Shown here piece by piece: positions 1 through 49,918 of a DNA stretch of 49,918 nt. Location: the IMG/VR virus record IMGVR_UViG_3300023184_000185, positions 1 through 49,918 of that record, one strand, 5' to 3'. The notes under the pieces were generated by a model. The model saw only the letters and a list, made by a program, of their open reading frames with translations. It was not told the DNA's origin and did not search any database. How positions within the stretch are numbered: position 1 is the first letter of the stretch; each line of letters begins with the position of its first letter. This DNA is from a virus. The position numbers were made by a program, and so were the translations under genes.

Positions 1-275
1 TCCTCACTTTTTTTAATAACAAGAGATTCGTTTCTTGCTATATTATAAACCCATGTTGAGAAATTACCTCTTATTGGATCATATTGAGAGATTTTTGTCC
101 AGATCTTAGCCATTGTATTTGAAACCGCATCTTCTGCTGCTTCCTGTTCTACTAATATAGATTTACAGTGGTTTAGTAATCCTGGTTTAATTCTTTTGTA
201 AAGTTCTACGAAATCTTTCTCTGAAGATGTTCTCATAAAACTTTCTGCCAATTCCTGAATGTTTTTTGCTGCCAT
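1..275 (-). CDS. RNA polymerase sigma factor, ECF-like, partial (C-terminus beyond window)
   Basis: An open frame starts at the ATG at 275 and runs off the left edge with about 91 codons visible. The visible part looks like sigma-70 region 2: an acidic stretch (EQEAAEDAVSNT) followed by an aromatic-rich block (GNFSTWVYNIARNE), which in this family binds core polymerase and melts the -10 region. I infer a phage sigma factor that redirects host RNA polymerase, perhaps to late genes, in the role of T4 gp55. The DNA-binding region 4 is outside the window, so the ECF assignment is partial. Confidence 0.7.
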   Translation of the reverse strand, partial: MAAKNIQELAESFMRTSSEKDFVELYKRIKPGLLNHCKSILVEQEAAEDAVSNTMAKIWTKISQYDPIRGNFSTWVYNIARNESLVIKKSE

Positions 276-290
276 TTTTCCTGATTTTTT

Positions 291-728
291 TTAAAGTTTA
301 AGTTGTTTTATTTCTATTCCTGCCTGTTTAAAAAGTTCAAACGAATCCGTTTTTCTATACATCTCAGAGTAAACAATTCTTTTAATTCCTGCCTGAATTA
401 TTAACTTTGCGCAATCGTAACATGGGGAAAGCGTAACATATAATGTTGCACCTTCCGCACTATTAGTGCTTCTTGCAATTTTTGTTATTGCATTAGCTTC
501 TGCGTGTAGAACTGTAGATACCGTATTGTTTTCTGAATCTTCGCATTTATTTGGAAATCCTGAAGGAGTTCCGTTATAACCATCTGAGATTATTCTTCGA
601 TCATTAACTATTAAGCACCCGACTTTACTTCTTTCACAGTGTGAGTTTTCTGCCCACACCGAAGCCATTCGCAAATACAATAAATCGATTTTATCTTGTT
701 TCTTCTGTAGTAGATTCTGGTTGTTCAC
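291..728 (-). CDS. cd: dCMP deaminase
   Basis: A 145-residue zinc deaminase that should convert dCMP to dUMP and feed dTMP synthesis. The zinc site is visible: HAEAN at residues 75-79 with the catalytic Glu, and PCYDC at 102-106. The length fits phage and bacterial dCMP deaminases. The start overlaps the end of the upstream gene by 38 bases, which suggests cotranscription. A thymidylate-synthase relative at 26112-26918 would be the logical partner. A general cytidine deaminase is less likely given the N-terminal layout. Confidence 0.88.
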   Translation of the reverse strand: MNNQNLLQKKQDKIDLLYLRMASVWAENSHCERSKVGCLIVNDRRIISDGYNGTPSGFPNKCEDSENNTVSTVLHAEANAITKIARSTNSAEGATLYVTLSPCYDCAKLIIQAGIKRIVYSEMYRKTDSFELFKQAGIEIKQLKL

Positions 729-963
729 TTTGATTTGATTTTAGTGGTGTTACTTCAACTTTGAATCTTTCTACTACATGAAATACGTCTCTAAGACGGA
801 ATGCGCCGAGAAGGTTTAAAATTTCATTTACCTCCTCTTCTGTAAATCCTAATTTTTCTTCATTTTTTAAATTGTCCAAACATTTTTCATAATTAGCATA
901 CGAGGTCAAAAAATCGACCGATGCTGTTCTTAGCTCTTTAGAGATTTCGTAACTTTTTTCCAT
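691..963 (-). CDS. Hypothetical protein, 90 aa
   Basis: Not recognised. It is a mostly helical, charged protein with a Gln/Glu/Thr-rich tail. It lies directly upstream of and overlaps dCMP deaminase, and a TAnnTTTG promoter-like box lies just before its start at 986-993, so it is probably the first gene of a two-gene unit. Confidence 0.55.
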   Translation of the reverse strand: MEKSYEISKELRTASVDFLTSYANYEKCLDNLKNEEKLGFTEEEVNEILNLLGAFRLRDVFHVVERFKVEVTPLKSNQSEQPESTTEETR

Positions 964-985
964 TTTTTTATTTTAATTTATTCTT

Positions 986-993
986 CAAATATA
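986..993 (-). promoter_or_regulatory. Bacteroidota-type -7 promoter box
   Basis: The minus strand reads TATATTTG, matching the Bacteroidota -7 consensus TAnnTTTG, about 25 bases before the start of the 90-aa gene. No clear -33 box was verified. Confidence 0.45.
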
Positions 994-1036
994 ATAGATG
1001 TTTTTTAAAAAGTAAACATCTGCAAATCTTTTTTTC

Positions 1037-2758
1037 TTATTCAACCCTTTTTGAGGTTGAGGTTACTAATAGCGGGGATGATAACGTGTCATTTAATTGT
1101 GATAAAAGAGACACCATCACATCCATTTTACTAGCTAATTCTTCGTTGCTTCCTCCTTTATTTTCTGCAGATTCGGAAGAAGATTCTTTTTTAGATTCTC
1201 CTTCTTTAGTTCCAGTACCCAAATTTTCAGTAGTGGATTCTTTAGATTTTCCAGTATTAGCATTTTCACCAGAGCTTTTAGTTTCAGTATTTCCAGATTG
1301 TTTATTATCTGTTGTTCCACTAGGTGTAACAGTACTACTTAACTTTTGTGCAATGGTTTCTTTTATACCCCCTGGTTTTGCAGAAGTTTCAACCAATGGT
1401 GATATTTTATTCTGAATTTTTTCTACAGACGAAACTGCAGCTGATCCTTTAGATAAATTACCTGCTACAGAAGCAATATTGGTAGACCCAGCTTTATTAA
1501 TATTCCCTTCGACTTTATCTGCTACCGATGTGGGTGTATTTATTTTTTGGGATTCTGTAGAAGCTTCTTTGTTTTCTTCTTTTTTAGATTCTTCTTCCTT
1601 ATTGCCCTCAGTTTTATTCTCCGTTTTAGATTCAGCTGATCCAGTAGAAGATTCCTTTCCACTTTTTGTGTCTGATATACCAAATAGGCTTTTTAAAAAA
1701 TCAGCTCCAGATTGGGATCCTTTTATCATCTCAGGCTCCGCTTCTTTGTTTCCCTCTACTGGTTTTTCTTTGCTTTCTTGCTCCGATAATGTAGTCTGTG
1801 AACCTGTAGAAGAAGCACTACCAGCACCAGAAGCACTGTCAGTAGTTCCAGATGACCCTTTATTTCCCTCTATGGCAGATCCGGTAACCCCAGATTCGGT
1901 TTTTGGTGTTTCTGCGGGTTGTGGAGCAGCAGTTCCCCCCGTATTAGAAGCCTCTGTTTTTTCTGCAACTTTTTGTTCCCCTCCAGTAACACCAGCAGCT
2001 TCTGTTTTTTTATCCTCAGTTTTTACTTCTTTACCAGCTGATTCAATTTTTCCTCCATTAACCTTTTCAATTAGCTTCCCGATATTTTCATCATATCTTT
2101 CAGCCATTTTATTAATGCTCTCTGAATTAAATCCTTCAGTTTTTAAAACCTTTGCTAAAGCAGATATTACTGCATTTATTTCGGGTGTAAATAATTTGGT
2201 TCCTGCTGCATTTGGCTCATTAAGATATCTTAATGAACTCGAGAATTCCTTCATTAGAGTTTCAAATGAAGCTTTTTCATTTTTAACTTTTGAATCAAAT
2301 TCATCGCTTACATCGCTAAAAGACTCAAATCCTTTGATTTTACTTGTTCCTATGTTTTCGGCAATCTGTGTTACAGTACCAGTCTTAAGCACCGCTGCAT
2401 TACCTGCTTTATTTTTAGCATCTCCTTTAGCAATTGGAACTATTTCTTTTCCGTCTACAGCTTCACCCTTTTCAATACTTTTTTCAATATCTTTCTTGTG
2501 TGAGTTAGCAGATGAATAGGCATATTGATAAGAAATATCCTTTGGATCGTATGCAGGATCTAATGCTTTTAACTCGTCATTAAATATTTGATCAAAGAAT
2601 TTTTTAGCTTCCTGAGAAACCTTTCCTGCAGCTTTCATTGCATCTCCAACTTCACTAGTAACAACTCCAACGTTTCCGCTTTGTATTTCGGAGTTTATTT
2701 TAGCTCTATCAAAAGATTCGCCTTCGGACTTAAATATCGGGTATTGTTCTTCAGCCAA
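1037..2758 (-). CDS. Low-complexity Ser/Thr/Glu/Lys-rich protein, 573 aa
   Basis: Function not recognised. Residues 1-230 are ordinary helical sequence. About residues 230-530 are strongly biased to Gly, Ser, Thr, Glu and Lys, likely disordered. The C-terminus returns to an amphipathic segment (MDVMVSLLSQLND). It lies downstream of the tail-tube and gp26-like genes in the same direction, so a virion or tail-assembly role is possible by position. A long open frame on the opposite strand is a shadow of the biased composition. Confidence 0.6.
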   Translation of the reverse strand: MAEEQYPIFKSEGESFDRAKINSEIQSGNVGVVTSEVGDAMKAAGKVSQEAKKFFDQIFNDELKALDPAYDPKDISYQYAYSSANSHKKDIEKSIEKGEAVDGKEIVPIAKGDAKNKAGNAAVLKTGTVTQIAENIGTSKIKGFESFSDVSDEFDSKVKNEKASFETLMKEFSSSLRYLNEPNAAGTKLFTPEINAVISALAKVLKTEGFNSESINKMAERYDENIGKLIEKVNGGKIESAGKEVKTEDKKTEAAGVTGGEQKVAEKTEASNTGGTAAPQPAETPKTESGVTGSAIEGNKGSSGTTDSASGAGSASSTGSQTTLSEQESKEKPVEGNKEAEPEMIKGSQSGADFLKSLFGISDTKSGKESSTGSAESKTENKTEGNKEEESKKEENKEASTESQKINTPTSVADKVEGNINKAGSTNIASVAGNLSKGSAAVSSVEKIQNKISPLVETSAKPGGIKETIAQKLSSTVTPSGTTDNKQSGNTETKSSGENANTGKSKESTTENLGTGTKEGESKKESSSESAENKGGSNEELASKMDVMVSLLSQLNDTLSSPLLVTSTSKRVE

Positions 2759-2796
2759 AATATATTTTTACTTATATACCTCTAAAATCAGCTAAT

Positions 2797-3034
2797 TTAG
2801 ATTTTAGGTTTAGAAAATGCAAAAGCTTCTACAAGCTCTCCTTGAGAATTTTTCTTGTTTTCATTTTCTATTTTATCGTTTAGTTTTTCTATAAAAATTT
2901 GATATTCATAGAAAGGTAATGACTCTAATGTGTCTATTGACAATTTAAACTCTTCCCATAATCTAAACTTAATATCAAAGTAGTTGGCTAAAGATATCTG
3001 AAATAACGAAAAGGGATCTGTATCCCCTGGGAAA
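2797..3034 (-). CDS. Out-of-frame C-terminal extension of the gp26-like gene (possible +1 frameshift)
   Basis: Starting near TTT CCC AGG at 3034-3026, the +1 frame is open to a stop at 2797 and encodes about 78 residues with normal phage-like composition. It continues the zinc-ribbon tail as EITFPGDTDPFSLF, whereas the zero frame gives an unrelated 21-residue end stopping at 2975. No start codon in this frame precedes the segment usefully. CCC followed by AGG is a plausible +1 slippage site. A one-base sequence error or indel would look the same. Confidence 0.5.
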
Positions 3035-4006
3035 TGTTATTTCTGCTGTGACCTCCCCACCACAGCTATTACATTTACTATAAATTCTAGATTTTGTAGC
3101 AAAATTAATCTTTTGACTAATTTGATCTGCTATTGAAAATTGAAGTGGCGACCATTCGGAAGATGCCCTTTCGTATTGATCGTATGTTCTTTCATCTAAA
3201 CCTCTCCAGTCGGGAATAACGAAGGTTGCAATATTTGCAAAACTTTCGTCGTATTTTTTACTTTTCTCTTTTTTATCTTTTATAATTTTTCTACAAGTAG
3301 TTGTTACTCCTACCGTTGGAATATAAAGATTCATTTCAGGAGATCCGTCTTTAGGTATAAATCTAAATGAATAGGTGTCTTTACTATATCTTTTTAATAG
3401 ATCATCCTCCATAACAAAACTGTCAAGAAGATTTGATTTTAATTCTATCTGATCTGCAATTTCGCAATCAGGTTTTGTACAATTTTTTGTTACTGGTAAT
3501 AGAATACGATTTTCGCCTTTAATAAAGGTCATATCTCTAATTGACATAACAATATAAAATCGATCTTCATACCAAAGGTCGTATGGCTCTAAAACTCCAC
3601 CTTCCCAACGAATTCTCATACATTTAGAAATAACTGTATTAAGCTTGTCGTCTAGATCAATTCTATCCGATTCATCAACTGTAGAGAAATGTCTTATTTC
3701 ACTAACTGAAGCTGATTTAATTGCAAGCTCAAATCCTTCAGGATAGCCAAATCCTCTAGATGGTAATATGTCAGAAGGAATATTTTTCCATTCAGATTCC
3801 ATCCCCATAGGTGTTCTTGTAGCTCTTCCTAAATTGTTTGGTGTATTTTGTGGTTGTGCATATTGTGACTGTTGTTCACGAGGCTGATCATTACCAGGAA
3901 TCCATTTTGGAATTTCGTGGTTTGATACATCCTTATCAGCATCATATTCAAATTTTGATTGTGCTTCTTTTCTAGAAAGTTCGTCTAATAAACTTTGATC
4001 GCTCAT
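2975..4006 (-). CDS. Baseplate hub protein, T4 gp26-like (zero frame)
   Basis: The 343-residue product has a disordered Gln/Pro-rich N-terminus (to about residue 70), then a mixed domain, and ends in a CNSCGG cysteine pair followed by EITF. A cysteine-ribbon tail followed by an aromatic-rich end is what I recall for T4 gp26/gp51-type hub assembly proteins, but the identification is tentative. It lies between the tail-tube cluster and a low-complexity protein. The natural C-terminus probably lies in the +1 frame (see 2797-3034), so the zero-frame ending may be the minor or erroneous form. Confidence 0.5.
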   Translation of the reverse strand: MSDQSLLDELSRKEAQSKFEYDADKDVSNHEIPKWIPGNDQPREQQSQYAQPQNTPNNLGRATRTPMGMESEWKNIPSDILPSRGFGYPEGFELAIKSASVSEIRHFSTVDESDRIDLDDKLNTVISKCMRIRWEGGVLEPYDLWYEDRFYIVMSIRDMTFIKGENRILLPVTKNCTKPDCEIADQIELKSNLLDSFVMEDDLLKRYSKDTYSFRFIPKDGSPEMNLYIPTVGVTTTCRKIIKDKKEKSKKYDESFANIATFVIPDWRGLDERTYDQYERASSEWSPLQFSIADQISQKINFATKSRIYSKCNSCGGEVTAEITFPRGYRSLFVISDIFSQLL

Positions 4007-4028
4007 GTTGGGTTTCTTATTTATTTTT

Positions 4029-4247
4029 TTACTCCTCTTTTTGTTTTAGTTTCTTGGAATTACGGGAAAAGTAGAAATAGAATCCAAAGCAAACTCCCGA
4101 AAGGAAATAAAAAATTGACACTGTATGCCAATAAGAACCTGTCCATTTCATTATTGTTGCGAAAAGGATATCGAAGCCAAAAGGATTGAAAAAAGTTGCT
4201 AATACTAAAAATATTGAGCCTATTCTTTGTTTTTGTTTTATAGTCAC
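4029..4247 (-). CDS. Small membrane protein, 72 aa
   Basis: Not recognised. Two hydrophobic segments are visible, at about residues 10-33 and 41-60, with a positively charged tail (RNSKKLKQKEE), so a two-pass inner-membrane protein is likely. Holin is possible by size but nothing specific supports it. An overlapping frame starting at 4260 looks like a shadow, because this frame has the cleaner membrane-protein pattern. Confidence 0.55.
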   Translation of the reverse strand: MTIKQKQRIGSIFLVLATFFNPFGFDILFATIMKWTGSYWHTVSIFYFLSGVCFGFYFYFSRNSKKLKQKEE

Positions 4248-4301
4248 ACCTATCGTCCATATTATTTACAGATAAACATTTAAACTTGAATTTGGTACAA
4301 A

Positions 4302-4331
4302 TAAAAATGGAGACTTTGTAGAGTCTCCATC
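4302..4331 (-). terminator. Rho-independent terminator after tail-tube genes
   Basis: A hairpin with arms ATGGAGACT / AGTCTCCAT followed on the minus strand by a T-rich run. It lies 23 bases after the stop of the distal tail-tube gene. Confidence 0.75.
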
Positions 4332-4353
4332 TATATATTATATGCTTAATTTT

Positions 4354-4932
4354 TTAGTTAAATAGGTCTTCAAAATAGTCTGCTCTGAATGATAAAGAAA
4401 TCTTATATGGAGTAGTTCCGTTAGTATAATCAAGATCTAAAGCTTTGATCTGATCAACAGGGAAGCAGTTTACTAATTTAACTCTTCTAAATACATCTCC
4501 TTGTTTGTTAAATATTGAGATTAAAATATAAGTACCTCCTGCATAAACTGATTTAATACCAGTAGCACCTGTTAACGGGTTATAAACTAAATCTGACCAT
4601 TGTCTAAGTGTTTTAAACACATAGTTACTGTTGTTATCATCAAGGTTAGTTTCGAAATCAATTCTAACTTTTACACCTGTATCTTCAACTGCTGCAGCTG
4701 CATATCTTCTTTTAGAGAATTTATATCTTTGCTCTGCAATACCTGGGTTTTTATCTACAGTTAGCCCTGCTACAGAAAGAACATTTTCTACTAGAAGTGT
4801 TCTTCCCGCGTTACCAATAGGATTAGCTATACCAGCAGGCGGTTGAATTAATACCTCAAACTGGTTAAGATAAACCGGTTCGTATAATTGAACGGCTGCT
4901 TTAGATGAATTAAAATGTGGTAGTCCTGCCAT
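4354..4932 (-). CDS. Tail tube protein, gp19-like (copy 2)
   Basis: A 192-residue relative of T4 gp19, the subunit of the inner tail tube through which DNA leaves the head. The N-terminus LPHFNSSKAAVQLYEPVYL and the block TLRQWSDLVYNPLTGATG are nearly the same as in the adjacent 190-aa paralogue. It follows that paralogue by 13 bases and the tail sheath gene, the T4 order 18-19. Two tandem tubes suggest a tube made of two subunits, or one specialised as a terminal ring. Confidence 0.82.
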   Translation of the reverse strand: MAGLPHFNSSKAAVQLYEPVYLNQFEVLIQPPAGIANPIGNAGRTLLVENVLSVAGLTVDKNPGIAEQRYKFSKRRYAAAAVEDTGVKVRIDFETNLDDNNSNYVFKTLRQWSDLVYNPLTGATGIKSVYAGGTYILISIFNKQGDVFRRVKLVNCFPVDQIKALDLDYTNGTTPYKISLSFRADYFEDLFN

Positions 4933-4945
4933 TTTTTTCTTTTAA

Positions 4946-5518
4946 TTATATGAATACATCATCGAAGTAATCTACTGCCCATGTAATATTGAGCTTATAG
5001 ATACCAGTTTGTGTATAGTTAAGAGCCATTTCTGTAATAGGTGTCATAGGAAAGCAATCTCTAAGATTGATTCTTCTAAATACGTCTCCTTGTTTATTGA
5101 ATACGTTTAATAGAATATTTCCTGTGTAATCCTTTTTCAGACCCATTGCTCCTGTTAATGGGTTGTAAACAAGATCTGACCATTGACGCAAGATCTTGAA
5201 TACGTACATAGAATTATTGTCGTCAAGGTTTACCTCGAATTCAATATCAACATCTAAACCTGTTCTTGCAGGAGCAGCACCAGCATAATATCTTTTTGCA
5301 AATTTATATGCCTGTGTAATCTCTCCTGGGTTTTGATCAACTTGTAAACCCGATACTCTAGTTACCTGCTCAAGAAGGATATTACCGTTCCCTGGATTTC
5401 CCTGCGGAGCAGGTATTGCTGGGGGCGGACTTATCGTAACCTCAAACTGGTTGAGGAAAACTGGTTCGAATTTATTGATCGAAGCCTTTGAACTGGAAAA
5501 ATGTGGTAATCCTGCCAT
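4946..5518 (-). CDS. Tail tube protein, gp19-like (copy 1)
   Basis: A 190-residue gp19-type tube protein immediately after the sheath gene. It shares long identical blocks with the next gene (FEPVFLNQFEV, ILRQWSDLVYNPLTGAMG, NKQGDVFRR) but differs in its middle, so this is an old duplication. The region is tightly packed, with 51 bases to the sheath gene and 13 to the paralogue. Confidence 0.82.
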   Translation of the reverse strand: MAGLPHFSSSKASINKFEPVFLNQFEVTISPPPAIPAPQGNPGNGNILLEQVTRVSGLQVDQNPGEITQAYKFAKRYYAGAAPARTGLDVDIEFEVNLDDNNSMYVFKILRQWSDLVYNPLTGAMGLKKDYTGNILLNVFNKQGDVFRRINLRDCFPMTPITEMALNYTQTGIYKLNITWAVDYFDDVFI

Positions 5519-5569
5519 TTTTGTCTTTTAATTTTATATATTTAACTTTCTAGTTAATCTTAAAATTGA

Positions 5570-8500
5570 TTAGCTAAATTGTATAAATCCTCCTGAAGCA
5601 ATACCACCAGTTCTAGTTACTGTCATACGATTGATAAACTTGTGAATACCTCTTGCAGGCTCGATTATTACGTCGATAATACCGATGTTTTGGTCGATGA
5701 TTGCCGGTGTATTATTAGAAGAGTCCATAATACTTAAGTAATTATAGATACCTCCAACAGATTTTACTCCTGTTAAGTAGTTATCAACTAATGTTTTGAT
5801 CTCAAGTCTAACTGAATCTTCGTTGAAGTCAAATACGTAGTTTGCAAGGATTTCTTCAATTGCGCTTTCAATTGTAATAAGAAGATCTCTAACGTGTAAG
5901 TTATTAAATGCAGAGTTAGTTCTTTGGTAGCTTGTTTGGTTACCGTAAATAACTACTCCAACACCTCTTTTACGAATAATTGGATTGATACCAAATGGTT
6001 CTAAGTATTCTCTGTCGTTTATGTCAAAGTCATACTCAAGACCAACTAAGTTACCAGCAGAGATAATACCTCTTTTAACACCAGCTACGATTGAATAAGG
6101 TTCTCCTGTAATAAACTTACGGATAAAGTTATTAGAAACGTATGCTGCTGGTGGAACGTTTAAGTTCTTTCCATTTTCTCTAATTGTTAAGAATGGTGCG
6201 AAGAATCCTGAGAATTTAGCTCCAAGGTCCTCGTCAGGTAAAGAGAATGTGAAAGAAGGATTTAAACTTAAGTTACCTCCATCTGCAATGTATCTTGCTT
6301 GTAAAATTGGTGCAGGATCTGTAGCAGTTGGAGCCGAAGTAAATCTTGGATCTACTGATTCAGAAAACTTAGACATTGAAGGAACGTTGCAGATTGCCAT
6401 ACATTTTTGTCTGTTTTTAGCAAGCTTCGTTAATTGGTATTTACTGTTTGGTTGAACACCTCCATCGAATGTATCAACAATATATCTAAATGTAATAACG
6501 TCTGTATCTGCAAGAGTTCTTGCTAAGTTGGTGTTATAAAGTACATCGTAGATCTCGTTCATTCTGTTATCAGTTCCGTTTGGTACTGAAGCAGATTTAA
6601 TTGCTGATCCTGGAAGATAAGTAAAATCAAAGGTTCTAACGAACTCTTGGATAGACTTAAATTTCCAAATTCTTGTTGTTGTACCAGGATAAAGTTTAAT
6701 AGGTCTTTCAGTTTTAACCTGTATTGTATAAATTCCAGGAGAAGATGCAGAAGCAACTGTTTTAACTTCTAGAATTCTTGTTAATCTTGATTGGGTATTG
6801 TTACCAAAACCCGGATCGTAAATATCTAAATCTGTCGATACTAATAGATCTCCTACCTTAATACCTGTTGAATTTGCAATAGCAGTTGATAATTCAACAA
6901 CGTTAGGTTGCAATTGAGTTATAATATCAATAAAGTCGCTGATATTTCCTGCTGTAGATACAATGTTAAAGCTAATACCAGATGATTGGTTTGTGCCTAC
7001 TGGTAAAGAGCTAATATAAGTAGTATCCCAGTTTGCAATTGCTTCTGGCGTAGTTAATAATTCATCAGAGAATGCTCTAATTACTAAGATATTATATCCA
7101 TCTCGATCCACATTCTTTTCAAACTTAAGATATTGAAGAAGTGTACCTGAATTATCTAACCAATCAATATCACCATCACCGATATTTCCTTTAACCCAGT
7201 CTTGGTAAGCTATTGAATTTTCATAAGCTAAGAAACTGTCGTCACCTACTGGAATATCTGGAGAATAGAAAACGTCGTCTCTATCAAAATAGTTAGGGTT
7301 ACCGATTTGGTAAGCATCTAGTGTACTTTTGTTAGTTTCGTACCAAGGCTCCACATATGTTGTACCTGCATTAGAACCGATAAGAGGATGAGAAAGCTTC
7401 ATTCTAATCTGAGTTTGTATACCTACTGCTAATGATGAATTAGTAATAGTCTCATAAGAAATAACTTTAAGTTTAACAAGATCTCCTTCATAGAATCCTA
7501 AATATCCAGCTGTAGGAATATTTGATTTAACTTTACCTATCACCCATTTTGCAGCAGGTTCTGTGCTAGTAACTTTTAAGAAGTCCTGTAGTACAGTTAC
7601 TTGTGTATCGTGGTTGGTTGGGTTAGTGAATTTAGTATCTAAATAGATTTTACCATTTGTTAAAGTCCATGTATCAAAATCAGTAACAGGAATACCTGCA
7701 GTTGGGTTGTATAGAGCATCGGATAAAAGAGCTCCAGTTTCTGGTAATTGATCTAATCCTGTACTTGGTGAAATACCTGTATCTGATACTGCTGTACCAC
7801 CTGTTGTTCCATCTACGTTTCTATAATAATTAAAATCTGCAAAAAGATTTTGGTCATAAGAAAGGAAGTTAACATTTTTAGGGGTAATAGTAATGTCTGA
7901 ATCTGGTCCAATTTCGTCAATTAAATGGTGTCCTACTAAGTCAAATACTGATGAGTTAGTAGCAAGATCATCTAAAGCTTCTTCATTTACTGCACAGAAA
8001 ATACCTGTACTAGGTGTTTGATTGTTAATTAACGTTTGCACGTATCTTAATGTACCATTTTGATCTGTAAAGTTAGGGATAATAGTTCCTGTAGTAGTTA
8101 ATACAATATTAACCCCGTTTTGTGCTAAGAAATTATCGATTTGTGATTTGATAAATCCTTTAGATGTAAAATAAGGGCTGTAAACTGGGTCATTTGCTAA
8201 TGAAACATAGTCTGTCCAATTTCCGCTTACCACAATAACATCAATAAACCAATCTGAAAGATAATCATATTGATTCATAAACGTAGGAACGTTATCTGCT
8301 CCAAAATATTCTCTTGCTGTAATATCAAACCCTTTAAGAGGGAAAGCAGAGTCAAGAGATTTTCTTACGATAATACTTACTGGATTTTGTCCAAGGTTAA
8401 CTAAGCTGAATAATTTTCTATTATCTGGTCTTGAACCTGAATTATCCTCAGTAGCAACAAAGTATTTAGTAGATGGGAACCAAAATTTCTCCTTGTTATA

Positions 8501-8956
8501 ATATGAAGATACAAGTTTATCTTGTTTAGTTAAAGGATCTGAATATCCTCCGGTTGCACTAGCACCATTTTGTTCCTCTGTATCTACAGAGAAAGCTCTA
8601 TATCTAGCAACGTCTGCTCCAGCTGCATAATCAGGATCCCCGTTTTGATCTACCGAGTTATTTAAAATTCTCAGGTTAAGAGCAAAAACCGGCCCAGATT
8701 GTAAACAGGTTAGAACAGATCTATGAAAGAAAGATCCTTTTTTCTCTAATGCTTTATCAATACCACCAAATACTGTTTGGAATGTTGTTACATCCGGGCA
8801 ATATACTGGAGTATTGAAAGGTCCAAGATTAGAATATCCAACCACTAGACGAATTGTCTGAGGGTTGATAATGATGTTTTCAGAAGCATCAAATTCTAAA
8901 GTATAGACACCTGATGCTTTGAATACTGATAAATCAAGTTTAACTTGTTTGGCCAT
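5570..8956 (-). CDS. Contractile tail sheath protein, gp18-like
   Basis: A 1128-residue protein placed directly before the tube genes, as in T4. The C-terminal third carries the conserved sheath fold signatures: the block KLAKNRQKCMAICNVPSM, a GVKRGII motif and the final domain with YVFDFNEDSVR and a basic-aromatic end (RMTVTRTGGIASGGFIQFS). It is much longer than T4 gp18 (about 659 aa). The extra length lies in the middle (about residues 120-800) and probably forms surface domains. Its subunits would polymerise around the tube and contract on infection. Confidence 0.85.
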   Translation of the reverse strand: MAKQVKLDLSVFKASGVYTLEFDASENIIINPQTIRLVVGYSNLGPFNTPVYCPDVTTFQTVFGGIDKALEKKGSFFHRSVLTCLQSGPVFALNLRILNNSVDQNGDPDYAAGADVARYRAFSVDTEEQNGASATGGYSDPLTKQDKLVSSYYNKEKFWFPSTKYFVATEDNSGSRPDNRKLFSLVNLGQNPVSIIVRKSLDSAFPLKGFDITAREYFGADNVPTFMNQYDYLSDWFIDVIVVSGNWTDYVSLANDPVYSPYFTSKGFIKSQIDNFLAQNGVNIVLTTTGTIIPNFTDQNGTLRYVQTLINNQTPSTGIFCAVNEEALDDLATNSSVFDLVGHHLIDEIGPDSDITITPKNVNFLSYDQNLFADFNYYRNVDGTTGGTAVSDTGISPSTGLDQLPETGALLSDALYNPTAGIPVTDFDTWTLTNGKIYLDTKFTNPTNHDTQVTVLQDFLKVTSTEPAAKWVIGKVKSNIPTAGYLGFYEGDLVKLKVISYETITNSSLAVGIQTQIRMKLSHPLIGSNAGTTYVEPWYETNKSTLDAYQIGNPNYFDRDDVFYSPDIPVGDDSFLAYENSIAYQDWVKGNIGDGDIDWLDNSGTLLQYLKFEKNVDRDGYNILVIRAFSDELLTTPEAIANWDTTYISSLPVGTNQSSGISFNIVSTAGNISDFIDIITQLQPNVVELSTAIANSTGIKVGDLLVSTDLDIYDPGFGNNTQSRLTRILEVKTVASASSPGIYTIQVKTERPIKLYPGTTTRIWKFKSIQEFVRTFDFTYLPGSAIKSASVPNGTDNRMNEIYDVLYNTNLARTLADTDVITFRYIVDTFDGGVQPNSKYQLTKLAKNRQKCMAICNVPSMSKFSESVDPRFTSAPTATDPAPILQARYIADGGNLSLNPSFTFSLPDEDLGAKFSGFFAPFLTIRENGKNLNVPPAAYVSNNFIRKFITGEPYSIVAGVKRGIISAGNLVGLEYDFDINDREYLEPFGINPIIRKRGVGVVIYGNQTSYQRTNSAFNNLHVRDLLITIESAIEEILANYVFDFNEDSVRLEIKTLVDNYLTGVKSVGGIYNYLSIMDSSNNTPAIIDQNIGIIDVIIEPARGIHKFINRMTVTRTGGIASGGFIQFS

Positions 8957-9035
8957 CTTTAATGTTTATTTTTTGTATATATCGAAGAAGCTCGTTCTTA
9001 ATGACTTCTTTTTCTATCTATATATCATTCTTCTT

Positions 9036-10841
9036 CTAGGAATCAAGGAGGCCATTTAAGAAAGTATAATTTGAAATTTCATTTGTCCTACCCGGATTGT
9101 TCAAAGAAGCTTCAGAAAGTCTTTCTTCTATCATTTTTTTAAATTTATCAGGAAGAATATCATAAAGTTCAGATACAGTTCCTTCAAAATCGCCATTTTC
9201 AAAAATGCAATTAATATCTACTAGTGTCATTGCTATGTCATCCTTTCCAATTTGACTTGTAAAACTTCCATTGCTGTTCATCCCAAAATTTGCTAACTCG
9301 TGGACTGTATTTTTTTCAGAAGGGATTATTTTATTTGATCTGGTGTGGATTTTAAGATCGTAACAATATTTTTCTTTGTTTCTAGATGTAAGTTTTACTC
9401 CCGGTTTTAATTTTGGTGAAGCATCTGAGTGTTTTGTGTAAACAAACATCTCTTCGTAAAATTCTTCGCTATCCAATAATTTGTCCATTAAAAGTTCCCC
9501 TTTATAGTCCATCTCTATAACAATTTTTGTATTTTCTGGACCTAATATATGTACAACAAGTAATTCCATAAAAACCTTAAGCTCTTCTATTTGAACAACA
9601 TTAGATCTAAAAATTCCTACTTGTAATAGACAAAAGAAGTCGCTTTCGTCTTCAAAGAATTTTTTAGATTTAATTACACTTGATGGCATTGGAGCAACCT
9701 TAAATATGTTAACTACTGAATAGTCACCTCCGCCACCACCTGCGGTATCAATTGAGATATAAAATTTTTGTCCTTCCTTTTCAAATATATTAGTTGGGTC
9801 AAATTTGGGATGCCATAAAAGATTAGAATAATCCACATGGCTTGTCTCAAAAGGTGAAAGATCAACAAATACAAAAGATTCCTCGTTATTTTTTAATCTT
9901 TTAAGTGTAGTTGAATCTAATAACAACCTGGAAGATGAAAGGAACTGACAACCATATTCCTGGTTAAAGTCTTCTTCAGACCCTAAAGTGGCTATTTCTT
10001 TTTTTTTCCATTCTTCGTCCCTACCGGGAACTTGCCACCATTCTACCCTAATTGGATTAAATTCATTTTCTCCTTCAATTGCACCTTTATAAATTTCCCA
10101 GAATTTATTCATCCCGTTAGGAGTGGATGTTATAATAACCCTGGAAATCTGTGATGATGATATAGTAGGATATACGGATTTAAAGAACTGGTTAATAAAG
10201 TTTGGATTAATATGTGCAAACTCATCCATGTATAGCATATGGATTGTATAACCGATTGAAGATGTTTTAGTTGTTGTTTTTGCCATTATCCTACAACCGT
10301 TATCAAACTTCATAGTCATAACGTTATAAACTACTAAACCAGGTTTTAAAAAGAAAGGAAGACCTTTCATGATAACCTTAATTTTATCCATTAACTCTGC
10401 AGCGGTATCACCAATGTTTGCCATAATCATGGCATTTTTCTCGAAGTTAAAAAGAAGATACCAAAGAAGAAATATTGAAGACGTAATGGTTTTACCGGAT
10501 TGTCTTGGTGATACAAATATATTTTTTCTATGAGATTGATATTGTCTTAGGATCTGAATTTGATAATCCCTTAGCATTATCTGTCTAATCCCTTCATCAG
10601 TCATTACCTTGCAGTATTTGTCTGCAAAATATACAACATCAGATGCGCATTTTTTAATTTCCTCTAATTCCCAGTCAGTGTATTCAAATAATACATTGCC
10701 TCTTCTTAATTCAGGTTCGTTTTCGTGGAATGGGTTATCGACATCTTTATAGTCTACACCTAACTCCTCCGCATCATACATTAGCTTTTCGACTCTAGCA
10801 GTCGACCAAAAACTACTTTTATCTTCTTTCGATTCAGCCAT
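9036..10841 (-). CDS. Terminase large subunit, gp17-like
   Basis: A 601-residue packaging motor. Walker A is SPRQSGKT at residues 111-118, Walker B LYMDEFAH at 203-210, and the coupling motif ITSTPNG at about 237-243. The C-terminal nuclease begins with the acidic motif SIDTAGGGGGDYS at about 363-375. The ATPase translocates DNA into the prohead and the RNase H-like nuclease cuts concatemers. The length matches T4 gp17 (610 aa). The gene follows a coiled-coil gene in the gp16 position with an 11-base gap. Confidence 0.95.
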   Translation of the reverse strand: MAESKEDKSSFWSTARVEKLMYDAEELGVDYKDVDNPFHENEPELRRGNVLFEYTDWELEEIKKCASDVVYFADKYCKVMTDEGIRQIMLRDYQIQILRQYQSHRKNIFVSPRQSGKTITSSIFLLWYLLFNFEKNAMIMANIGDTAAELMDKIKVIMKGLPFFLKPGLVVYNVMTMKFDNGCRIMAKTTTKTSSIGYTIHMLYMDEFAHINPNFINQFFKSVYPTISSSQISRVIITSTPNGMNKFWEIYKGAIEGENEFNPIRVEWWQVPGRDEEWKKKEIATLGSEEDFNQEYGCQFLSSSRLLLDSTTLKRLKNNEESFVFVDLSPFETSHVDYSNLLWHPKFDPTNIFEKEGQKFYISIDTAGGGGGDYSVVNIFKVAPMPSSVIKSKKFFEDESDFFCLLQVGIFRSNVVQIEELKVFMELLVVHILGPENTKIVIEMDYKGELLMDKLLDSEEFYEEMFVYTKHSDASPKLKPGVKLTSRNKEKYCYDLKIHTRSNKIIPSEKNTVHELANFGMNSNGSFTSQIGKDDIAMTLVDINCIFENGDFEGTVSELYDILPDKFKKMIEERLSEASLNNPGRTNEISNYTFLNGLLDS

Positions 10842-10852
10842 AATTGTTTTAT

Positions 10853-11614
10853 TTAATCGAAGATTTCGTCCTCAATTTCAAAATCGTCATCATCATCCTG
10901 CATTAAATCGGAGGTTCCCCCATCCTTAGTTCTTGGATTGATTAGATTGTCGTCAGTTGGTATGATCTCAGCTTCTTTTACTAGATTACCACCCTTCATT
11001 AAGGTTTGTAGATTTTCCATTAAAGATTTAGTTCCCCTTACCTTTAATGCTTCCATATTTTCTGCAGATTGCATTAAATTCCCATCTGAATCAAATTGAA
11101 TATCTGATTGTTTTTTAATCTCTTCGGACTCTGTTTTAAGTTGTTTATAGTTTTTCTCCATTTGAGTCATGTATGTTGAAAAATTCTTAGGCATTTGCAT
11201 TATCTGGTTCTGAAGTTGAGCAAGTACTTCAAAAAGTCTTGGTTCAAGTCTTCCTGAATCTATTTCTTCCACTAACTTTGATATTGCATGCTGTGCTGTT
11301 CTTATCTGGAAAGCCATTGTTGAAATACTTAAAGCATCTATTTTTTGTTTGTGTCTAATATAGTTATCCTCCGGAAGAGAATCCATATCATTGTAAAACT
11401 TAGAAAGAGAATCTAATATTGCTCTTGCCTCTGCTTCTACTTCACTTTTTACTTCGTCTACTTTAATAAATCTAGGTGCTTTAATAGGTGGTATATCAGG
11501 CATAGTTAATCCTGAAAGCATTTCATCTGCTAACACAATTCCATCAAGCTTATCTTTAAGATTAAGTTCCTGCTCTTTCGAGAGGCTATTTTTTTTCGGT
11601 TTTCTTCTAGGCAT
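10853..11614 (-). CDS. Coiled-coil protein in the small-terminase (gp16) position
   Basis: The 253-residue product has a basic N-terminus (PRRKPKKN), a long helical and coiled-coil centre (about residues 60-180) and a very acidic C-terminus (DDDDDFEIEDE). No diagnostic motif is visible. Its position immediately upstream of the large terminase and its coiled coil suggest a small terminase or packaging adaptor. This is inference from synteny with T4 genes 16-17. Confidence 0.5.
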   Translation of the reverse strand: MPRRKPKKNSLSKEQELNLKDKLDGIVLADEMLSGLTMPDIPPIKAPRFIKVDEVKSEVEAEARAILDSLSKFYNDMDSLPEDNYIRHKQKIDALSISTMAFQIRTAQHAISKLVEEIDSGRLEPRLFEVLAQLQNQIMQMPKNFSTYMTQMEKNYKQLKTESEEIKKQSDIQFDSDGNLMQSAENMEALKVRGTKSLMENLQTLMKGGNLVKEAEIIPTDDNLINPRTKDGGTSDLMQDDDDDFEIEDEIFD

Positions 11615-11617
11615 AAA

Positions 11618-13810
11618 TTATCTGTTTCTGGCAACTTTTGGAAGTTTAAGTACCGGTTTAGCGTTATCTATTATAATTGCAAGCTGTGCATCGTCTACAA
11701 TGTTTTGATTTAAAATTGCAGACTGCTTTTCTTCTTCTACCATATATTTAAAAAATCTATAGTTTGTTGCCCATAAAGGACATGATCTTGTTTTATATGA
11801 GTAATTATTAGTTCCATAAAAAGGACTATCATAATTTGTTTCTTCTACTTCTGGAATATCAAATGTATAAGCCTGACCTGTTATCCCGTCTAGTGAATGT
11901 ACCAGACTTAAATCTGATGTTTGAGATGCTGGATTATCAGGGTTATAAGTTAATGTCCAAACTTTTAAAGAATACTGTCTAAAGACATTGGAGAAGTTAA
12001 AAACAAATCCATACCAATCATCTTCAGTTGGGATAAATTGACCAATCGTGCTAGCTATTCCAGCTCCAAAAGGTGAAGATACCTCTAGATTATTTATCTT
12101 AATTCTAAAACTTCCTACTTGAAGATAATTATTAGTAACGGGACTTGTTATTGGATTTGAACCACTCCATATAAAATCTATATAAAGACCTTGACCATTA
12201 TAGTATCCGTCAAACAATATTCTAGATTGTGCTTTTTGCATTTTCCATCCTATAGTATTAACAGGAGATGGAGCACCATTATCTTTTATTTTAAATTTAT
12301 AAGAGTCAACTATTTCTATTATTTCAAATCCGCCAGATCTTGTACCATCAGCAAGAATTGAAACGTATCCATTTGGATTTGGTCTAATATGAAGATTGTG
12401 CTCAATTGGATACGTAGAATATGTTATTTCACCAGTCCCTATAGAATCTATAGTAATTGCAATTTTATTAGCAGGTTTAGGAACTAGTTTACTTCTGTCC
12501 ATATAATTCCTTGTTCTAAACCAGCACATAAATGATCTTTCGTCACTTGATGTTAGAACCGGATTAGCTTTCCATCTTATAGCATCTCTCTCCTCGTCTG
12601 CCCATCCGCTGGCTGGTGATACAGGATCTACCGTATTTGGGTCATTAATAAATATGCTATTAAGATCATAATATTGATTAAAAACTATTGTCCAGTTATT
12701 ATTTAGATCGTATCCTATAATTGGAAGATTTTTATTTATATAAGATCTAATAGGATCTTCCAATCTTCTTTGTGAAGTAACTGCATATTGTTGAGGTTTT
12801 GTTATCTCTGTTTCCTGATCCTTAACATCCTCCCCAAAAAGATCTTTTGTGTTTACTGTATAATCGTGCAATTCAGATTGTGCTGTAGTATCGTTCCAAG
12901 ATGTATTTTTTTGTACCTCATATTTAACCAATTGTATTTTAAAATAAACGGGATAGTTATTGATATCTCTAAAAACATACATAGAATCAATTCTATAAAT
13001 TCTATTTGTTAGAGGAAAGAAAATAATATCTCTTTTTCTTGGTTGAGAGCCTTTTCCAAATATACCTTCAAAATATTTTCTATCAATATGGATCTCAAAA
13101 GGCTGCTGGAAGTTTAACCCCCATGTTTCAAAATTTACTTGAGCATCAGGGAATGTGTTATTTGGTACCATTACCTTCACACATTTTTCATCAACAACGT
13201 CAAATAGAGTGTATTCCTTAAGAACTACGTCTTTACCTCTTCCCTGCGGTTGTACTGAATAATAAACTACCTCGTGTCCAAATACATTATTTACTACCTT
13301 ACTAAGATCCTGGTATAAATTAATTGCTCTGTTTATATCGTAAGGCTTGAATGTAAAGTTACAATCTGAAAAAACTATGGGGTAATTAGTTAGCTCTTTT
13401 CCACATATTGGAGACGGCGGAGCAGACATTAAATCCCTGGGATCTACTGTTTTGTATGTAAGATCCAACTCAAAATCGTTTAGTATAATAGCTGGACTAA
13501 GAGGAGTTCCTGGAGGATAATAAGGACTTGCGTTTTCGTCTGAGACTGCGGTCATTCTTACTTCAATCCAAAATGGAACATCTGGTGAAATTGGTATCTG
13601 TTGTATAGAAGCATTTGTTAGCTCGGACCAAAGAGACCAGTTAGAACCGTTTATGCTCCATCGGTATTCTAAAAATAAAAATATGCTTGGAGGATTTTCT
13701 CCAGTAGTGTCTATAACCCATCCATTAAATGATTGAACATTCTTAAATGGCTGGTTCCACGAAATTATTCGATAGTTGCCGATTGATGTAAATTCTATTA
13801 ATTCTGCCAT
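11618..13810 (-). CDS. Large virion protein with Ig/fibronectin-like N-terminus, 730 aa
   Basis: Not assigned to a T4 gene. The N-terminal ~130 residues have the alternating Trp/Tyr/Ser pattern of beta-sandwich domains (EYRWSINGSNWSLWSEL). Residues about 400-650 resemble a lectin- or LamG-like jelly roll (a concanavalin-like block WFRTRNYMDRS, later GYYNGQGLYIDFIWSGS). It lies 4 bases from the gp16-position gene and downstream of the gp15-like gene, so a neck, whisker or fibre-attachment role is plausible. Confidence 0.55.
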   Translation of the reverse strand: MAELIEFTSIGNYRIISWNQPFKNVQSFNGWVIDTTGENPPSIFLFLEYRWSINGSNWSLWSELTNASIQQIPISPDVPFWIEVRMTAVSDENASPYYPPGTPLSPAIILNDFELDLTYKTVDPRDLMSAPPSPICGKELTNYPIVFSDCNFTFKPYDINRAINLYQDLSKVVNNVFGHEVVYYSVQPQGRGKDVVLKEYTLFDVVDEKCVKVMVPNNTFPDAQVNFETWGLNFQQPFEIHIDRKYFEGIFGKGSQPRKRDIIFFPLTNRIYRIDSMYVFRDINNYPVYFKIQLVKYEVQKNTSWNDTTAQSELHDYTVNTKDLFGEDVKDQETEITKPQQYAVTSQRRLEDPIRSYINKNLPIIGYDLNNNWTIVFNQYYDLNSIFINDPNTVDPVSPASGWADEERDAIRWKANPVLTSSDERSFMCWFRTRNYMDRSKLVPKPANKIAITIDSIGTGEITYSTYPIEHNLHIRPNPNGYVSILADGTRSGGFEIIEIVDSYKFKIKDNGAPSPVNTIGWKMQKAQSRILFDGYYNGQGLYIDFIWSGSNPITSPVTNNYLQVGSFRIKINNLEVSSPFGAGIASTIGQFIPTEDDWYGFVFNFSNVFRQYSLKVWTLTYNPDNPASQTSDLSLVHSLDGITGQAYTFDIPEVEETNYDSPFYGTNNYSYKTRSCPLWATNYRFFKYMVEEEKQSAILNQNIVDDAQLAIIIDNAKPVLKLPKVARNR

Positions 13811-13851
13811 TTTGGCTTTCCTTTTCTAATATATATCAGTAAAAAGATATT

Positions 13852-14175
13852 ATGAGCTTAAAACCTAACATTAGCAAATTTAGTTTTGGAGAATTAACTT
13901 CAAACTCAAACGGAAAAACATCCGGTAGTGGTACAGCAGGTATTTATATTGTTTTTATTGGAGGTGTTTGTTTTTTACTTGGATGTATTGATAAAATGTT
14001 TTTAGACAAAAGCGTAGATATTATTACTCAATCTATTATTCTTATAGGAATAGGAGCAGGTCTTCTTGGATATAGAAAATCTAAAGATTCAAATATTGAA
14101 ATTGCGCCAACTGAGGCAGTAGAAGAACCAATAGTAGAAGAACCAACTCCTACTGATACTATGCTAAATTCTTAA
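13852..14175 (+). CDS. Small membrane protein with acidic tail, 107 aa
   Basis: A plus-strand gene inside a minus-strand block. Two hydrophobic segments are visible, at about residues 29-47 and 58-75, then an acidic Pro/Glu tail (EAVEEPIVEEPTPTD). Its stop overlaps the stop of the convergent gp15-like gene by 4 bases. Size and topology suit a holin or a phage membrane protein, but nothing identifies it. Opposite orientation suggests separate regulation. Confidence 0.6.
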   Translation: MSLKPNISKFSFGELTSNSNGKTSGSGTAGIYIVFIGGVCFLLGCIDKMFLDKSVDIITQSIILIGIGAGLLGYRKSKDSNIEIAPTEAVEEPIVEEPTPTDTMLNS

Positions 14176-15008
14176 GGATTAGAAGGTCCACCTCCTGTAG
14201 CTCCGCTAGTTCCAGTAACACCTTTTTGTATGTCATAGATTCCTAGGCCCTGTATAATTGTGCTGTTATCTGGAGGGACTTTACCTAATTCTACATTTAA
14301 TTTTATTCCTCCTTGCATTAAGTTTCCTCTAAATCTTTCTGTTGTAAGATCTAACTGTGGTAAATATGTTTCAAGATCCATTGAAAAAGAAAGAGTAACA
14401 CCTTCGCCTCTTTGAGATCCGTATGACATTTGAAAATTGTTTGGTTGTTTATCTGGCGGGGAGTCAGGTAAGCTTACTTGCACAGGTATTCTGAATCCTT
14501 TGTAATTAAAATAGTAAACAAATCTTTTGTATAGTATTTCTATTACGCTTTGTTGTATTTTAAAAGCATCTAATGTCGTGTCTGCTTTTATTTTTGCAGT
14601 TATTTGTATTCCTAATGGAACAGGATTAACATATGATGAATATGTTTTCATTTCCGTTCCCGATTCTTTTTCTATTTCTTTTACATAAGAACCCCTTACA
14701 AATTTTGTAGTTGAAGATGATGTTTCTATTCTTATACTTCCCATTTCAAGAACCCCTCTAGGAACTACATCATAATTTCCTTCAGCAAATGCGGGTTTAC
14801 CATCACAGTCCTCATAAGAAAGATAGAAGTCCTGAAGAAAAGGTTCATCCCCTACCATTGAATAAAAGAATGGAATATAAACTATTTTTTTCTGTTGATC
14901 AGATCCTATTTGAATGTATGTTATAGCTTCATTTAGCTTACTTAGTAATCCAAGTATAACTCCTCTAAAAAATACATCGTCTGTATTAAATTTTTCTAAA
15001 AAATCCAT
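14172..15008 (-). CDS. Tail terminator / sheath stabiliser, gp15-like
   Basis: A 278-residue protein with the layout of T4 gp15 (272 aa): a hydrophobic N-terminal helix region (FFRGVILGLLSKLNEAI), then IVYIPFFYS, a central NPVPLGIQITAKIKADT strand, a helix with LYKRFVYYFNYKGFRIPVQV, and SFSMDLETYLPQ near the end. In T4 this ring caps the tail and joins it to the neck. Position upstream of the terminase genes agrees with the T4 order. Assigned by remembered motif pattern, so moderate confidence. Confidence 0.65.
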   Translation of the reverse strand: MDFLEKFNTDDVFFRGVILGLLSKLNEAITYIQIGSDQQKKIVYIPFFYSMVGDEPFLQDFYLSYEDCDGKPAFAEGNYDVVPRGVLEMGSIRIETSSSTTKFVRGSYVKEIEKESGTEMKTYSSYVNPVPLGIQITAKIKADTTLDAFKIQQSVIEILYKRFVYYFNYKGFRIPVQVSLPDSPPDKQPNNFQMSYGSQRGEGVTLSFSMDLETYLPQLDLTTERFRGNLMQGGIKLNVELGKVPPDNSTIIQGLGIYDIQKGVTGTSGATGGGPSNP

Positions 15009-15009
15009 G

Positions 15010-15468
15010 TTAGTTGTTTATTAAAGGCGCACCACCAACTCTTTGATAGTATGCGTCATCATTTATAGATGCAGTTGAATCTTTTATTATAGGTTTACTT
15101 CCATATTGATATGGATCCTTTTGTAAATCTATAACTCTAATTTGCGATTGGAAATATATTGGAATATCTCTTAACCTAAATTTAAGTGGATTCTTATTTT
15201 GATTTATATAATCTGGATGGGTAAAATATCCAGTAGCATATTCAGTATCACTCAAATTATTGCATTTTATAAGAGTAACACCAGCAAAATATTTGGTTAA
15301 TGCTTTTACTCCCTCTTTTGGCGTAACTGCAACTTTAAATCTGTAAACAAAATATTCCTTTTGCGGAATATCGTCTGCAAGACTGTCTGGTTTAACAACC
15401 AGAAAATAATTAAATTTTGGTGCTAGGTTTCTTATTGATGTAGTACCTGCTGGGAATCTTTCGGCCAT
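15010..15468 (-). CDS. Virion-associated hypothetical protein, 152 aa
   Basis: Not recognised. It is separated by one base from the gp15-like gene and precedes it in the transcription direction, so a neck or head-tail connector role is possible by synteny with T4 genes 13-15. Mixed alpha/beta composition with no signal peptide or membrane segment. The C-terminal 30 residues look disordered. Confidence 0.5.
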   Translation of the reverse strand: MAERFPAGTTSIRNLAPKFNYFLVVKPDSLADDIPQKEYFVYRFKVAVTPKEGVKALTKYFAGVTLIKCNNLSDTEYATGYFTHPDYINQNKNPLKFRLRDIPIYFQSQIRVIDLQKDPYQYGSKPIIKDSTASINDDAYYQRVGGAPLINN

Positions 15469-15490
15469 GTTTTATATATCGCCGAAAGTA

Positions 15491-17158
15491 TTAAGTAAGC
15501 TTTTCAAATAAAATATCTGAAAAATTATTTTTCTTTGATATTTCAACCTTATAATCAAATATCTCTGTAGGCATCGGAGCATGATTAATAACAAAGATGT
15601 TCATATGCAAATCATCCGATAATTTTCTTAGCGTATTGAGAATTGTGTGTACCCCATCAGGATCAACAGAACTAAAAATTTCATCAAGAAATAATATGTT
15701 AACGGAGGAGAATCTGATTTTCATTAGTTTAATGATTGCAACTAAAACAGCAAAATCGACTTTTTTCATTTCCCCTGTGGAAAGAGTCTGTGGAGAGATT
15801 TCTTCTCCGAGATGAAAGATCTGAGCATTAAATTCTTCATTAAACACCACTTTATATGGCAAATGCAGAGATAAAAGTGTGCTTAGTATCTCATTATTAA
15901 GGGAAGGTAGAATCGACTTAATAGCGAGCTGTTTAACACCCTTTTCGCTCAATACTTCATCTAATGTTTTTACCCAAGTTTGTCTTTCTTCCCAAACCCC
16001 TTTCTCTTGGTTAAATGTTGTTAGCTCCTCTGATGCTGTATTTAAAAGTTTTTTTATAGAATTAAGCTGGTCATTATTTTTTGCAGTTTTTAAATTCTTA
16101 AGTTTTTCCTGCAGTGTTTTAATTCCTAATTCTATTTTACCTCCCTTAGTAAATAAATCATTCTTAGTGGAAGAAAGCTTGTTCTGAACTTTTTTAGAAT
16201 CTTCGTAATTTTCCTTTAGCCCTTTAGATTCTTCCATTAAAGATTCTCTTTGCTTAGAAAGATCGTCAAAAACGGACCTGTGAAAATCTGTAGTTAAATC
16301 GGTAGAACATGTTGGGCACTTGTCACTATTATAAAGATTCATTTTAGAATCTAGCTCTTTTATCTTGCTTATTAAATCACTAAGTACCTCATATGATTTG
16401 GTTACATTTTTTTGCGCATCGCTTTCTTGTGTTTTAAAAGTTTTAAGTCTTTCTGTATGCAAAGAAAGAAGATTCTTATAATTAGCTAATTGCTCATTAG
16501 TACTTTCTATTTCTTCTCCTGCATTTTCTACTAGTTTTTTCTGTAGATCCTCTAATTCTTTTTGTGAGTTTGATATGGATCTTCCGGTTGCAAATATTTC
16601 ACCAGAAAGCCTATCAATTGAAGATTTAATATTTTTTGTCTCCTCTTTTAAAATGTCACGCATTTCGTTTAGAATATAGAACCCAAAAATCTTGTCTATG
16701 ATTAATTTCTTGTCCGCTGTGCTCATTTTAATAAAACTCTTAAAATCATTAATTGAAAGAGAAATAGTGTTGTTAAACACATAATACGGTATTTTAAGGA
16801 TGTCATCAGAAAGAAAATCCTGAACGTTTTTTTGTCCAGCTCTATCGTAAACGCTTCCATCAATAGATAATTGAAAAATAGAAGGATCTAATCCCCTTTC
16901 AACATCATATATTCTTCCGTCTTGTTCAAAAGTTATTTTCATCCATGCAGATCCATTTGATCTGTTTGGTATATCTTTAAGCTTCTTTCCTTCCAGTTTA
17001 CCATAAAGCCCAAATGTTATAACATCGGAAATTGTTGATTTACCAACTCCATTTTCCCCTACAACTTGAATTAGTCCAGCTTTTTCTGGTAACTCTAAAC
17101 TTTGTATCTTATTTCCATAGGATGCAACGTTTCTCCATTCAATCTTCTTGATCTTCAT
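15491..17158 (-). CDS. Recombination nuclease ATPase subunit, gp46 (SbcC/Rad50-like)
   Basis: The 555-residue SMC-type ATPase has Walker A GENGVGKS at residues 34-41, a coiled coil of about residues 170-420 with a zinc-hook CPTC near 283, the ABC signature LSTGEMKK near 460 and Walker B ILFLDEIFSS near 490. With gp47 it processes DNA ends for recombination-dependent replication. Its start overlaps the gp47 gene by 20 bases, indicating coupled translation. Confidence 0.92.
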   Translation of the reverse strand: MKIKKIEWRNVASYGNKIQSLELPEKAGLIQVVGENGVGKSTISDVITFGLYGKLEGKKLKDIPNRSNGSAWMKITFEQDGRIYDVERGLDPSIFQLSIDGSVYDRAGQKNVQDFLSDDILKIPYYVFNNTISLSINDFKSFIKMSTADKKLIIDKIFGFYILNEMRDILKEETKNIKSSIDRLSGEIFATGRSISNSQKELEDLQKKLVENAGEEIESTNEQLANYKNLLSLHTERLKTFKTQESDAQKNVTKSYEVLSDLISKIKELDSKMNLYNSDKCPTCSTDLTTDFHRSVFDDLSKQRESLMEESKGLKENYEDSKKVQNKLSSTKNDLFTKGGKIELGIKTLQEKLKNLKTAKNNDQLNSIKKLLNTASEELTTFNQEKGVWEERQTWVKTLDEVLSEKGVKQLAIKSILPSLNNEILSTLLSLHLPYKVVFNEEFNAQIFHLGEEISPQTLSTGEMKKVDFAVLVAIIKLMKIRFSSVNILFLDEIFSSVDPDGVHTILNTLRKLSDDLHMNIFVINHAPMPTEIFDYKVEISKKNNFSDILFEKLT

Positions 17159-18248
17159 CTTCTTTAACTTGTGATGATACTTTATGTAATAATTTTTCTA
17201 TTGCTTTATAAATCTTTGTACTTTTCTCTTCTTCGTAGTTACAATTATCAAGATAAAGTTTAGTAAGATCTAGTATTGAAAAGCTTTTACCCTCTAGATC
17301 GTGAAATCCTTCATCTACTATTGTTTGGTCTGGAGTAGTTATAGGGGTAAAAGAAATCTTTAATGGCGGATTAATATAATCGGTTAAAAGACCAAGTGGA
17401 GCTTTAACTGCTATTTCAGGATCAACCAAAATATCTATAAAGTTGTTCTTAAAAATAGGATTAAGTTCATCAGGTGTGGAATTTAAAACCTTTTCAAAAG
17501 TTAGCCTAACAAATTTAGGAGAATAGTGATTGTCATAATATTCCTCATATCCAGTCTCTAAATCCAACACAGTTATTCCTTTTGGGTTATCCGTATCTGA
17601 CCTTGTAAGTTGATAAGGGGATCCTAACATTCTCATCTTGCCAAAGTTTTGAGAATAGTGGATATGGCCAGAATAAACCCTTTCAAATTTATCCATGTCG
17701 TCATAATTTAATCCCTCTTCAATTCTTACAAACTTGTTAAACATTAATCCTTTCAGATCAGTATGACAAAACATATAATCATGCTCCTCAACTTCTCTTA
17801 AAACATCTCTTTCTGCATCATGGTCTTTTCTCCATGGCATCAGAAATACTTTCTTAGGGCCAAATTGTATAGTCTCAGGTTCTTCAAATATTTTAATTCC
17901 TGGGATCCATTTTAATGATTTTAAAGAATTTACTTCATTAGTATTTTTACCATAGATGTCATGGTTTCCGCAAATAATATAAATGCCTTCTTTATAGATT
18001 TCGGAAAGAGACTCAAATATCTCTATTCCTAAATTTAAAACACGAAGATTTAAAGACTGTCTGCTGTCATAAACATCCCCCAGATGAACTAAGCAGTCAC
18101 CTGGTCTGTATATTTTTTTACATAACGGAATAAACCAATTTTTAAAATAGTCCTCATGGATTTCTATCCAATCATTAGAATTATTTCTCACCCCGAGATG
18201 TGTGTCGGTTATAAAAATTATTCTTTTAACATTTGGAAGATTTATCAT
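17139..18248 (-). CDS. Recombination nuclease subunit, gp47 (SbcD/Mre11-like)
   Basis: A 369-residue calcineurin-like phosphoesterase. Metal-binding motifs occur in order: TDTHLG (about residue 14), HLGDVYDSR (about 56), GNHDIY (about 97) and GHIHYS (about 195). It should form the nuclease of the Mre11/Rad50-type complex with the downstream gp46 gene, which overlaps it by 20 bases. The acidic C-terminal tail (KEDEDQED) is typical of this family in T4-like phages. Confidence 0.92.
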   Translation of the reverse strand: MINLPNVKRIIFITDTHLGVRNNSNDWIEIHEDYFKNWFIPLCKKIYRPGDCLVHLGDVYDSRQSLNLRVLNLGIEIFESLSEIYKEGIYIICGNHDIYGKNTNEVNSLKSLKWIPGIKIFEEPETIQFGPKKVFLMPWRKDHDAERDVLREVEEHDYMFCHTDLKGLMFNKFVRIEEGLNYDDMDKFERVYSGHIHYSQNFGKMRMLGSPYQLTRSDTDNPKGITVLDLETGYEEYYDNHYSPKFVRLTFEKVLNSTPDELNPIFKNNFIDILVDPEIAVKAPLGLLTDYINPPLKISFTPITTPDQTIVDEGFHDLEGKSFSILDLTKLYLDNCNYEEEKSTKIYKAIEKLLHKVSSQVKEDEDQED

Positions 18249-18724
18249 TAAAATATCTTTTTAATTCCTTTTTTACCTAGTATTCCGAATTTTTTGTCCA
18301 TCTCTTGTACTATCTCTTCTTTGTATTTCATATGAATGGATTCATATGCTTTTTGATAGCTTATAGCAGCATAATCACAAATGCCAACAAACTTTTCAAC
18401 CATAGTAAATTCAGTGTCTTCTAGGTTTTTAAGTATGTCTTGAAAAATGAGAGGAATTAAATCCTTTGGTATTTTTTTACTTGGGCTTATTATTGTCCAT
18501 CTTGATGCCTGAAAAATTTCATCTATTTTTCCAGTTAACTTTACATTATGCAGATATTCTTCATCTTCATAAGTAACAACTGATTGTAAACTTCTATAAT
18601 CCAAACCAGGATCAGGTTCAAATTCTTCTAGATCTTTGTCAGAAGAGGTACTTGCGGTATTCTCTACGTTCTCAAATTCATCAAATTCTTTATCATCCTC
18701 GATAAGTTTTTTTTGTTTGTTCAT
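18248..18724 (-). CDS. Hypothetical protein between helicase and gp47, 158 aa
   Basis: Not recognised. An acidic, probably disordered N-terminus (about residues 1-50) is followed by a helical domain rich in hydrophobic residues. It overlaps the gp47 gene by one base at one end and the helicase gene by one base at the other, so it is translated with replication proteins. A helicase loader or replication accessory role is possible by position only. Confidence 0.55.
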   Translation of the reverse strand: MNKQKKLIEDDKEFDEFENVENTASTSSDKDLEEFEPDPGLDYRSLQSVVTYEDEEYLHNVKLTGKIDEIFQASRWTIISPSKKIPKDLIPLIFQDILKNLEDTEFTMVEKFVGICDYAAISYQKAYESIHMKYKEEIVQEMDKKFGILGKKGIKKIF

Positions 18725-20025
18725 TAATCGTTAATTATTTGAGAGTTAGGGTCCTCCGATATTCTCATATAGCTATAATCCACAAGGAATTTTTTATATG
18801 AATTTTTGTATCCTTCATCCCTATTTGCCAGAAGTTTTAACTTGTATTCGTTATTTGTATACATCATTGGGTCTTGTATAATACCAAACATACCATCGAC
18901 AGTAGCAACTAATCCTGATGACTCTGATGCAGAATTCATACTTAAATCTGTAGCATCAAATTCACTTTGCTTTGTCTGAGTAGCAGTCACAATTGCCCAA
19001 TGATTTCTTTGTGCTGCTGCTCGAAGATCCTCTGCTATTTGCTTGATCTTCATATATGTATTTTCAGAATTTGGATTTCTCCAGTTCTTCATAATATTAA
19101 TGTAGTCAATAACTACAATCTTAAATTTTATCCCTTTTGTTTGTTCAACCTTAGTAAGCCAATTCTCTACGTCAATTGCAGAAGCTTGTGATGTTGGAAA
19201 TTCTTTTACTATTAATTGACCGGGGGTTGCTAAGTTATCAAAGCCAATATTTTTTATTTTCTTTTTGATTAAATCAGCATTTTCAGCATTTTCTTTATAC
19301 TCTGATATTTTAATACCTAATAGATTAGATCCTAATCTTTTCATATATTTTCTGTCTCCAAGCTCTAATGTAATAATAGCTACATTATTAGAAGCTCTAA
19401 TTGCTTGAGTTGCAATATTACCAAGCCATAATGTTTTACCTACTTTAGGTTGTCCTAAGAAAACATATAGACATTTAGCAGAAAATCCCCCTCCTAAACA
19501 GAAATCGATATAATCATAACCACTTGAAAATGTTTGGGTGCTTAATTGTCGATGAGCATCTGGATCATTAAAGTCTAATCCAGAGTCAAAAGAAAAATCA
19601 ATTTTGTTACGATCAACAACAATAGATTTATATGTGTTGATTACATCTTTAATATTATCGGGAGAAACGTCTGTGCTTTTAATATAATTAATTGAATCTA
19701 CCGCACTCTTTTCAAGAGTTTTCCATTCAATCCAAGATTCTGTGTTTTGTTGCAACCAATCTTGGTCATAATCAGCTAATGATATAGACCACATTGATTC
19801 CAAAAGTGAATCTGTTAGCTTTTCTTCTAACTTGAGAAGTTTAGCTGATTCCCTTACCTGGTTCTTACTAGGTACCTGTTGATATTTTTTCCAAAATGAT
19901 TTAACTACTTTAAAAGCCTCTTGATAATCGTGGTTCTTAAAGAAACTAGACTCTGTAGTTTCAATGTAACTTGGATTGTCAATTACCGCTTTAAACCAAA
20001 TATTTTCTAAGTGTTGATTTTGCAT
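18724..20025 (-). CDS. Replicative DNA helicase, DnaB/gp41-like
   Basis: A 433-residue RecA-fold hexameric helicase. Walker A GQPKVGKT is at residues 191-198. Walker B lies in FKIVVIDYINIM near residue 300. TATQTKQSEFD follows as the sensor region. The N-terminal ~140 residues form the helical collar domain. It unwinds DNA at the fork. The gene is tightly spaced with UvsX upstream and gp47/gp46 downstream. Confidence 0.9.
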   Translation of the reverse strand: MQNQHLENIWFKAVIDNPSYIETTESSFFKNHDYQEAFKVVKSFWKKYQQVPSKNQVRESAKLLKLEEKLTDSLLESMWSISLADYDQDWLQQNTESWIEWKTLEKSAVDSINYIKSTDVSPDNIKDVINTYKSIVVDRNKIDFSFDSGLDFNDPDAHRQLSTQTFSSGYDYIDFCLGGGFSAKCLYVFLGQPKVGKTLWLGNIATQAIRASNNVAIITLELGDRKYMKRLGSNLLGIKISEYKENAENADLIKKKIKNIGFDNLATPGQLIVKEFPTSQASAIDVENWLTKVEQTKGIKFKIVVIDYINIMKNWRNPNSENTYMKIKQIAEDLRAAAQRNHWAIVTATQTKQSEFDATDLSMNSASESSGLVATVDGMFGIIQDPMMYTNNEYKLKLLANRDEGYKNSYKKFLVDYSYMRISEDPNSQIIND

Positions 20026-20026
20026 A

Positions 20027-20320
20027 TTAATAATGTGGATTGTCCTTTATTTTGTACCAATTTTTATTTCCTACTGTTCTCTCTGTTTTTTCAAAAACTT
20101 CAGTCTCTATTAATTCTTTTACTACATCCCCATATTTTAATTCTTCCCAACCCGGAGGAAGGAAAGAATTAAAAGTTTGGTCGGAAAATTCTCCATCAGG
20201 CCTGCCATCTTTAATAAGATATGAATTAAGCTCGTAGATAACATCTTCCTTTGTTGGATATTCTGGAAGATCTTTCCAAATACCCAAAAGATATTTCATT
20301 TTAAGCTTATTCTTCTCCAT
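20027..20320 (-). CDS. Hypothetical protein, 97 aa, in replication cluster
   Basis: Not recognised. It overlaps the end of UvsX by 14 bases and is one base from the helicase start, so it is part of the same translational unit. A predicted winged-helix-like pattern (repeated short helices ending in a basic strand NKNWYKIKDN) would fit a small DNA-binding protein, but this is weak. Confidence 0.5.
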   Translation of the reverse strand: MEKNKLKMKYLLGIWKDLPEYPTKEDVIYELNSYLIKDGRPDGEFSDQTFNSFLPPGWEELKYGDVVKELIETEVFEKTERTVGNKNWYKIKDNPHY

Positions 20321-21488
20321 TAGCTTCTAGTTCTCCATTTTCTCCATCTTCTTCAGATTCCGGGTTAGCCAATATTGCTAATTCATTTTCATCAAAAAGA
20401 TCAGGTAATAAGAAATGCGGTTTAATTACCTTTTCGTCAATCATATGTAGAACCTCGTCTGTGAATATTTCTCCAGAAAATAATTGAGATGATGTAACGG
20501 TCTTACCTAAATGCTTAATCGCCCATCTTGTAGAAGAAGCATTAGGGGTAAATTCCATTTCTCCTGTTTTCTTATCAACCTCTAATTTACCTCTTTCGAT
20601 TCCGCAAGTTTCCCAAGAAGTAAAATCTTGTAATCCCACATAAGGATTCATACCATTCATAAATGAGATATGGAATTTAACCGGATAAGGTCTGGTAAAT
20701 CTTGCTTTCTTAGGTGTTGATGTTACAATAATTCCGGTTTTTGTGTCGTTCTCTTTTAATTGTGCTTTAGAAAGCATAATAACATTGCTCATTGAAAAAA
20801 TAGGACCATCACCACCAGATGCTTCTTTTGTTGGCATAAATCCACCTATTCCACCTGTTGTAGTGTGATTAGTACAAATCAATGGAATTCTAACACCTGT
20901 TAGGTCTAATGTTATAACACGAAAAAGAGATCGCATTTCTTTAGATCTTAATCCCATATCCATTGCGCTTTTACCTTTGATTGCATCACCTGTTTCTTTG
21001 TCTGTGCTAAGCATACCAAGAGAATCTAAAATGATCATAATCCTAGGCTCTGAACCTTCCTTTCTTGCATTCTTAACTTTTTCTAAAATATTTGTTGTAA
21101 ATATTTTAAAGTCATTAATGGTTTTAATAGGCTGGTATCGAACTCTAGTTGGATCAACTCCAAATTTTTTAGCTGAGTTTTTATCTATAGCACCTTCTGT
21201 GTCACAATAAATAACATCATAATCTTGCTTCTGAGCTTCTCTTGTAATATTCATTGCAAGAAAGGTCTTACCTGTAGAAGGATCACCTGCAATTCCTATT
21301 GATCTATTGTTTGCTATGCCTCCAAATAGACTTCCGGAAAGCTGAGCATTCAAAAGGTAATTACCAGTTGAGATCCATTCTGTAGTTTTTGAAAACTCGT
21401 TGGTTTCTAAAATTGATCCCATTTCAAATCCTTCGATTTTTGAAAGGGCTTTGTCTAGTTCTGTAAATGAAAATTCTTTTTTTGCCAT
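20307..21488 (-). CDS. uvsX: Recombinase UvsX, RecA-like
   Basis: A 393-residue strand-exchange protein. Walker A GDPSTGKT is at residues 68-75, Walker B IMIILDSLG near 150, and a DNA-loop region with TNHTTTGGIGGF near 205-217. The acidic tail (ESEEDGENGELE) resembles that of T4 UvsX. The length equals T4 UvsX (about 391 aa). Sits at the head of the replication and recombination cluster. Confidence 0.92.
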   Translation of the reverse strand: MAKKEFSFTELDKALSKIEGFEMGSILETNEFSKTTEWISTGNYLLNAQLSGSLFGGIANNRSIGIAGDPSTGKTFLAMNITREAQKQDYDVIYCDTEGAIDKNSAKKFGVDPTRVRYQPIKTINDFKIFTTNILEKVKNARKEGSEPRIMIILDSLGMLSTDKETGDAIKGKSAMDMGLRSKEMRSLFRVITLDLTGVRIPLICTNHTTTGGIGGFMPTKEASGGDGPIFSMSNVIMLSKAQLKENDTKTGIIVTSTPKKARFTRPYPVKFHISFMNGMNPYVGLQDFTSWETCGIERGKLEVDKKTGEMEFTPNASSTRWAIKHLGKTVTSSQLFSGEIFTDEVLHMIDEKVIKPHFLLPDLFDENELAILANPESEEDGENGELEANGEE

Positions 21489-21499
21489 ATTGTTTTTTC

Positions 21500-21805
21500 T
21501 TATTTAGTTATTTTACACACTGATTTAGCAATAATTTCGGAGTCTTTTAATTCTTCGTTTTCAAACCTTCCATCTAGCTCTCGCAAAATGAAAAGATCCT
21601 TTCCTAATCTGCTTGATATTCTTTCTAAGGAATCTCTGTCTTTTGTTACATCAATATCCCCATACCATACCTTTCCTTCACCTAAAACAAAAATGTTTGC
21701 ATTAAAATAAACCTCATTGTCTGGATGTAAATCCCTGTAGGATGATTTAGAATAAGAAAGCATACGTCCATTTATTAATTCTTCTTCTCTAAAATATTCT
21801 GTCAT
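21500..21805 (-). CDS. Hypothetical protein, 101 aa
   Basis: Not recognised. A small mixed alpha/beta protein, 11 bases upstream of UvsX in the same direction and following a terminator, so probably the first gene of the UvsX transcription unit. Confidence 0.5.
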   Translation of the reverse strand: MTEYFREEELINGRMLSYSKSSYRDLHPDNEVYFNANIFVLGEGKVWYGDIDVTKDRDSLERISSRLGKDLFILRELDGRFENEELKDSEIIAKSVCKITK

Positions 21806-21849
21806 GTTTCTTTTTTATTATTATACTTTAATTTTTGATTTTGGTCCGC

Positions 21850-21880
21850 AAAAAAAGAGCCCTAAGGCTCTTTTTATTTT
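21850..21880 (-). terminator. Rho-independent terminator
   Basis: The hairpin AAGAGCC / GGCTCTT, with T runs on both sides, lies after the 91-aa gene and before the UvsX unit. It could work in both directions. Confidence 0.75.
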
Positions 21881-21893
21881 TATTTTAGTTTGA

Positions 21894-22169
21894 TTATAGA
21901 CCAGGAAAGCTAAAATGCTTTCTTTTTATTTTTTGAAGCTTCTCGCATGCTTCATAGTTTTCCATTTCTATGTTCCATTCAAGCATTTTTTCAATTTGGT
22001 GAAAAGTAGAAATTGGATTTTCTTTAAGAGACTCCTTTAATAAATATTCTGAAGAAAGCCAAAGCTTGGTTTTTTTATCTAGATCTATAGGATCATAATC
22101 TGGCTTTCTTACATACAAAAAAAATCTGCCATCAGCAGATTTTTTAATATAGCGTTTACCTTTTTCCAT
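21894..22169 (-). CDS. Small UVR-motif-like protein, 91 aa
   Basis: Residues about 57-83 (IEKMLEWNIEMENYEACEKL...) resemble the UVR helix pair that links UvrB and UvrC and occurs in McsA and ClpC-type proteins. The next gene upstream carries a similar helix pair, so the two look like diverged paralogues. A protein-interaction role is inferred. Confidence 0.5.
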   Translation of the reverse strand: MEKGKRYIKKSADGRFFLYVRKPDYDPIDLDKKTKLWLSSEYLLKESLKENPISTFHQIEKMLEWNIEMENYEACEKLQKIKRKHFSFPGL

Positions 22170-22204
22170 ACATTATTTATATATGAAAAATGGAAATAAG
22201 TTTC

Positions 22205-22450
22205 TTATTCCACTCCAGAAAGAAGTCGAGAAATTTTTAAAAGCTTAGAGCATTTTTCGTATTCCTCGATTGACTCAAAATGATTGATCAATCTTTCTAA
22301 TAGATCAGTATTTTTGTATTTGTACAATGGGTTTTCTTTGTCAAAAATTTCTTGCCCCATTTCTACAATGTGCTCGTAAAGTTTTCTAGACTGTTCATCA
22401 TAAAGTTCGTCTATGTTTTTTTCTAGTTGTTCGAAGCTTGTGTTTGACAT
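22205..22450 (-). CDS. Small UVR-motif-like protein, 81 aa
   Basis: The C-terminal helix pair (LINHFESIEEYEKCSKLLKI) resembles the UVR motif and the neighbouring 91-aa protein. Helical throughout. Preceded by a TAnnTTTG promoter-like box at 22477-22484. Confidence 0.5.
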   Translation of the reverse strand: MSNTSFEQLEKNIDELYDEQSRKLYEHIVEMGQEIFDKENPLYKYKNTDLLERLINHFESIEEYEKCSKLLKISRLLSGVE

Positions 22451-22476
22451 AACCTTTTGTTTTTAAATTTACATTA

Positions 22477-22484
22477 CAAATGTA
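22477..22484 (-). promoter_or_regulatory. Bacteroidota-type -7 promoter box
   Basis: The minus strand reads TACATTTG about 30 bases before the 81-aa gene. Confidence 0.4.
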
Positions 22485-22522
22485 GAATAATCTATTTAAT
22501 AAAAAAAATGTTTTTTAATTTT

Positions 22523-22891
22523 TTATGATCTTTTATAATTGGTACATATTTCCTCTCCTGGAAGAATGTTTCTAGTTGCAAAAAATATAAATTTGTTATT
22601 AGTTACATCAGTTTCCCAGTCTGCATTAAATGCCTCATCAGAATGATTAAATATACTTCCAAATCCTAGGCATATTGAAAATTGATTAGAATTTCCTTTT
22701 GGCCAAGAAAAGAAGTGCTCATGTAATATAGGAGTGTATTTAGATGCAGGAACTATAATGTGGTGACATTCTTCTATTATCTCGTCTTTTTTTATTAGCT
22801 CGGAAGCAAAAACTCCCCTTCCGTGAATAGGAGAATCGTCTACGTATATTTTTCTTGATCTGTATAGCATATAATTAATAGTAAAGTACAA
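22523..22891 (-). CDS. SET-domain protein
   Basis: A compact SET fold. The start block HGRGVFASELI (about residues 22-33), the pseudoknot motif NHSDEAFNADW (about 82-92) and GEEICTNY near the C-terminus are all visible. These bind S-adenosylmethionine and the lysine channel in SET methyltransferases. The in-frame ATG at residue 8 (MLYRSRK) may be the true start. Phage SET proteins are known but uncharacterised; the substrate is unknown. Confidence 0.75.
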   Translation of the reverse strand: MYFTINYMLYRSRKIYVDDSPIHGRGVFASELIKKDEIIEECHHIIVPASKYTPILHEHFFSWPKGNSNQFSICLGFGSIFNHSDEAFNADWETDVTNNKFIFFATRNILPGEEICTNYKRS

Positions 22892-22938
22892 AAGAAAAAT
22901 TTCTATATGGAAAGGGAATATATAAAAGAAAAAAACAA

Positions 22939-23712
22939 ATGAACAATCTTTTACCTATAGAGGATTTTCTATTGGAGCAAAAAATGATATTTACTCCACA
23001 GCAAATTAAGGAATCCCTAGAATACTTAAATTCAGAGGACCCTGAGCTTTTGGAACATTGGTATAATACAATTTTAGATTTTGCAGCTTTAATTCCTGGT
23101 GTTGGATCAGTAGCTGAAGGTATTAACTTAGTATCTTATGCTAAACAAGGTGAATATTTATTAGCTGGACTTTGTGCTATTGGGTTAATTCCTATCTTTG
23201 GCCAATATATTGGAGCTGGAGGATCAATACTAGTTAAGATGCTAGGTAAAGGTGCAAATCTAGGAAAGGGAATACTTAAACCGTTAATTGAATTAGTAGC
23301 TAAATTTTTTCCAAAAATCTCAGCTTTCTTTAAAAGCTCAAAATTTCTTAGCAAATTTTCAGGAATTGCTCCTTATACAGGAAAAATGCTAGGATCTTTA
23401 AAAGGATTTGTTACATCAGGAGGTGAAAAACTTGCAGTACTAGCTAAAGATACATCTAAGATACGATCATTAAAGAAAGAGGCAAGAAATATTAAATCTG
23501 GGGTTAAATTTACAGAATGGATATTTGGAGCTAAAGATAAACCAGTTCCTAATAATATGGGAGCACCTGGACAATTTGGGGCATATCAAATACCAGTACC
23601 TAAAGATGCTTATATGGCATATCAAGGAGTTCCTTTACAAAACATTAGGCCTTATACTGATATGGAAATATCTCAAGCTGAAATGGCTAATGACTGGAGC
23701 GAATACCTATAA
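22939..23712 (+). CDS. Hydrophobic putative packaged protein, 257 aa
   Basis: The N-terminus MNNLLPIEDFLLE resembles the capsid-targeting-like motif shared by several proteins here. Residues about 45-105 hold two hydrophobic hairpin-like segments (LIPGVGSVAEGINLVSYA, then LLAGLCAIGLIPIFGQY), a pattern seen in membrane-inserting or pretoxin domains. Gly/Lys-rich afterwards. I infer a head protein that may act on membranes at infection. It stands alone on the plus strand and ends at a strong terminator. Confidence 0.55.
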   Translation: MNNLLPIEDFLLEQKMIFTPQQIKESLEYLNSEDPELLEHWYNTILDFAALIPGVGSVAEGINLVSYAKQGEYLLAGLCAIGLIPIFGQYIGAGGSILVKMLGKGANLGKGILKPLIELVAKFFPKISAFFKSSKFLSKFSGIAPYTGKMLGSLKGFVTSGGEKLAVLAKDTSKIRSLKKEARNIKSGVKFTEWIFGAKDKPVPNNMGAPGQFGAYQIPVPKDAYMAYQGVPLQNIRPYTDMEISQAEMANDWSEYL

Positions 23713-23721
23713 AAACTACAA

Positions 23722-23749
23722 ACCCAGGATTTCTCCTGGGTTTTTTGTG
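23722..23749 (+). terminator. Rho-independent terminator
   Basis: Hairpin AACCCAGG / CCTGGGTT followed by TTTTTTG, 10 bases after the stop of the 257-aa gene. It also lies just after the convergent zinc-ribbon gene. Confidence 0.85.
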
Positions 23750-23758
23750 TAGCAATAT

Positions 23759-24574
23759 TTAGAATTTTTCTCCACATGATGGGCAGAATTTCCAAGTATC
23801 CTTTTTAATTCTGTTTCCACACCCAGTGCAATAGTTTCTAAGCTTTTCAACCTCTACTGGTTTTTGTGATTCTGGTGTTAATCTATATGAAATAGAATTA
23901 GCAGCAAACGAACTATAACTTCCACTAGTCTGAGTTAAATTCTGGCTACTACTTTCACCCCTTTCAACCTTACCTGTTTCAATACTAGCATTTAAACCTT
24001 TGGTGTTAGAATCAGACGTAATTGACGAGAAGCAACTTGTATTGCTAACCGTTGTTCCCCCATAGGATAAATTTCCAATGTTTCCTGTAATCCCGCTAGG
24101 ACCATTAATTCCACTTATTCCATTATTAGTAAAAGAACCTCCTAGAGTATTTGTGTAATAACTTCCTGGATAGTTAGTCGTGAAAGTATTATAACAAGTA
24201 AAATACCCTGCTGTTGTTTCTTCTGGATGGAAACTAATCTCTACCAAACCATTATTAACTACAGCATTAAGTGCTTCATTGCTTTTTTCGATTTCGTATG
24301 TTTCAAAAACAAATTTGTTATTTGAATCAATGAATCTTTCGAGATAAACCCTTTGACCTGGTTTAAGAACAATACCAGAATTGGAAATTGATTTTCCATT
24401 GATACTGATTTTAGCAAGATAGTTGATTGTGTTTGGATTGAATAGCTCAATCTCAAATCTTTGTTTATCCTTTAGATAAACTGCATTTCCGTAAATTTTG
24501 GCTCTATTACGGTTTGAAGTGATGTGCGCGGTGCATGAGCCATACCCGCAGCTGCTTGACGTTGTTACGTACAT
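23759..24574 (-). CDS. Zinc-ribbon protein, 271 aa
   Basis: Residues about 1-125 form a beta-rich domain (KIYGNAVYLKDKQRFEIELF). A Gly/Ser/Thr-rich linker follows. The last ~25 residues form a zinc ribbon with CTGCGNRI and FCPSCGEKF. Function unknown; the ribbon suggests nucleic-acid or protein binding. The N-terminus also has SCGYGSC, possibly another metal site. Confidence 0.6.
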   Translation of the reverse strand: MYVTTSSSCGYGSCTAHITSNRNRAKIYGNAVYLKDKQRFEIELFNPNTINYLAKISINGKSISNSGIVLKPGQRVYLERFIDSNNKFVFETYEIEKSNEALNAVVNNGLVEISFHPEETTAGYFTCYNTFTTNYPGSYYTNTLGGSFTNNGISGINGPSGITGNIGNLSYGGTTVSNTSCFSSITSDSNTKGLNASIETGKVERGESSSQNLTQTSGSYSSFAANSISYRLTPESQKPVEVEKLRNYCTGCGNRIKKDTWKFCPSCGEKF

Positions 24575-24680
24575 AAAAGTTTGTTTTTTATTGTCCCTTC
24601 CTTTGCGTCCATTTCTGAAAGCTCTACGGTTTGTTGACCGGGAAGTTACTAGAAACCTCTAGTTTTGTTATTATATAATC

Positions 24681-24971
24681 TTAACCTTTAAAAGTTTCCA
24701 AATCTTCATTTGGAATATAGTCTTTTACTAAAGCAGAATGAATTAGTTGCGGTATTCTTTTATAATCCTTGTACCAAAAATTACAAACATAAACTTGATT
24801 CCCATTAGGATCATTTATTATCTCAACTATGTCGTAAGTTGCTTCATCAAAAGGACCAATTGGACTTGTAATTACTTTACCTATTACAGGCATTTTAGTA
24901 ACATCTCCCCCTGAATATGAAATACCGCTTTCGTTAATAAAATCAGGATATTCTGATATATGCTTAAGCAC
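24681..24971 (-). CDS. Hypothetical protein with capsid-targeting-like N-terminus, 96 aa
   Basis: The first 15 residues (MLKHISEYPDFINES) match the shared N-terminal motif. The remainder is a small beta-rich domain. It overlaps the Cys/Lys-rich gene by 8 bases. Proposed head-packaged protein; cleavage after Glu14 would be expected if it is processed like T4 internal proteins. Confidence 0.5.
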   Translation of the reverse strand: MLKHISEYPDFINESGISYSGGDVTKMPVIGKVITSPIGPFDEATYDIVEIINDPNGNQVYVCNFWYKDYKRIPQLIHSALVKDYIPNEDLETFKG

Positions 24972-25272
24972 CTTTCTTTTTATTATTTTTAGAAGGCTTA
25001 GTATCCTTTGTTACAGCTATTTCCTTTTTCTTAGAATGCGGTTTTTTCTTAGCTGCTTTTGGAGCTTCTGCTTTTGGAGATTCAATTGCTGGTTCTTCTA
25101 GAACTTCGTTTTCCTGTGATAGTTCAATTACCCAATCAGATATAGGTGCTTCTTCATTAATTGGCTCAGGAGAGCATTTTTTACAAGAACCTTTACATCC
25201 ACATGATAATTTTGTAGTTTCTTCTTCTTTTTTTACAAAAAGATTTTTAAAAAAATTGATTACTGATTTCAT
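24964..25272 (-). CDS. Cys- and Lys-rich small protein, 102 aa
   Basis: Residues about 20-37 contain CGCKGSCKKC, a compact metal-binding-like cluster. The C-terminal third is strongly basic (KKKPHSKKKEIA), likely to bind nucleic acid. Not recognised. Translationally coupled to the 96-aa gene. Confidence 0.5.
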   Translation of the reverse strand: MKSVINFFKNLFVKKEEETTKLSCGCKGSCKKCSPEPINEEAPISDWVIELSQENEVLEEPAIESPKAEAPKAAKKKPHSKKKEIAVTKDTKPSKNNKKKGA

Positions 25273-25287
25273 TCGCTTTTTATTTAT

Positions 25288-26094
25288 TTATCCTATTTGT
25301 TTACTTTTTTCTGTGTTCTCTGAATCCTGAGAGTTAATTTGTTGGCTTAAAACTGGGTTTTCTAAGCTTAATAAGAGATCCTTATAGAATTCTAATGGTT
25401 TTTTATTTCCATATGTATTAGGTTCAGCTATAGCCCCAGAAAAGTTACCTAGCAAGTAATTATTTGTTGAATCGTATGCTTTTTCCGAATTTAAAATTTG
25501 GTCTGCATATTCATAGTAGTCTTTTTTAGTTTTTGAATTTTCTGATGCAAAACTTTTAAATAGATCAGGATTTCTTTCAATAACAAAAGTAGGAAAATCC
25601 CAATCCCAATCTTTTTTTATTACTCCTGGATAAAAAGTTAATGCTGCAAAATCACCTGCAGCTATAGGCTTTTTTATTTTCATATGATCTATCCATGATT
25701 TATAAAAAGCTCTAACCAAATCTAGCTGCTCAGTATTTGTCATTTGTAAAACATCGTTTGGTGTATAATTTTTACCAGTTTCTGTGTTTACAAAAGATCT
25801 TATTACGCTAGGAAGAAATGAAAGTAATCCTACTGCTTTTGTTATTCTGTCTACTTTTTTAGGATCAAATTCACTTTCGTTAAAGATGACGTGCATTAGC
25901 CAAATAGGTTTAACTCCTATATCTTTGGCTACTCTTATTATTTTCTTTAAAAATGCCTGTCTGTTATCCTCAATTAAATTATTATAAGGCAACGAAGTAA
26001 CAGTCTCATTTTCATAAGACGCAGAATCTAATTTCTCAACAGAAATGGATTCGTTCATTTTAAAGAAGCTTGTATAATTTTTTAAATGGATCAT
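25288..26094 (-). CDS. Lytic transglycosylase-like protein with capsid-targeting-like N-terminus
   Basis: The motif VIFNESEFDP (about residues 69-78) fits the catalytic Glu loop of SLT-type transglycosylases, followed by AVGLLSFLP in place of the usual GLMQ segment. The family cleaves the glycan strands of peptidoglycan. The N-terminus (MIHLKNYTSFFKMNES) carries the shared motif, so it may be packaged and delivered at entry rather than used for lysis. Confidence 0.68.
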   Translation of the reverse strand: MIHLKNYTSFFKMNESISVEKLDSASYENETVTSLPYNNLIEDNRQAFLKKIIRVAKDIGVKPIWLMHVIFNESEFDPKKVDRITKAVGLLSFLPSVIRSFVNTETGKNYTPNDVLQMTNTEQLDLVRAFYKSWIDHMKIKKPIAAGDFAALTFYPGVIKKDWDWDFPTFVIERNPDLFKSFASENSKTKKDYYEYADQILNSEKAYDSTNNYLLGNFSGAIAEPNTYGNKKPLEFYKDLLLSLENPVLSQQINSQDSENTEKSKQIG

Positions 26095-26111
26095 TGTCCA
26101 TTATATATCTT

Positions 26112-26918
26112 TTATTGATTTTTTAGCAATAATGGTTTTTCACTGGCCCATGCATGTAATGAGGTAATGTGCATAGTTAGCATACCAGGTTTAACATTTT
26201 GCCATGTATCAGGATCTATTTCTTTAAGTCTTTCAATTAACCAAAATAGTTTTTTAGCACAAAGATAAATGTCATCTCTAAAGTGTCTAAAGAAATCACA
26301 GGATCTAATATAATATACAACATGTACCCAATCACCTCTTCTTATAAAATGGTAACCAATTGTGCAAGGTACTCTTTCTCCGTGAACTGATCCGGTATCT
26401 TCTGGAAACCATATTGGAAGAAATGCTTGTCTGGTAAAAGGCTCTCTAGACATTAATCCAACAACATCATTAAAATCTCCATAATCATATCTGATTCCTT
26501 TGATTTTTTTTGCTGGCTTATTTGACTTTATTACATTTTCCAATTCTCCGTATTTGGGCCAGATTCTTTCCGGATATGTATGCGAGAATTTTTCATTCCC
26601 TCCAAACTCAGCATTATTCTTTTGAGCATAAGGCCATCTTTCGTGAGATGGAGGTGGGTTAAGGGGAATACCGCTAACTCTTTCGTTAAAATGCTCGTCT
26701 GCCCAATCTACATTTGGTCTTATTTGATCTTTTAACCCCTCTATATCAGTATTAATCTGGCAGGTGAATGAATGGTTAAGGATTTCGATCATAGAGTATT
26801 TAGGATCGTGTTTAATTTCTTTTCCTTGCCATCTCTCTGTATGGACTATATAGGAAAGATCGTACATTTGTTGAGATGTCCATTTTATAACGTCCCTAAA
26901 ATTACCAAATTTTTTCAT
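26112..26918 (-). CDS. Thymidylate synthase / pyrimidine hydroxymethylase family protein
   Basis: A 268-residue protein whose C-terminal half follows the thymidylate synthase pattern: RQAFLPIWFP, then RVPCTIGYHF with the likely catalytic Cys, then RSCDFFRHFRDD corresponding to the RSxDxxLG nucleotide-binding block. These residues act on dUMP or dCMP with folate. The usual QF and PFN blocks are diverged, so it may be a hydroxymethylase for modified DNA instead of a dTMP synthase. Confidence 0.68.
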   Translation of the reverse strand: MKKFGNFRDVIKWTSQQMYDLSYIVHTERWQGKEIKHDPKYSMIEILNHSFTCQINTDIEGLKDQIRPNVDWADEHFNERVSGIPLNPPPSHERWPYAQKNNAEFGGNEKFSHTYPERIWPKYGELENVIKSNKPAKKIKGIRYDYGDFNDVVGLMSREPFTRQAFLPIWFPEDTGSVHGERVPCTIGYHFIRRGDWVHVVYYIRSCDFFRHFRDDIYLCAKKLFWLIERLKEIDPDTWQNVKPGMLTMHITSLHAWASEKPLLLKNQ

Positions 26919-26963
26919 CGATGAGGTTTATCCTTATTATACTAGTTTTTTCTATCGTGTTTC

Positions 26964-28028
26964 TTATTTATGGAATCTATCGAAAGAATTTTTCGAAATT
27001 TTATTGAACCGCACTTTGCCAATAAATTCTCCAAGCGATAAACAGTCGGTATAACTCATTGCTGATTTTAAATAGTCTTTAAAATTGTTAGTCCATCCTT
27101 CTAATGTATATTCTACCGGTTGCATTTTACTAATACCCTCAGATGTTTTAAGATCTGCTCTTCCCAAACTTACTTGAACGTCTTTTGTAGACATACCTCT
27201 AAATTTTTTAAAAAACTTTCTTCCTAATAAAAATTGTTCTTTAGTTGATGCTAAAAATTGATCTACCTTATCTCCCGGTTCGGTCCAAGAATCGTATTTT
27301 TTATTACCCTCATAGGTTTCTCCTACACTTTCTAAAGCCTTATTAAAAATACTTCCAAGCATAACATAGTCTGCACCTAGTGCAAGAGCTTTAATTACGT
27401 CTGCATATTTTTTAAATCCTCCATCAGCAACAATTTTTGTAGGTAAATTTCTTTCTTGCTGGATCTTTACAGTTTCGTGTATTAAAGAAGCCATAGGATA
27501 TCCTACTCCTGTTTGTACAGTAGTTAAACAACCTGCACCATTTCCAATACCCATTCTAATATAATCCGCACCTGATTGTGCAAGGGATAAGAAAGTTAAA
27601 GGACTAGCACAGTTTCCAACCATAAGAACCAATTGTCTTCCATAAATTTCTTTTGACCTTTCAACTAGCTCTTTTACTATTCTCATATGCCCATTTGCAA
27701 TGTCAATAAGAGCATAAGCTTTTTCTGCAGGTTGAAGTTCTATTTTTTGTGTTATAAATATTTTTTCAAAATCATCCAATCCATAAGAATACCATACCTT
27801 ATAATCTGTTGAATAGTAATTGGGAGAGTATTCAATTTTTCTTGGAATGATTGAATATATTTTTTGATCGTTAAAAATTTGTGAATTTGCTTCACTAATT
27901 ACTGTATCCATTGGAGCAGTAAAAAGAGGTAGCATTTGTTTTTCGTCCAAAACATCAACACTTTTTCTTGATCTAATACTTGTGTGTAGTTCTGGTTCTA
28001 TTAGGATGTCGTCAAAATCAAATAGCAT
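26964..28028 (-). CDS. GMP reductase / IMP dehydrogenase family protein
   Basis: A TIM-barrel oxidoreductase of 354 residues. The catalytic loop GNGAGCLTTVQTGVGYP (about residues 176-192) carries the Cys that forms the purine thioester. IVADGGFKKYADVIKAL and ADYVMLGSIF are the phosphate-binding part. The CBS domains of IMP dehydrogenase are absent and the loop is closer to GMP reductase. Presumably adjusts purine nucleotide pools. Confidence 0.82.
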   Translation of the reverse strand: MLFDFDDILIEPELHTSIRSRKSVDVLDEKQMLPLFTAPMDTVISEANSQIFNDQKIYSIIPRKIEYSPNYYSTDYKVWYSYGLDDFEKIFITQKIELQPAEKAYALIDIANGHMRIVKELVERSKEIYGRQLVLMVGNCASPLTFLSLAQSGADYIRMGIGNGAGCLTTVQTGVGYPMASLIHETVKIQQERNLPTKIVADGGFKKYADVIKALALGADYVMLGSIFNKALESVGETYEGNKKYDSWTEPGDKVDQFLASTKEQFLLGRKFFKKFRGMSTKDVQVSLGRADLKTSEGISKMQPVEYTLEGWTNNFKDYLKSAMSYTDCLSLGEFIGKVRFNKISKNSFDRFHK

Positions 28029-28105
28029 TTTCGTCTTTATATGTTTTATCTATTTTGTGATGAAAGATTTCCATATTCCCGATATATAAAGAATAAAAAA
28101 TAATA

Positions 28106-29413
28106 ATGGGAAGAATTATAACTAGCTTTTTAGATTTTGTAAACGAATCTAGAGTATTTGAGCAAGAAAAACCATCATCAGATATAAACAGTGAAATAAA
28201 CTGGGACTTTAATTTTGACTCCGGAAAATTTTTAAAATCTGATATCAGCCAAGAATTATTAACAAAAATAGAGGGGGATTTTAAAAAAACAATTCTACCA
28301 ATAATGAAAAGAGCTGACTATATTGGTCAGGTCATAACCATTAATCTAATTGCTTCTACAAGTAAAGTTACTTTAGGACCTAATGCAAAAGAAGGACTTA
28401 GTAATGCAGGGTATAAGGATCTAACAAATAGAGGTTTAGCAACTGCAAGATTAGATACCTTAGAATCAATTATAAATGATCTCCTATTTAAGTTCTTGGC
28501 TTTGAAAGACGAGAAAAAGGAAGAATTTTTAAAGAATATAAAGAATAAGGTTAAGATTAAAAAGACTCCAAAACCTAATATAGGATTAGAATATAAACCA
28601 GGATCTGATAATCCTAAAGACGAGAAATATAAGGAATTCCAAAAAATATCTTCTTCTATAGAGGTTACAGCAGAAATAATAGATGTAGATAGAAGAGTTA
28701 GTTGTGGAAAAAAAACAAATGGAAAAGGAAATAAAGGTAACGCAGAAAATAATTTTGTTGGATACGAAAAGAATGTTTTCATTATGGCAAAAGCCGGTGA
28801 TACAATGACAATAAAATTTGAACCATATACCGTTCCCGATTGTTTTATTTACAAATATATGGGCGAAAATAAACTATCAGTATTTAGTGGCAACTTTGGA
28901 GGTGTTTTAGCTGAGCCTTTTGTACAAAGCAAATACGATGATTATTTAGCAAGAGCTGAAAAGGGTGAGATTATTAAAGTAGAAAAAAGAAATATTAATG
29001 GCACCAACTATATCGTCTGGGATTACAAAAAAGTAATCAACGAGGTATACAACAATGATAATGCTTTAGTTAATGGAATTAATAAAAAGATAAAAGAACT
29101 TGGTATAAAAGGTGACATTAAAACAATACAGCCTAAATTTTTTGACAGTAATGGTAAAATCGAGATCTATTCAAATAAGCAGATTAAAGATATGCCATCA
29201 GGTGGTGATAATGCAATGGTAGCAAATACTAAAGATTATATCACCAAAAAAATACTACCAACTCCTAATGTGTGCGATCCTATTGAATTACAGCTAAAAG
29301 TTGTAAAAACATTTGTGAAAGATTCATTGGACTTGATAGTATTTTCTCCTTGTGCAGGTACATCATTTTCCTTAGATGCAACTTGTGAAGCACCTGCTCC
29401 TGCTAAGGGGTAA
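28106..29413 (+). CDS. Putative packaged protein, 435 aa
   Basis: The N-terminus MGRIITSFLDFVNES matches the shared capsid-targeting-like motif. The rest is Lys-rich with a beta-rich C-terminal half. No catalytic motif recognised. Divergent from the GMP-reductase gene and convergent with the CAP gene, whose stop it overlaps by 11 bases. Confidence 0.5.
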   Translation: MGRIITSFLDFVNESRVFEQEKPSSDINSEINWDFNFDSGKFLKSDISQELLTKIEGDFKKTILPIMKRADYIGQVITINLIASTSKVTLGPNAKEGLSNAGYKDLTNRGLATARLDTLESIINDLLFKFLALKDEKKEEFLKNIKNKVKIKKTPKPNIGLEYKPGSDNPKDEKYKEFQKISSSIEVTAEIIDVDRRVSCGKKTNGKGNKGNAENNFVGYEKNVFIMAKAGDTMTIKFEPYTVPDCFIYKYMGENKLSVFSGNFGGVLAEPFVQSKYDDYLARAEKGEIIKVEKRNINGTNYIVWDYKKVINEVYNNDNALVNGINKKIKELGIKGDIKTIQPKFFDSNGKIEIYSNKQIKDMPSGGDNAMVANTKDYITKKILPTPNVCDPIELQLKVVKTFVKDSLDLIVFSPCAGTSFSLDATCEAPAPAKG

Positions 29414-29951
29414 GAACTCCAAAATCGATATTTACTACGTATTCATCATATCCTGGGATAGTGCTTACTTTTTTAATTACTGAAATCCCTACTATATTTG
29501 GGGATTTTGGATTATCACTTTCTAACATGATTGCTTTGTGCTTTGGAGATCCGTCAAAAGATTTAATAATACTTTTAGCAATTTCTATATTAGATAATTC
29601 AGATTTAACTGCCATAGAAGGTATACTAATTTCTCCCCATATATTTTTATCAGGAGCCATTGCAGACCTTTGATCAAAATTCTTTTCTACAAATTCCTTA
29701 ATATCAAATTGTTCGTCGTGTGGTAGTTTATCTAAATGAACCAAATGATTTACTTTTGAGCATTCTAAAATATAGTTTGCATGATATTGTGCAATTTTTG
29801 AAATTGCCGTATCAAGCTTAGCAGGATTTAATCCATGTTGCTTACGGTAAATGTTAAGCTGATTTGAAACCTCTTTTTCTAATGGTGACTGTGAATAAGA
29901 AATCCCAGTAATAAGAAAAAATAAAGCTACTAATGTTATGATCTTTTTCAT
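29403..29951 (-). CDS. Secreted CAP/SCP-domain protein
   Basis: Residues 1-20 are a signal peptide (MKKIITLVALFFLITGISYS) without a lipoprotein Cys. The mature part has the CAP-domain features: NIYRKQHGLNPAKLD, AQYHANYI, and SPKHKAIML. A bacterial-type exported protein, function unclear; a role at the host envelope is likely. A promoter-like box at 29972-29979 precedes it. Confidence 0.7.
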   Translation of the reverse strand: MKKIITLVALFFLITGISYSQSPLEKEVSNQLNIYRKQHGLNPAKLDTAISKIAQYHANYILECSKVNHLVHLDKLPHDEQFDIKEFVEKNFDQRSAMAPDKNIWGEISIPSMAVKSELSNIEIAKSIIKSFDGSPKHKAIMLESDNPKSPNIVGISVIKKVSTIPGYDEYVVNIDFGVLTP

Positions 29952-29971
29952 GATTCCTTGATTTTATAATT

Positions 29972-29979
29972 CAAAAGTA
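29972..29979 (-). promoter_or_regulatory. Bacteroidota-type -7 promoter box
   Basis: The minus strand reads TACTTTTG, 21 bases before the CAP gene start. Confidence 0.4.
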
Positions 29980-30033
29980 TAGAAACTTCTACTAGGAAAA
30001 AAATGTTTTCAAAGAAATTTCTATACTTTTTTA

Positions 30034-30519
30034 TTAATCAAGGTAAACCGTCCATTGATCGTGAACCTTAGCAAAGTTTTTCATAAAGTATGTATATCCA
30101 GGTTTAAATGGACGATGTCTAAGTTTCATACCAGCTTCTTCTGGTGTTCTATCGCCTTTCTTACCGTTACATTTTGTACAGCAAGTTCCAAGGTTCTCCC
30201 ATGAGTTATCCCCTCCTCTAGATCTTGGGTATACGTGATCTATTGTTAAATCCTTCTTAGAAGGACAATATAAGCACTCAAACCCATCTCTCCTGAAGAT
30301 ATTATCTCTTGAAGGTTTAAGCTTCTTAAAAGGCAAAACTACGTACTTTAAAAGACGTATAACAGAAGGTCTTTTGTAAGTTTTTTGATCTGTTACAATT
30401 GGATTTTCTTCCACGTGTTCTAAAACTTCGGCTTTACCTTTAAATACAAGCTTAAAACCCCGAACCATGTCGGTCACACTAACTGGAGTGTAGTCGTTAT
30501 TTAATACTAGGACTTGCAT
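30034..30519 (-). CDS. HNH endonuclease
   Basis: A 161-residue protein with the HNH fold in its second half: CLYCPSKKDLTIDHVYPRSRGG, then NLGTCCTKCNGKKGD. Two CxxC pairs hold zinc and DH is the catalytic pair. The N-terminal half (NNDYTPVSVTDMVRGFKLVF) is shared with stand-alone bacterial HNH proteins. Lies at the end of the first tRNA cassette, consistent with mobile or maintenance nucleases near tRNAs. Confidence 0.85.
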   Translation of the reverse strand: MQVLVLNNDYTPVSVTDMVRGFKLVFKGKAEVLEHVEENPIVTDQKTYKRPSVIRLLKYVVLPFKKLKPSRDNIFRRDGFECLYCPSKKDLTIDHVYPRSRGGDNSWENLGTCCTKCNGKKGDRTPEEAGMKLRHRPFKPGYTYFMKNFAKVHDQWTVYLD

Positions 30520-30570
30520 AACATTTATAGTTTTCTATTTCATACTGGTTTCTCTATTTATCTATTTCAG

Positions 30571-30643
30571 TTGTCCCGCCAGGGCTCGAACCTGGAGTCT
30601 TCTGAACCAAAATCAGACGTGTTGCCAATTACACCACAGGACA
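30571..30643 (-). tRNA. tRNA-Gln(TTG)
   Basis: Full cloverleaf with acceptor TGTCCTG/CGGGACA, anticodon loop TTTTGGT and T-loop TTCGAGC. Last gene of the first tRNA cassette. Confidence 0.93.
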
Positions 30644-30650
30644 ATTTAGA

Positions 30651-30722
30651 GCCTTTGACAGGAATCGAACCTGCAACCCCTTGATTACAAATCAAGTGCT
30701 CTACCAATTGAGCTACAAAGGC
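30651..30722 (-). tRNA. tRNA-Thr(TGT)
   Basis: Cloverleaf with acceptor GCCTTTG/CAAAGGC and anticodon loop TTTGTAA. Confidence 0.95.
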
Positions 30723-30730
30723 ATAATGGG

Positions 30731-30803
30731 GTGTCGGACGGGATTTGAACCCGTGGCCTTCTGAACCACAATCAGACGCTCTAACCAACTGAGCTACCGA
30801 CAC
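30731..30803 (-). tRNA. tRNA-His(GTG)
   Basis: Cloverleaf with acceptor GTGTCGG/CCGACAC and anticodon loop TTGTGGT. Confidence 0.95.
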
Positions 30804-30805
30804 AG

Positions 30806-30878
30806 TAGCGAGTGGCAGGTTCGAACTGCCGACCTTCGGGTTATGACTCCGACGCTCTACCAACTGAGCTAACTCGCC
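30806..30878 (-). tRNA. tRNA-Met(CAT)
   Basis: Cloverleaf with acceptor GGCGAGT/ACTCGCT and anticodon loop GTCATAA. CAT could also be a lysidine-modified Ile tRNA; the sequence cannot decide. Confidence 0.9.
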
Positions 30879-30888
30879 ATAGGGGCTG

Positions 30889-30961
30889 AGCGATAGACAG
30901 GGTTCGAACCTGCGACCCCCGACTTGGAAGGACGGTGCTCTACCAACTGAGCTACTATCGC
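30889..30961 (-). tRNA. tRNA-Gly(TCC)
   Basis: Cloverleaf with acceptor GCGATAG/CTATCGC and anticodon loop CTTCCAA. The anticodon stem has one T-T mismatch. Confidence 0.92.
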
Positions 30962-31030
30962 ATTTGAGGGACACGCTTAACCCTCTTGTCTTGTGTACAT
31001 CAAGATTCACTATTTCTAGCAGCGTTTTTG

Positions 31031-31103
31031 TGGAGCTACCGGGAATCAAACCCGGGTCCTCTGAGTGCAAGTCAGAAATTTTAGTCAATTAAACTACGGC
31101 CCC
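31031..31103 (-). tRNA. tRNA-Ala(TGC)
   Basis: Anticodon loop CTTGCAC in a perfect TCTGA/TCAGA stem, T-arm CCGGG/CCCGG. The acceptor stem has weak pairs, and the D-arm is of the short TAGTTTAATTGAC type. Confidence 0.85.
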
Positions 31104-31106
31104 AAA

Positions 31107-31192
31107 TGGTCGGAGTGGAGGGATTCGAACCCCCAGTGCCGTAAGGCGGCTGATTTACAGTCAGCTGAGCAACCAATTGCTCAACACTCCGA
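31107..31192 (-). tRNA. tRNA-Tyr(GTA), ordinary copy
   Basis: Class II tRNA with a long variable arm, anticodon loop CTGTAAA, acceptor TCGGAGT/ACTCCGA and an encoded ACCA end. Confidence 0.95.
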
Positions 31193-31196
31193 AGTG

Positions 31197-31268
31197 CGGG
31201 GATACTAGGATTCGAACCTAGGACCTAACGATTAACAGTCGTTTGCTCTACCGCTGAGCTATATCCCC
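31197..31268 (-). tRNA. tRNA-Asn(GTT), ordinary copy
   Basis: Cloverleaf with acceptor GGGGATA/TATCCCC and anticodon loop CTGTTAA. A second, permuted Asn tRNA lies at 34267-34346. Confidence 0.95.
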
Positions 31269-31272
31269 GAAT

Positions 31273-31354
31273 AAGATTAGAGAATATTAGAGGGAGTTTG
31301 TTTTTGTACAAATTAAGAGTTTGTGAAGTAACTCCCTGCACCGCTTCTAATCTT
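31273..31354 (-). repeat. Two-helix RNA motif, copy 1 (no tRNA inside)
   Basis: Minus strand: outer helix AAGATTAG/CTAATCTT, loop with GCGG, inner helix AGGGAGT/ACTCCCT followed by the invariant TTACTTC, and a 3' loop ending TTCT before the outer arm. The ~30-base interior holds no tRNA. It sits between tRNA-Val and tRNA-Asn and touches the encoded CCA of tRNA-Val. Confidence 0.7.
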
Positions 31355-31431
31355 GGTAGTCTGTGAGGGATTCGAACCCTCGACCCTCTGCTTGTAAAAC
31401 AGATGCTCTGAACCAGCTGAGCTAACAGACT
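31354..31431 (-). tRNA. tRNA-Val(TAC)
   Basis: Cloverleaf with acceptor AGTCTGT/ACAGACT, anticodon loop TTTACAA and encoded CCA. Confidence 0.95.
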
Positions 31432-31544
31432 ATTTTTGGCTGACCTATAGAATCTTTCCTATTTTCTTCGGTATAGGTACCATCATGGGCTCCGTTAATT
31501 GATTCATCTTTATAACCCCATACGGAACAAGCAGGGTAACCAAG
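31432..31544 (-). other. Non-tRNA spacer with coding-like sequence
   Basis: Between tRNA-Ile and tRNA-Val, 113 bases hold no tRNA. One minus-strand frame is open for about 40 codons (ending DSIGQPKIVC) with no convincing start; it reads like the end of a real protein. An inverted repeat ACCTATA/TATAGGT lies within. It could be a gene remnant. Confidence 0.35.
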
Positions 31545-31619
31545 TTGGCAGTGAGGGAATCGAACCCACGACCTCTGACGTATCAGATCAGCGCTCTAAA
31601 CCAACTGAGCTAACTGCCA
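31545..31619 (-). tRNA. tRNA-Ile(GAT)
   Basis: Cloverleaf with acceptor TGGCAGT/ACTGCCA and anticodon loop CTGATAC. Confidence 0.93.
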
Positions 31620-31626
31620 ATATAAG

Positions 31627-31715
31627 TGGCGGAAGGTGAGGGGCTCGAACCCTCGCGTCCTAATGGACCTATCAGTTTAGCAAACTGACCTCTTCACCAA
31701 CTTGAGTAACCTTCC
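31627..31715 (-). tRNA. tRNA-Ser(GCT)
   Basis: Class II tRNA with long variable arm, anticodon loop TTGCTAA, acceptor GGAAGGT/ACCTTCC, encoded GCCA. Confidence 0.95.
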
Positions 31716-31716
31716 T

Positions 31717-31833
31717 TTATTTTCTTTTAATTAATCTTTTAATTCTTTTAATTATAGAATTTTTTTTAATAACTGATGGTGCTCTAAGTATACTCTTAGA
31801 TGATTCCATTTCTCCTCTACTTACTATTTTCAT
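31717..31833 (-). CDS. Very basic 38-aa peptide between tRNA genes
   Basis: ATG at 31833, stop at 31717, exactly filling the gap between tRNA-Cys and tRNA-Ser. The product is basic, with an amphipathic end rich in Ile/Lys/Arg (IIKRIKRLIKRK). Not recognised. It could bind RNA or membranes. No ribosome site is expected in Bacteroidota, so the support is the open frame, its fit to the gap and its composition. Confidence 0.45.
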   Translation of the reverse strand: MKIVSRGEMESSKSILRAPSVIKKNSIIKRIKRLIKRK

Positions 31834-31847
31834 TTTTTCTTTTTTTG

Positions 31848-31918
31848 AGGTCCCTACTGGATTCGAACCAGTGTAGAAGGTTTTGCAGACCTCCGCCTAA
31901 CCACTCGGCTAAGGGACC
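31848..31918 (-). tRNA. tRNA-Cys(GCA)
   Basis: Cloverleaf with acceptor GGTCCCT/AGGGACC and anticodon loop CTGCAAA. Confidence 0.93.
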
Positions 31919-31933
31919 ATTGTTTATTTTTAG

Positions 31934-32006
31934 AGACTCCACCTGGATTCGAACCAGGATCAGATCATCCGTAGTGATCCATTCTAATCCATTGAACTAC
32001 AGAGCC
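31934..32006 (-). tRNA. tRNA-Arg(ACG)
   Basis: Cloverleaf with anticodon stem GATCA/TGATC and loop CTACGGA, T-arm CCTGG/CCAGG. The acceptor has several G-U pairs. The A34 would need deamination to inosine. Confidence 0.88.
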
Positions 32007-32011
32007 AAATA

Positions 32012-32136
32012 TGGTGGGGAAGGGAGGATTCGAACCGTCCTATTTGATCATTTACAGTGATTTGCGATGTATCTCTATTCATTGCTATCATTGCTGAAGA
32101 ATACCGAAAGAGCTTTTTCCATTTAGCTTCTTCCCC
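32012..32136 (-). tRNA. tRNA-Tyr(GTA) split by a ~50-nt linear insertion
   Basis: Acceptor GGGGAAG/CTTCCCC with encoded ACCA, anticodon loop CTGTAAA, T-loop TTCGAAT. About 50 bases (roughly 32063-32111) interrupt it between the D-arm and the anticodon arm. The insertion has the parts of the two-helix motif in linear order: inner arm CTCTTTC, loop ending TTCT, a TCA-GCAA-TGA hairpin, TAGCAAT, inner arm GAATAGAG, then GATACATC. The T-stem has one bulged C. A second, ordinary tRNA-Tyr lies at 31107-31192. Confidence 0.7.
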
Positions 32137-32142
32137 ATTTAG

Positions 32143-32215
32143 CACGCCAGGTAGGAATCGAACCTACAACCTTTGGTTTTGGAGACCAACACTCTACCAA
32201 TTGAGCTACTGACGT
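32143..32215 (-). tRNA. tRNA-Trp(CCA)
   Basis: Cloverleaf with acceptor ACGTCAG/CTGGCGT and anticodon loop CTCCAAA. Confidence 0.94.
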
Positions 32216-32221
32216 GTGTAG

Positions 32222-32295
32222 TGATCCCGCCGGGGCTCGAACCCGGGACTCCCTCATTAAAAGTGAGGTGCTCTAGCCAACTGAGCTACGAGATC
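32222..32295 (-). tRNA. tRNA-Lys(TTT)
   Basis: Cloverleaf with acceptor GATCTCG/CGGGATC and anticodon loop CTTTTAA. Confidence 0.95.
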
Positions 32296-32365
32296 ATTAT
32301 ACTAAACTTGTTTTTGTTATAGTAAACCTATATAGTTTATTATGACAATTTCTTGTTTATCATCG

Positions 32366-32438
32366 TGGGGTGGGTGGGTATCGAACCCACTCCTTCGGAT
32401 TTTCAGTCCGGCGCAATCACCTGATCTGCCACCACCCC
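32366..32438 (-). tRNA. tRNA-Phe(GAA), ordinary copy
   Basis: Cloverleaf with acceptor GGGGTGG/CCACCCC and anticodon loop CTGAAAA. First tRNA of the first cassette. A permuted Phe tRNA lies at 37329-37406. Confidence 0.94.
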
Positions 32439-32448
32439 AAGTTTCCAG

Positions 32449-32461
32449 TATGTCAAAGAAC
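32449..32461 (-). promoter_or_regulatory. boxA-like antitermination site, cassette 1
   Basis: The minus strand reads GTTCTTTGACATA, close to the rRNA-leader boxA (E. coli GCTCTTTAACAAT) bound by NusB/S10. It lies between the leader terminator and tRNA-Phe. Confidence 0.6.
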
Positions 32462-32463
32462 AT

Positions 32464-32499
32464 AAAAAAAGGCTCCGATTTTTGATCGAAGCCTTTTTT
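32464..32499 (-). terminator. Leader terminator (attenuator), cassette 1
   Basis: The minus-strand hairpin arms AGGCTTCGAT/ATCGGAGCCT are followed by seven Ts. It stands between the leader ORF and the tRNAs, so read-through is needed for tRNA expression. The 5' arm CTTCGATCA is perfectly complementary (9 bases) to TGATCGAAG at 32532-32540, the end of the leader ORF, giving a mutually exclusive antiterminator. Confidence 0.8.
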
Positions 32500-32527
32500 A
32501 CATAATATTTTTTATGAATATCCGTAG

Positions 32528-32629
32528 TTAACTTCGATCAGGCTCTTTCACGGCCCAAAACGCCATCCCTTGATAGCCCTTATTTTGGCTAATCGTGCGA
32601 TTGATGTTATGTGTACTACAGTTTTTCAT
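32528..32629 (-). CDS. Leader peptide of tRNA cassette 1, 33 aa
   Basis: ATG at 32629, stop at 32528. Its 33 codons include Cys, His, Trp, Tyr, Phe, Gln and Met, and every one of the 16 amino acids served by the cassette's tRNAs, but no Leu, which the cassette also lacks. Ser codons are AGY, Arg codons CGN and Ile codons ATY, matching Ser(GCT), Arg(ACG) and Ile(GAT). Extra residues are Glu, Pro and Asp at the end (KEPD). The last codons overlap the antiterminator strand. Inferred role: a ribosome stalled on a codon lacking charged tRNA frees that strand and lets transcription pass the terminator. Confidence 0.6.
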   Translation of the reverse strand: MKNCSTHNINRTISQNKGYQGMAFWAVKEPDRS

Positions 32630-32698
32630 TTTTGTCTTTCTAAAACGTCTTTTCAGTTCGTTATGTTTGTTATATATCTTTCTTCTTTAAAAGTTTCA

Positions 32699-32706
32699 CA
32701 AATATA
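32699..32706 (-). promoter_or_regulatory. Promoter -7 box of tRNA cassette 1
   Basis: The minus strand reads TATATTTG, about 70 bases before the leader ORF, just after the HAD gene stop and in the same direction. Confidence 0.5.
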
Positions 32707-32741
32707 GATCTTTTTTCTTTATAAAAAAACTTTTTTGCGAT

Positions 32742-33314
32742 TTATTTTAAAAAATTTATGATCCTTTCTTTTATTCCGTTTTGTTTTATACCTTCTGTTA
32801 TTTTAGGGGTATGTACAAAATTAGTTAATCCCCAGCCGGTACCACTTCTATCGGTAGATATGGTTTTAAAGCTCATATCAAGATCATCGATTGATACCCA
32901 ATGTGTAACCTCGGGATGACCATTTAACCATTCTTGGATTTCTAAAGTTCTTGATGCTTCTAAATCCCATTCTGGATGCCATTCTTGTTTTTCTGGTAAC
33001 TTGTAAGATCCGGGTGTAAAATCTATTGGCTTTCTGATAATTCCTTGTTGCTCATAGTATTCACCCATTTCCTCTACTGTTGCCCATTTCTTCCAATCTG
33101 AAGAAACCACTATTTCAGCTCCTGTTTCTTCTAAGATAGCATTTAAAACATTTATTGCTTTCTTATCAAAATTATCAAATCTACAATCAACAGGGAAATT
33201 CATAGGAGTCCAAGAAAGTTTTCTATTCTCAACTTTCATTTGCTTCTTGTGTCTCCCCCCAAATTGTTGAGAGAGACAAATTACCCCATCGTGATCTAAG
33301 AATATAACTTTCAT
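32742..33314 (-). CDS. HAD phosphatase resembling the RNA-repair (Swiss-army-knife) HAD family
   Basis: A 190-residue HAD-fold protein: motif I FLDHDGVI (residues 5-12), motif II VVSSDWKKW with SSDW typical of the HAD domain found in RNA repair proteins, motif IV SIDDLDMSF (about 150). It could remove 3' or 2',3'-cyclic phosphates from cut RNA, which would suit the neighbouring split tRNAs. This link is inference; it could also act on nucleotides. One base separates it from the cyclophilin stop. Confidence 0.65.
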   Translation of the reverse strand: MKVIFLDHDGVICLSQQFGGRHKKQMKVENRKLSWTPMNFPVDCRFDNFDKKAINVLNAILEETGAEIVVSSDWKKWATVEEMGEYYEQQGIIRKPIDFTPGSYKLPEKQEWHPEWDLEASRTLEIQEWLNGHPEVTHWVSIDDLDMSFKTISTDRSGTGWGLTNFVHTPKITEGIKQNGIKERIINFLK

Positions 33315-33746
33315 TTAATTAATAATTTCTATAGAATTAATTTTATCACCTTGTTGTATAGCATCAATTACTTCTAATCCTTCTACTACTTTACCAAAGC
33401 AAGTGTGGTTTCTATCTAAGTGCTGTGTGTTTTGTCTGCTGTGACAAATAAAAAATTGTGATCCTCCAGTATTTCTACCAGCATGAGCCATTGAAAGTAC
33501 TCCACGATCGTGATATTGGTTATTACCGTTTAATTCGCAAGGAATAGTGTAACCTGGTCCGCCAACTCCAGTACCTTGTGGGCATCCACCTTGTATTACA
33601 AAATCAGGAATTACTCTATGGAAATTTAATCCATTATAGAATCCTTGATTTGAAAGATTAACAAAGTTTTCTACTGTTTTTGGAGCATCTTCAGCAAAGA
33701 ATTCCACGGTCATGTCACCTTTTGATGTTTTAATTATAGCTTTCAT
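33315..33746 (-). CDS. Cyclophilin-type peptidyl-prolyl isomerase
   Basis: A minimal 143-residue cyclophilin with [13 protein letters not shown] (catalytic Arg), the glycine-rich [14 protein letters not shown] and GGSQFFICH. No signal peptide, so cytoplasmic. Cotranscribed with the HAD gene, downstream of tRNA-Leu(TAG). Unusual cargo for a phage; probably acquired from a host. Confidence 0.92.
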
Positions 33747-33762
33747 ATTTTAAGTTTTTTTG

Positions 33763-33843
33763 TACCCAAGGCCGGATTCGAACCGGCACGTCCTTCGACA
33801 CTAGTTCCTAAGACTAGCGTGGCTACCATTACACCACTTGGGC
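33763..33843 (-). tRNA. tRNA-Leu(TAG)
   Basis: Class II tRNA with anticodon loop CTTAGGA in stem CTAGT/ACTAG and acceptor GCCCAAG/CTTGGGT. Confidence 0.93.
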
Positions 33844-33848
33844 AAAGT

Positions 33849-33987
33849 AAAAGATGAAGAAAACAGGAAAGGTGTATTTGTATTGCATAAAGCAGGAGTT
33901 GAACCTGCGACCTTTTATTCCCAAAATAAACGCTCAACCAACTGAGCTATTCACGCGAAGTAACCTTATCCATTGCTATCATCTTTT
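33849..33987 (-). repeat. Two-helix RNA motif, copy 2, enclosing tRNA-Pro
   Basis: Outer helix AAAAGATGA/TCATCTTTT (9 perfect pairs), 5' loop TAGCAAT, inner helix GGATAAGG/CCTTTCC with one bulge, then GTTACTTC, and a 3' loop ending TTCT. The interior is a complete, non-permuted tRNA. Confidence 0.75.
33884..33956 (-). tRNA. tRNA-Pro(TGG), linear copy inside the two-helix motif
   Basis: Intact cloverleaf with acceptor GCGTGAA/TTTATGC and anticodon loop TTTGGGA. Its first base follows directly after the motif block GTTACTTC. Another Pro(TGG) gene lies at 40175-40247. Confidence 0.9.
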
Positions 33988-34084
33988 GTGGATCTTGAGG
34001 AATCGAACCTCGTACTCTTTACAATGTTTAGTAATTGTTACTAACCCTTGGAGAGGGGTGTGATGCCATTTCACCAGAGACCCA
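33988..34084 (-). tRNA. Aberrant tRNA with extended variable region (perhaps Gly TCC)
   Basis: Acceptor TGGGTCT/AGATCCA pairs fully and the T-loop TTCGATT is normal. The anticodon arm allows either a 7-base loop TCTCCAA lacking U33 or an 8-base loop CTCTCCAA. About 30 bases with overlapping hairpins (TAGTAA/TTACTA, ACAAT/ATTGT) replace the variable loop. Its end abuts motif copy 2. Isotype uncertain. Confidence 0.5.
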
Positions 34085-34088
34085 AAAA

Positions 34089-34232
34089 TAGAACGAGAAT
34101 ATCGAATAGAGTGTTAATCATTGTATAATCGTTTATGAGACGATCGACTTATCCACTTGTCTAATCTGCCCGGAGGCAAATATAGGATTCGAACCTATGT
34201 ATGCGAAGTAACTCTAATCTTGCTACGTTCCA
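34089..34232 (-). repeat. Two-helix RNA motif, copy 3, enclosing permuted tRNA-Met
   Basis: Outer helix TGGAACG/CGTTCTA, loop TAGCAAG, inner helix GATTAGAGT/ACTCTATTC with one mismatch, GTTACTTC, 3' loop GATATTCT. Confidence 0.7.
34118..34198 (-). tRNA. Circularly permuted tRNA(CAT), break in the variable loop
   Basis: In transcription order the T-arm and 3' acceptor strand (ending ATTTGCC, 34175-34181) come first, then a 4-base linker, then the 5' acceptor strand GGCAGAT (34164-34170), the D-arm and the anticodon arm ATCGT-CTCATAA-ACGAT (34128-34144). All seven acceptor pairs form. The break falls in the variable loop. Anticodon CAT: Met or lysidine-type Ile. Confidence 0.7.
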
Positions 34233-34237
34233 ATAAT

Positions 34238-34377
34238 TTAAAGCAAAGAAAATTTCCAATCGTAATAAGCGCTCTACCAGCTGAGCTAATCCAAACTCTA
34301 AGAGCTGGATATAGGATTCGAACCCATGACCTCTCGGTTAACAGCCGAAGTAACGATTTAGATTGCTATTGCTTCAA
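34238..34377 (-). repeat. Two-helix RNA motif, copy 4, enclosing permuted tRNA-Asn
   Basis: Outer helix TTGAAGCAA/TTGCTTTAA (9 pairs with one G-U), loop TAGCAAT, inner helix CTAAATCG/CGATTGG with a bulged A, GTTACTTC, 3' loop ending TTTTCT. Confidence 0.75.
34267..34346 (-). tRNA. Circularly permuted tRNA-Asn(GTT), break between D-arm and anticodon arm
   Basis: The 3' part (about 34304-34346) carries anticodon loop CTGTTAA, variable loop, T-arm with TTCGAAT and ATCCAG. After a CTC-TTA-GAG linker hairpin, the 5' part (34267-34295) carries TTGGAT, TAGCTC, D-loop and GAGC. Joining GAGCGCT to CGG would restore a perfect CTCGG/CCGAG anticodon stem. Confidence 0.75.
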
Positions 34378-34382
34378 TAAGT

Positions 34383-34513
34383 TTATCAGGAGAAAATTGC
34401 AAAGGTGTAACGCTTTCGCGCCTCTGTGGGAGTTGAACCCACTACCCATTTTGTTTAAGAAAATTGCTCTACCAAGTGAGCTAAGAAGTAACCTTTACGT
34501 TGCTACCCGATAA
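34383..34513 (-). repeat. Two-helix RNA motif, copy 5, enclosing permuted tRNA(TAA)
   Basis: Outer helix TTATCGGG/TCCTGATAA-type (8 pairs), loop TAGCAAC, inner helix GTAAAGG/CCTTTGC (7 pairs), GTTACTTC, 3' loop AATTTTCT. Preceded by a boxA-like site. Confidence 0.75.
34411..34489 (-). tRNA. Circularly permuted tRNA with UAA anticodon, break inside the acceptor stem
   Basis: Order: acceptor bases from about 3 to 7 (CTTCT), D-arm, anticodon arm ATTTT-CTTAAAC-AAAAT, T-arm GTGGG/CCCAC, 3' acceptor AGAGGCG, a short CGAAAG linker, then CG as acceptor bases 1-2. CG joined to CTTCT pairs with AGAGGCG at all seven positions. The anticodon reads Leu codons, yet the body is class I with a short variable loop, unlike bacterial tRNA-Leu. 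Confidence 0.65.
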
Positions 34514-34522
34514 TATTTTAAT

Positions 34523-34534
34523 AATTCAAAGAAC
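34523..34534 (-). promoter_or_regulatory. boxA-like site before motif copy 5
   Basis: The minus strand reads GTTCTTTGAATT, 10 bases upstream of copy 5 and just after a terminator hairpin. Confidence 0.5.
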
Positions 34535-34545
34535 TTCTATATTTT

Positions 34546-34577
34546 AAAAAGAGGGAGGTTTAAGTCCCTCTTTTTAT
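34546..34577 (-). terminator. Terminator hairpin between Ro60-like gene 1 and the permuted tRNAs
   Basis: Minus-strand hairpin AAAAAGAGGGA...TCCCTCTTTTT directly after the Ro60-like stop codon and before the boxA-like site. Confidence 0.75.
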
Positions 34578-34585
34578 TTGTATCG

Positions 34586-36214
34586 TTATATAACGATTTG
34601 TTTCACTTTTTCAAGATGGTAGTTCGGATTGAACTCGCTTTTAGCAATATCATCGAACATACTGTATCCGTATCCGTAGTAGTATCTAACTTTATCTCCT
34701 GCGAGTTGTGTAGTACCGTAAGCTGCTAAGTCTACAGAGTAAACGTATGGACTTCCAGTTGCTTTTACATAACTCATGTAAGAGTTATAGCTAGATCCTT
34801 TGTTACATTCGTTATCAGAAAGGATGAAAACACGGTCATATTTACGTCCTGATTTTTGAGCTACACTCCAAGCAGCAGCTAATGAAGTTCCACCCATATC
34901 TCTTTTCATGTTCTTAGCGATACTGAAAACGTCTGAGTTAGCGTTCCAATTCACGTATTCTGCTGAAGAGCCGAATCTGATAACATCAGCATTTGTACCT
35001 TTTGCGATAGTTGCCGCTATTAAAGCTGCTTTATCCATACAATTGCTTTTGTAACGTTTTCCCCCTCTTGATCCATCTGACATTGGTGAGCTCATAGATC
35101 CCGAGAAGTCAACCATTACTAGTGTTTTTCCTGGAAGCATCTCAGCAAGGTTTGGAATTGCTGCCTCAAATCCTTTTAGCAAAGCTTGAGCTATTTTACG
35201 AGAATCAGAGTTACTGAATTCTGAAATAGTTACCTCGTGTGCTAAATCCATTTGGTATGGCATAATCTTACCCTTTCTGATTGACTCAGGATCAGAAAGC
35301 AATGTACAAAGTGAATCTACTGTTGTAGTCTTTGCATCTGTTTTAAGGATGTTACGGATATTACGTAAAGCAGCCATTATACCTAGTTTTCCTTCTGTTA
35401 ATAAAGCATCCCAGTTTTCAGCCTTAGCTTCTTTTAGGATTTTTTCTGCCTCACTCTTATCAATTTTACCTTCTTTAACAGCTTTTGCAACTTCTTGACC
35501 TGCGTCAGATTGTGCAACTTCCCAAGTATCAGCTGAAACAGATAAGCCTTTCATTATTGCATCAATAGCTGAAATTCTTTCTCCGTTTACTTCAACAATA
35601 GCTTTTGCATTCTTTGGACTTGGATGAACAAGGTTGATAACGTCAATCAATGAGCTCTTGTACTTTAGTAAAGAGTAAGCATCCATGCTCTCAAGAGCAG
35701 AACGGAATCCTTTTTTCATTGAGTTAGTTACTGAGGTCTTATTCATTGCAGAGAAACATGCAAGAATTTCTGACATGTCATCTGGACGGAATAGCGTACC
35801 CCCTGACTTTGTTTTTTTGTTCCATAGACCGTAGAATCTTTTTGCCCAATCTTGTCCAGCACAGTGTGGTGCTAAATAAGAAGCTGCAAGATGGTTAATT
35901 GAACGCATACCTTCACCTACGCAACGAGAGTATACAATACACTGTGCAGTTAAGTATGTGTCTTCCTTAGCACATCCATCAACTAGTGACTTTAATTCCT
36001 TCATCGTTTCGTTTTCAGAACGATAGAACTGATTCTCTAGCTTTAGAGTGTTTAACATTGTCAAGAGTCTTAACCACTTATCAAGTGAATAAGCTGCATG
36101 ACCTTGACGATTTGTGGTGTCTGGCTTTGGTATTGCTACCGCCTCAGCCAACTCAGATTTTGGCTGCATATTAGCTAGCGAACCTCTGAGATTTTGGTTT
36201 CTGAACTTTGACAT
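34586..36214 (-). CDS. Ro60/TROVE-domain RNA-binding protein 1
   Basis: A 542-residue protein with the two-part Ro60 layout. About residues 1-340 are the helical-repeat TROVE ring (DKWLRLLTMLNTLKL, a CIVYSRCVGEGMR block) that binds Y RNAs and misfolded RNA ends. About 360-542 are a von Willebrand A domain with an intact MIDAS motif DFSGSMSS near residue 367 and ILSDNE later. Bacterial Ro60 (Rsr) works with tRNA-like Y RNAs and exonucleases. Here the gene lies inside the permuted tRNA cluster, between copies 6 and 5 of the two-helix motif. Confidence 0.9.
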   Translation of the reverse strand: MSKFRNQNLRGSLANMQPKSELAEAVAIPKPDTTNRQGHAAYSLDKWLRLLTMLNTLKLENQFYRSENETMKELKSLVDGCAKEDTYLTAQCIVYSRCVGEGMRSINHLAASYLAPHCAGQDWAKRFYGLWNKKTKSGGTLFRPDDMSEILACFSAMNKTSVTNSMKKGFRSALESMDAYSLLKYKSSLIDVINLVHPSPKNAKAIVEVNGERISAIDAIMKGLSVSADTWEVAQSDAGQEVAKAVKEGKIDKSEAEKILKEAKAENWDALLTEGKLGIMAALRNIRNILKTDAKTTTVDSLCTLLSDPESIRKGKIMPYQMDLAHEVTISEFSNSDSRKIAQALLKGFEAAIPNLAEMLPGKTLVMVDFSGSMSSPMSDGSRGGKRYKSNCMDKAALIAATIAKGTNADVIRFGSSAEYVNWNANSDVFSIAKNMKRDMGGTSLAAAWSVAQKSGRKYDRVFILSDNECNKGSSYNSYMSYVKATGSPYVYSVDLAAYGTTQLAGDKVRYYYGYGYSMFDDIAKSEFNPNYHLEKVKQIVI

Positions 36215-36289
36215 TTTAGTACAAGGTTTTGTTTGTTAATAATAATTTTGTAAAAATAAAAAGAATTTTCTATTAAAAAAATCTTTTTG

Positions 36290-36364
36290 TCGAGTAAAGA
36301 GGAATCGAACCTCAAAATAACTAGTATCAGATCTTCATGATCCATTGTTATCCAAACTACTCGA
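36290..36364 (-). tRNA. tRNA-like gene, isotype unresolved
   Basis: The 75-base sequence has a perfect acceptor TCGAGTA/TACTCGA and T-loop TTCGATT, but the D and anticodon arms are ambiguous: GATC-ATGAA-GATC forms a strong hairpin and CTGATAC, an Ile(GAT)-type loop, follows. It lies between motif copy 6 and Ro60-like gene 1. Confidence 0.6.
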
Positions 36365-36367
36365 AAT

Positions 36368-36522
36368 AATCGGAGAAAGTTGACAAAGTGTTTTTTCTTT
36401 TAAGCGAGCTACCACTGCTCCACCGCGGTATGTGTTTTGTTTATAGTACCGCGGGATGGATTCGAACCACCGACCTCTTCCTTATAATGGATTTCGAAGT
36501 AACTTTATCATTGCTACCGATT
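36368..36522 (-). repeat. Two-helix RNA motif, copy 6, enclosing permuted tRNA-Ile
   Basis: Outer helix AATCGG/CCGATT, loop GTAGCAAT, inner helix GATAAAGT/ACTTTGTC (8 pairs), GTTACTTC, 3' loop AACTTTCT. The outer arm begins at the base after the GIY-YIG stop codon. Confidence 0.75.
36403..36490 (-). tRNA. Circularly permuted tRNA-Ile(TAT), break between D-arm and anticodon arm
   Basis: The 3' part (about 36447-36490) has anticodon loop ATTATAA, GGAAG, T-arm GGTGG/CCATC and acceptor CCGCGGT. An 18-base linker follows, then the 5' part (36403-36429) ACCGCGG, D-arm GAGC/GCTC, GCT. All acceptor bases pair. The anticodon stem needs CT from the 5' part joined to TCC of the 3' part (CTTCC/GGAAG), so GTTACTTC lies outside the mature tRNA. 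Confidence 0.78.
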
Positions 36523-37161
36523 TTATTTTCTTCCCCTTCCCCAATTTTCAGGAATGGGATCTGTATTTTTAATTTTTTTATTTTCAGTTCCATTTGTTAT
36601 CCAAATAGTTCCGAATTGCGAATTTTTTTCACCTTTGTGTTTTCCTTTAGCGGAATCCTTCATTTTTAATATGGTCTCTATAGAATGATTTCTATCTTTA
36701 AATGTAGGAATTAATTCTCCTGACTTGTATAAAGATTTTAATTTAATGGAAATTTTTTCTGAATTATTTTTCATAGAATTTTTCCAATTATCTGGATTTT
36801 CCTTTATTCTTTTGTTTGTAGCAATTGCGCCAGAAATAGAAGCCTTTTTCATATGTTCCTCGTTTATAAATCCTCCACCTCCTCCAGGTTGGATATTCAT
36901 ACACAAAGGATCGTTTAATAATTCCTCGTTCACTAATTCAACTTCTCGTTGCCTTAGTAATTCCCTACTTTCAAAGAACTCTAGAATCTCCTTTCTGTGT
37001 GCATCTTTACCGTGCTTCTTAACAGAATTTTTAATTCTCTTTCCACCTCCCATATAACCATCTTCTAAGTTATCTGTGGAGTGCATTCCAATATAGTATC
37101 GATTATTCTTAAGACATGTTATCTTATAGATGTAATGATACTTTTTCTCTTTTCTTGCCAT
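36523..37161 (-). CDS. GIY-YIG homing endonuclease
   Basis: A 212-residue nuclease. The N-terminal GIY-YIG domain has YIYKITCLKNNRYYIGMHST (residues about 9-28) with catalytic Tyr and the later Arg/Glu region. The C-terminal part has NUMOD-like DNA-binding repeats (SIETILKMKDSAKGKHKGE). Such genes move next to or into phage genes. Its stop codon abuts motif copy 6, which suggests it may mobilise or have entered at that RNA element. Confidence 0.88.
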   Translation of the reverse strand: MARKEKKYHYIYKITCLKNNRYYIGMHSTDNLEDGYMGGGKRIKNSVKKHGKDAHRKEILEFFESRELLRQREVELVNEELLNDPLCMNIQPGGGGGFINEEHMKKASISGAIATNKRIKENPDNWKNSMKNNSEKISIKLKSLYKSGELIPTFKDRNHSIETILKMKDSAKGKHKGEKNSQFGTIWITNGTENKKIKNTDPIPENWGRGRK

Positions 37162-37213
37162 CTCGTATGTTACTTAGACTATATATCTAAGTAACAGTAC
37201 GAAATGGGGGCTG

Positions 37214-37287
37214 TAGCGGGTGAGGGACTCGAACCCCCGATCTCGAGCTTATGAGGCTCGCGAGATGACCAACTTCTCCAACCCGCA
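37214..37287 (-). tRNA. tRNA-Met(CAT), initiator-like
   Basis: Anticodon loop CTCATAA in CGAGC/GCTCG. The first acceptor pair is a T-T mismatch followed by GCGGGT/ACCCGC, and bases 8-13 read TGGAGA; an unpaired 1-72 position is an initiator trait. It lacks the three G-C pairs under the anticodon, so initiator status is uncertain. Confidence 0.8.
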
Positions 37288-37296
37288 ATATAAAAT

Positions 37297-37437
37297 AAAT
37301 CAAGAGAATAGTATCGAGAGTGTGATCTAGTTCTACCGCTAAACTATACGAGTGTCTCCACCCGCACTGGGATTCGAACCCAGGCCTTTTTTGTTTCAGA
37401 AAAAATTGAAGTAACTCTCAATTTCGCTACTTGATTT
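37297..37437 (-). repeat. Two-helix RNA motif, copy 7, enclosing permuted tRNA-Phe
   Basis: Outer helix AAATCAAG/CTTGATTT (8 pairs), loop TAGCGAAA, inner helix TTGAGAGT/ACTCTCGA (8 pairs), GTTACTTC, 3' loop TACTATTCT. The outer arm starts at the base after the CCA end of tRNA-Asp. Confidence 0.78.
37329..37406 (-). tRNA. Circularly permuted tRNA-Phe(GAA), break between D-arm and anticodon arm
   Basis: The 3' part (about 37359-37406) has stem TTTTT/AAAAA with loop CTGAAAC, T-arm CTGGG/CCCAG and acceptor TGCGGGT. A short linker follows, then the 5' part (37329-37353): ACTCGTA, D-arm GTTT/GAAC and T26. ACTCGTA pairs with TGCGGGT at all seven positions. Confidence 0.78.
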
Positions 37438-37516
37438 TGGCGGTCTGTATGGGATTTGAACCCATGATCTCCCACGTGACAGGCGGGCGTCGACGGCCGG
37501 ACTCGACTAACAGACC
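37438..37516 (-). tRNA. tRNA-Asp(GTC)
   Basis: Cloverleaf with acceptor GGTCTGT/ACAGACC, anticodon loop CTGTCAC and encoded GCCA. Confidence 0.93.
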
Positions 37517-37668
37517 ATAATGAAAAAAGATAATGATGGAGTACCCGTCTCGCTCCAATCTTAAGTGCTTTCCTGAGTTTTACTGGATCCAGGCACAAAG
37601 GGTGATGAACTTCTTTGATCTTGCTGAGATTGTCGACATCGCAACAAGGAAGAACCATTATCTCTTAG
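37517..37668 (-). other. Non-tRNA spacer with coding-like, GC-richer sequence
   Basis: 152 bases between tRNA-Glu and tRNA-Asp. A minus-strand frame opens with ATG at 37658 and stays open through the spacer into tRNA-Asp; codon choice (GTC, CTC, CTG, AGG, GCG) is unlike the phage. No tRNA fold found. A hairpin GGAG...CTCC lies near 37540-37560. Remnant, transferred fragment or ncRNA. Confidence 0.3.
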
Positions 37669-37740
37669 TAGTCCCGACGGGAATCGAACCCGTGTTACTA
37701 GGATGAAAACCTAGCGTCCTTACCCCTAGACGACGGGACC
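37669..37740 (-). tRNA. tRNA-Glu(TTC)
   Basis: Acceptor GGTCCCG/CGGGACT and anticodon loop TTTTCAT. First tRNA of cassette 2. Confidence 0.94.
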
Positions 37741-37756
37741 ATAAGTAGCATTTTAA

Positions 37757-37769
37757 TATGTCAAAGAAC
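37757..37769 (-). promoter_or_regulatory. boxA-like site, cassette 2
   Basis: The minus strand reads GTTCTTTGACATA, identical to that of cassette 1, between the leader terminator and tRNA-Glu. Confidence 0.6.
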
Positions 37770-37779
37770 CTTATAAAAC

Positions 37780-37810
37780 AAAAAAACCTCGGTGTTTATA
37801 CCGAGGTTTT
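37780..37810 (-). terminator. Leader terminator (attenuator), cassette 2
   Basis: Minus-strand hairpin AAAACCTCGGT/ACCGAGGTTTT followed by Ts. Its 5' arm AAAACCTCGG can pair with CCGAGCTTTT at 37834-37843 (9 pairs, one C-C mismatch), at the end of the leader ORF. Confidence 0.78.
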
Positions 37811-37831
37811 AATCTGTGATTATATCTTAGA

Positions 37832-37924
37832 TCAAAAGCTCGGCGGTCTATTTGGATCCTCCACTAGAAGGTTATTCTCCTTACGAAGTATAAACTCTTG
37901 GCTGATATTTGATAGACTGTGCAT
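37832..37924 (-). CDS. Leader peptide of tRNA cassette 2, 30 aa
   Basis: ATG at 37924, stop TGA at 37832. It is rich in Glu (3 GAG), Asn (4 AAY), Leu (4, all CTN), Pro (3 CCN) and Phe (2 TTT), with Asp, ATA-Ile and Met. The unit downstream encodes Glu, Asp, Phe, Met and Ile(TAT), and beyond Ro60 Asn, Pro and Leu(TAG). The CTN-only Leu use matches Leu(TAG), in contrast with leader 3. Last codons overlap the antiterminator strand. Confidence 0.55.
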   Translation of the reverse strand: MHSLSNISQEFILRKENNLLVEDPNRPPSF

Positions 37925-37956
37925 TTGAAGTTTGTTTGTCTTTTATTTTAGTACTG

Positions 37957-37964
37957 CAAAATTA
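37957..37964 (-). promoter_or_regulatory. Promoter -7 box of tRNA cassette 2
   Basis: The minus strand reads TAATTTTG, about 33 bases before the leader ORF. Confidence 0.5.
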
Positions 37965-38014
37965 CATAAAAGTTTCAATTAAAAAAACTTTTTCTGAATT
38001 TTTTTTATTTTTTA

Positions 38015-38296
38015 TTATAAGCTCCAAGCTGGATTGGCAATAATTAGCATACCATTCTCAACTCTTGGTAATTGTCCTAGATCTTGGTAATCTGCATATT
38101 CGATTTGACTTGGATAAAATTTTTGTCCATTAAACATAATATAGTTGCTGTCGTCCTCTTTACCTGTGTGACTATACCCTTGTCCTCTTAATTGAGTATG
38201 AGCTGCATCTTTAACAGTTGGCTTACCAAAAAGACTATTCCAAAAACTTTCGTTAACTTTGGATTTTACCTGATCGTATTTTTTTAAATGCTTCAT
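38015..38296 (-). CDS. Small putative packaged protein, 93 aa
   Basis: The start chosen is the ATG at 38296 (MKHLKKYDQVKSKVNES), because it begins the shared capsid-targeting-like motif and because the 11 codons upstream look like leader sequence. The rest is a small soluble domain (DAAHTQLRGQGYSH). Not recognised. Confidence 0.55.
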   Translation of the reverse strand: MKHLKKYDQVKSKVNESFWNSLFGKPTVKDAAHTQLRGQGYSHTGKEDDSNYIMFNGQKFYPSQIEYADYQDLGQLPRVENGMLIIANPAWSL

Positions 38297-38357
38297 TTGT
38301 TTGATTTTTATTGTATATATCAAAATCAAAGAAATAAATATTCTAGGGTTTTTAAAA

Positions 38358-39749
38358 TTATCCTAGAAGATCCTTAATCTTATCTTTATTAGATAATAAT
38401 TTTTTAAGATTAGATTGAAGTTCTGCACTAAGTGCTTTACCACCATCGGTATTAATATCTTTGCCTGATATATTTTTTATCATTTTAGCAACTTTATCAA
38501 CAGCTGATTCTGTATTTTTTCCGTATAATCCATCTGATGTTATTTTTTCTCCTATCCCTAAATTATTATAATCCTCTTGGAATTTTTTAATTGCTTCCAA
38601 GTTAGGTCCGTCTTTTCTAAGATTTTGCTTATCTACGTTTCCGCTTTTGATATCTTTGCTTTCTTCTTTATTTTCTGTTTTTGTTTCTGCTGCTCCTTTT
38701 CCTGTAATATCTTTCTTATCTTTAGAGAATTCTTTTCCTTCTTTATCTTTAAAGAAAATCTTATCTCCTTCAATCTTAACGATCTCACTTTGTGCTTCCT
38801 CTCCGTTTTCTCTTTTATATTTAACTACGTCTCCGACTTTATATTCTGCGTTTCCTGAATCTTTTTTTACCTCTGTTCCTTTAGCATCAGAAATTGCCTT
38901 ATCGTCAATTGCCTTGGTTTTGTCTGACATAGAATTTATACTAGTAATAATATTTGACATGGTATCTGCTATTTTCTTATCTACCCCAATTTTAACTAAT
39001 TCAGATTTTTGAAGATCGTTGGTTTTTTGAATCATATCATCGATTTCAGCATTCATTGATTCTAATTTTTCTTTCCTCTCTTTTCTTTTCATTTTTTCCC
39101 AAGCGCCTTTATCGGAAAGTAATTTTTGGAACTCGTCAAACTTAGATACCACCTCACTAGCTTTAGCTTTTAAAGTTTCGCTACTAGGATTTTTTTGTTG
39201 TGATATCATTTCAGAATATAAAGACTTCATTTTATCTGAAAGAGCTGCTCTTTCGTCTTCAAAGGTGTTTTTTTCGTAAAGTAATGGGAAAGAATATCTA
39301 TCAAAACCATATACATTTAGATGCTCTTTTAAAGGCTGCTCTTTAAGAATATCCTGATAGTTTACTATCTTATTAGTAACCATTTTATTGATTGCCTCTG
39401 CATTCTTTTTAGCAGATTCGGTTGAAGCAACTTGAGCATAAATTTCTTTAATAGAAGATGCTGCTTTAATAGCATCTTCTTTTATTGAGGTATATTTTGG
39501 ATCTATTTTATCTGCTACTTTTTTAATAACAGATTCCATTGTCTCAGATCTTTTAGCGGGATCTTTTTCCTCTGAAACTGATATTAGGTCAGCAAGTACA
39601 TCTTTATAATCTACTGCTTTAGTAGCTACGAACATGTAGCATTTAAAGAAAAGAGATATGATCTCGCTAATTGTTTTTACTGGGGTAGATGATTCCTGTT
39701 CAAATAATTTTTTATAGCTATTAAAATTTAATACTCTATTGGGCTTCAT
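38358..39749 (-). CDS. Coiled-coil protein with peptidoglycan-binding-like C-terminus, 463 aa
   Basis: The ATG at 39749 begins MKPNRVLNFNSYKKLFE, the shared N-terminal motif; the longer frame upstream merely reads through a tRNA-like sequence. The middle is long helical and coiled coil. The C-terminal ~80 residues (AIKKFQEDYNN, then TSDGLYGKNTESAVDKV) match a PG_binding_1-type fold. Proposed packaged or virion cell-wall protein. Confidence 0.62.
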   Translation of the reverse strand: MKPNRVLNFNSYKKLFEQESSTPVKTISEIISLFFKCYMFVATKAVDYKDVLADLISVSEEKDPAKRSETMESVIKKVADKIDPKYTSIKEDAIKAASSIKEIYAQVASTESAKKNAEAINKMVTNKIVNYQDILKEQPLKEHLNVYGFDRYSFPLLYEKNTFEDERAALSDKMKSLYSEMISQQKNPSSETLKAKASEVVSKFDEFQKLLSDKGAWEKMKRKERKEKLESMNAEIDDMIQKTNDLQKSELVKIGVDKKIADTMSNIITSINSMSDKTKAIDDKAISDAKGTEVKKDSGNAEYKVGDVVKYKRENGEEAQSEIVKIEGDKIFFKDKEGKEFSKDKKDITGKGAAETKTENKEESKDIKSGNVDKQNLRKDGPNLEAIKKFQEDYNNLGIGEKITSDGLYGKNTESAVDKVAKMIKNISGKDINTDGGKALSAELQSNLKKLLSNKDKIKDLLG

Positions 39750-39824
39750 TTCTTTGATTTTTATTGTATATATCAAAATCAAAGAAATGAATTCCTCACG
39801 GACATACTTCCCTTTTAGTGGAAG

Positions 39825-39895
39825 ACCCAGGATTTGAACCTGCAAAGTCCGTTTATAGATCTATAGATATTTCCTGCCACACCTTACGAGGGGAC
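39825..39895 (-). tRNA. tRNA-like remnant or aberrant tRNA
   Basis: A clear T-arm (GGTTCAAATCC) and a possible short acceptor GTGGCAG/CTTCCAC, but no normal D-arm; TATAG-AT-CTATA is palindromic. No anticodon can be assigned. Last element of cassette 3. Confidence 0.35.
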
Positions 39896-39907
39896 AATGA
39901 ATTTTAG

Positions 39908-39991
39908 TACCCGGGGAGGGAGTCGAACCCTCACGGCCTTTAGGGCCAAGGGATTTTAAGTCCCTCATGTCTACCATTCCATCACCCGGGC
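39908..39991 (-). tRNA. tRNA-Leu(TAA), ordinary class II copy
   Basis: Acceptor GCCCGGG/CCCGGGT, anticodon loop CTTAAAA, long variable arm. Confidence 0.95.
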
Positions 39992-40008
39992 AGACTTTTA
40001 ATTTTTTG

Positions 40009-40082
40009 TGGGCCCTGTTGGGATCGAACCAACCACCTACTGATTATGAGTCAGTTGCTCTAACCGAATGAGCTAAGGGCCC
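40009..40082 (-). tRNA. tRNA-Met(CAT)
   Basis: Acceptor GGGCCCT/AGGGCCC, anticodon loop CTCATAA. Elongator Met or lysidine-type Ile. Confidence 0.92.
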
Positions 40083-40085
40083 TAA

Positions 40086-40161
40086 GTCGAGACGATGGGG
40101 TTTGAACCCATGACCTTTACCTTATAAGAGTACTGCTCTCACCAACTGAGCTACGCCTCGA
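40086..40161 (-). tRNA. tRNA-Ile(TAT), ordinary copy
   Basis: Acceptor TCGAGGC/GTCTCGA, anticodon loop CTTATAA. Reads AUA. Confidence 0.9.
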
Positions 40162-40174
40162 TACTCTTTTTTTG

Positions 40175-40247
40175 TCGGGGTGGCCGGGCTCGAACCGACG
40201 ACCTCCTGGTCCCAAACCAGGCACGCTACCAACTGCGCTACACCCCG
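40175..40247 (-). tRNA. tRNA-Pro(TGG), ordinary copy
   Basis: Acceptor CGGGGTG/CACCCCG, anticodon loop TTTGGGA. Confidence 0.95.
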
Positions 40248-40253
40248 AAATAG

Positions 40254-40327
<74 letters not shown>

Positions 40328-40330
40328 AAT

Positions 40331-40418
40331 TGGCGGAGAGGGAGGGATTCGAACCCCCGGGTCGTGAGACCGGCAGTTTTCAAGACTGCTGTAATAAACC
40401 AGACTCTACCACCTCTCC
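40331..40418 (-). tRNA. tRNA-Ser(TGA)
   Basis: Class II, anticodon loop CTTGAAA, long variable arm, encoded GCCA. First tRNA of cassette 3. Confidence 0.95.
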
Positions 40419-40434
40419 GTGGATAATTTAATAG

Positions 40435-40447
40435 TATTTCAAAGAGC
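40435..40447 (-). promoter_or_regulatory. boxA-like site, cassette 3
   Basis: The minus strand reads GCTCTTTGAAATA, very close to the E. coli boxA core GCTCTTTAACA, between the terminator and tRNA-Ser. Confidence 0.6.
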
Positions 40448-40485
40448 AAAAAAAAACCGGGACTTTTTAAGGTCCCGGTTTTTTT
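40448..40485 (-). terminator. Leader terminator (attenuator), cassette 3
   Basis: Minus-strand hairpin AACCGGGACC.../...GTCCCGGTT followed by nine Ts. Its 5' arm CGGGACCTTA pairs with TAAGGTCCTG at 40509-40518 (10 pairs, one G-U), at the end of the leader ORF. Confidence 0.82.
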
Positions 40486-40502
40486 ATAAGATGTTCTTTA
40501 TC

Positions 40503-40577
40503 TTAACACAGGACCTTAGTTGATCGTCTTATTGACGGTCTTAACGATAAAGGTAATATGTTTGAAATATTGATCAT
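40503..40577 (-). CDS. Leader peptide of tRNA cassette 3, 24 aa
   Basis: ATG at 40577, stop TAA at 40503. All four Ser codons are TCA or TCG (read by Ser TGA), three of four Leu codons are TTA (Leu TAA), two of three Arg are AGA (Arg TCT), two of four Ile are ATA (Ile TAT), and Pro appears twice. These are the tRNAs of the cassette. The final codons (K-V-L-C) contain the antiterminator strand. Confidence 0.62.
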   Translation of the reverse strand: MINISNILPLSLRPSIRRSTKVLC

Positions 40578-40613
40578 TTGAGTATTATATATCTGTTCTT
40601 TAGTTTTGTTTCA

Positions 40614-40621
40614 CAAATGTA
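40614..40621 (-). promoter_or_regulatory. Promoter -7 box of tRNA cassette 3
   Basis: The minus strand reads TACATTTG, about 37 bases before the leader ORF. Confidence 0.5.
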
Positions 40622-40627
40622 AGATAT

Positions 40628-40933
40628 TTACAGTATAGAAAAAAATATTTTGTGTAAATCTTCAATAAAATTTTTTGAGTACTTACCTAGAATCTCTGCA
40701 ATATCCTCTGCCGTCTCTTCATCTTCACTGTCGCAAACTATATAAAAACTAGCATCATCTCTTACAGATTCTTTGTTTGAATCTAATCCTTGGAAATCTT
40801 TTGAAGGATTATCCCAGAGATCATCTTCGTCTGTAAAATTATCTGATTGGTAATCTTGATTCTCAAAGTATTCTACTACTTCTTTTTCTTCGTAGCTAAA
40901 CTCTTGATAAGAAGAATAAACTTTTATTGCCAT
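40628..40933 (-). CDS. Acidic hypothetical protein, 101 aa
   Basis: Not recognised. A strongly acidic protein (YQSDNFTDEDDLWDN, CDSEDEETAEDIAE). Its stop lies beside the promoter of tRNA cassette 3. Acidic small phage proteins often mimic DNA or inhibit host enzymes, but nothing specific supports this. Confidence 0.5.
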   Translation of the reverse strand: MAIKVYSSYQEFSYEEKEVVEYFENQDYQSDNFTDEDDLWDNPSKDFQGLDSNKESVRDDASFYIVCDSEDEETAEDIAEILGKYSKNFIEDLHKIFFSIL

Positions 40934-40947
40934 TTTTTAAAATCTTT

Positions 40948-41298
40948 TTATACTTCAGAAATTAGAACTTTTTTAAGTTCATATGGTGATCCTGGTTCTG
41001 ATATTTTATCGTAGTATCCAATAATAGAATAGTTTCTTCCATCTGAACTTGAATCTGGTATCATTTCAATATCGCTTACCATTGAATTCCCTACAAATTC
41101 TGGATCTGCTGCTCCTGCAATTTCCATTGTTGTATCTTTGCCTTCTGCATTTAAGAAATTAACAAAGTAATTTCCTTCTGTACTACCATCAGTTGATTTA
41201 ATATCTGTACTTTCAACTTCATAATTAACAGCAGCTGCTTGAGTATCCATTGGCATAACCTCAGATGCAAATTGCTCGTATATTCTTAGATGTTTCAT
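40948..41298 (-). CDS. Small putative packaged protein, 116 aa
   Basis: The N-terminus MKHLRIYEQFASE fits the shared capsid-targeting-like motif. The remainder is beta-rich and acidic. 14 bases from the acidic 101-aa gene, same direction. Not recognised. Confidence 0.5.
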   Translation of the reverse strand: MKHLRIYEQFASEVMPMDTQAAAVNYEVESTDIKSTDGSTEGNYFVNFLNAEGKDTTMEIAGAADPEFVGNSMVSDIEMIPDSSSDGRNYSIIGYYDKISEPGSPYELKKVLISEV

Positions 41299-41330
41299 TT
41301 TCTATTTTTGTTTTATATATCCTTATTATA

Positions 41331-41480
41331 TTATCTACCTTGCCCTACATAAGACTTCTTGTAGTTTTTGGCATTTTTACTTTTGCTTGACTTAGATTTG
41401 GAATGAATTCCTTTGTTGTTTTTCTTAGGTTTTACTCTGAACGAGTTTGCGTTATCTGATCCTTTTTTAGCTTTAGCCAT
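41331..41480 (-). CDS. Very basic 49-aa protein
   Basis: ATG at 41480, stop at 41331. About one third Lys/Arg with Ser/Asn (SFRVKPKKNNKG, SKSSKSKNAKNYKKS). Too short to be listed by most gene finders, but the open frame fills the gap between neighbours and the composition is that of a nucleic-acid-binding peptide. Confidence 0.5.
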   Translation of the reverse strand: MAKAKKGSDNANSFRVKPKKNNKGIHSKSKSSKSKNAKNYKKSYVGQGR

Positions 41481-41523
41481 TTTTATTACTCATTTATTTG
41501 AACCTAATGATACCTCAGATAGG

Positions 41524-41796
41524 TCAAGCTTCTTTATAGTTTCTTGGTTTATTTTCTCTAGAAATAAAACCTTTTTGATTAAACATGTTTTGGTTAACGT
41601 TGAATTTATTGCCGTTCTCTGGCATTAAAGTTAATATGTAGTCGTCCACACTAATAATGTTGCAAGGTGTACCTAAATATGTTAGTTTATCCCCTGCACT
41701 TAATTGTGAAAAAGGAAAGGGTTGACCATAATTCTTTATAACTCTAGAATAGTATGGTTCAAAATCGTGTTGCTCAAATGCTTTTAAATTTTTCAT
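41524..41796 (-). CDS. Small putative packaged protein, 90 aa
   Basis: The N-terminus MKNLKAFEQHDFE resembles the shared motif. A small beta-rich domain follows (SAGDKLTYLGTPCNIISVDD), perhaps SH3-like. Followed by a bidirectional terminator upstream at 41821-41846. Confidence 0.5.
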   Translation of the reverse strand: MKNLKAFEQHDFEPYYSRVIKNYGQPFPFSQLSAGDKLTYLGTPCNIISVDDYILTLMPENGNKFNVNQNMFNQKGFISRENKPRNYKEA

Positions 41797-41818
41797 CTAA
41801 GTATTTATCCATTACACA

Positions 41819-41846
41819 CAAAAAATCCCACCGAAGTGGGATTTTA
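41819..41846 (-). terminator. Rho-independent terminator after Ro60-like gene 2
   Basis: Hairpin AAAATCCCAC/GTGGGATTTT with T runs, 20 bases after the Ro60-like stop. Confidence 0.85.
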
Positions 41847-41865
41847 ATCTTATTTATTTAGATAA

Positions 41866-43486
41866 TTAAGACTCGATAGAATCCCAAATTTCTGTAATTG
41901 CTTTTGCAAAGATCGGCTCTTTACCAGTCCATCCTGAAAGAATTGCTCCTCTGTAAAGATTTTCTGGTAAAACTGAGTTGTTATACCCTGCTACCTGTAC
42001 TGAGAATACGTTAACCTTTGGATTAACTTGTTCTCTGTATGCTTGTACCATTGCTAGCACATCAACATATGTTGATCCTCTTTTGTGTCCATATTTGGAT
42101 CTCCCTACTGTATTAGAATGACCGTAAAGTCCTCCGTGGCCTGCTTGCATATCCGAGTAGATAAATACGGTATCGTAGTGTGTTTTTTCGTTAATAGCTT
42201 TATCCCAAAAAACCCAAATACCATTTTCAGTTCCACCTCCTTGAGCTCTACCTCTATTTGATGTTTCTTCTAATTGTGTTAATAATCCATTTCTTTTAGA
42301 TACCTCTTTTAAAGACAGGTTATCTCCAAATACCCCCACTTCTCCTTGATCTGCTTGCATAGCAGTAATCAATGAAGACAAGTTAGCAATTTCAGCTACA
42401 TGTACTGAACCGTATTCTGAATTCATAGCACCCCATGAAGAACCTGAGTTATCGGAAAGACAAGCTACTCTTCCTTTAAGCTTAGGCATATTAGCAACTG
42501 AAATGTCAATACATTCTTCAATAGCATCCATTAATAATTGCTTATTGTTAACATCAGATCCGTTGATTGCTTTGTAAGCTGACCAATAACGGAAAGGGAA
42601 TTGTTTACCTTTTAGAACACCGCCTTTTAATTGATCTAATACCTTAACTGCAACATCTCTATCTGAAATTTCAGTAAAAATACCACGTAGGTTTCTTAAA
42701 AGAGCCATATGAGGAATATGAATTTGATCTAAGATCTCTTTCCAATTTTTACCTGCAGACTTAAGAGTTTCCCAAGTCATTTCGGTATCTTTTACCTCAA
42801 GCTTACCTGTTTTCATAAGCTCACTAATATCATCATTAGATGCGTGAGATATACGAACAAGGTCAATTAGTTTCTTACCCTTGTATTTGTTTAATTGGTA
42901 TCTGCTATATTCGGCTAATCTTTCTGCCCATGTTCTTTTAACTAATGAGGGCAATTTAGATTTGCTTCCATTTTTAAACATGTAATAGTCCAATTGATTA
43001 GTAAGATCGTCTGGACGTTCTGCAATTTTTTTACCTATCTCTTTCATGTATCCAGGATTCAATTCGTTGAATACCTTTCTTCCTTCGTGCATAGAAGCAC
43101 GAACAAAAATAACTGAAGGATTTAATCGCATAAAATATTCAGTTCTTAACTCTAAAGCAAGATCTAAAGTTCCCTTAAAATCGTGTACTAAAGCATTATC
43201 AATAGCATCTTCAAAAACCTCAACTGCAGATTTTTTATCTTTAAAAAGATCTGGAAATATTGAATATTCCAAAATTGATGAAATATTTTTAATTGTTGCT
43301 TCCGCTTTAACACCATCTCTATAGTATTGTGGCTCTCCAAATATTGAAGAAGCAGCAACAATCTTTAATGTTTGTACTGGTGACAATTTATAGGAATTAC
43401 CTCCCATAAAGTTTTCCACTTGCTCGTTGACGTGCTTTCTTTTTGAAGCAGAGTCTTTTGTTCCAAATTCGCTTAGACTTGACATA
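41866..43486 (-). CDS. Ro60/TROVE-domain RNA-binding protein 2
   Basis: The start at 43486 (MSSLSEFGTKDS) is preferred to the longer frame because the upstream part reads through a terminator hairpin. About 540 residues: a TROVE helical-repeat ring, then a vWA-like domain from about residue 340 with the altered MIDAS DNSGSSWG (Asn for the usual x and a Ser run). Paralogue of the gene at 34586-36214 with limited identity. Preceded by a ~400-nt structured leader RNA, the arrangement known for bacterial Ro60 and its Y RNAs. Confidence 0.88.
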
Positions 43487-43510
43487 TATTTTGTTTTAAA
43501 TTTTTTACAA

Positions 43511-43557
43511 TAAAAAAGGGACTCAAGTTTCGTGTTTACCACTGACCAGAATCCCTT
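43511..43557 (-). terminator. Terminator closing the Ro60-2 leader RNA
   Basis: Minus-strand arms AAGGGATTC/GAGTCCCTT (9 pairs) with a ~24-base loop and six Ts, 25 bases before the Ro60-2 start. Confidence 0.7.
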
Positions 43558-43588
43558 ATTAATTTTAAACCTTTCGGTTTTAAAGTTA

Positions 43589-43655
43589 ATCTGAGAATAA
43601 TAGCTTAGAGTGTTTTTTTTTCTAATATGAAGTAACCCTTAGCGCCGCATCAGAT
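43589..43655 (-). repeat. Two-helix RNA motif, copy 8 (no tRNA inside)
   Basis: Outer helix ATCTGA/TCAGAT, loop with GCGGC, inner helix GCTAAGGGT/ACTCTAAGC (one mismatch), GTTACTTC, 3' loop TATTATTCT. Interior only ~23 bases, A-rich. Confidence 0.65.
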
Positions 43656-43675
43656 CTATTTTTAATGTTCTTTTC

Positions 43676-43890
43676 TTTTCCTGAGAAATCTTTAAAAAGT
43701 GGTCCCTCCTTACGGTAGGTAATCGTTCCAGCATTTCTAGTCTTGTGAATTAAACCGAGCTACTGATTTCTCCCTTTCAGGCGTCCTATCTATAGCAGTA
43801 CTAGGATCTGTTTTGCTTAAAATCCTCTTTCGATGATTTTTTAGCTTTCATGTATAGTTTGAAGTAACCTTCTAAACCGCTTCAAGAAAA
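43676..43890 (-). repeat. Two-helix RNA motif, copy 9 (large interior)
   Basis: Outer helix TTTTCTTGA/TCAGGAAAA (9 pairs), loop AGCGG, inner helix TTTAGAAG/CTTTTTAAA with a bulge, GTTACTTC, 3' loop ending TTTCT. The ~170-base interior has no recognised tRNA but two short open frames. Confidence 0.6.
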
Positions 43891-43900
43891 TAAAGAATAG

Positions 43901-43914
43901 TAAATTAAAGAACG
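43901..43914 (-). promoter_or_regulatory. boxA-like site of Ro60-2 leader RNA
   Basis: The minus strand reads CGTTCTTTAATTTA, close to the E. coli boxA core. Confidence 0.5.
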
Positions 43915-43955
43915 TTTGTTTTATTTAATACCGCTAATGTAATCAAAAGTTTCAA

Positions 43956-44270
43956 TTAATTCTGATTCTCTAGTAAAAAATTTTTTATTTGCTCTTCCGT
44001 CTTAACTCCGGAGAATCGAGCAATCTCTTTTCCTTCGCTCGTAAGTACACACGTGGGAATATTTTTAATACCAAATCTAGCAGTAGCCTTTTCAGCTTCA
44101 CCAACATCAGCTTTAGCAAATTTTAAATCTCCCTTATATTCTGATTCAATTTTATCCATAGTTGGTCTAAGTATTTTACAAGGACCACACCATTCGGCAG
44201 AAAAATAAATAAGGGCTTTTTCTTTTCCCTCGATCATTTCAATAAGTTCGTTGTCTTTAAGATTCGTCAT
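43956..44270 (-). CDS. Thioredoxin
   Basis: A 104-residue thioredoxin with active site WCGPC at residues 27-31 and the cis-Pro loop NIPTC near 74. Cytoplasmic disulfide reductant; may support ribonucleotide reductase or, as in T7, polymerase processivity. Directly upstream of the Ro60-2 leader. Confidence 0.94.
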   Translation of the reverse strand: MTNLKDNELIEMIEGKEKALIYFSAEWCGPCKILRPTMDKIESEYKGDLKFAKADVGEAEKATARFGIKNIPTCVLTSEGKEIARFSGVKTEEQIKNFLLENQN

Positions 44271-44310
44271 TTTGTTATTTTATTTACTCTATATAACCAA
44301 AATAGAGCTA

Positions 44311-44598
44311 TTAATTCCCAGTTTCTTCCTGAGAATTTTCTTCTAAAACACTCAATGAAGGACCTTCTTCTTTGATCTGATCTGATGGTGTAACATTAAT
44401 CTTTTTTGAAAACTCATCAGAGATACTTAAAACACCTTCCCCTGTTTCTGCAGAACCCCCTTGTTGAGCTTCCATAAGTTTTTGTTGCTCAGCAATCATT
44501 TCCATAAGTTTTTTCATTTTTGTTTTTGAAATTCCTTGTGGTTTAGGCGTGTACTTTACCTTTTTACCGTTTTTCTTTCTTACTTTGCTTTTAGGCAT
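44311..44598 (-). CDS. Basic/acidic hypothetical protein, 95 aa
   Basis: Not recognised. Strongly basic N-terminus (PKSKVRKKNGKKVKYTPK), a short coiled coil (LMEMIAEQQKLMEAQQ), acidic tail. Could be a nucleic-acid-binding scaffold-like protein. Confidence 0.5.
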   Translation of the reverse strand: MPKSKVRKKNGKKVKYTPKPQGISKTKMKKLMEMIAEQQKLMEAQQGGSAETGEGVLSISDEFSKKINVTPSDQIKEEGPSLSVLEENSQEETGN

Positions 44599-44608
44599 AT
44601 TGATTTTC

Positions 44609-45106
44609 TTATTTTAATTTATAGTACAGATTCAAGAAAGATTCCTTAGCTTCTTGTGAAGTAAGAGAAATATGTGAATCTTTTAGTACTTTATTTTCCC
44701 ATTCGTATTCAAGAGCAGCTTTATCTGCAAATTTAACATCCTCTGGGAATGGATATTGGAATCCTAATTTTTTTGCAATAACTTTCATTACCTTGTCTTC
44801 TATCTCAAGATATTGAGGTATTTCGTTTTTAATAGGTTTAGGTAAATCAATTAGATAAGCTTCACTAGCATCATGTAATAAAGCTGATAAAGCGTTCTGT
44901 GGCGCAACTTTATGAGCAACCCAAAGTGAATGTTCAGCTACTGAATAAAAGCTCTTTATATGTCCTGCAAATCGGCATAAAAGAGATAATGAATGAGCAA
45001 TGTCTTCAATCTCTATATGATCTGGATTTGGGTCAAATACATCAAAGTAATGTCCAGAATATGTTCTAATTAATCTACCTGCGTATAAATTTTCCATATT
45101 CTTCAT
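44609..45106 (-). CDS. HD-domain hydrolase (YfbR-like deoxynucleotidase)
   Basis: A 165-residue HD-fold enzyme. H...HD is visible as SVAEHSLWVAHKV (about 55-67) and LLHDASEAYLIDLPKPIK (about 77-94), with the third Asp in KFADKAALEYE. Family members remove phosphate from dNMPs or related nucleotides. The EAYLIDLPKP segment is typical of this phage and bacterial subgroup. Confidence 0.85.
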   Translation of the reverse strand: MKNMENLYAGRLIRTYSGHYFDVFDPNPDHIEIEDIAHSLSLLCRFAGHIKSFYSVAEHSLWVAHKVAPQNALSALLHDASEAYLIDLPKPIKNEIPQYLEIEDKVMKVIAKKLGFQYPFPEDVKFADKAALEYEWENKVLKDSHISLTSQEAKESFLNLYYKLK

Positions 45107-45134
45107 AGCTGATTAGAGGATATATAGTTTCAAT

Positions 45135-45899
45135 ATGAGTCCATACAAGAAGTCCGTACTAAGTTTTTCAGAATTCATCAATGAATCTGCGGATTATGAC
45201 TTTACAGTTGATCAAAGATTTCCATGGTCTGAGAAGATTAACGATGTCATAGATAAGATAATGACTAAAAGACAGTATTTAGTCAATAATTTTAATTACG
45301 ATAAACATGGAGACGATGGATTTGAGTTTAACATAAAAGCAAAAACATTTCCTGATCCTGATGATCTATCTAAAAAATATGGATATACAGAATCAGAAAT
45401 TTGGGACTTATGGCATACGTTCCTTAATGACAATTTAGAAATGTCAGGAGAAGACTTTGTAGAAAATTATATTAATTTTTATGACTATTCTGTGGCAGGA
45501 AGAAGCGGAGGATGGCTTATTCTAAAGCATAATTCAAATATAATAACTGATCCTGAAGACGTAATTAACGATCAAATATCTAACCTTAGTGATTTAACAG
45601 ATGAAATAGATGACGAAGAATTAAATAAGTGGATAGAATTTAAGGAAATTGCAGGTGCAGGATCTAAATTATTGGGAAGATTAGATATAGAATCCGGGGA
45701 TTTTGAAAATATAGACGAAGCAGAAAAAGAAGCAAATTCAACTATAGCTACATTAGGGGAGAATCTAATGTTTTTAGAAAAACTAGAAGAAGAATTAGAT
45801 AAGGTAGAAAAAATAATTGATACATTCTGGGAAGATGCAGAAGTTAATTTTAATGAATATGTTGAAGGAGAAGCTGAGTGGAGAGATGGGTCAAACTAA
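45135..45899 (+). CDS. Putative packaged protein, 254 aa
   Basis: Plus-strand gene whose N-terminus (YKKSVLSFSEFINES) has the shared capsid-targeting-like motif. The rest is acidic with a helical C-terminal half. Not recognised. Overlaps the convergent 204-aa gene by 9 bases. Confidence 0.5.
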   Translation: MSPYKKSVLSFSEFINESADYDFTVDQRFPWSEKINDVIDKIMTKRQYLVNNFNYDKHGDDGFEFNIKAKTFPDPDDLSKKYGYTESEIWDLWHTFLNDNLEMSGEDFVENYINFYDYSVAGRSGGWLILKHNSNIITDPEDVINDQISNLSDLTDEIDDEELNKWIEFKEIAGAGSKLLGRLDIESGDFENIDEAEKEANSTIATLGENLMFLEKLEEELDKVEKIIDTFWEDAEVNFNEYVEGEAEWRDGSN

Positions 45900-46505
45900 T
45901 TCAAGTTCTTCCCATTCATTATTCCAGTCTCCTAAATAAGATTCAGATACTTCGCTTTTTACAGTTTTGCCCTCCCCTTTAAAAAATACTATACCTTTTT
46001 CGTGTATATCATTTACCATTATTTTTTTAACATCTAGAATATCTGAGATATAATTACCGAATGTTTCCATATTGCATGGTTTTTCTCCTTCTGTCCTTAC
46101 AAAGACTCCAGAGATACGATGCCTATCGCCAATTATATCCTCTACGTATATTCTGTTTGCGGTATTAAATAAATCTAGGTTTGGATTTACTGATTTTTTT
46201 AATTCTGAATTTTCAAGTTCCCACCAAGTATTAGTAGTTTCTTCACATATCCACACTTTTACTTTGTGTGATATTATTCTAAGATATGTAGCTTGAACAT
46301 TTTTTCTATCAAAGAAAGTATCTATAAAATGACCCTTATCTTTAGTATCCATTTTATATTTTCCCTCATAGATAGCACAAGGATCACCATTTTGATCTAA
46401 TAGAAAACCATCGATGTCAAATAGACAAAAGTTATTAGGAAGACAATTCCTATGTCCTTCAGAAAAAGGATTAGAAGTTCCCCATATTCTTTTTCTTATT
46501 GTCAT
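45891..46505 (-). CDS. PD-(D/E)XK-like protein, 204 aa
   Basis: The ATG at 46505 (MTIRKRIWGT) is preferred, since the longer frame overlaps the upstream gene. The block FCLFDIDGFLL...CAIYEGKYKMD has the Asp and Glu-x-Lys spacing of PD-(D/E)XK nucleases (residues about 27-53). No C-terminal domain recognised. Could be a nuclease in DNA processing; tentative. Confidence 0.5.
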   Translation of the reverse strand: MTIRKRIWGTSNPFSEGHRNCLPNNFCLFDIDGFLLDQNGDPCAIYEGKYKMDTKDKGHFIDTFFDRKNVQATYLRIISHKVKVWICEETTNTWWELENSELKKSVNPNLDLFNTANRIYVEDIIGDRHRISGVFVRTEGEKPCNMETFGNYISDILDVKKIMVNDIHEKGIVFFKGEGKTVKSEVSESYLGDWNNEWEELELV

Positions 46506-46708
46506 ATAATAATTGCTTTTTCTCCCTCGATTATAACATCGCTGCAATACCCTTGTAGGACTAAATATGGTTGTGTTTTGTTTCTTTTAGTTTTGCACTC
46601 TACTTTACAATCCACATCAAAAGCAGGTATGCACTGACCTCTAAAATGTACAGTCATACCCCCAGTTTGTTTTCGATAATGAAAGAAAAATCTATATTTC
46701 TTTTGCAT
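46502..46708 (-). CDS. Hypothetical protein, 68 aa
   Basis: Not recognised. Small beta-rich protein (GMTVHFRGQCIPAFDVDCKV). Overlaps the nuclease-like gene start by 4 bases, so translation is coupled. A TAnnTTTG box lies at 46736-46743. Confidence 0.5.
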   Translation of the reverse strand: MQKKYRFFFHYRKQTGGMTVHFRGQCIPAFDVDCKVECKTKRNKTQPYLVLQGYCSDVIIEGEKAIII

Positions 46709-46735
46709 AATCCTTTCTTATTTTTACAAGAAAGA

Positions 46736-46743
46736 CAAATATA
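46736..46743 (-). promoter_or_regulatory. Bacteroidota-type -7 promoter box
   Basis: The minus strand reads TATATTTG, about 30 bases before the 68-aa gene. Confidence 0.45.
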
Positions 46744-46756
46744 GTTTCAGATTGAA

Positions 46757-47008
46757 TTAATAATTAGATGGAAGAATACCAGCCTCGTATCTACTTTTTC
46801 CGTTCTTTAATAGAAACTCAAGCTCGGTCCATTGTTTTTTAGTTAGGTACTTATTAATCTTAACTTGGCTCCATAGCTTAGAAAAAAAAGAATTATTTCT
46901 ATGTCTTTCATGAAGCCAATCCCATAATTTTTGATAATATGTAATTTCGGCATCCGTGAAATACTTTTTATTATCTTGAAATTGCTCGTATAGCTTTATG
47001 TGGTTCAT
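46757..47008 (-). CDS. Small putative packaged protein, 83 aa
   Basis: The N-terminus MNHIKLYEQFQDN resembles the shared motif though without the following Glu. The rest is Trp- and Lys-rich and helical. Not recognised. Confidence 0.5.
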   Translation of the reverse strand: MNHIKLYEQFQDNKKYFTDAEITYYQKLWDWLHERHRNNSFFSKLWSQVKINKYLTKKQWTELEFLLKNGKSRYEAGILPSNY

Positions 47009-47023
47009 ATTATTAATTATTTT

Positions 47024-47599
47024 TTACTCCATATATCCATCAAAAGTTACTAAAAATGTAATAACTCCTGTACTAGTAACGGTTCCTAAGTTTTTAGCAA
47101 CTATTTGAGCATATTCTCCTGGATGTACTACAACAGGAGAATCGAATTTCATATAACACCCTCCCGGGCTACCTACCGTTCCTGCAGCTGCTGTAGCTGC
47201 AAATGTTTCAAATCCTAAAGCTATTCTTCTAGGTGCTTTTGTAACACCATTAGCTTCTACTGTGGCTAATGATAAAACGTTTCCACCATATGATAATGAA
47301 TATGCGTATAAAACCGGACCACCTGCTAATACAGTGGTAACTGCCCCATGAACTTTTATACCAGTTATATAGAGTGATTTACCCGGAATAGCACTTGTAC
47401 CTGCAGGAACTAAATAGCTACAAACTATTCCATCTGTTCCAGCCGTTAAAGTAGGTAAGGCAGAAAATTGACCCCCTAAACCAGTTCCAAGAGCTGCTGT
47501 GGTATTAGTCATAACTACACCAGCACCAGCTGCTAAAGAATTTGTGTATAGAGCGGATGTTCCAAGAGTTGCTGCTCCTGACTGTAATTGGTAAGCCAT
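47024..47599 (-). CDS. Virion surface/fibre protein, 191 aa
   Basis: Ala/Gly/Thr-rich, beta-structured sequence without charges, typical of phage fibre or capsid-decoration domains. It follows the fibre-like and collagen-like genes with 14-base spacing, in one operon. Not assigned to a known fibre. Confidence 0.5.
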   Translation of the reverse strand: MAYQLQSGAATLGTSALYTNSLAAGAGVVMTNTTAALGTGLGGQFSALPTLTAGTDGIVCSYLVPAGTSAIPGKSLYITGIKVHGAVTTVLAGGPVLYAYSLSYGGNVLSLATVEANGVTKAPRRIALGFETFAATAAAGTVGSPGGCYMKFDSPVVVHPGEYAQIVAKNLGTVTSTGVITFLVTFDGYME

Positions 47600-47613
47600 A
47601 CCCCCTCCACCAT

Positions 47614-48459
47614 TTATAACATGTGGCCAAGGCTTTTAGTTGACATATCACCAATAGAAATATTTACGTATCCAACTTTCATTGTTGATGCAATAGTAGG
47701 GGTACCGCTATTATACTGTCTAATAAAAATTGGCAAATTCATAGAAGCTGTGGCAGCTCCAGCTGCTGATGATCTTGGTAACAAAGCAAGAAGAACATCA
47801 TTAACCCAATACTCAACACTTTTTTCTGATAAAACTACAAGAAAGTCATTAGTTACGTTAGCAAGAGGAATCTGTGCTGATAAATCAGAGCTTTGTATTT
47901 CTGTTCCGCCGGTACTTAAAATTGCTCTATATTCACCAGCAGCATTTATCCTAAAAAAAGCTCCATCAGTTGGTGCAGAAACACCGGCTGCAGCTATACC
48001 CAATCCCCATTCATATACGGTGTTAGTAACAGGCAATTGGGAGAATTGAAGATCTATCTCGCAGTAAGTAGGGAAAGTCATAAATGCAGGCATGTGCCTC
48101 CATGTTCTAAGTTGTGAATAGTTACCTGTTGTGGTATTACCATTAAGGTTACCAAAGTTTGATGCAACAGTAATAGTTTGTCCAGATACTAAAGTATTCC
48201 ATATATTACCATTTAATACTGTTGAAGGAAAATACTCATTAAATAATGTTTGATCTGTTCCAACCCTAAGTCTATAATCATCTGTAGTCTCTAGATTTCT
48301 TAAAGTTCTAGAACCCGTAATTGTACCAGGATCAGCTTCTGCTGATAGTGTAACAAACCCCGAATTATCCGGATCTATTGGTACATTTACCTGAAGATTT
48401 TTATTAGCATCAACTGAAGCTAGTGTAGACGAATCGCCGCTTTTAAGTATTACACTCAT
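47614..48459 (-). CDS. Virion protein with jelly-roll-like domain, 281 aa
   Basis: The N-terminal ~60 residues look like an attachment segment (DNSGFVTLSAEADPGTITGS). The centre has the pattern of a concanavalin-like domain (WEWGL-type EWGLGIAAAGV, EYWVNDVLLALLP). Located between the collagen-like gene and the 191-aa gene. Likely part of a fibre or surface complex that binds host glycans. Confidence 0.55.
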   Translation of the reverse strand: MSVILKSGDSSTLASVDANKNLQVNVPIDPDNSGFVTLSAEADPGTITGSRTLRNLETTDDYRLRVGTDQTLFNEYFPSTVLNGNIWNTLVSGQTITVASNFGNLNGNTTTGNYSQLRTWRHMPAFMTFPTYCEIDLQFSQLPVTNTVYEWGLGIAAAGVSAPTDGAFFRINAAGEYRAILSTGGTEIQSSDLSAQIPLANVTNDFLVVLSEKSVEYWVNDVLLALLPRSSAAGAATASMNLPIFIRQYNSGTPTIASTMKVGYVNISIGDMSTKSLGHML

Positions 48460-48460
48460 A

Positions 48461-49918
48461 TTAATTGATTATTGTGTATTTTAAATTATATATTCCAAAT
48501 GTTTCGTTTGCTGCAAAAGCATTAATGGTAAATCCTGTACCAACTATTTTATTATTTACAGCTAATGATATATTTTCTATCAACGGATCCTCAATAGTTT
48601 CATGATCCGAAGAAACATCCCACTCAAATAAAATAACAGAATTTGATTGTATATTTGAATTTGTGACAGATGCTGATGTATAGCTATCTTCCCCTCCAGA
48701 TGTATTTCCAAAATCTATCGAACATGTTCCAGTATATTTTGTTATACTTGGCCCAGTAGGACCAGTAGGACCTGTAACACCTGCTCCAGTAGCTCCAGTA
48801 GCTCCAGTTGTCCCTGTAGGACCCGTTGTTCCAGTTCTACCTGTACCCCCTGATGTTCCAGTAGAACCTGTGCTTCCAGTTGGCCCAGTAGATCCAGCTG
48901 CTCCACTTCTTCCAGTAGCTCCAACATCTCCAGTAGGTCCTTGGGATCCAGTAGCTCCAGTTGGCCCCGTAACACCTGCTCCAGTAGCTCCAGTGGAACC
49001 TGTATTTCCAGTTGGACCTATTGGACCTCCTTCAGGACCAGTAGGTCCGACATCTCCAGTAGCTCCGGTAGCTCCAACGTTTCCAATAAATAATTCTCCT
49101 ATTGAAATATAAGTTGTTTGAGGCTGTGAATTTATATCACCGTATGATACGCCATCAATATAGCAATAAATAGAAAAATAATCATTAGGGTTCAATAAAA
49201 TATTAAAGCTTATATTTTGGGAAACTGTAACTCCAGCTGTATCCCAAAATTCACTAGTAGAATAATAATTACTATGTGCACCTGAGTTTTTTAATACAAA
49301 TAATCTAAGAAATCTTTGAACTCCTGGATCTCTATCCCAAGAAACCGTAGCATTAATATTATAGAATCTTGAATATTCCGATTTATTTTGAAATGTGTCA
49401 TTTGGAAGAATAAAGCCAGCTAAAATTAATCCTGTATCACCATAACTGTTATCATAATCTTGGTATTCCCATGATACTGTTGTATCTGTGGCTGATGGTA
49501 TGGATTGTTTAGTTTGTGATGTATAAGATAATAAATTTGAAGGAGTGCTAGATCCAGGAGCTCCTGGATCGCCAGTAGGACCCTGTGGGCCACCAATATA
49601 GAAAGACAAAATAGCAGTTGATGATATTACTCCATTTCCAAATAAAGGGCTTACATCAAAATCACAACTACTATAAATAGTAGGAGATACCAAATATACT
49701 TGATATAATCCTCCAATTGTGTTATCATATTCATCTGTTATTTGTATGAATATTTTCTGACCATTAGAATAACATGAAAAAAGATATCCAAAAAATACAT
49801 TCCATACATGAGAATACTTATCATTATCAGCAACGCTTATCTTTCCTATTGAATAATAATTACTATTGTCAGTAGAAAAGTAAGTGGATGCTGGTGTGTT
49901 CCATGCAGATCCACTTCC
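48461..49918 (-). CDS. Collagen-like virion protein, partial (N-terminus beyond window)
   Basis: The frame is open from the right edge to the stop at 48461, 485 residues visible, so the true protein is longer than the apparent 410-aa frame beginning at a TTG at 49693. About residues 270-395 are Gly-x-y repeats, mostly GATG, GPTG and GSTG. Flanking parts are beta-rich domains, the N-terminal one resembling a fibre head ([10 protein letters not shown]). The repeat should form a collagen-type triple helix in a tail or head fibre. Confidence 0.7.

Follow-up and report, generated by a model that had tools for sequence, protein, structure and literature searches.

The analysed window covers 49.9 kb and is a fragment of an IMG/VR phage. 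On its minus strand, unit 1 (30570-32706) begins with a promoter-like -7 element (TATATTTG, 32699-32706), which fits the Bacteroidota consensus TAnnTTTG and for which promoter activity is inferred. This element is followed by a leader ORF of 33 codons (MKNCSTHNINRTISQNKGYQGMAFWAVKEPDRS, 32528-32629), an intrinsic terminator (32467-32497) with a 13-bp stem of -16.3 kcal and a subsequent U tract, a boxA-like site (TTCTTTGACAT, with CTTTGACAT as the core of TTCTTTGACATA; 32450-32458) immediately upstream of tRNA-Phe, and a cassette of 16 tRNAs (30570-32438), identified by ARAGORN and Rfam as Phe, Lys, Trp, Arg-acg, Cys, Ser-gct, Ile-gat, Val, Asn, Tyr, Ala, Gly, Met, His, Thr and Gln. A first-pass annotation of this DNA had located all these elements correctly and had counted 17 tRNAs; a 17th tRNA-like stretch, with an internal insert, lies at about 32008-32140. 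Here and at 33960-34500, tRNA-like sequences with inserts are not cleanly called by ARAGORN, and in or near them a motif like TAGCAAn(5-9)GGTTACTTCG recurs. Intron-bearing tRNAs and tRNA mimics resembling Y RNA are both possible identities. Between the promoter-like box and the ATG (window about 32660-32670) lies an element, GATATATAA, which is conserved in MKNC-family leaders and in several other families.

The codons of leader 1 closely follow the tRNAs encoded downstream. All 22 sensor codons (codon 4 to the last eight, i.e., codons 4-25; 32555-32620) belong to boxes for which cassette 1 has a tRNA (P = 4e-5 with the codon usage of this phage as the null), and they span 15 of the 16 boxes of the cassette, which was not reached in any of 200,000 simulations. 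The leader covers 19 of the 20 amino acids, all but Leu, and the cassette is without a tRNA-Leu. Ser is encoded exclusively by AGY, Arg by CGN and Ile by AUY codons, and the cassette harbors Ser-gct, Arg-acg and Ile-gat. The reading frame is kept in nine related loci, where only in-frame indels are found. The final codons contain the strand TGATCGAAG (32532-32540), and the perfect 9-base complementarity to CTTCGATCA in the 5' arm of the terminator (32483-32491), which had been noticed before, was confirmed. Folding of the segment from the ORF end through the 5' arm yielded -20.3 kcal for this antiterminator, compared with -16.3 kcal for the full terminator alone.

Further leader units are present on the minus strand of the window. 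In unit 4, a promoter-like element (TACATTTG, 40614-40621), a leader ORF (MINISNILPLSLRPSIRRSTKVLC, 40503-40577) and a terminator (40453-40482) precede the tRNAs Ser-tga, Arg-tct, Pro, Ile-tat, Met and Leu-taa (39907-40418; ARAGORN and Rfam). This leader uses UCN Ser, AGA Arg, CCN, AUA Ile and UUA Leu codons, and 12 of its 15 sensor codons are read by cassette 4 tRNAs (0/200,000 simulations). In unit 3, the leader ORF (MHSLSNISQEFILRKENNLLVEDPNRPPSF, 37832-37924) and a terminator (37783-37810) precede Glu, Asp and Met tRNAs (37213-37740; ARAGORN and Rfam). Here the codon match is weak (7 of 19 sensor codons, P 0.22), which counts against the reading of the leader as a menu of cassette codons. 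Two genes for Ro60/TROVE-like RNA-binding proteins (phrog_850; 34586-36214 and 41866-43542, minus) adjoin the tRNA cassettes, and a Y RNA-like (YrlA) Rfam match, sub-threshold with 27 bits, was obtained at 34241-34360 (region 34174-34360). It is possible that these genes and the YrlA-like match represent a phage Ro/Y-RNA pair.

The match between leader and cassette is not confined to this phage. Loci were gathered by their flanking proteins and also by a terminator-plus-boxA DNA pattern that is blind to leader composition, and an equally composition-blind rule gave 147 usable units: ahead of each terminator followed by a tRNA, it took the longest ORF that starts with ATG and stops a short way upstream. 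Wobble was handled at the level of codon boxes, some tRNA-like genes in the window are missed by ARAGORN, and units from one lineage are not fully independent. Across 48 leader clusters, 53% of the codons matched the own cassette, compared with 35.5 +/- 1.5% after permutation (z about 12), and the signal was restricted to the ORF frame, with no match in frames +1 and +2. For 20 single-linkage families the corresponding values were 51% and 37 +/- 2.3%. On contigs with two or three units, all 64 ordered pairs favoured the fit of a leader to its own cassette over that to another cassette of the contig. In related leaders pN/pS was 0.47 in frame 0 vs 1.39 and 1.13 out of frame. Translation of the leader ORF and purifying selection in its frame are thus supported by sequence comparison, with no direct translation data at hand. 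In 31 of the 48 clusters the leader was preceded by the promoter motif TAnnTTTG (3.8 in shuffles), and a boxA-like site followed the terminator likewise in 31 of 48, part of the set having been collected using a boxA-like motif. Protein similarity yielded 53 tRNA-rich loci, of which 42 carried a unit (38 a strongly pairing one), and no unit was detected in 11. As a device for the control of non-tRNA genes the unit was rejected, since outside tRNA loci there were only two candidates with a promoter. In two cases (L406 4876 and L404 4586), a leader-terminator unit has the promoter motif and pairs strongly, but no tRNA was detected within 400 nt downstream; either a tRNA was missed or a different gene is regulated. 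The first-pass annotation had described the attenuator from this phage alone; its architecture is real, and it belongs to a widespread class.

The end of the leader is adapted to its own terminator. Leader ends paired with their own terminator arm with -13.4 kcal, compared with -7.9 +/- 0.34 kcal in permutations. Homologous phages retain both the ORF and the complementarity. The expected covariation of ORF end and terminator arm was seen even inside leader clusters, where swapped arms paired more weakly (p 8e-4). Antiterminator folds had a median of -17.3 vs a mean of -9.1 for shuffled controls and were lower in 46 of 48 cases. The codon match is absent within the antiterminator strand and the 0-1 codons before it, and reaches 66-72% from two codons upstream (z 10-13). 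Since the ORF end encodes the strand and the match begins upstream of it, the sensing codons sit where a stalled ribosome would leave the strand free. Short ORFs are common near terminators in AT-rich DNA, and the leader ORF might have arisen by chance next to a terminator that simply serves the gene upstream, with tRNAs expressed from their own promoters. The frame-specific codon match, the in-frame purifying selection and the pairing with the own terminator contradict this, as does the finding that 141 of 217 terminators before tRNAs, but only 11 of 420 elsewhere, have complementary leaders. This explanation is practically negligible and was ruled out by the frame, swap, position and pairing tests. 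Highly improbable is also a role of the leader peptide in trans, or a soaking up of tRNA by its translation, with the terminator being incidental. Leader peptides with trans functions are known (peTrpL, PMC7298713), but the peptides considered here are unrelated and share nothing beyond the codon menu and an end complementary to the terminator. Because the leader end pairs with its own terminator, the evidence points to control in cis.

We propose that the units are ribosome-mediated transcription attenuators and that the tRNA cassette is turned on by a shortage of the encoded isoacceptors. The probability of this reading is estimated at roughly 0.9, in the absence of transcript, footprint or reporter data. 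RNA polymerase would start at the promoter-like element, and a ribosome would translate the short leader, whose central codons are drawn, at isoacceptor resolution, from those of the cassette tRNAs and whose last codons would also serve as an antiterminator strand able to pair with the terminator's 5' arm. With all menu tRNAs plentiful, the ribosome would soon arrive at the ORF end and cover the strand, the terminator would fold and the tRNAs would remain off. If any menu tRNA is scarce, the ribosome would stall upstream, the strand would pair with the terminator arm and polymerase would enter the tRNA genes, where the boxA-like site probably aids elongation of the untranslated RNA. The outcome would be a feedback loop supplying the tRNAs that are short, e.g., after a tRNA-cleaving defence or host tRNA decay. 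Selection in the translated frame, codon-anticodon match, pairing of strand and terminator and the spatial order are demonstrated by the sequence statistics, whereas promoter activity, the ON-under-scarcity polarity, the physiological trigger and the role of boxA are inferred. In the absence of a measurement, the polarity is inferred from the geometry, namely the placement of the sensing codons ahead of the antiterminator strand. For the same lack of a measurement it is conceivable that the cassette is silenced by tRNA scarcity and stays active under efficient translation, but a terminator-opposing strand at the ORF end with sensing codons upstream is the order of leaders that are switched on by stalling, and reversed polarity is very unlikely. 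A protector (1:2) hairpin, by which the operon would remain silent when the leader is not translated, is only weakly supported (-7.98 vs -7.42 +/- 0.21 kcal permuted); therefore, untranslated leaders might read through. As the antiterminator would form without translation, attenuators of the proposed type would also be on when ribosomes fail to load.

The first-pass annotation had inferred that shortage of a charged tRNA turns on the operon. Leader codons indeed track the cassette tRNAs, in frame 0 only; what they appear to follow is a whole menu and not one tRNA. This codon menu was absent from the earlier description, and the sensing it implies is predicted to be at the level of isoacceptors. 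Leaders follow the isoacceptor of the cassette, with AGY or UCN for Ser, CGN or AGR for Arg and AUY or AUA for Ile, and Fisher tests of leader codons against cassettes gave p values of.007 for Ser, 2e-5 for Arg, 1e-3 for Leu and 2e-6 for Ile. Alternatively, the attenuator might be a broad sensor, like those of the ermC type, of amino-acid starvation or generally slow translation. The architecture would be identical, ribosomes are stalled by uncharged tRNA too, and some leaders sample nearly every amino acid (19-20 types). Following the Ser, Arg and Ile boxes of the cassette would, however, be needless for amino-acid starvation, and narrow cassettes have narrow leaders, e.g., Gln runs before tRNA-Gln clusters. 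A starvation sensor is thus unlikely but cannot be excluded, and the isoacceptor matching argues for tRNA shortage as the evolved signal of the proposed attenuators.

Why phages carry large tRNA arrays is a long-standing question. The leaders can be read as a list, kept by the phage itself, of the tRNAs under surveillance; from them it is predicted that the arrays respond to an actual tRNA shortage and do not act as constitutive codon compensation. We lean towards the view, with some reservation, that they constitute a virus-borne, isoacceptor-resolved tRNA homeostat, which would read, one codon at a time, the tRNAs lost by the host (to anticodon nucleases, defence or decay) and activate no cassette but the one replacing them; each genome would hold several cassettes, tuned independently of one another. 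Phage tRNAs have been viewed as a counter to tRNA depletion (PMC10264068, PMC11555353), and we infer that the leader device fits this view. It apparently is a self-sensing switch for viral tRNA supply, without wet-lab evidence as yet and with polarity and trigger being inferred. Attenuation by a leader peptide would thereby reach non-coding products and viruses, and the menu principle would offer a general way of building a translation sensor with many inputs.

Ribosome-mediated transcription attenuation is known from the trp, his, thr and ilv leaders of amino-acid operons. Attenuation in such operons has also been modelled (PMC1183508). The phage units resemble these attenuators in having a leader ORF whose regulatory codons call for what the operon provides and an antiterminator competing with a terminator. 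A short translated leader ORF with cognate regulatory codons, as expected of an attenuator, is indicated by the frame statistics and the codon match, and a mutually exclusive pair of an antiterminator from the ORF end and an intrinsic terminator is present in silico. In contrast to amino-acid operons, the phage operon, located in viruses, makes tRNAs and not biosynthetic enzymes, one leader samples up to 20 amino acids with a match down to the isoacceptor, and evidence for the protector hairpin is weak. The threonine operon leader RF00506 gave 40.2 bits (E 9e-5) at 40447-40570 (minus) in unit 4 and 25.5 bits at unit 1. Unit 4 was not accepted as a member, being below the gathering threshold of 55 bits and similar in shape only; the match is in keeping with an attenuator-like shape of this unit. 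T-box riboswitches likewise read the state of tRNA by transcription attenuation, but through direct tRNA-RNA binding without translation, whereas the information in phage leaders resides in the codons of the translated frame. With this frame-bound signal and no Rfam match to the T-box family up to E 0.5 within 30000-41000 of the window, a T-box was ruled out. The tRNA arrays of T5 and SP15 counter tRNA-cleaving defence (PMC11555353; PMC10264068). Such arrays are proposed or shown to replace lost host tRNAs, as is inferred for the cassettes described here, but there a strong promoter drives the tRNAs, whereas expression of the leader-type cassettes is apparently conditional. No prior description of leader-controlled phage tRNA cassettes was found in the literature searched, with most preprints and subscription papers outside its scope, and term searches within a paper on huge phages (PMC7162821) and a survey of phage tRNAs from 2026 (PMC13015707) gave none either.

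The carriers are large phages, and their hosts are probably Bacteroidota. For the phage of the window, such a host is suggested by the type of promoter and by the closest relatives of its tail sheath (Flavobacterium MaF61, Prevotella Lak and Tenacibaculum PTm1). MaF61 and PTm1 are without tRNA cassettes, and in Rctr197k and Lak-C1 only one unconvincing and one doubtful unit, respectively, were found. With the detector used for the units, neither a unit nor a terminator before tRNAs was found in crAss001, Phass-1, T4, T5 and Acinetobacter phage 133, and tblastn of nine leaders against annotated phages returned nothing. We know of no cultured carrier of a leader-tRNA unit. The terminator-plus-boxA pattern retrieved 118 stretches of GTDB bacterial contigs, none with a unit; therefore, a host origin was rejected and the device is treated as a viral feature. 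Units are carried by the public huge-phage records LR745206, LR756501, LR756502 and LR756504 (635-735 kb). In these, the leader MTTTQQIQQQQINQTD precedes three and MTTSFQQQQQQQINRTD four tRNA-Gln, with QQIQQQQ and QQQQQQQ leaders ahead of tRNA-Gln clusters, MNNILHINLLNSLCLLGIKLIG precedes five tRNA-Leu, MKTIAMIIRMRIIRPKMLG precedes Arg-Ile-Met, and Ser- and Arg-rich leaders lie ahead of Arg/Ser tRNAs. Permutation of 24 huge-phage units gave z = 10.8, in frame 0 only. In two loci (LR745206 and LR756502), small cassettes carry one tRNA in three or four copies (Gln x3-4, Asp x3-4), each with a matching leader.
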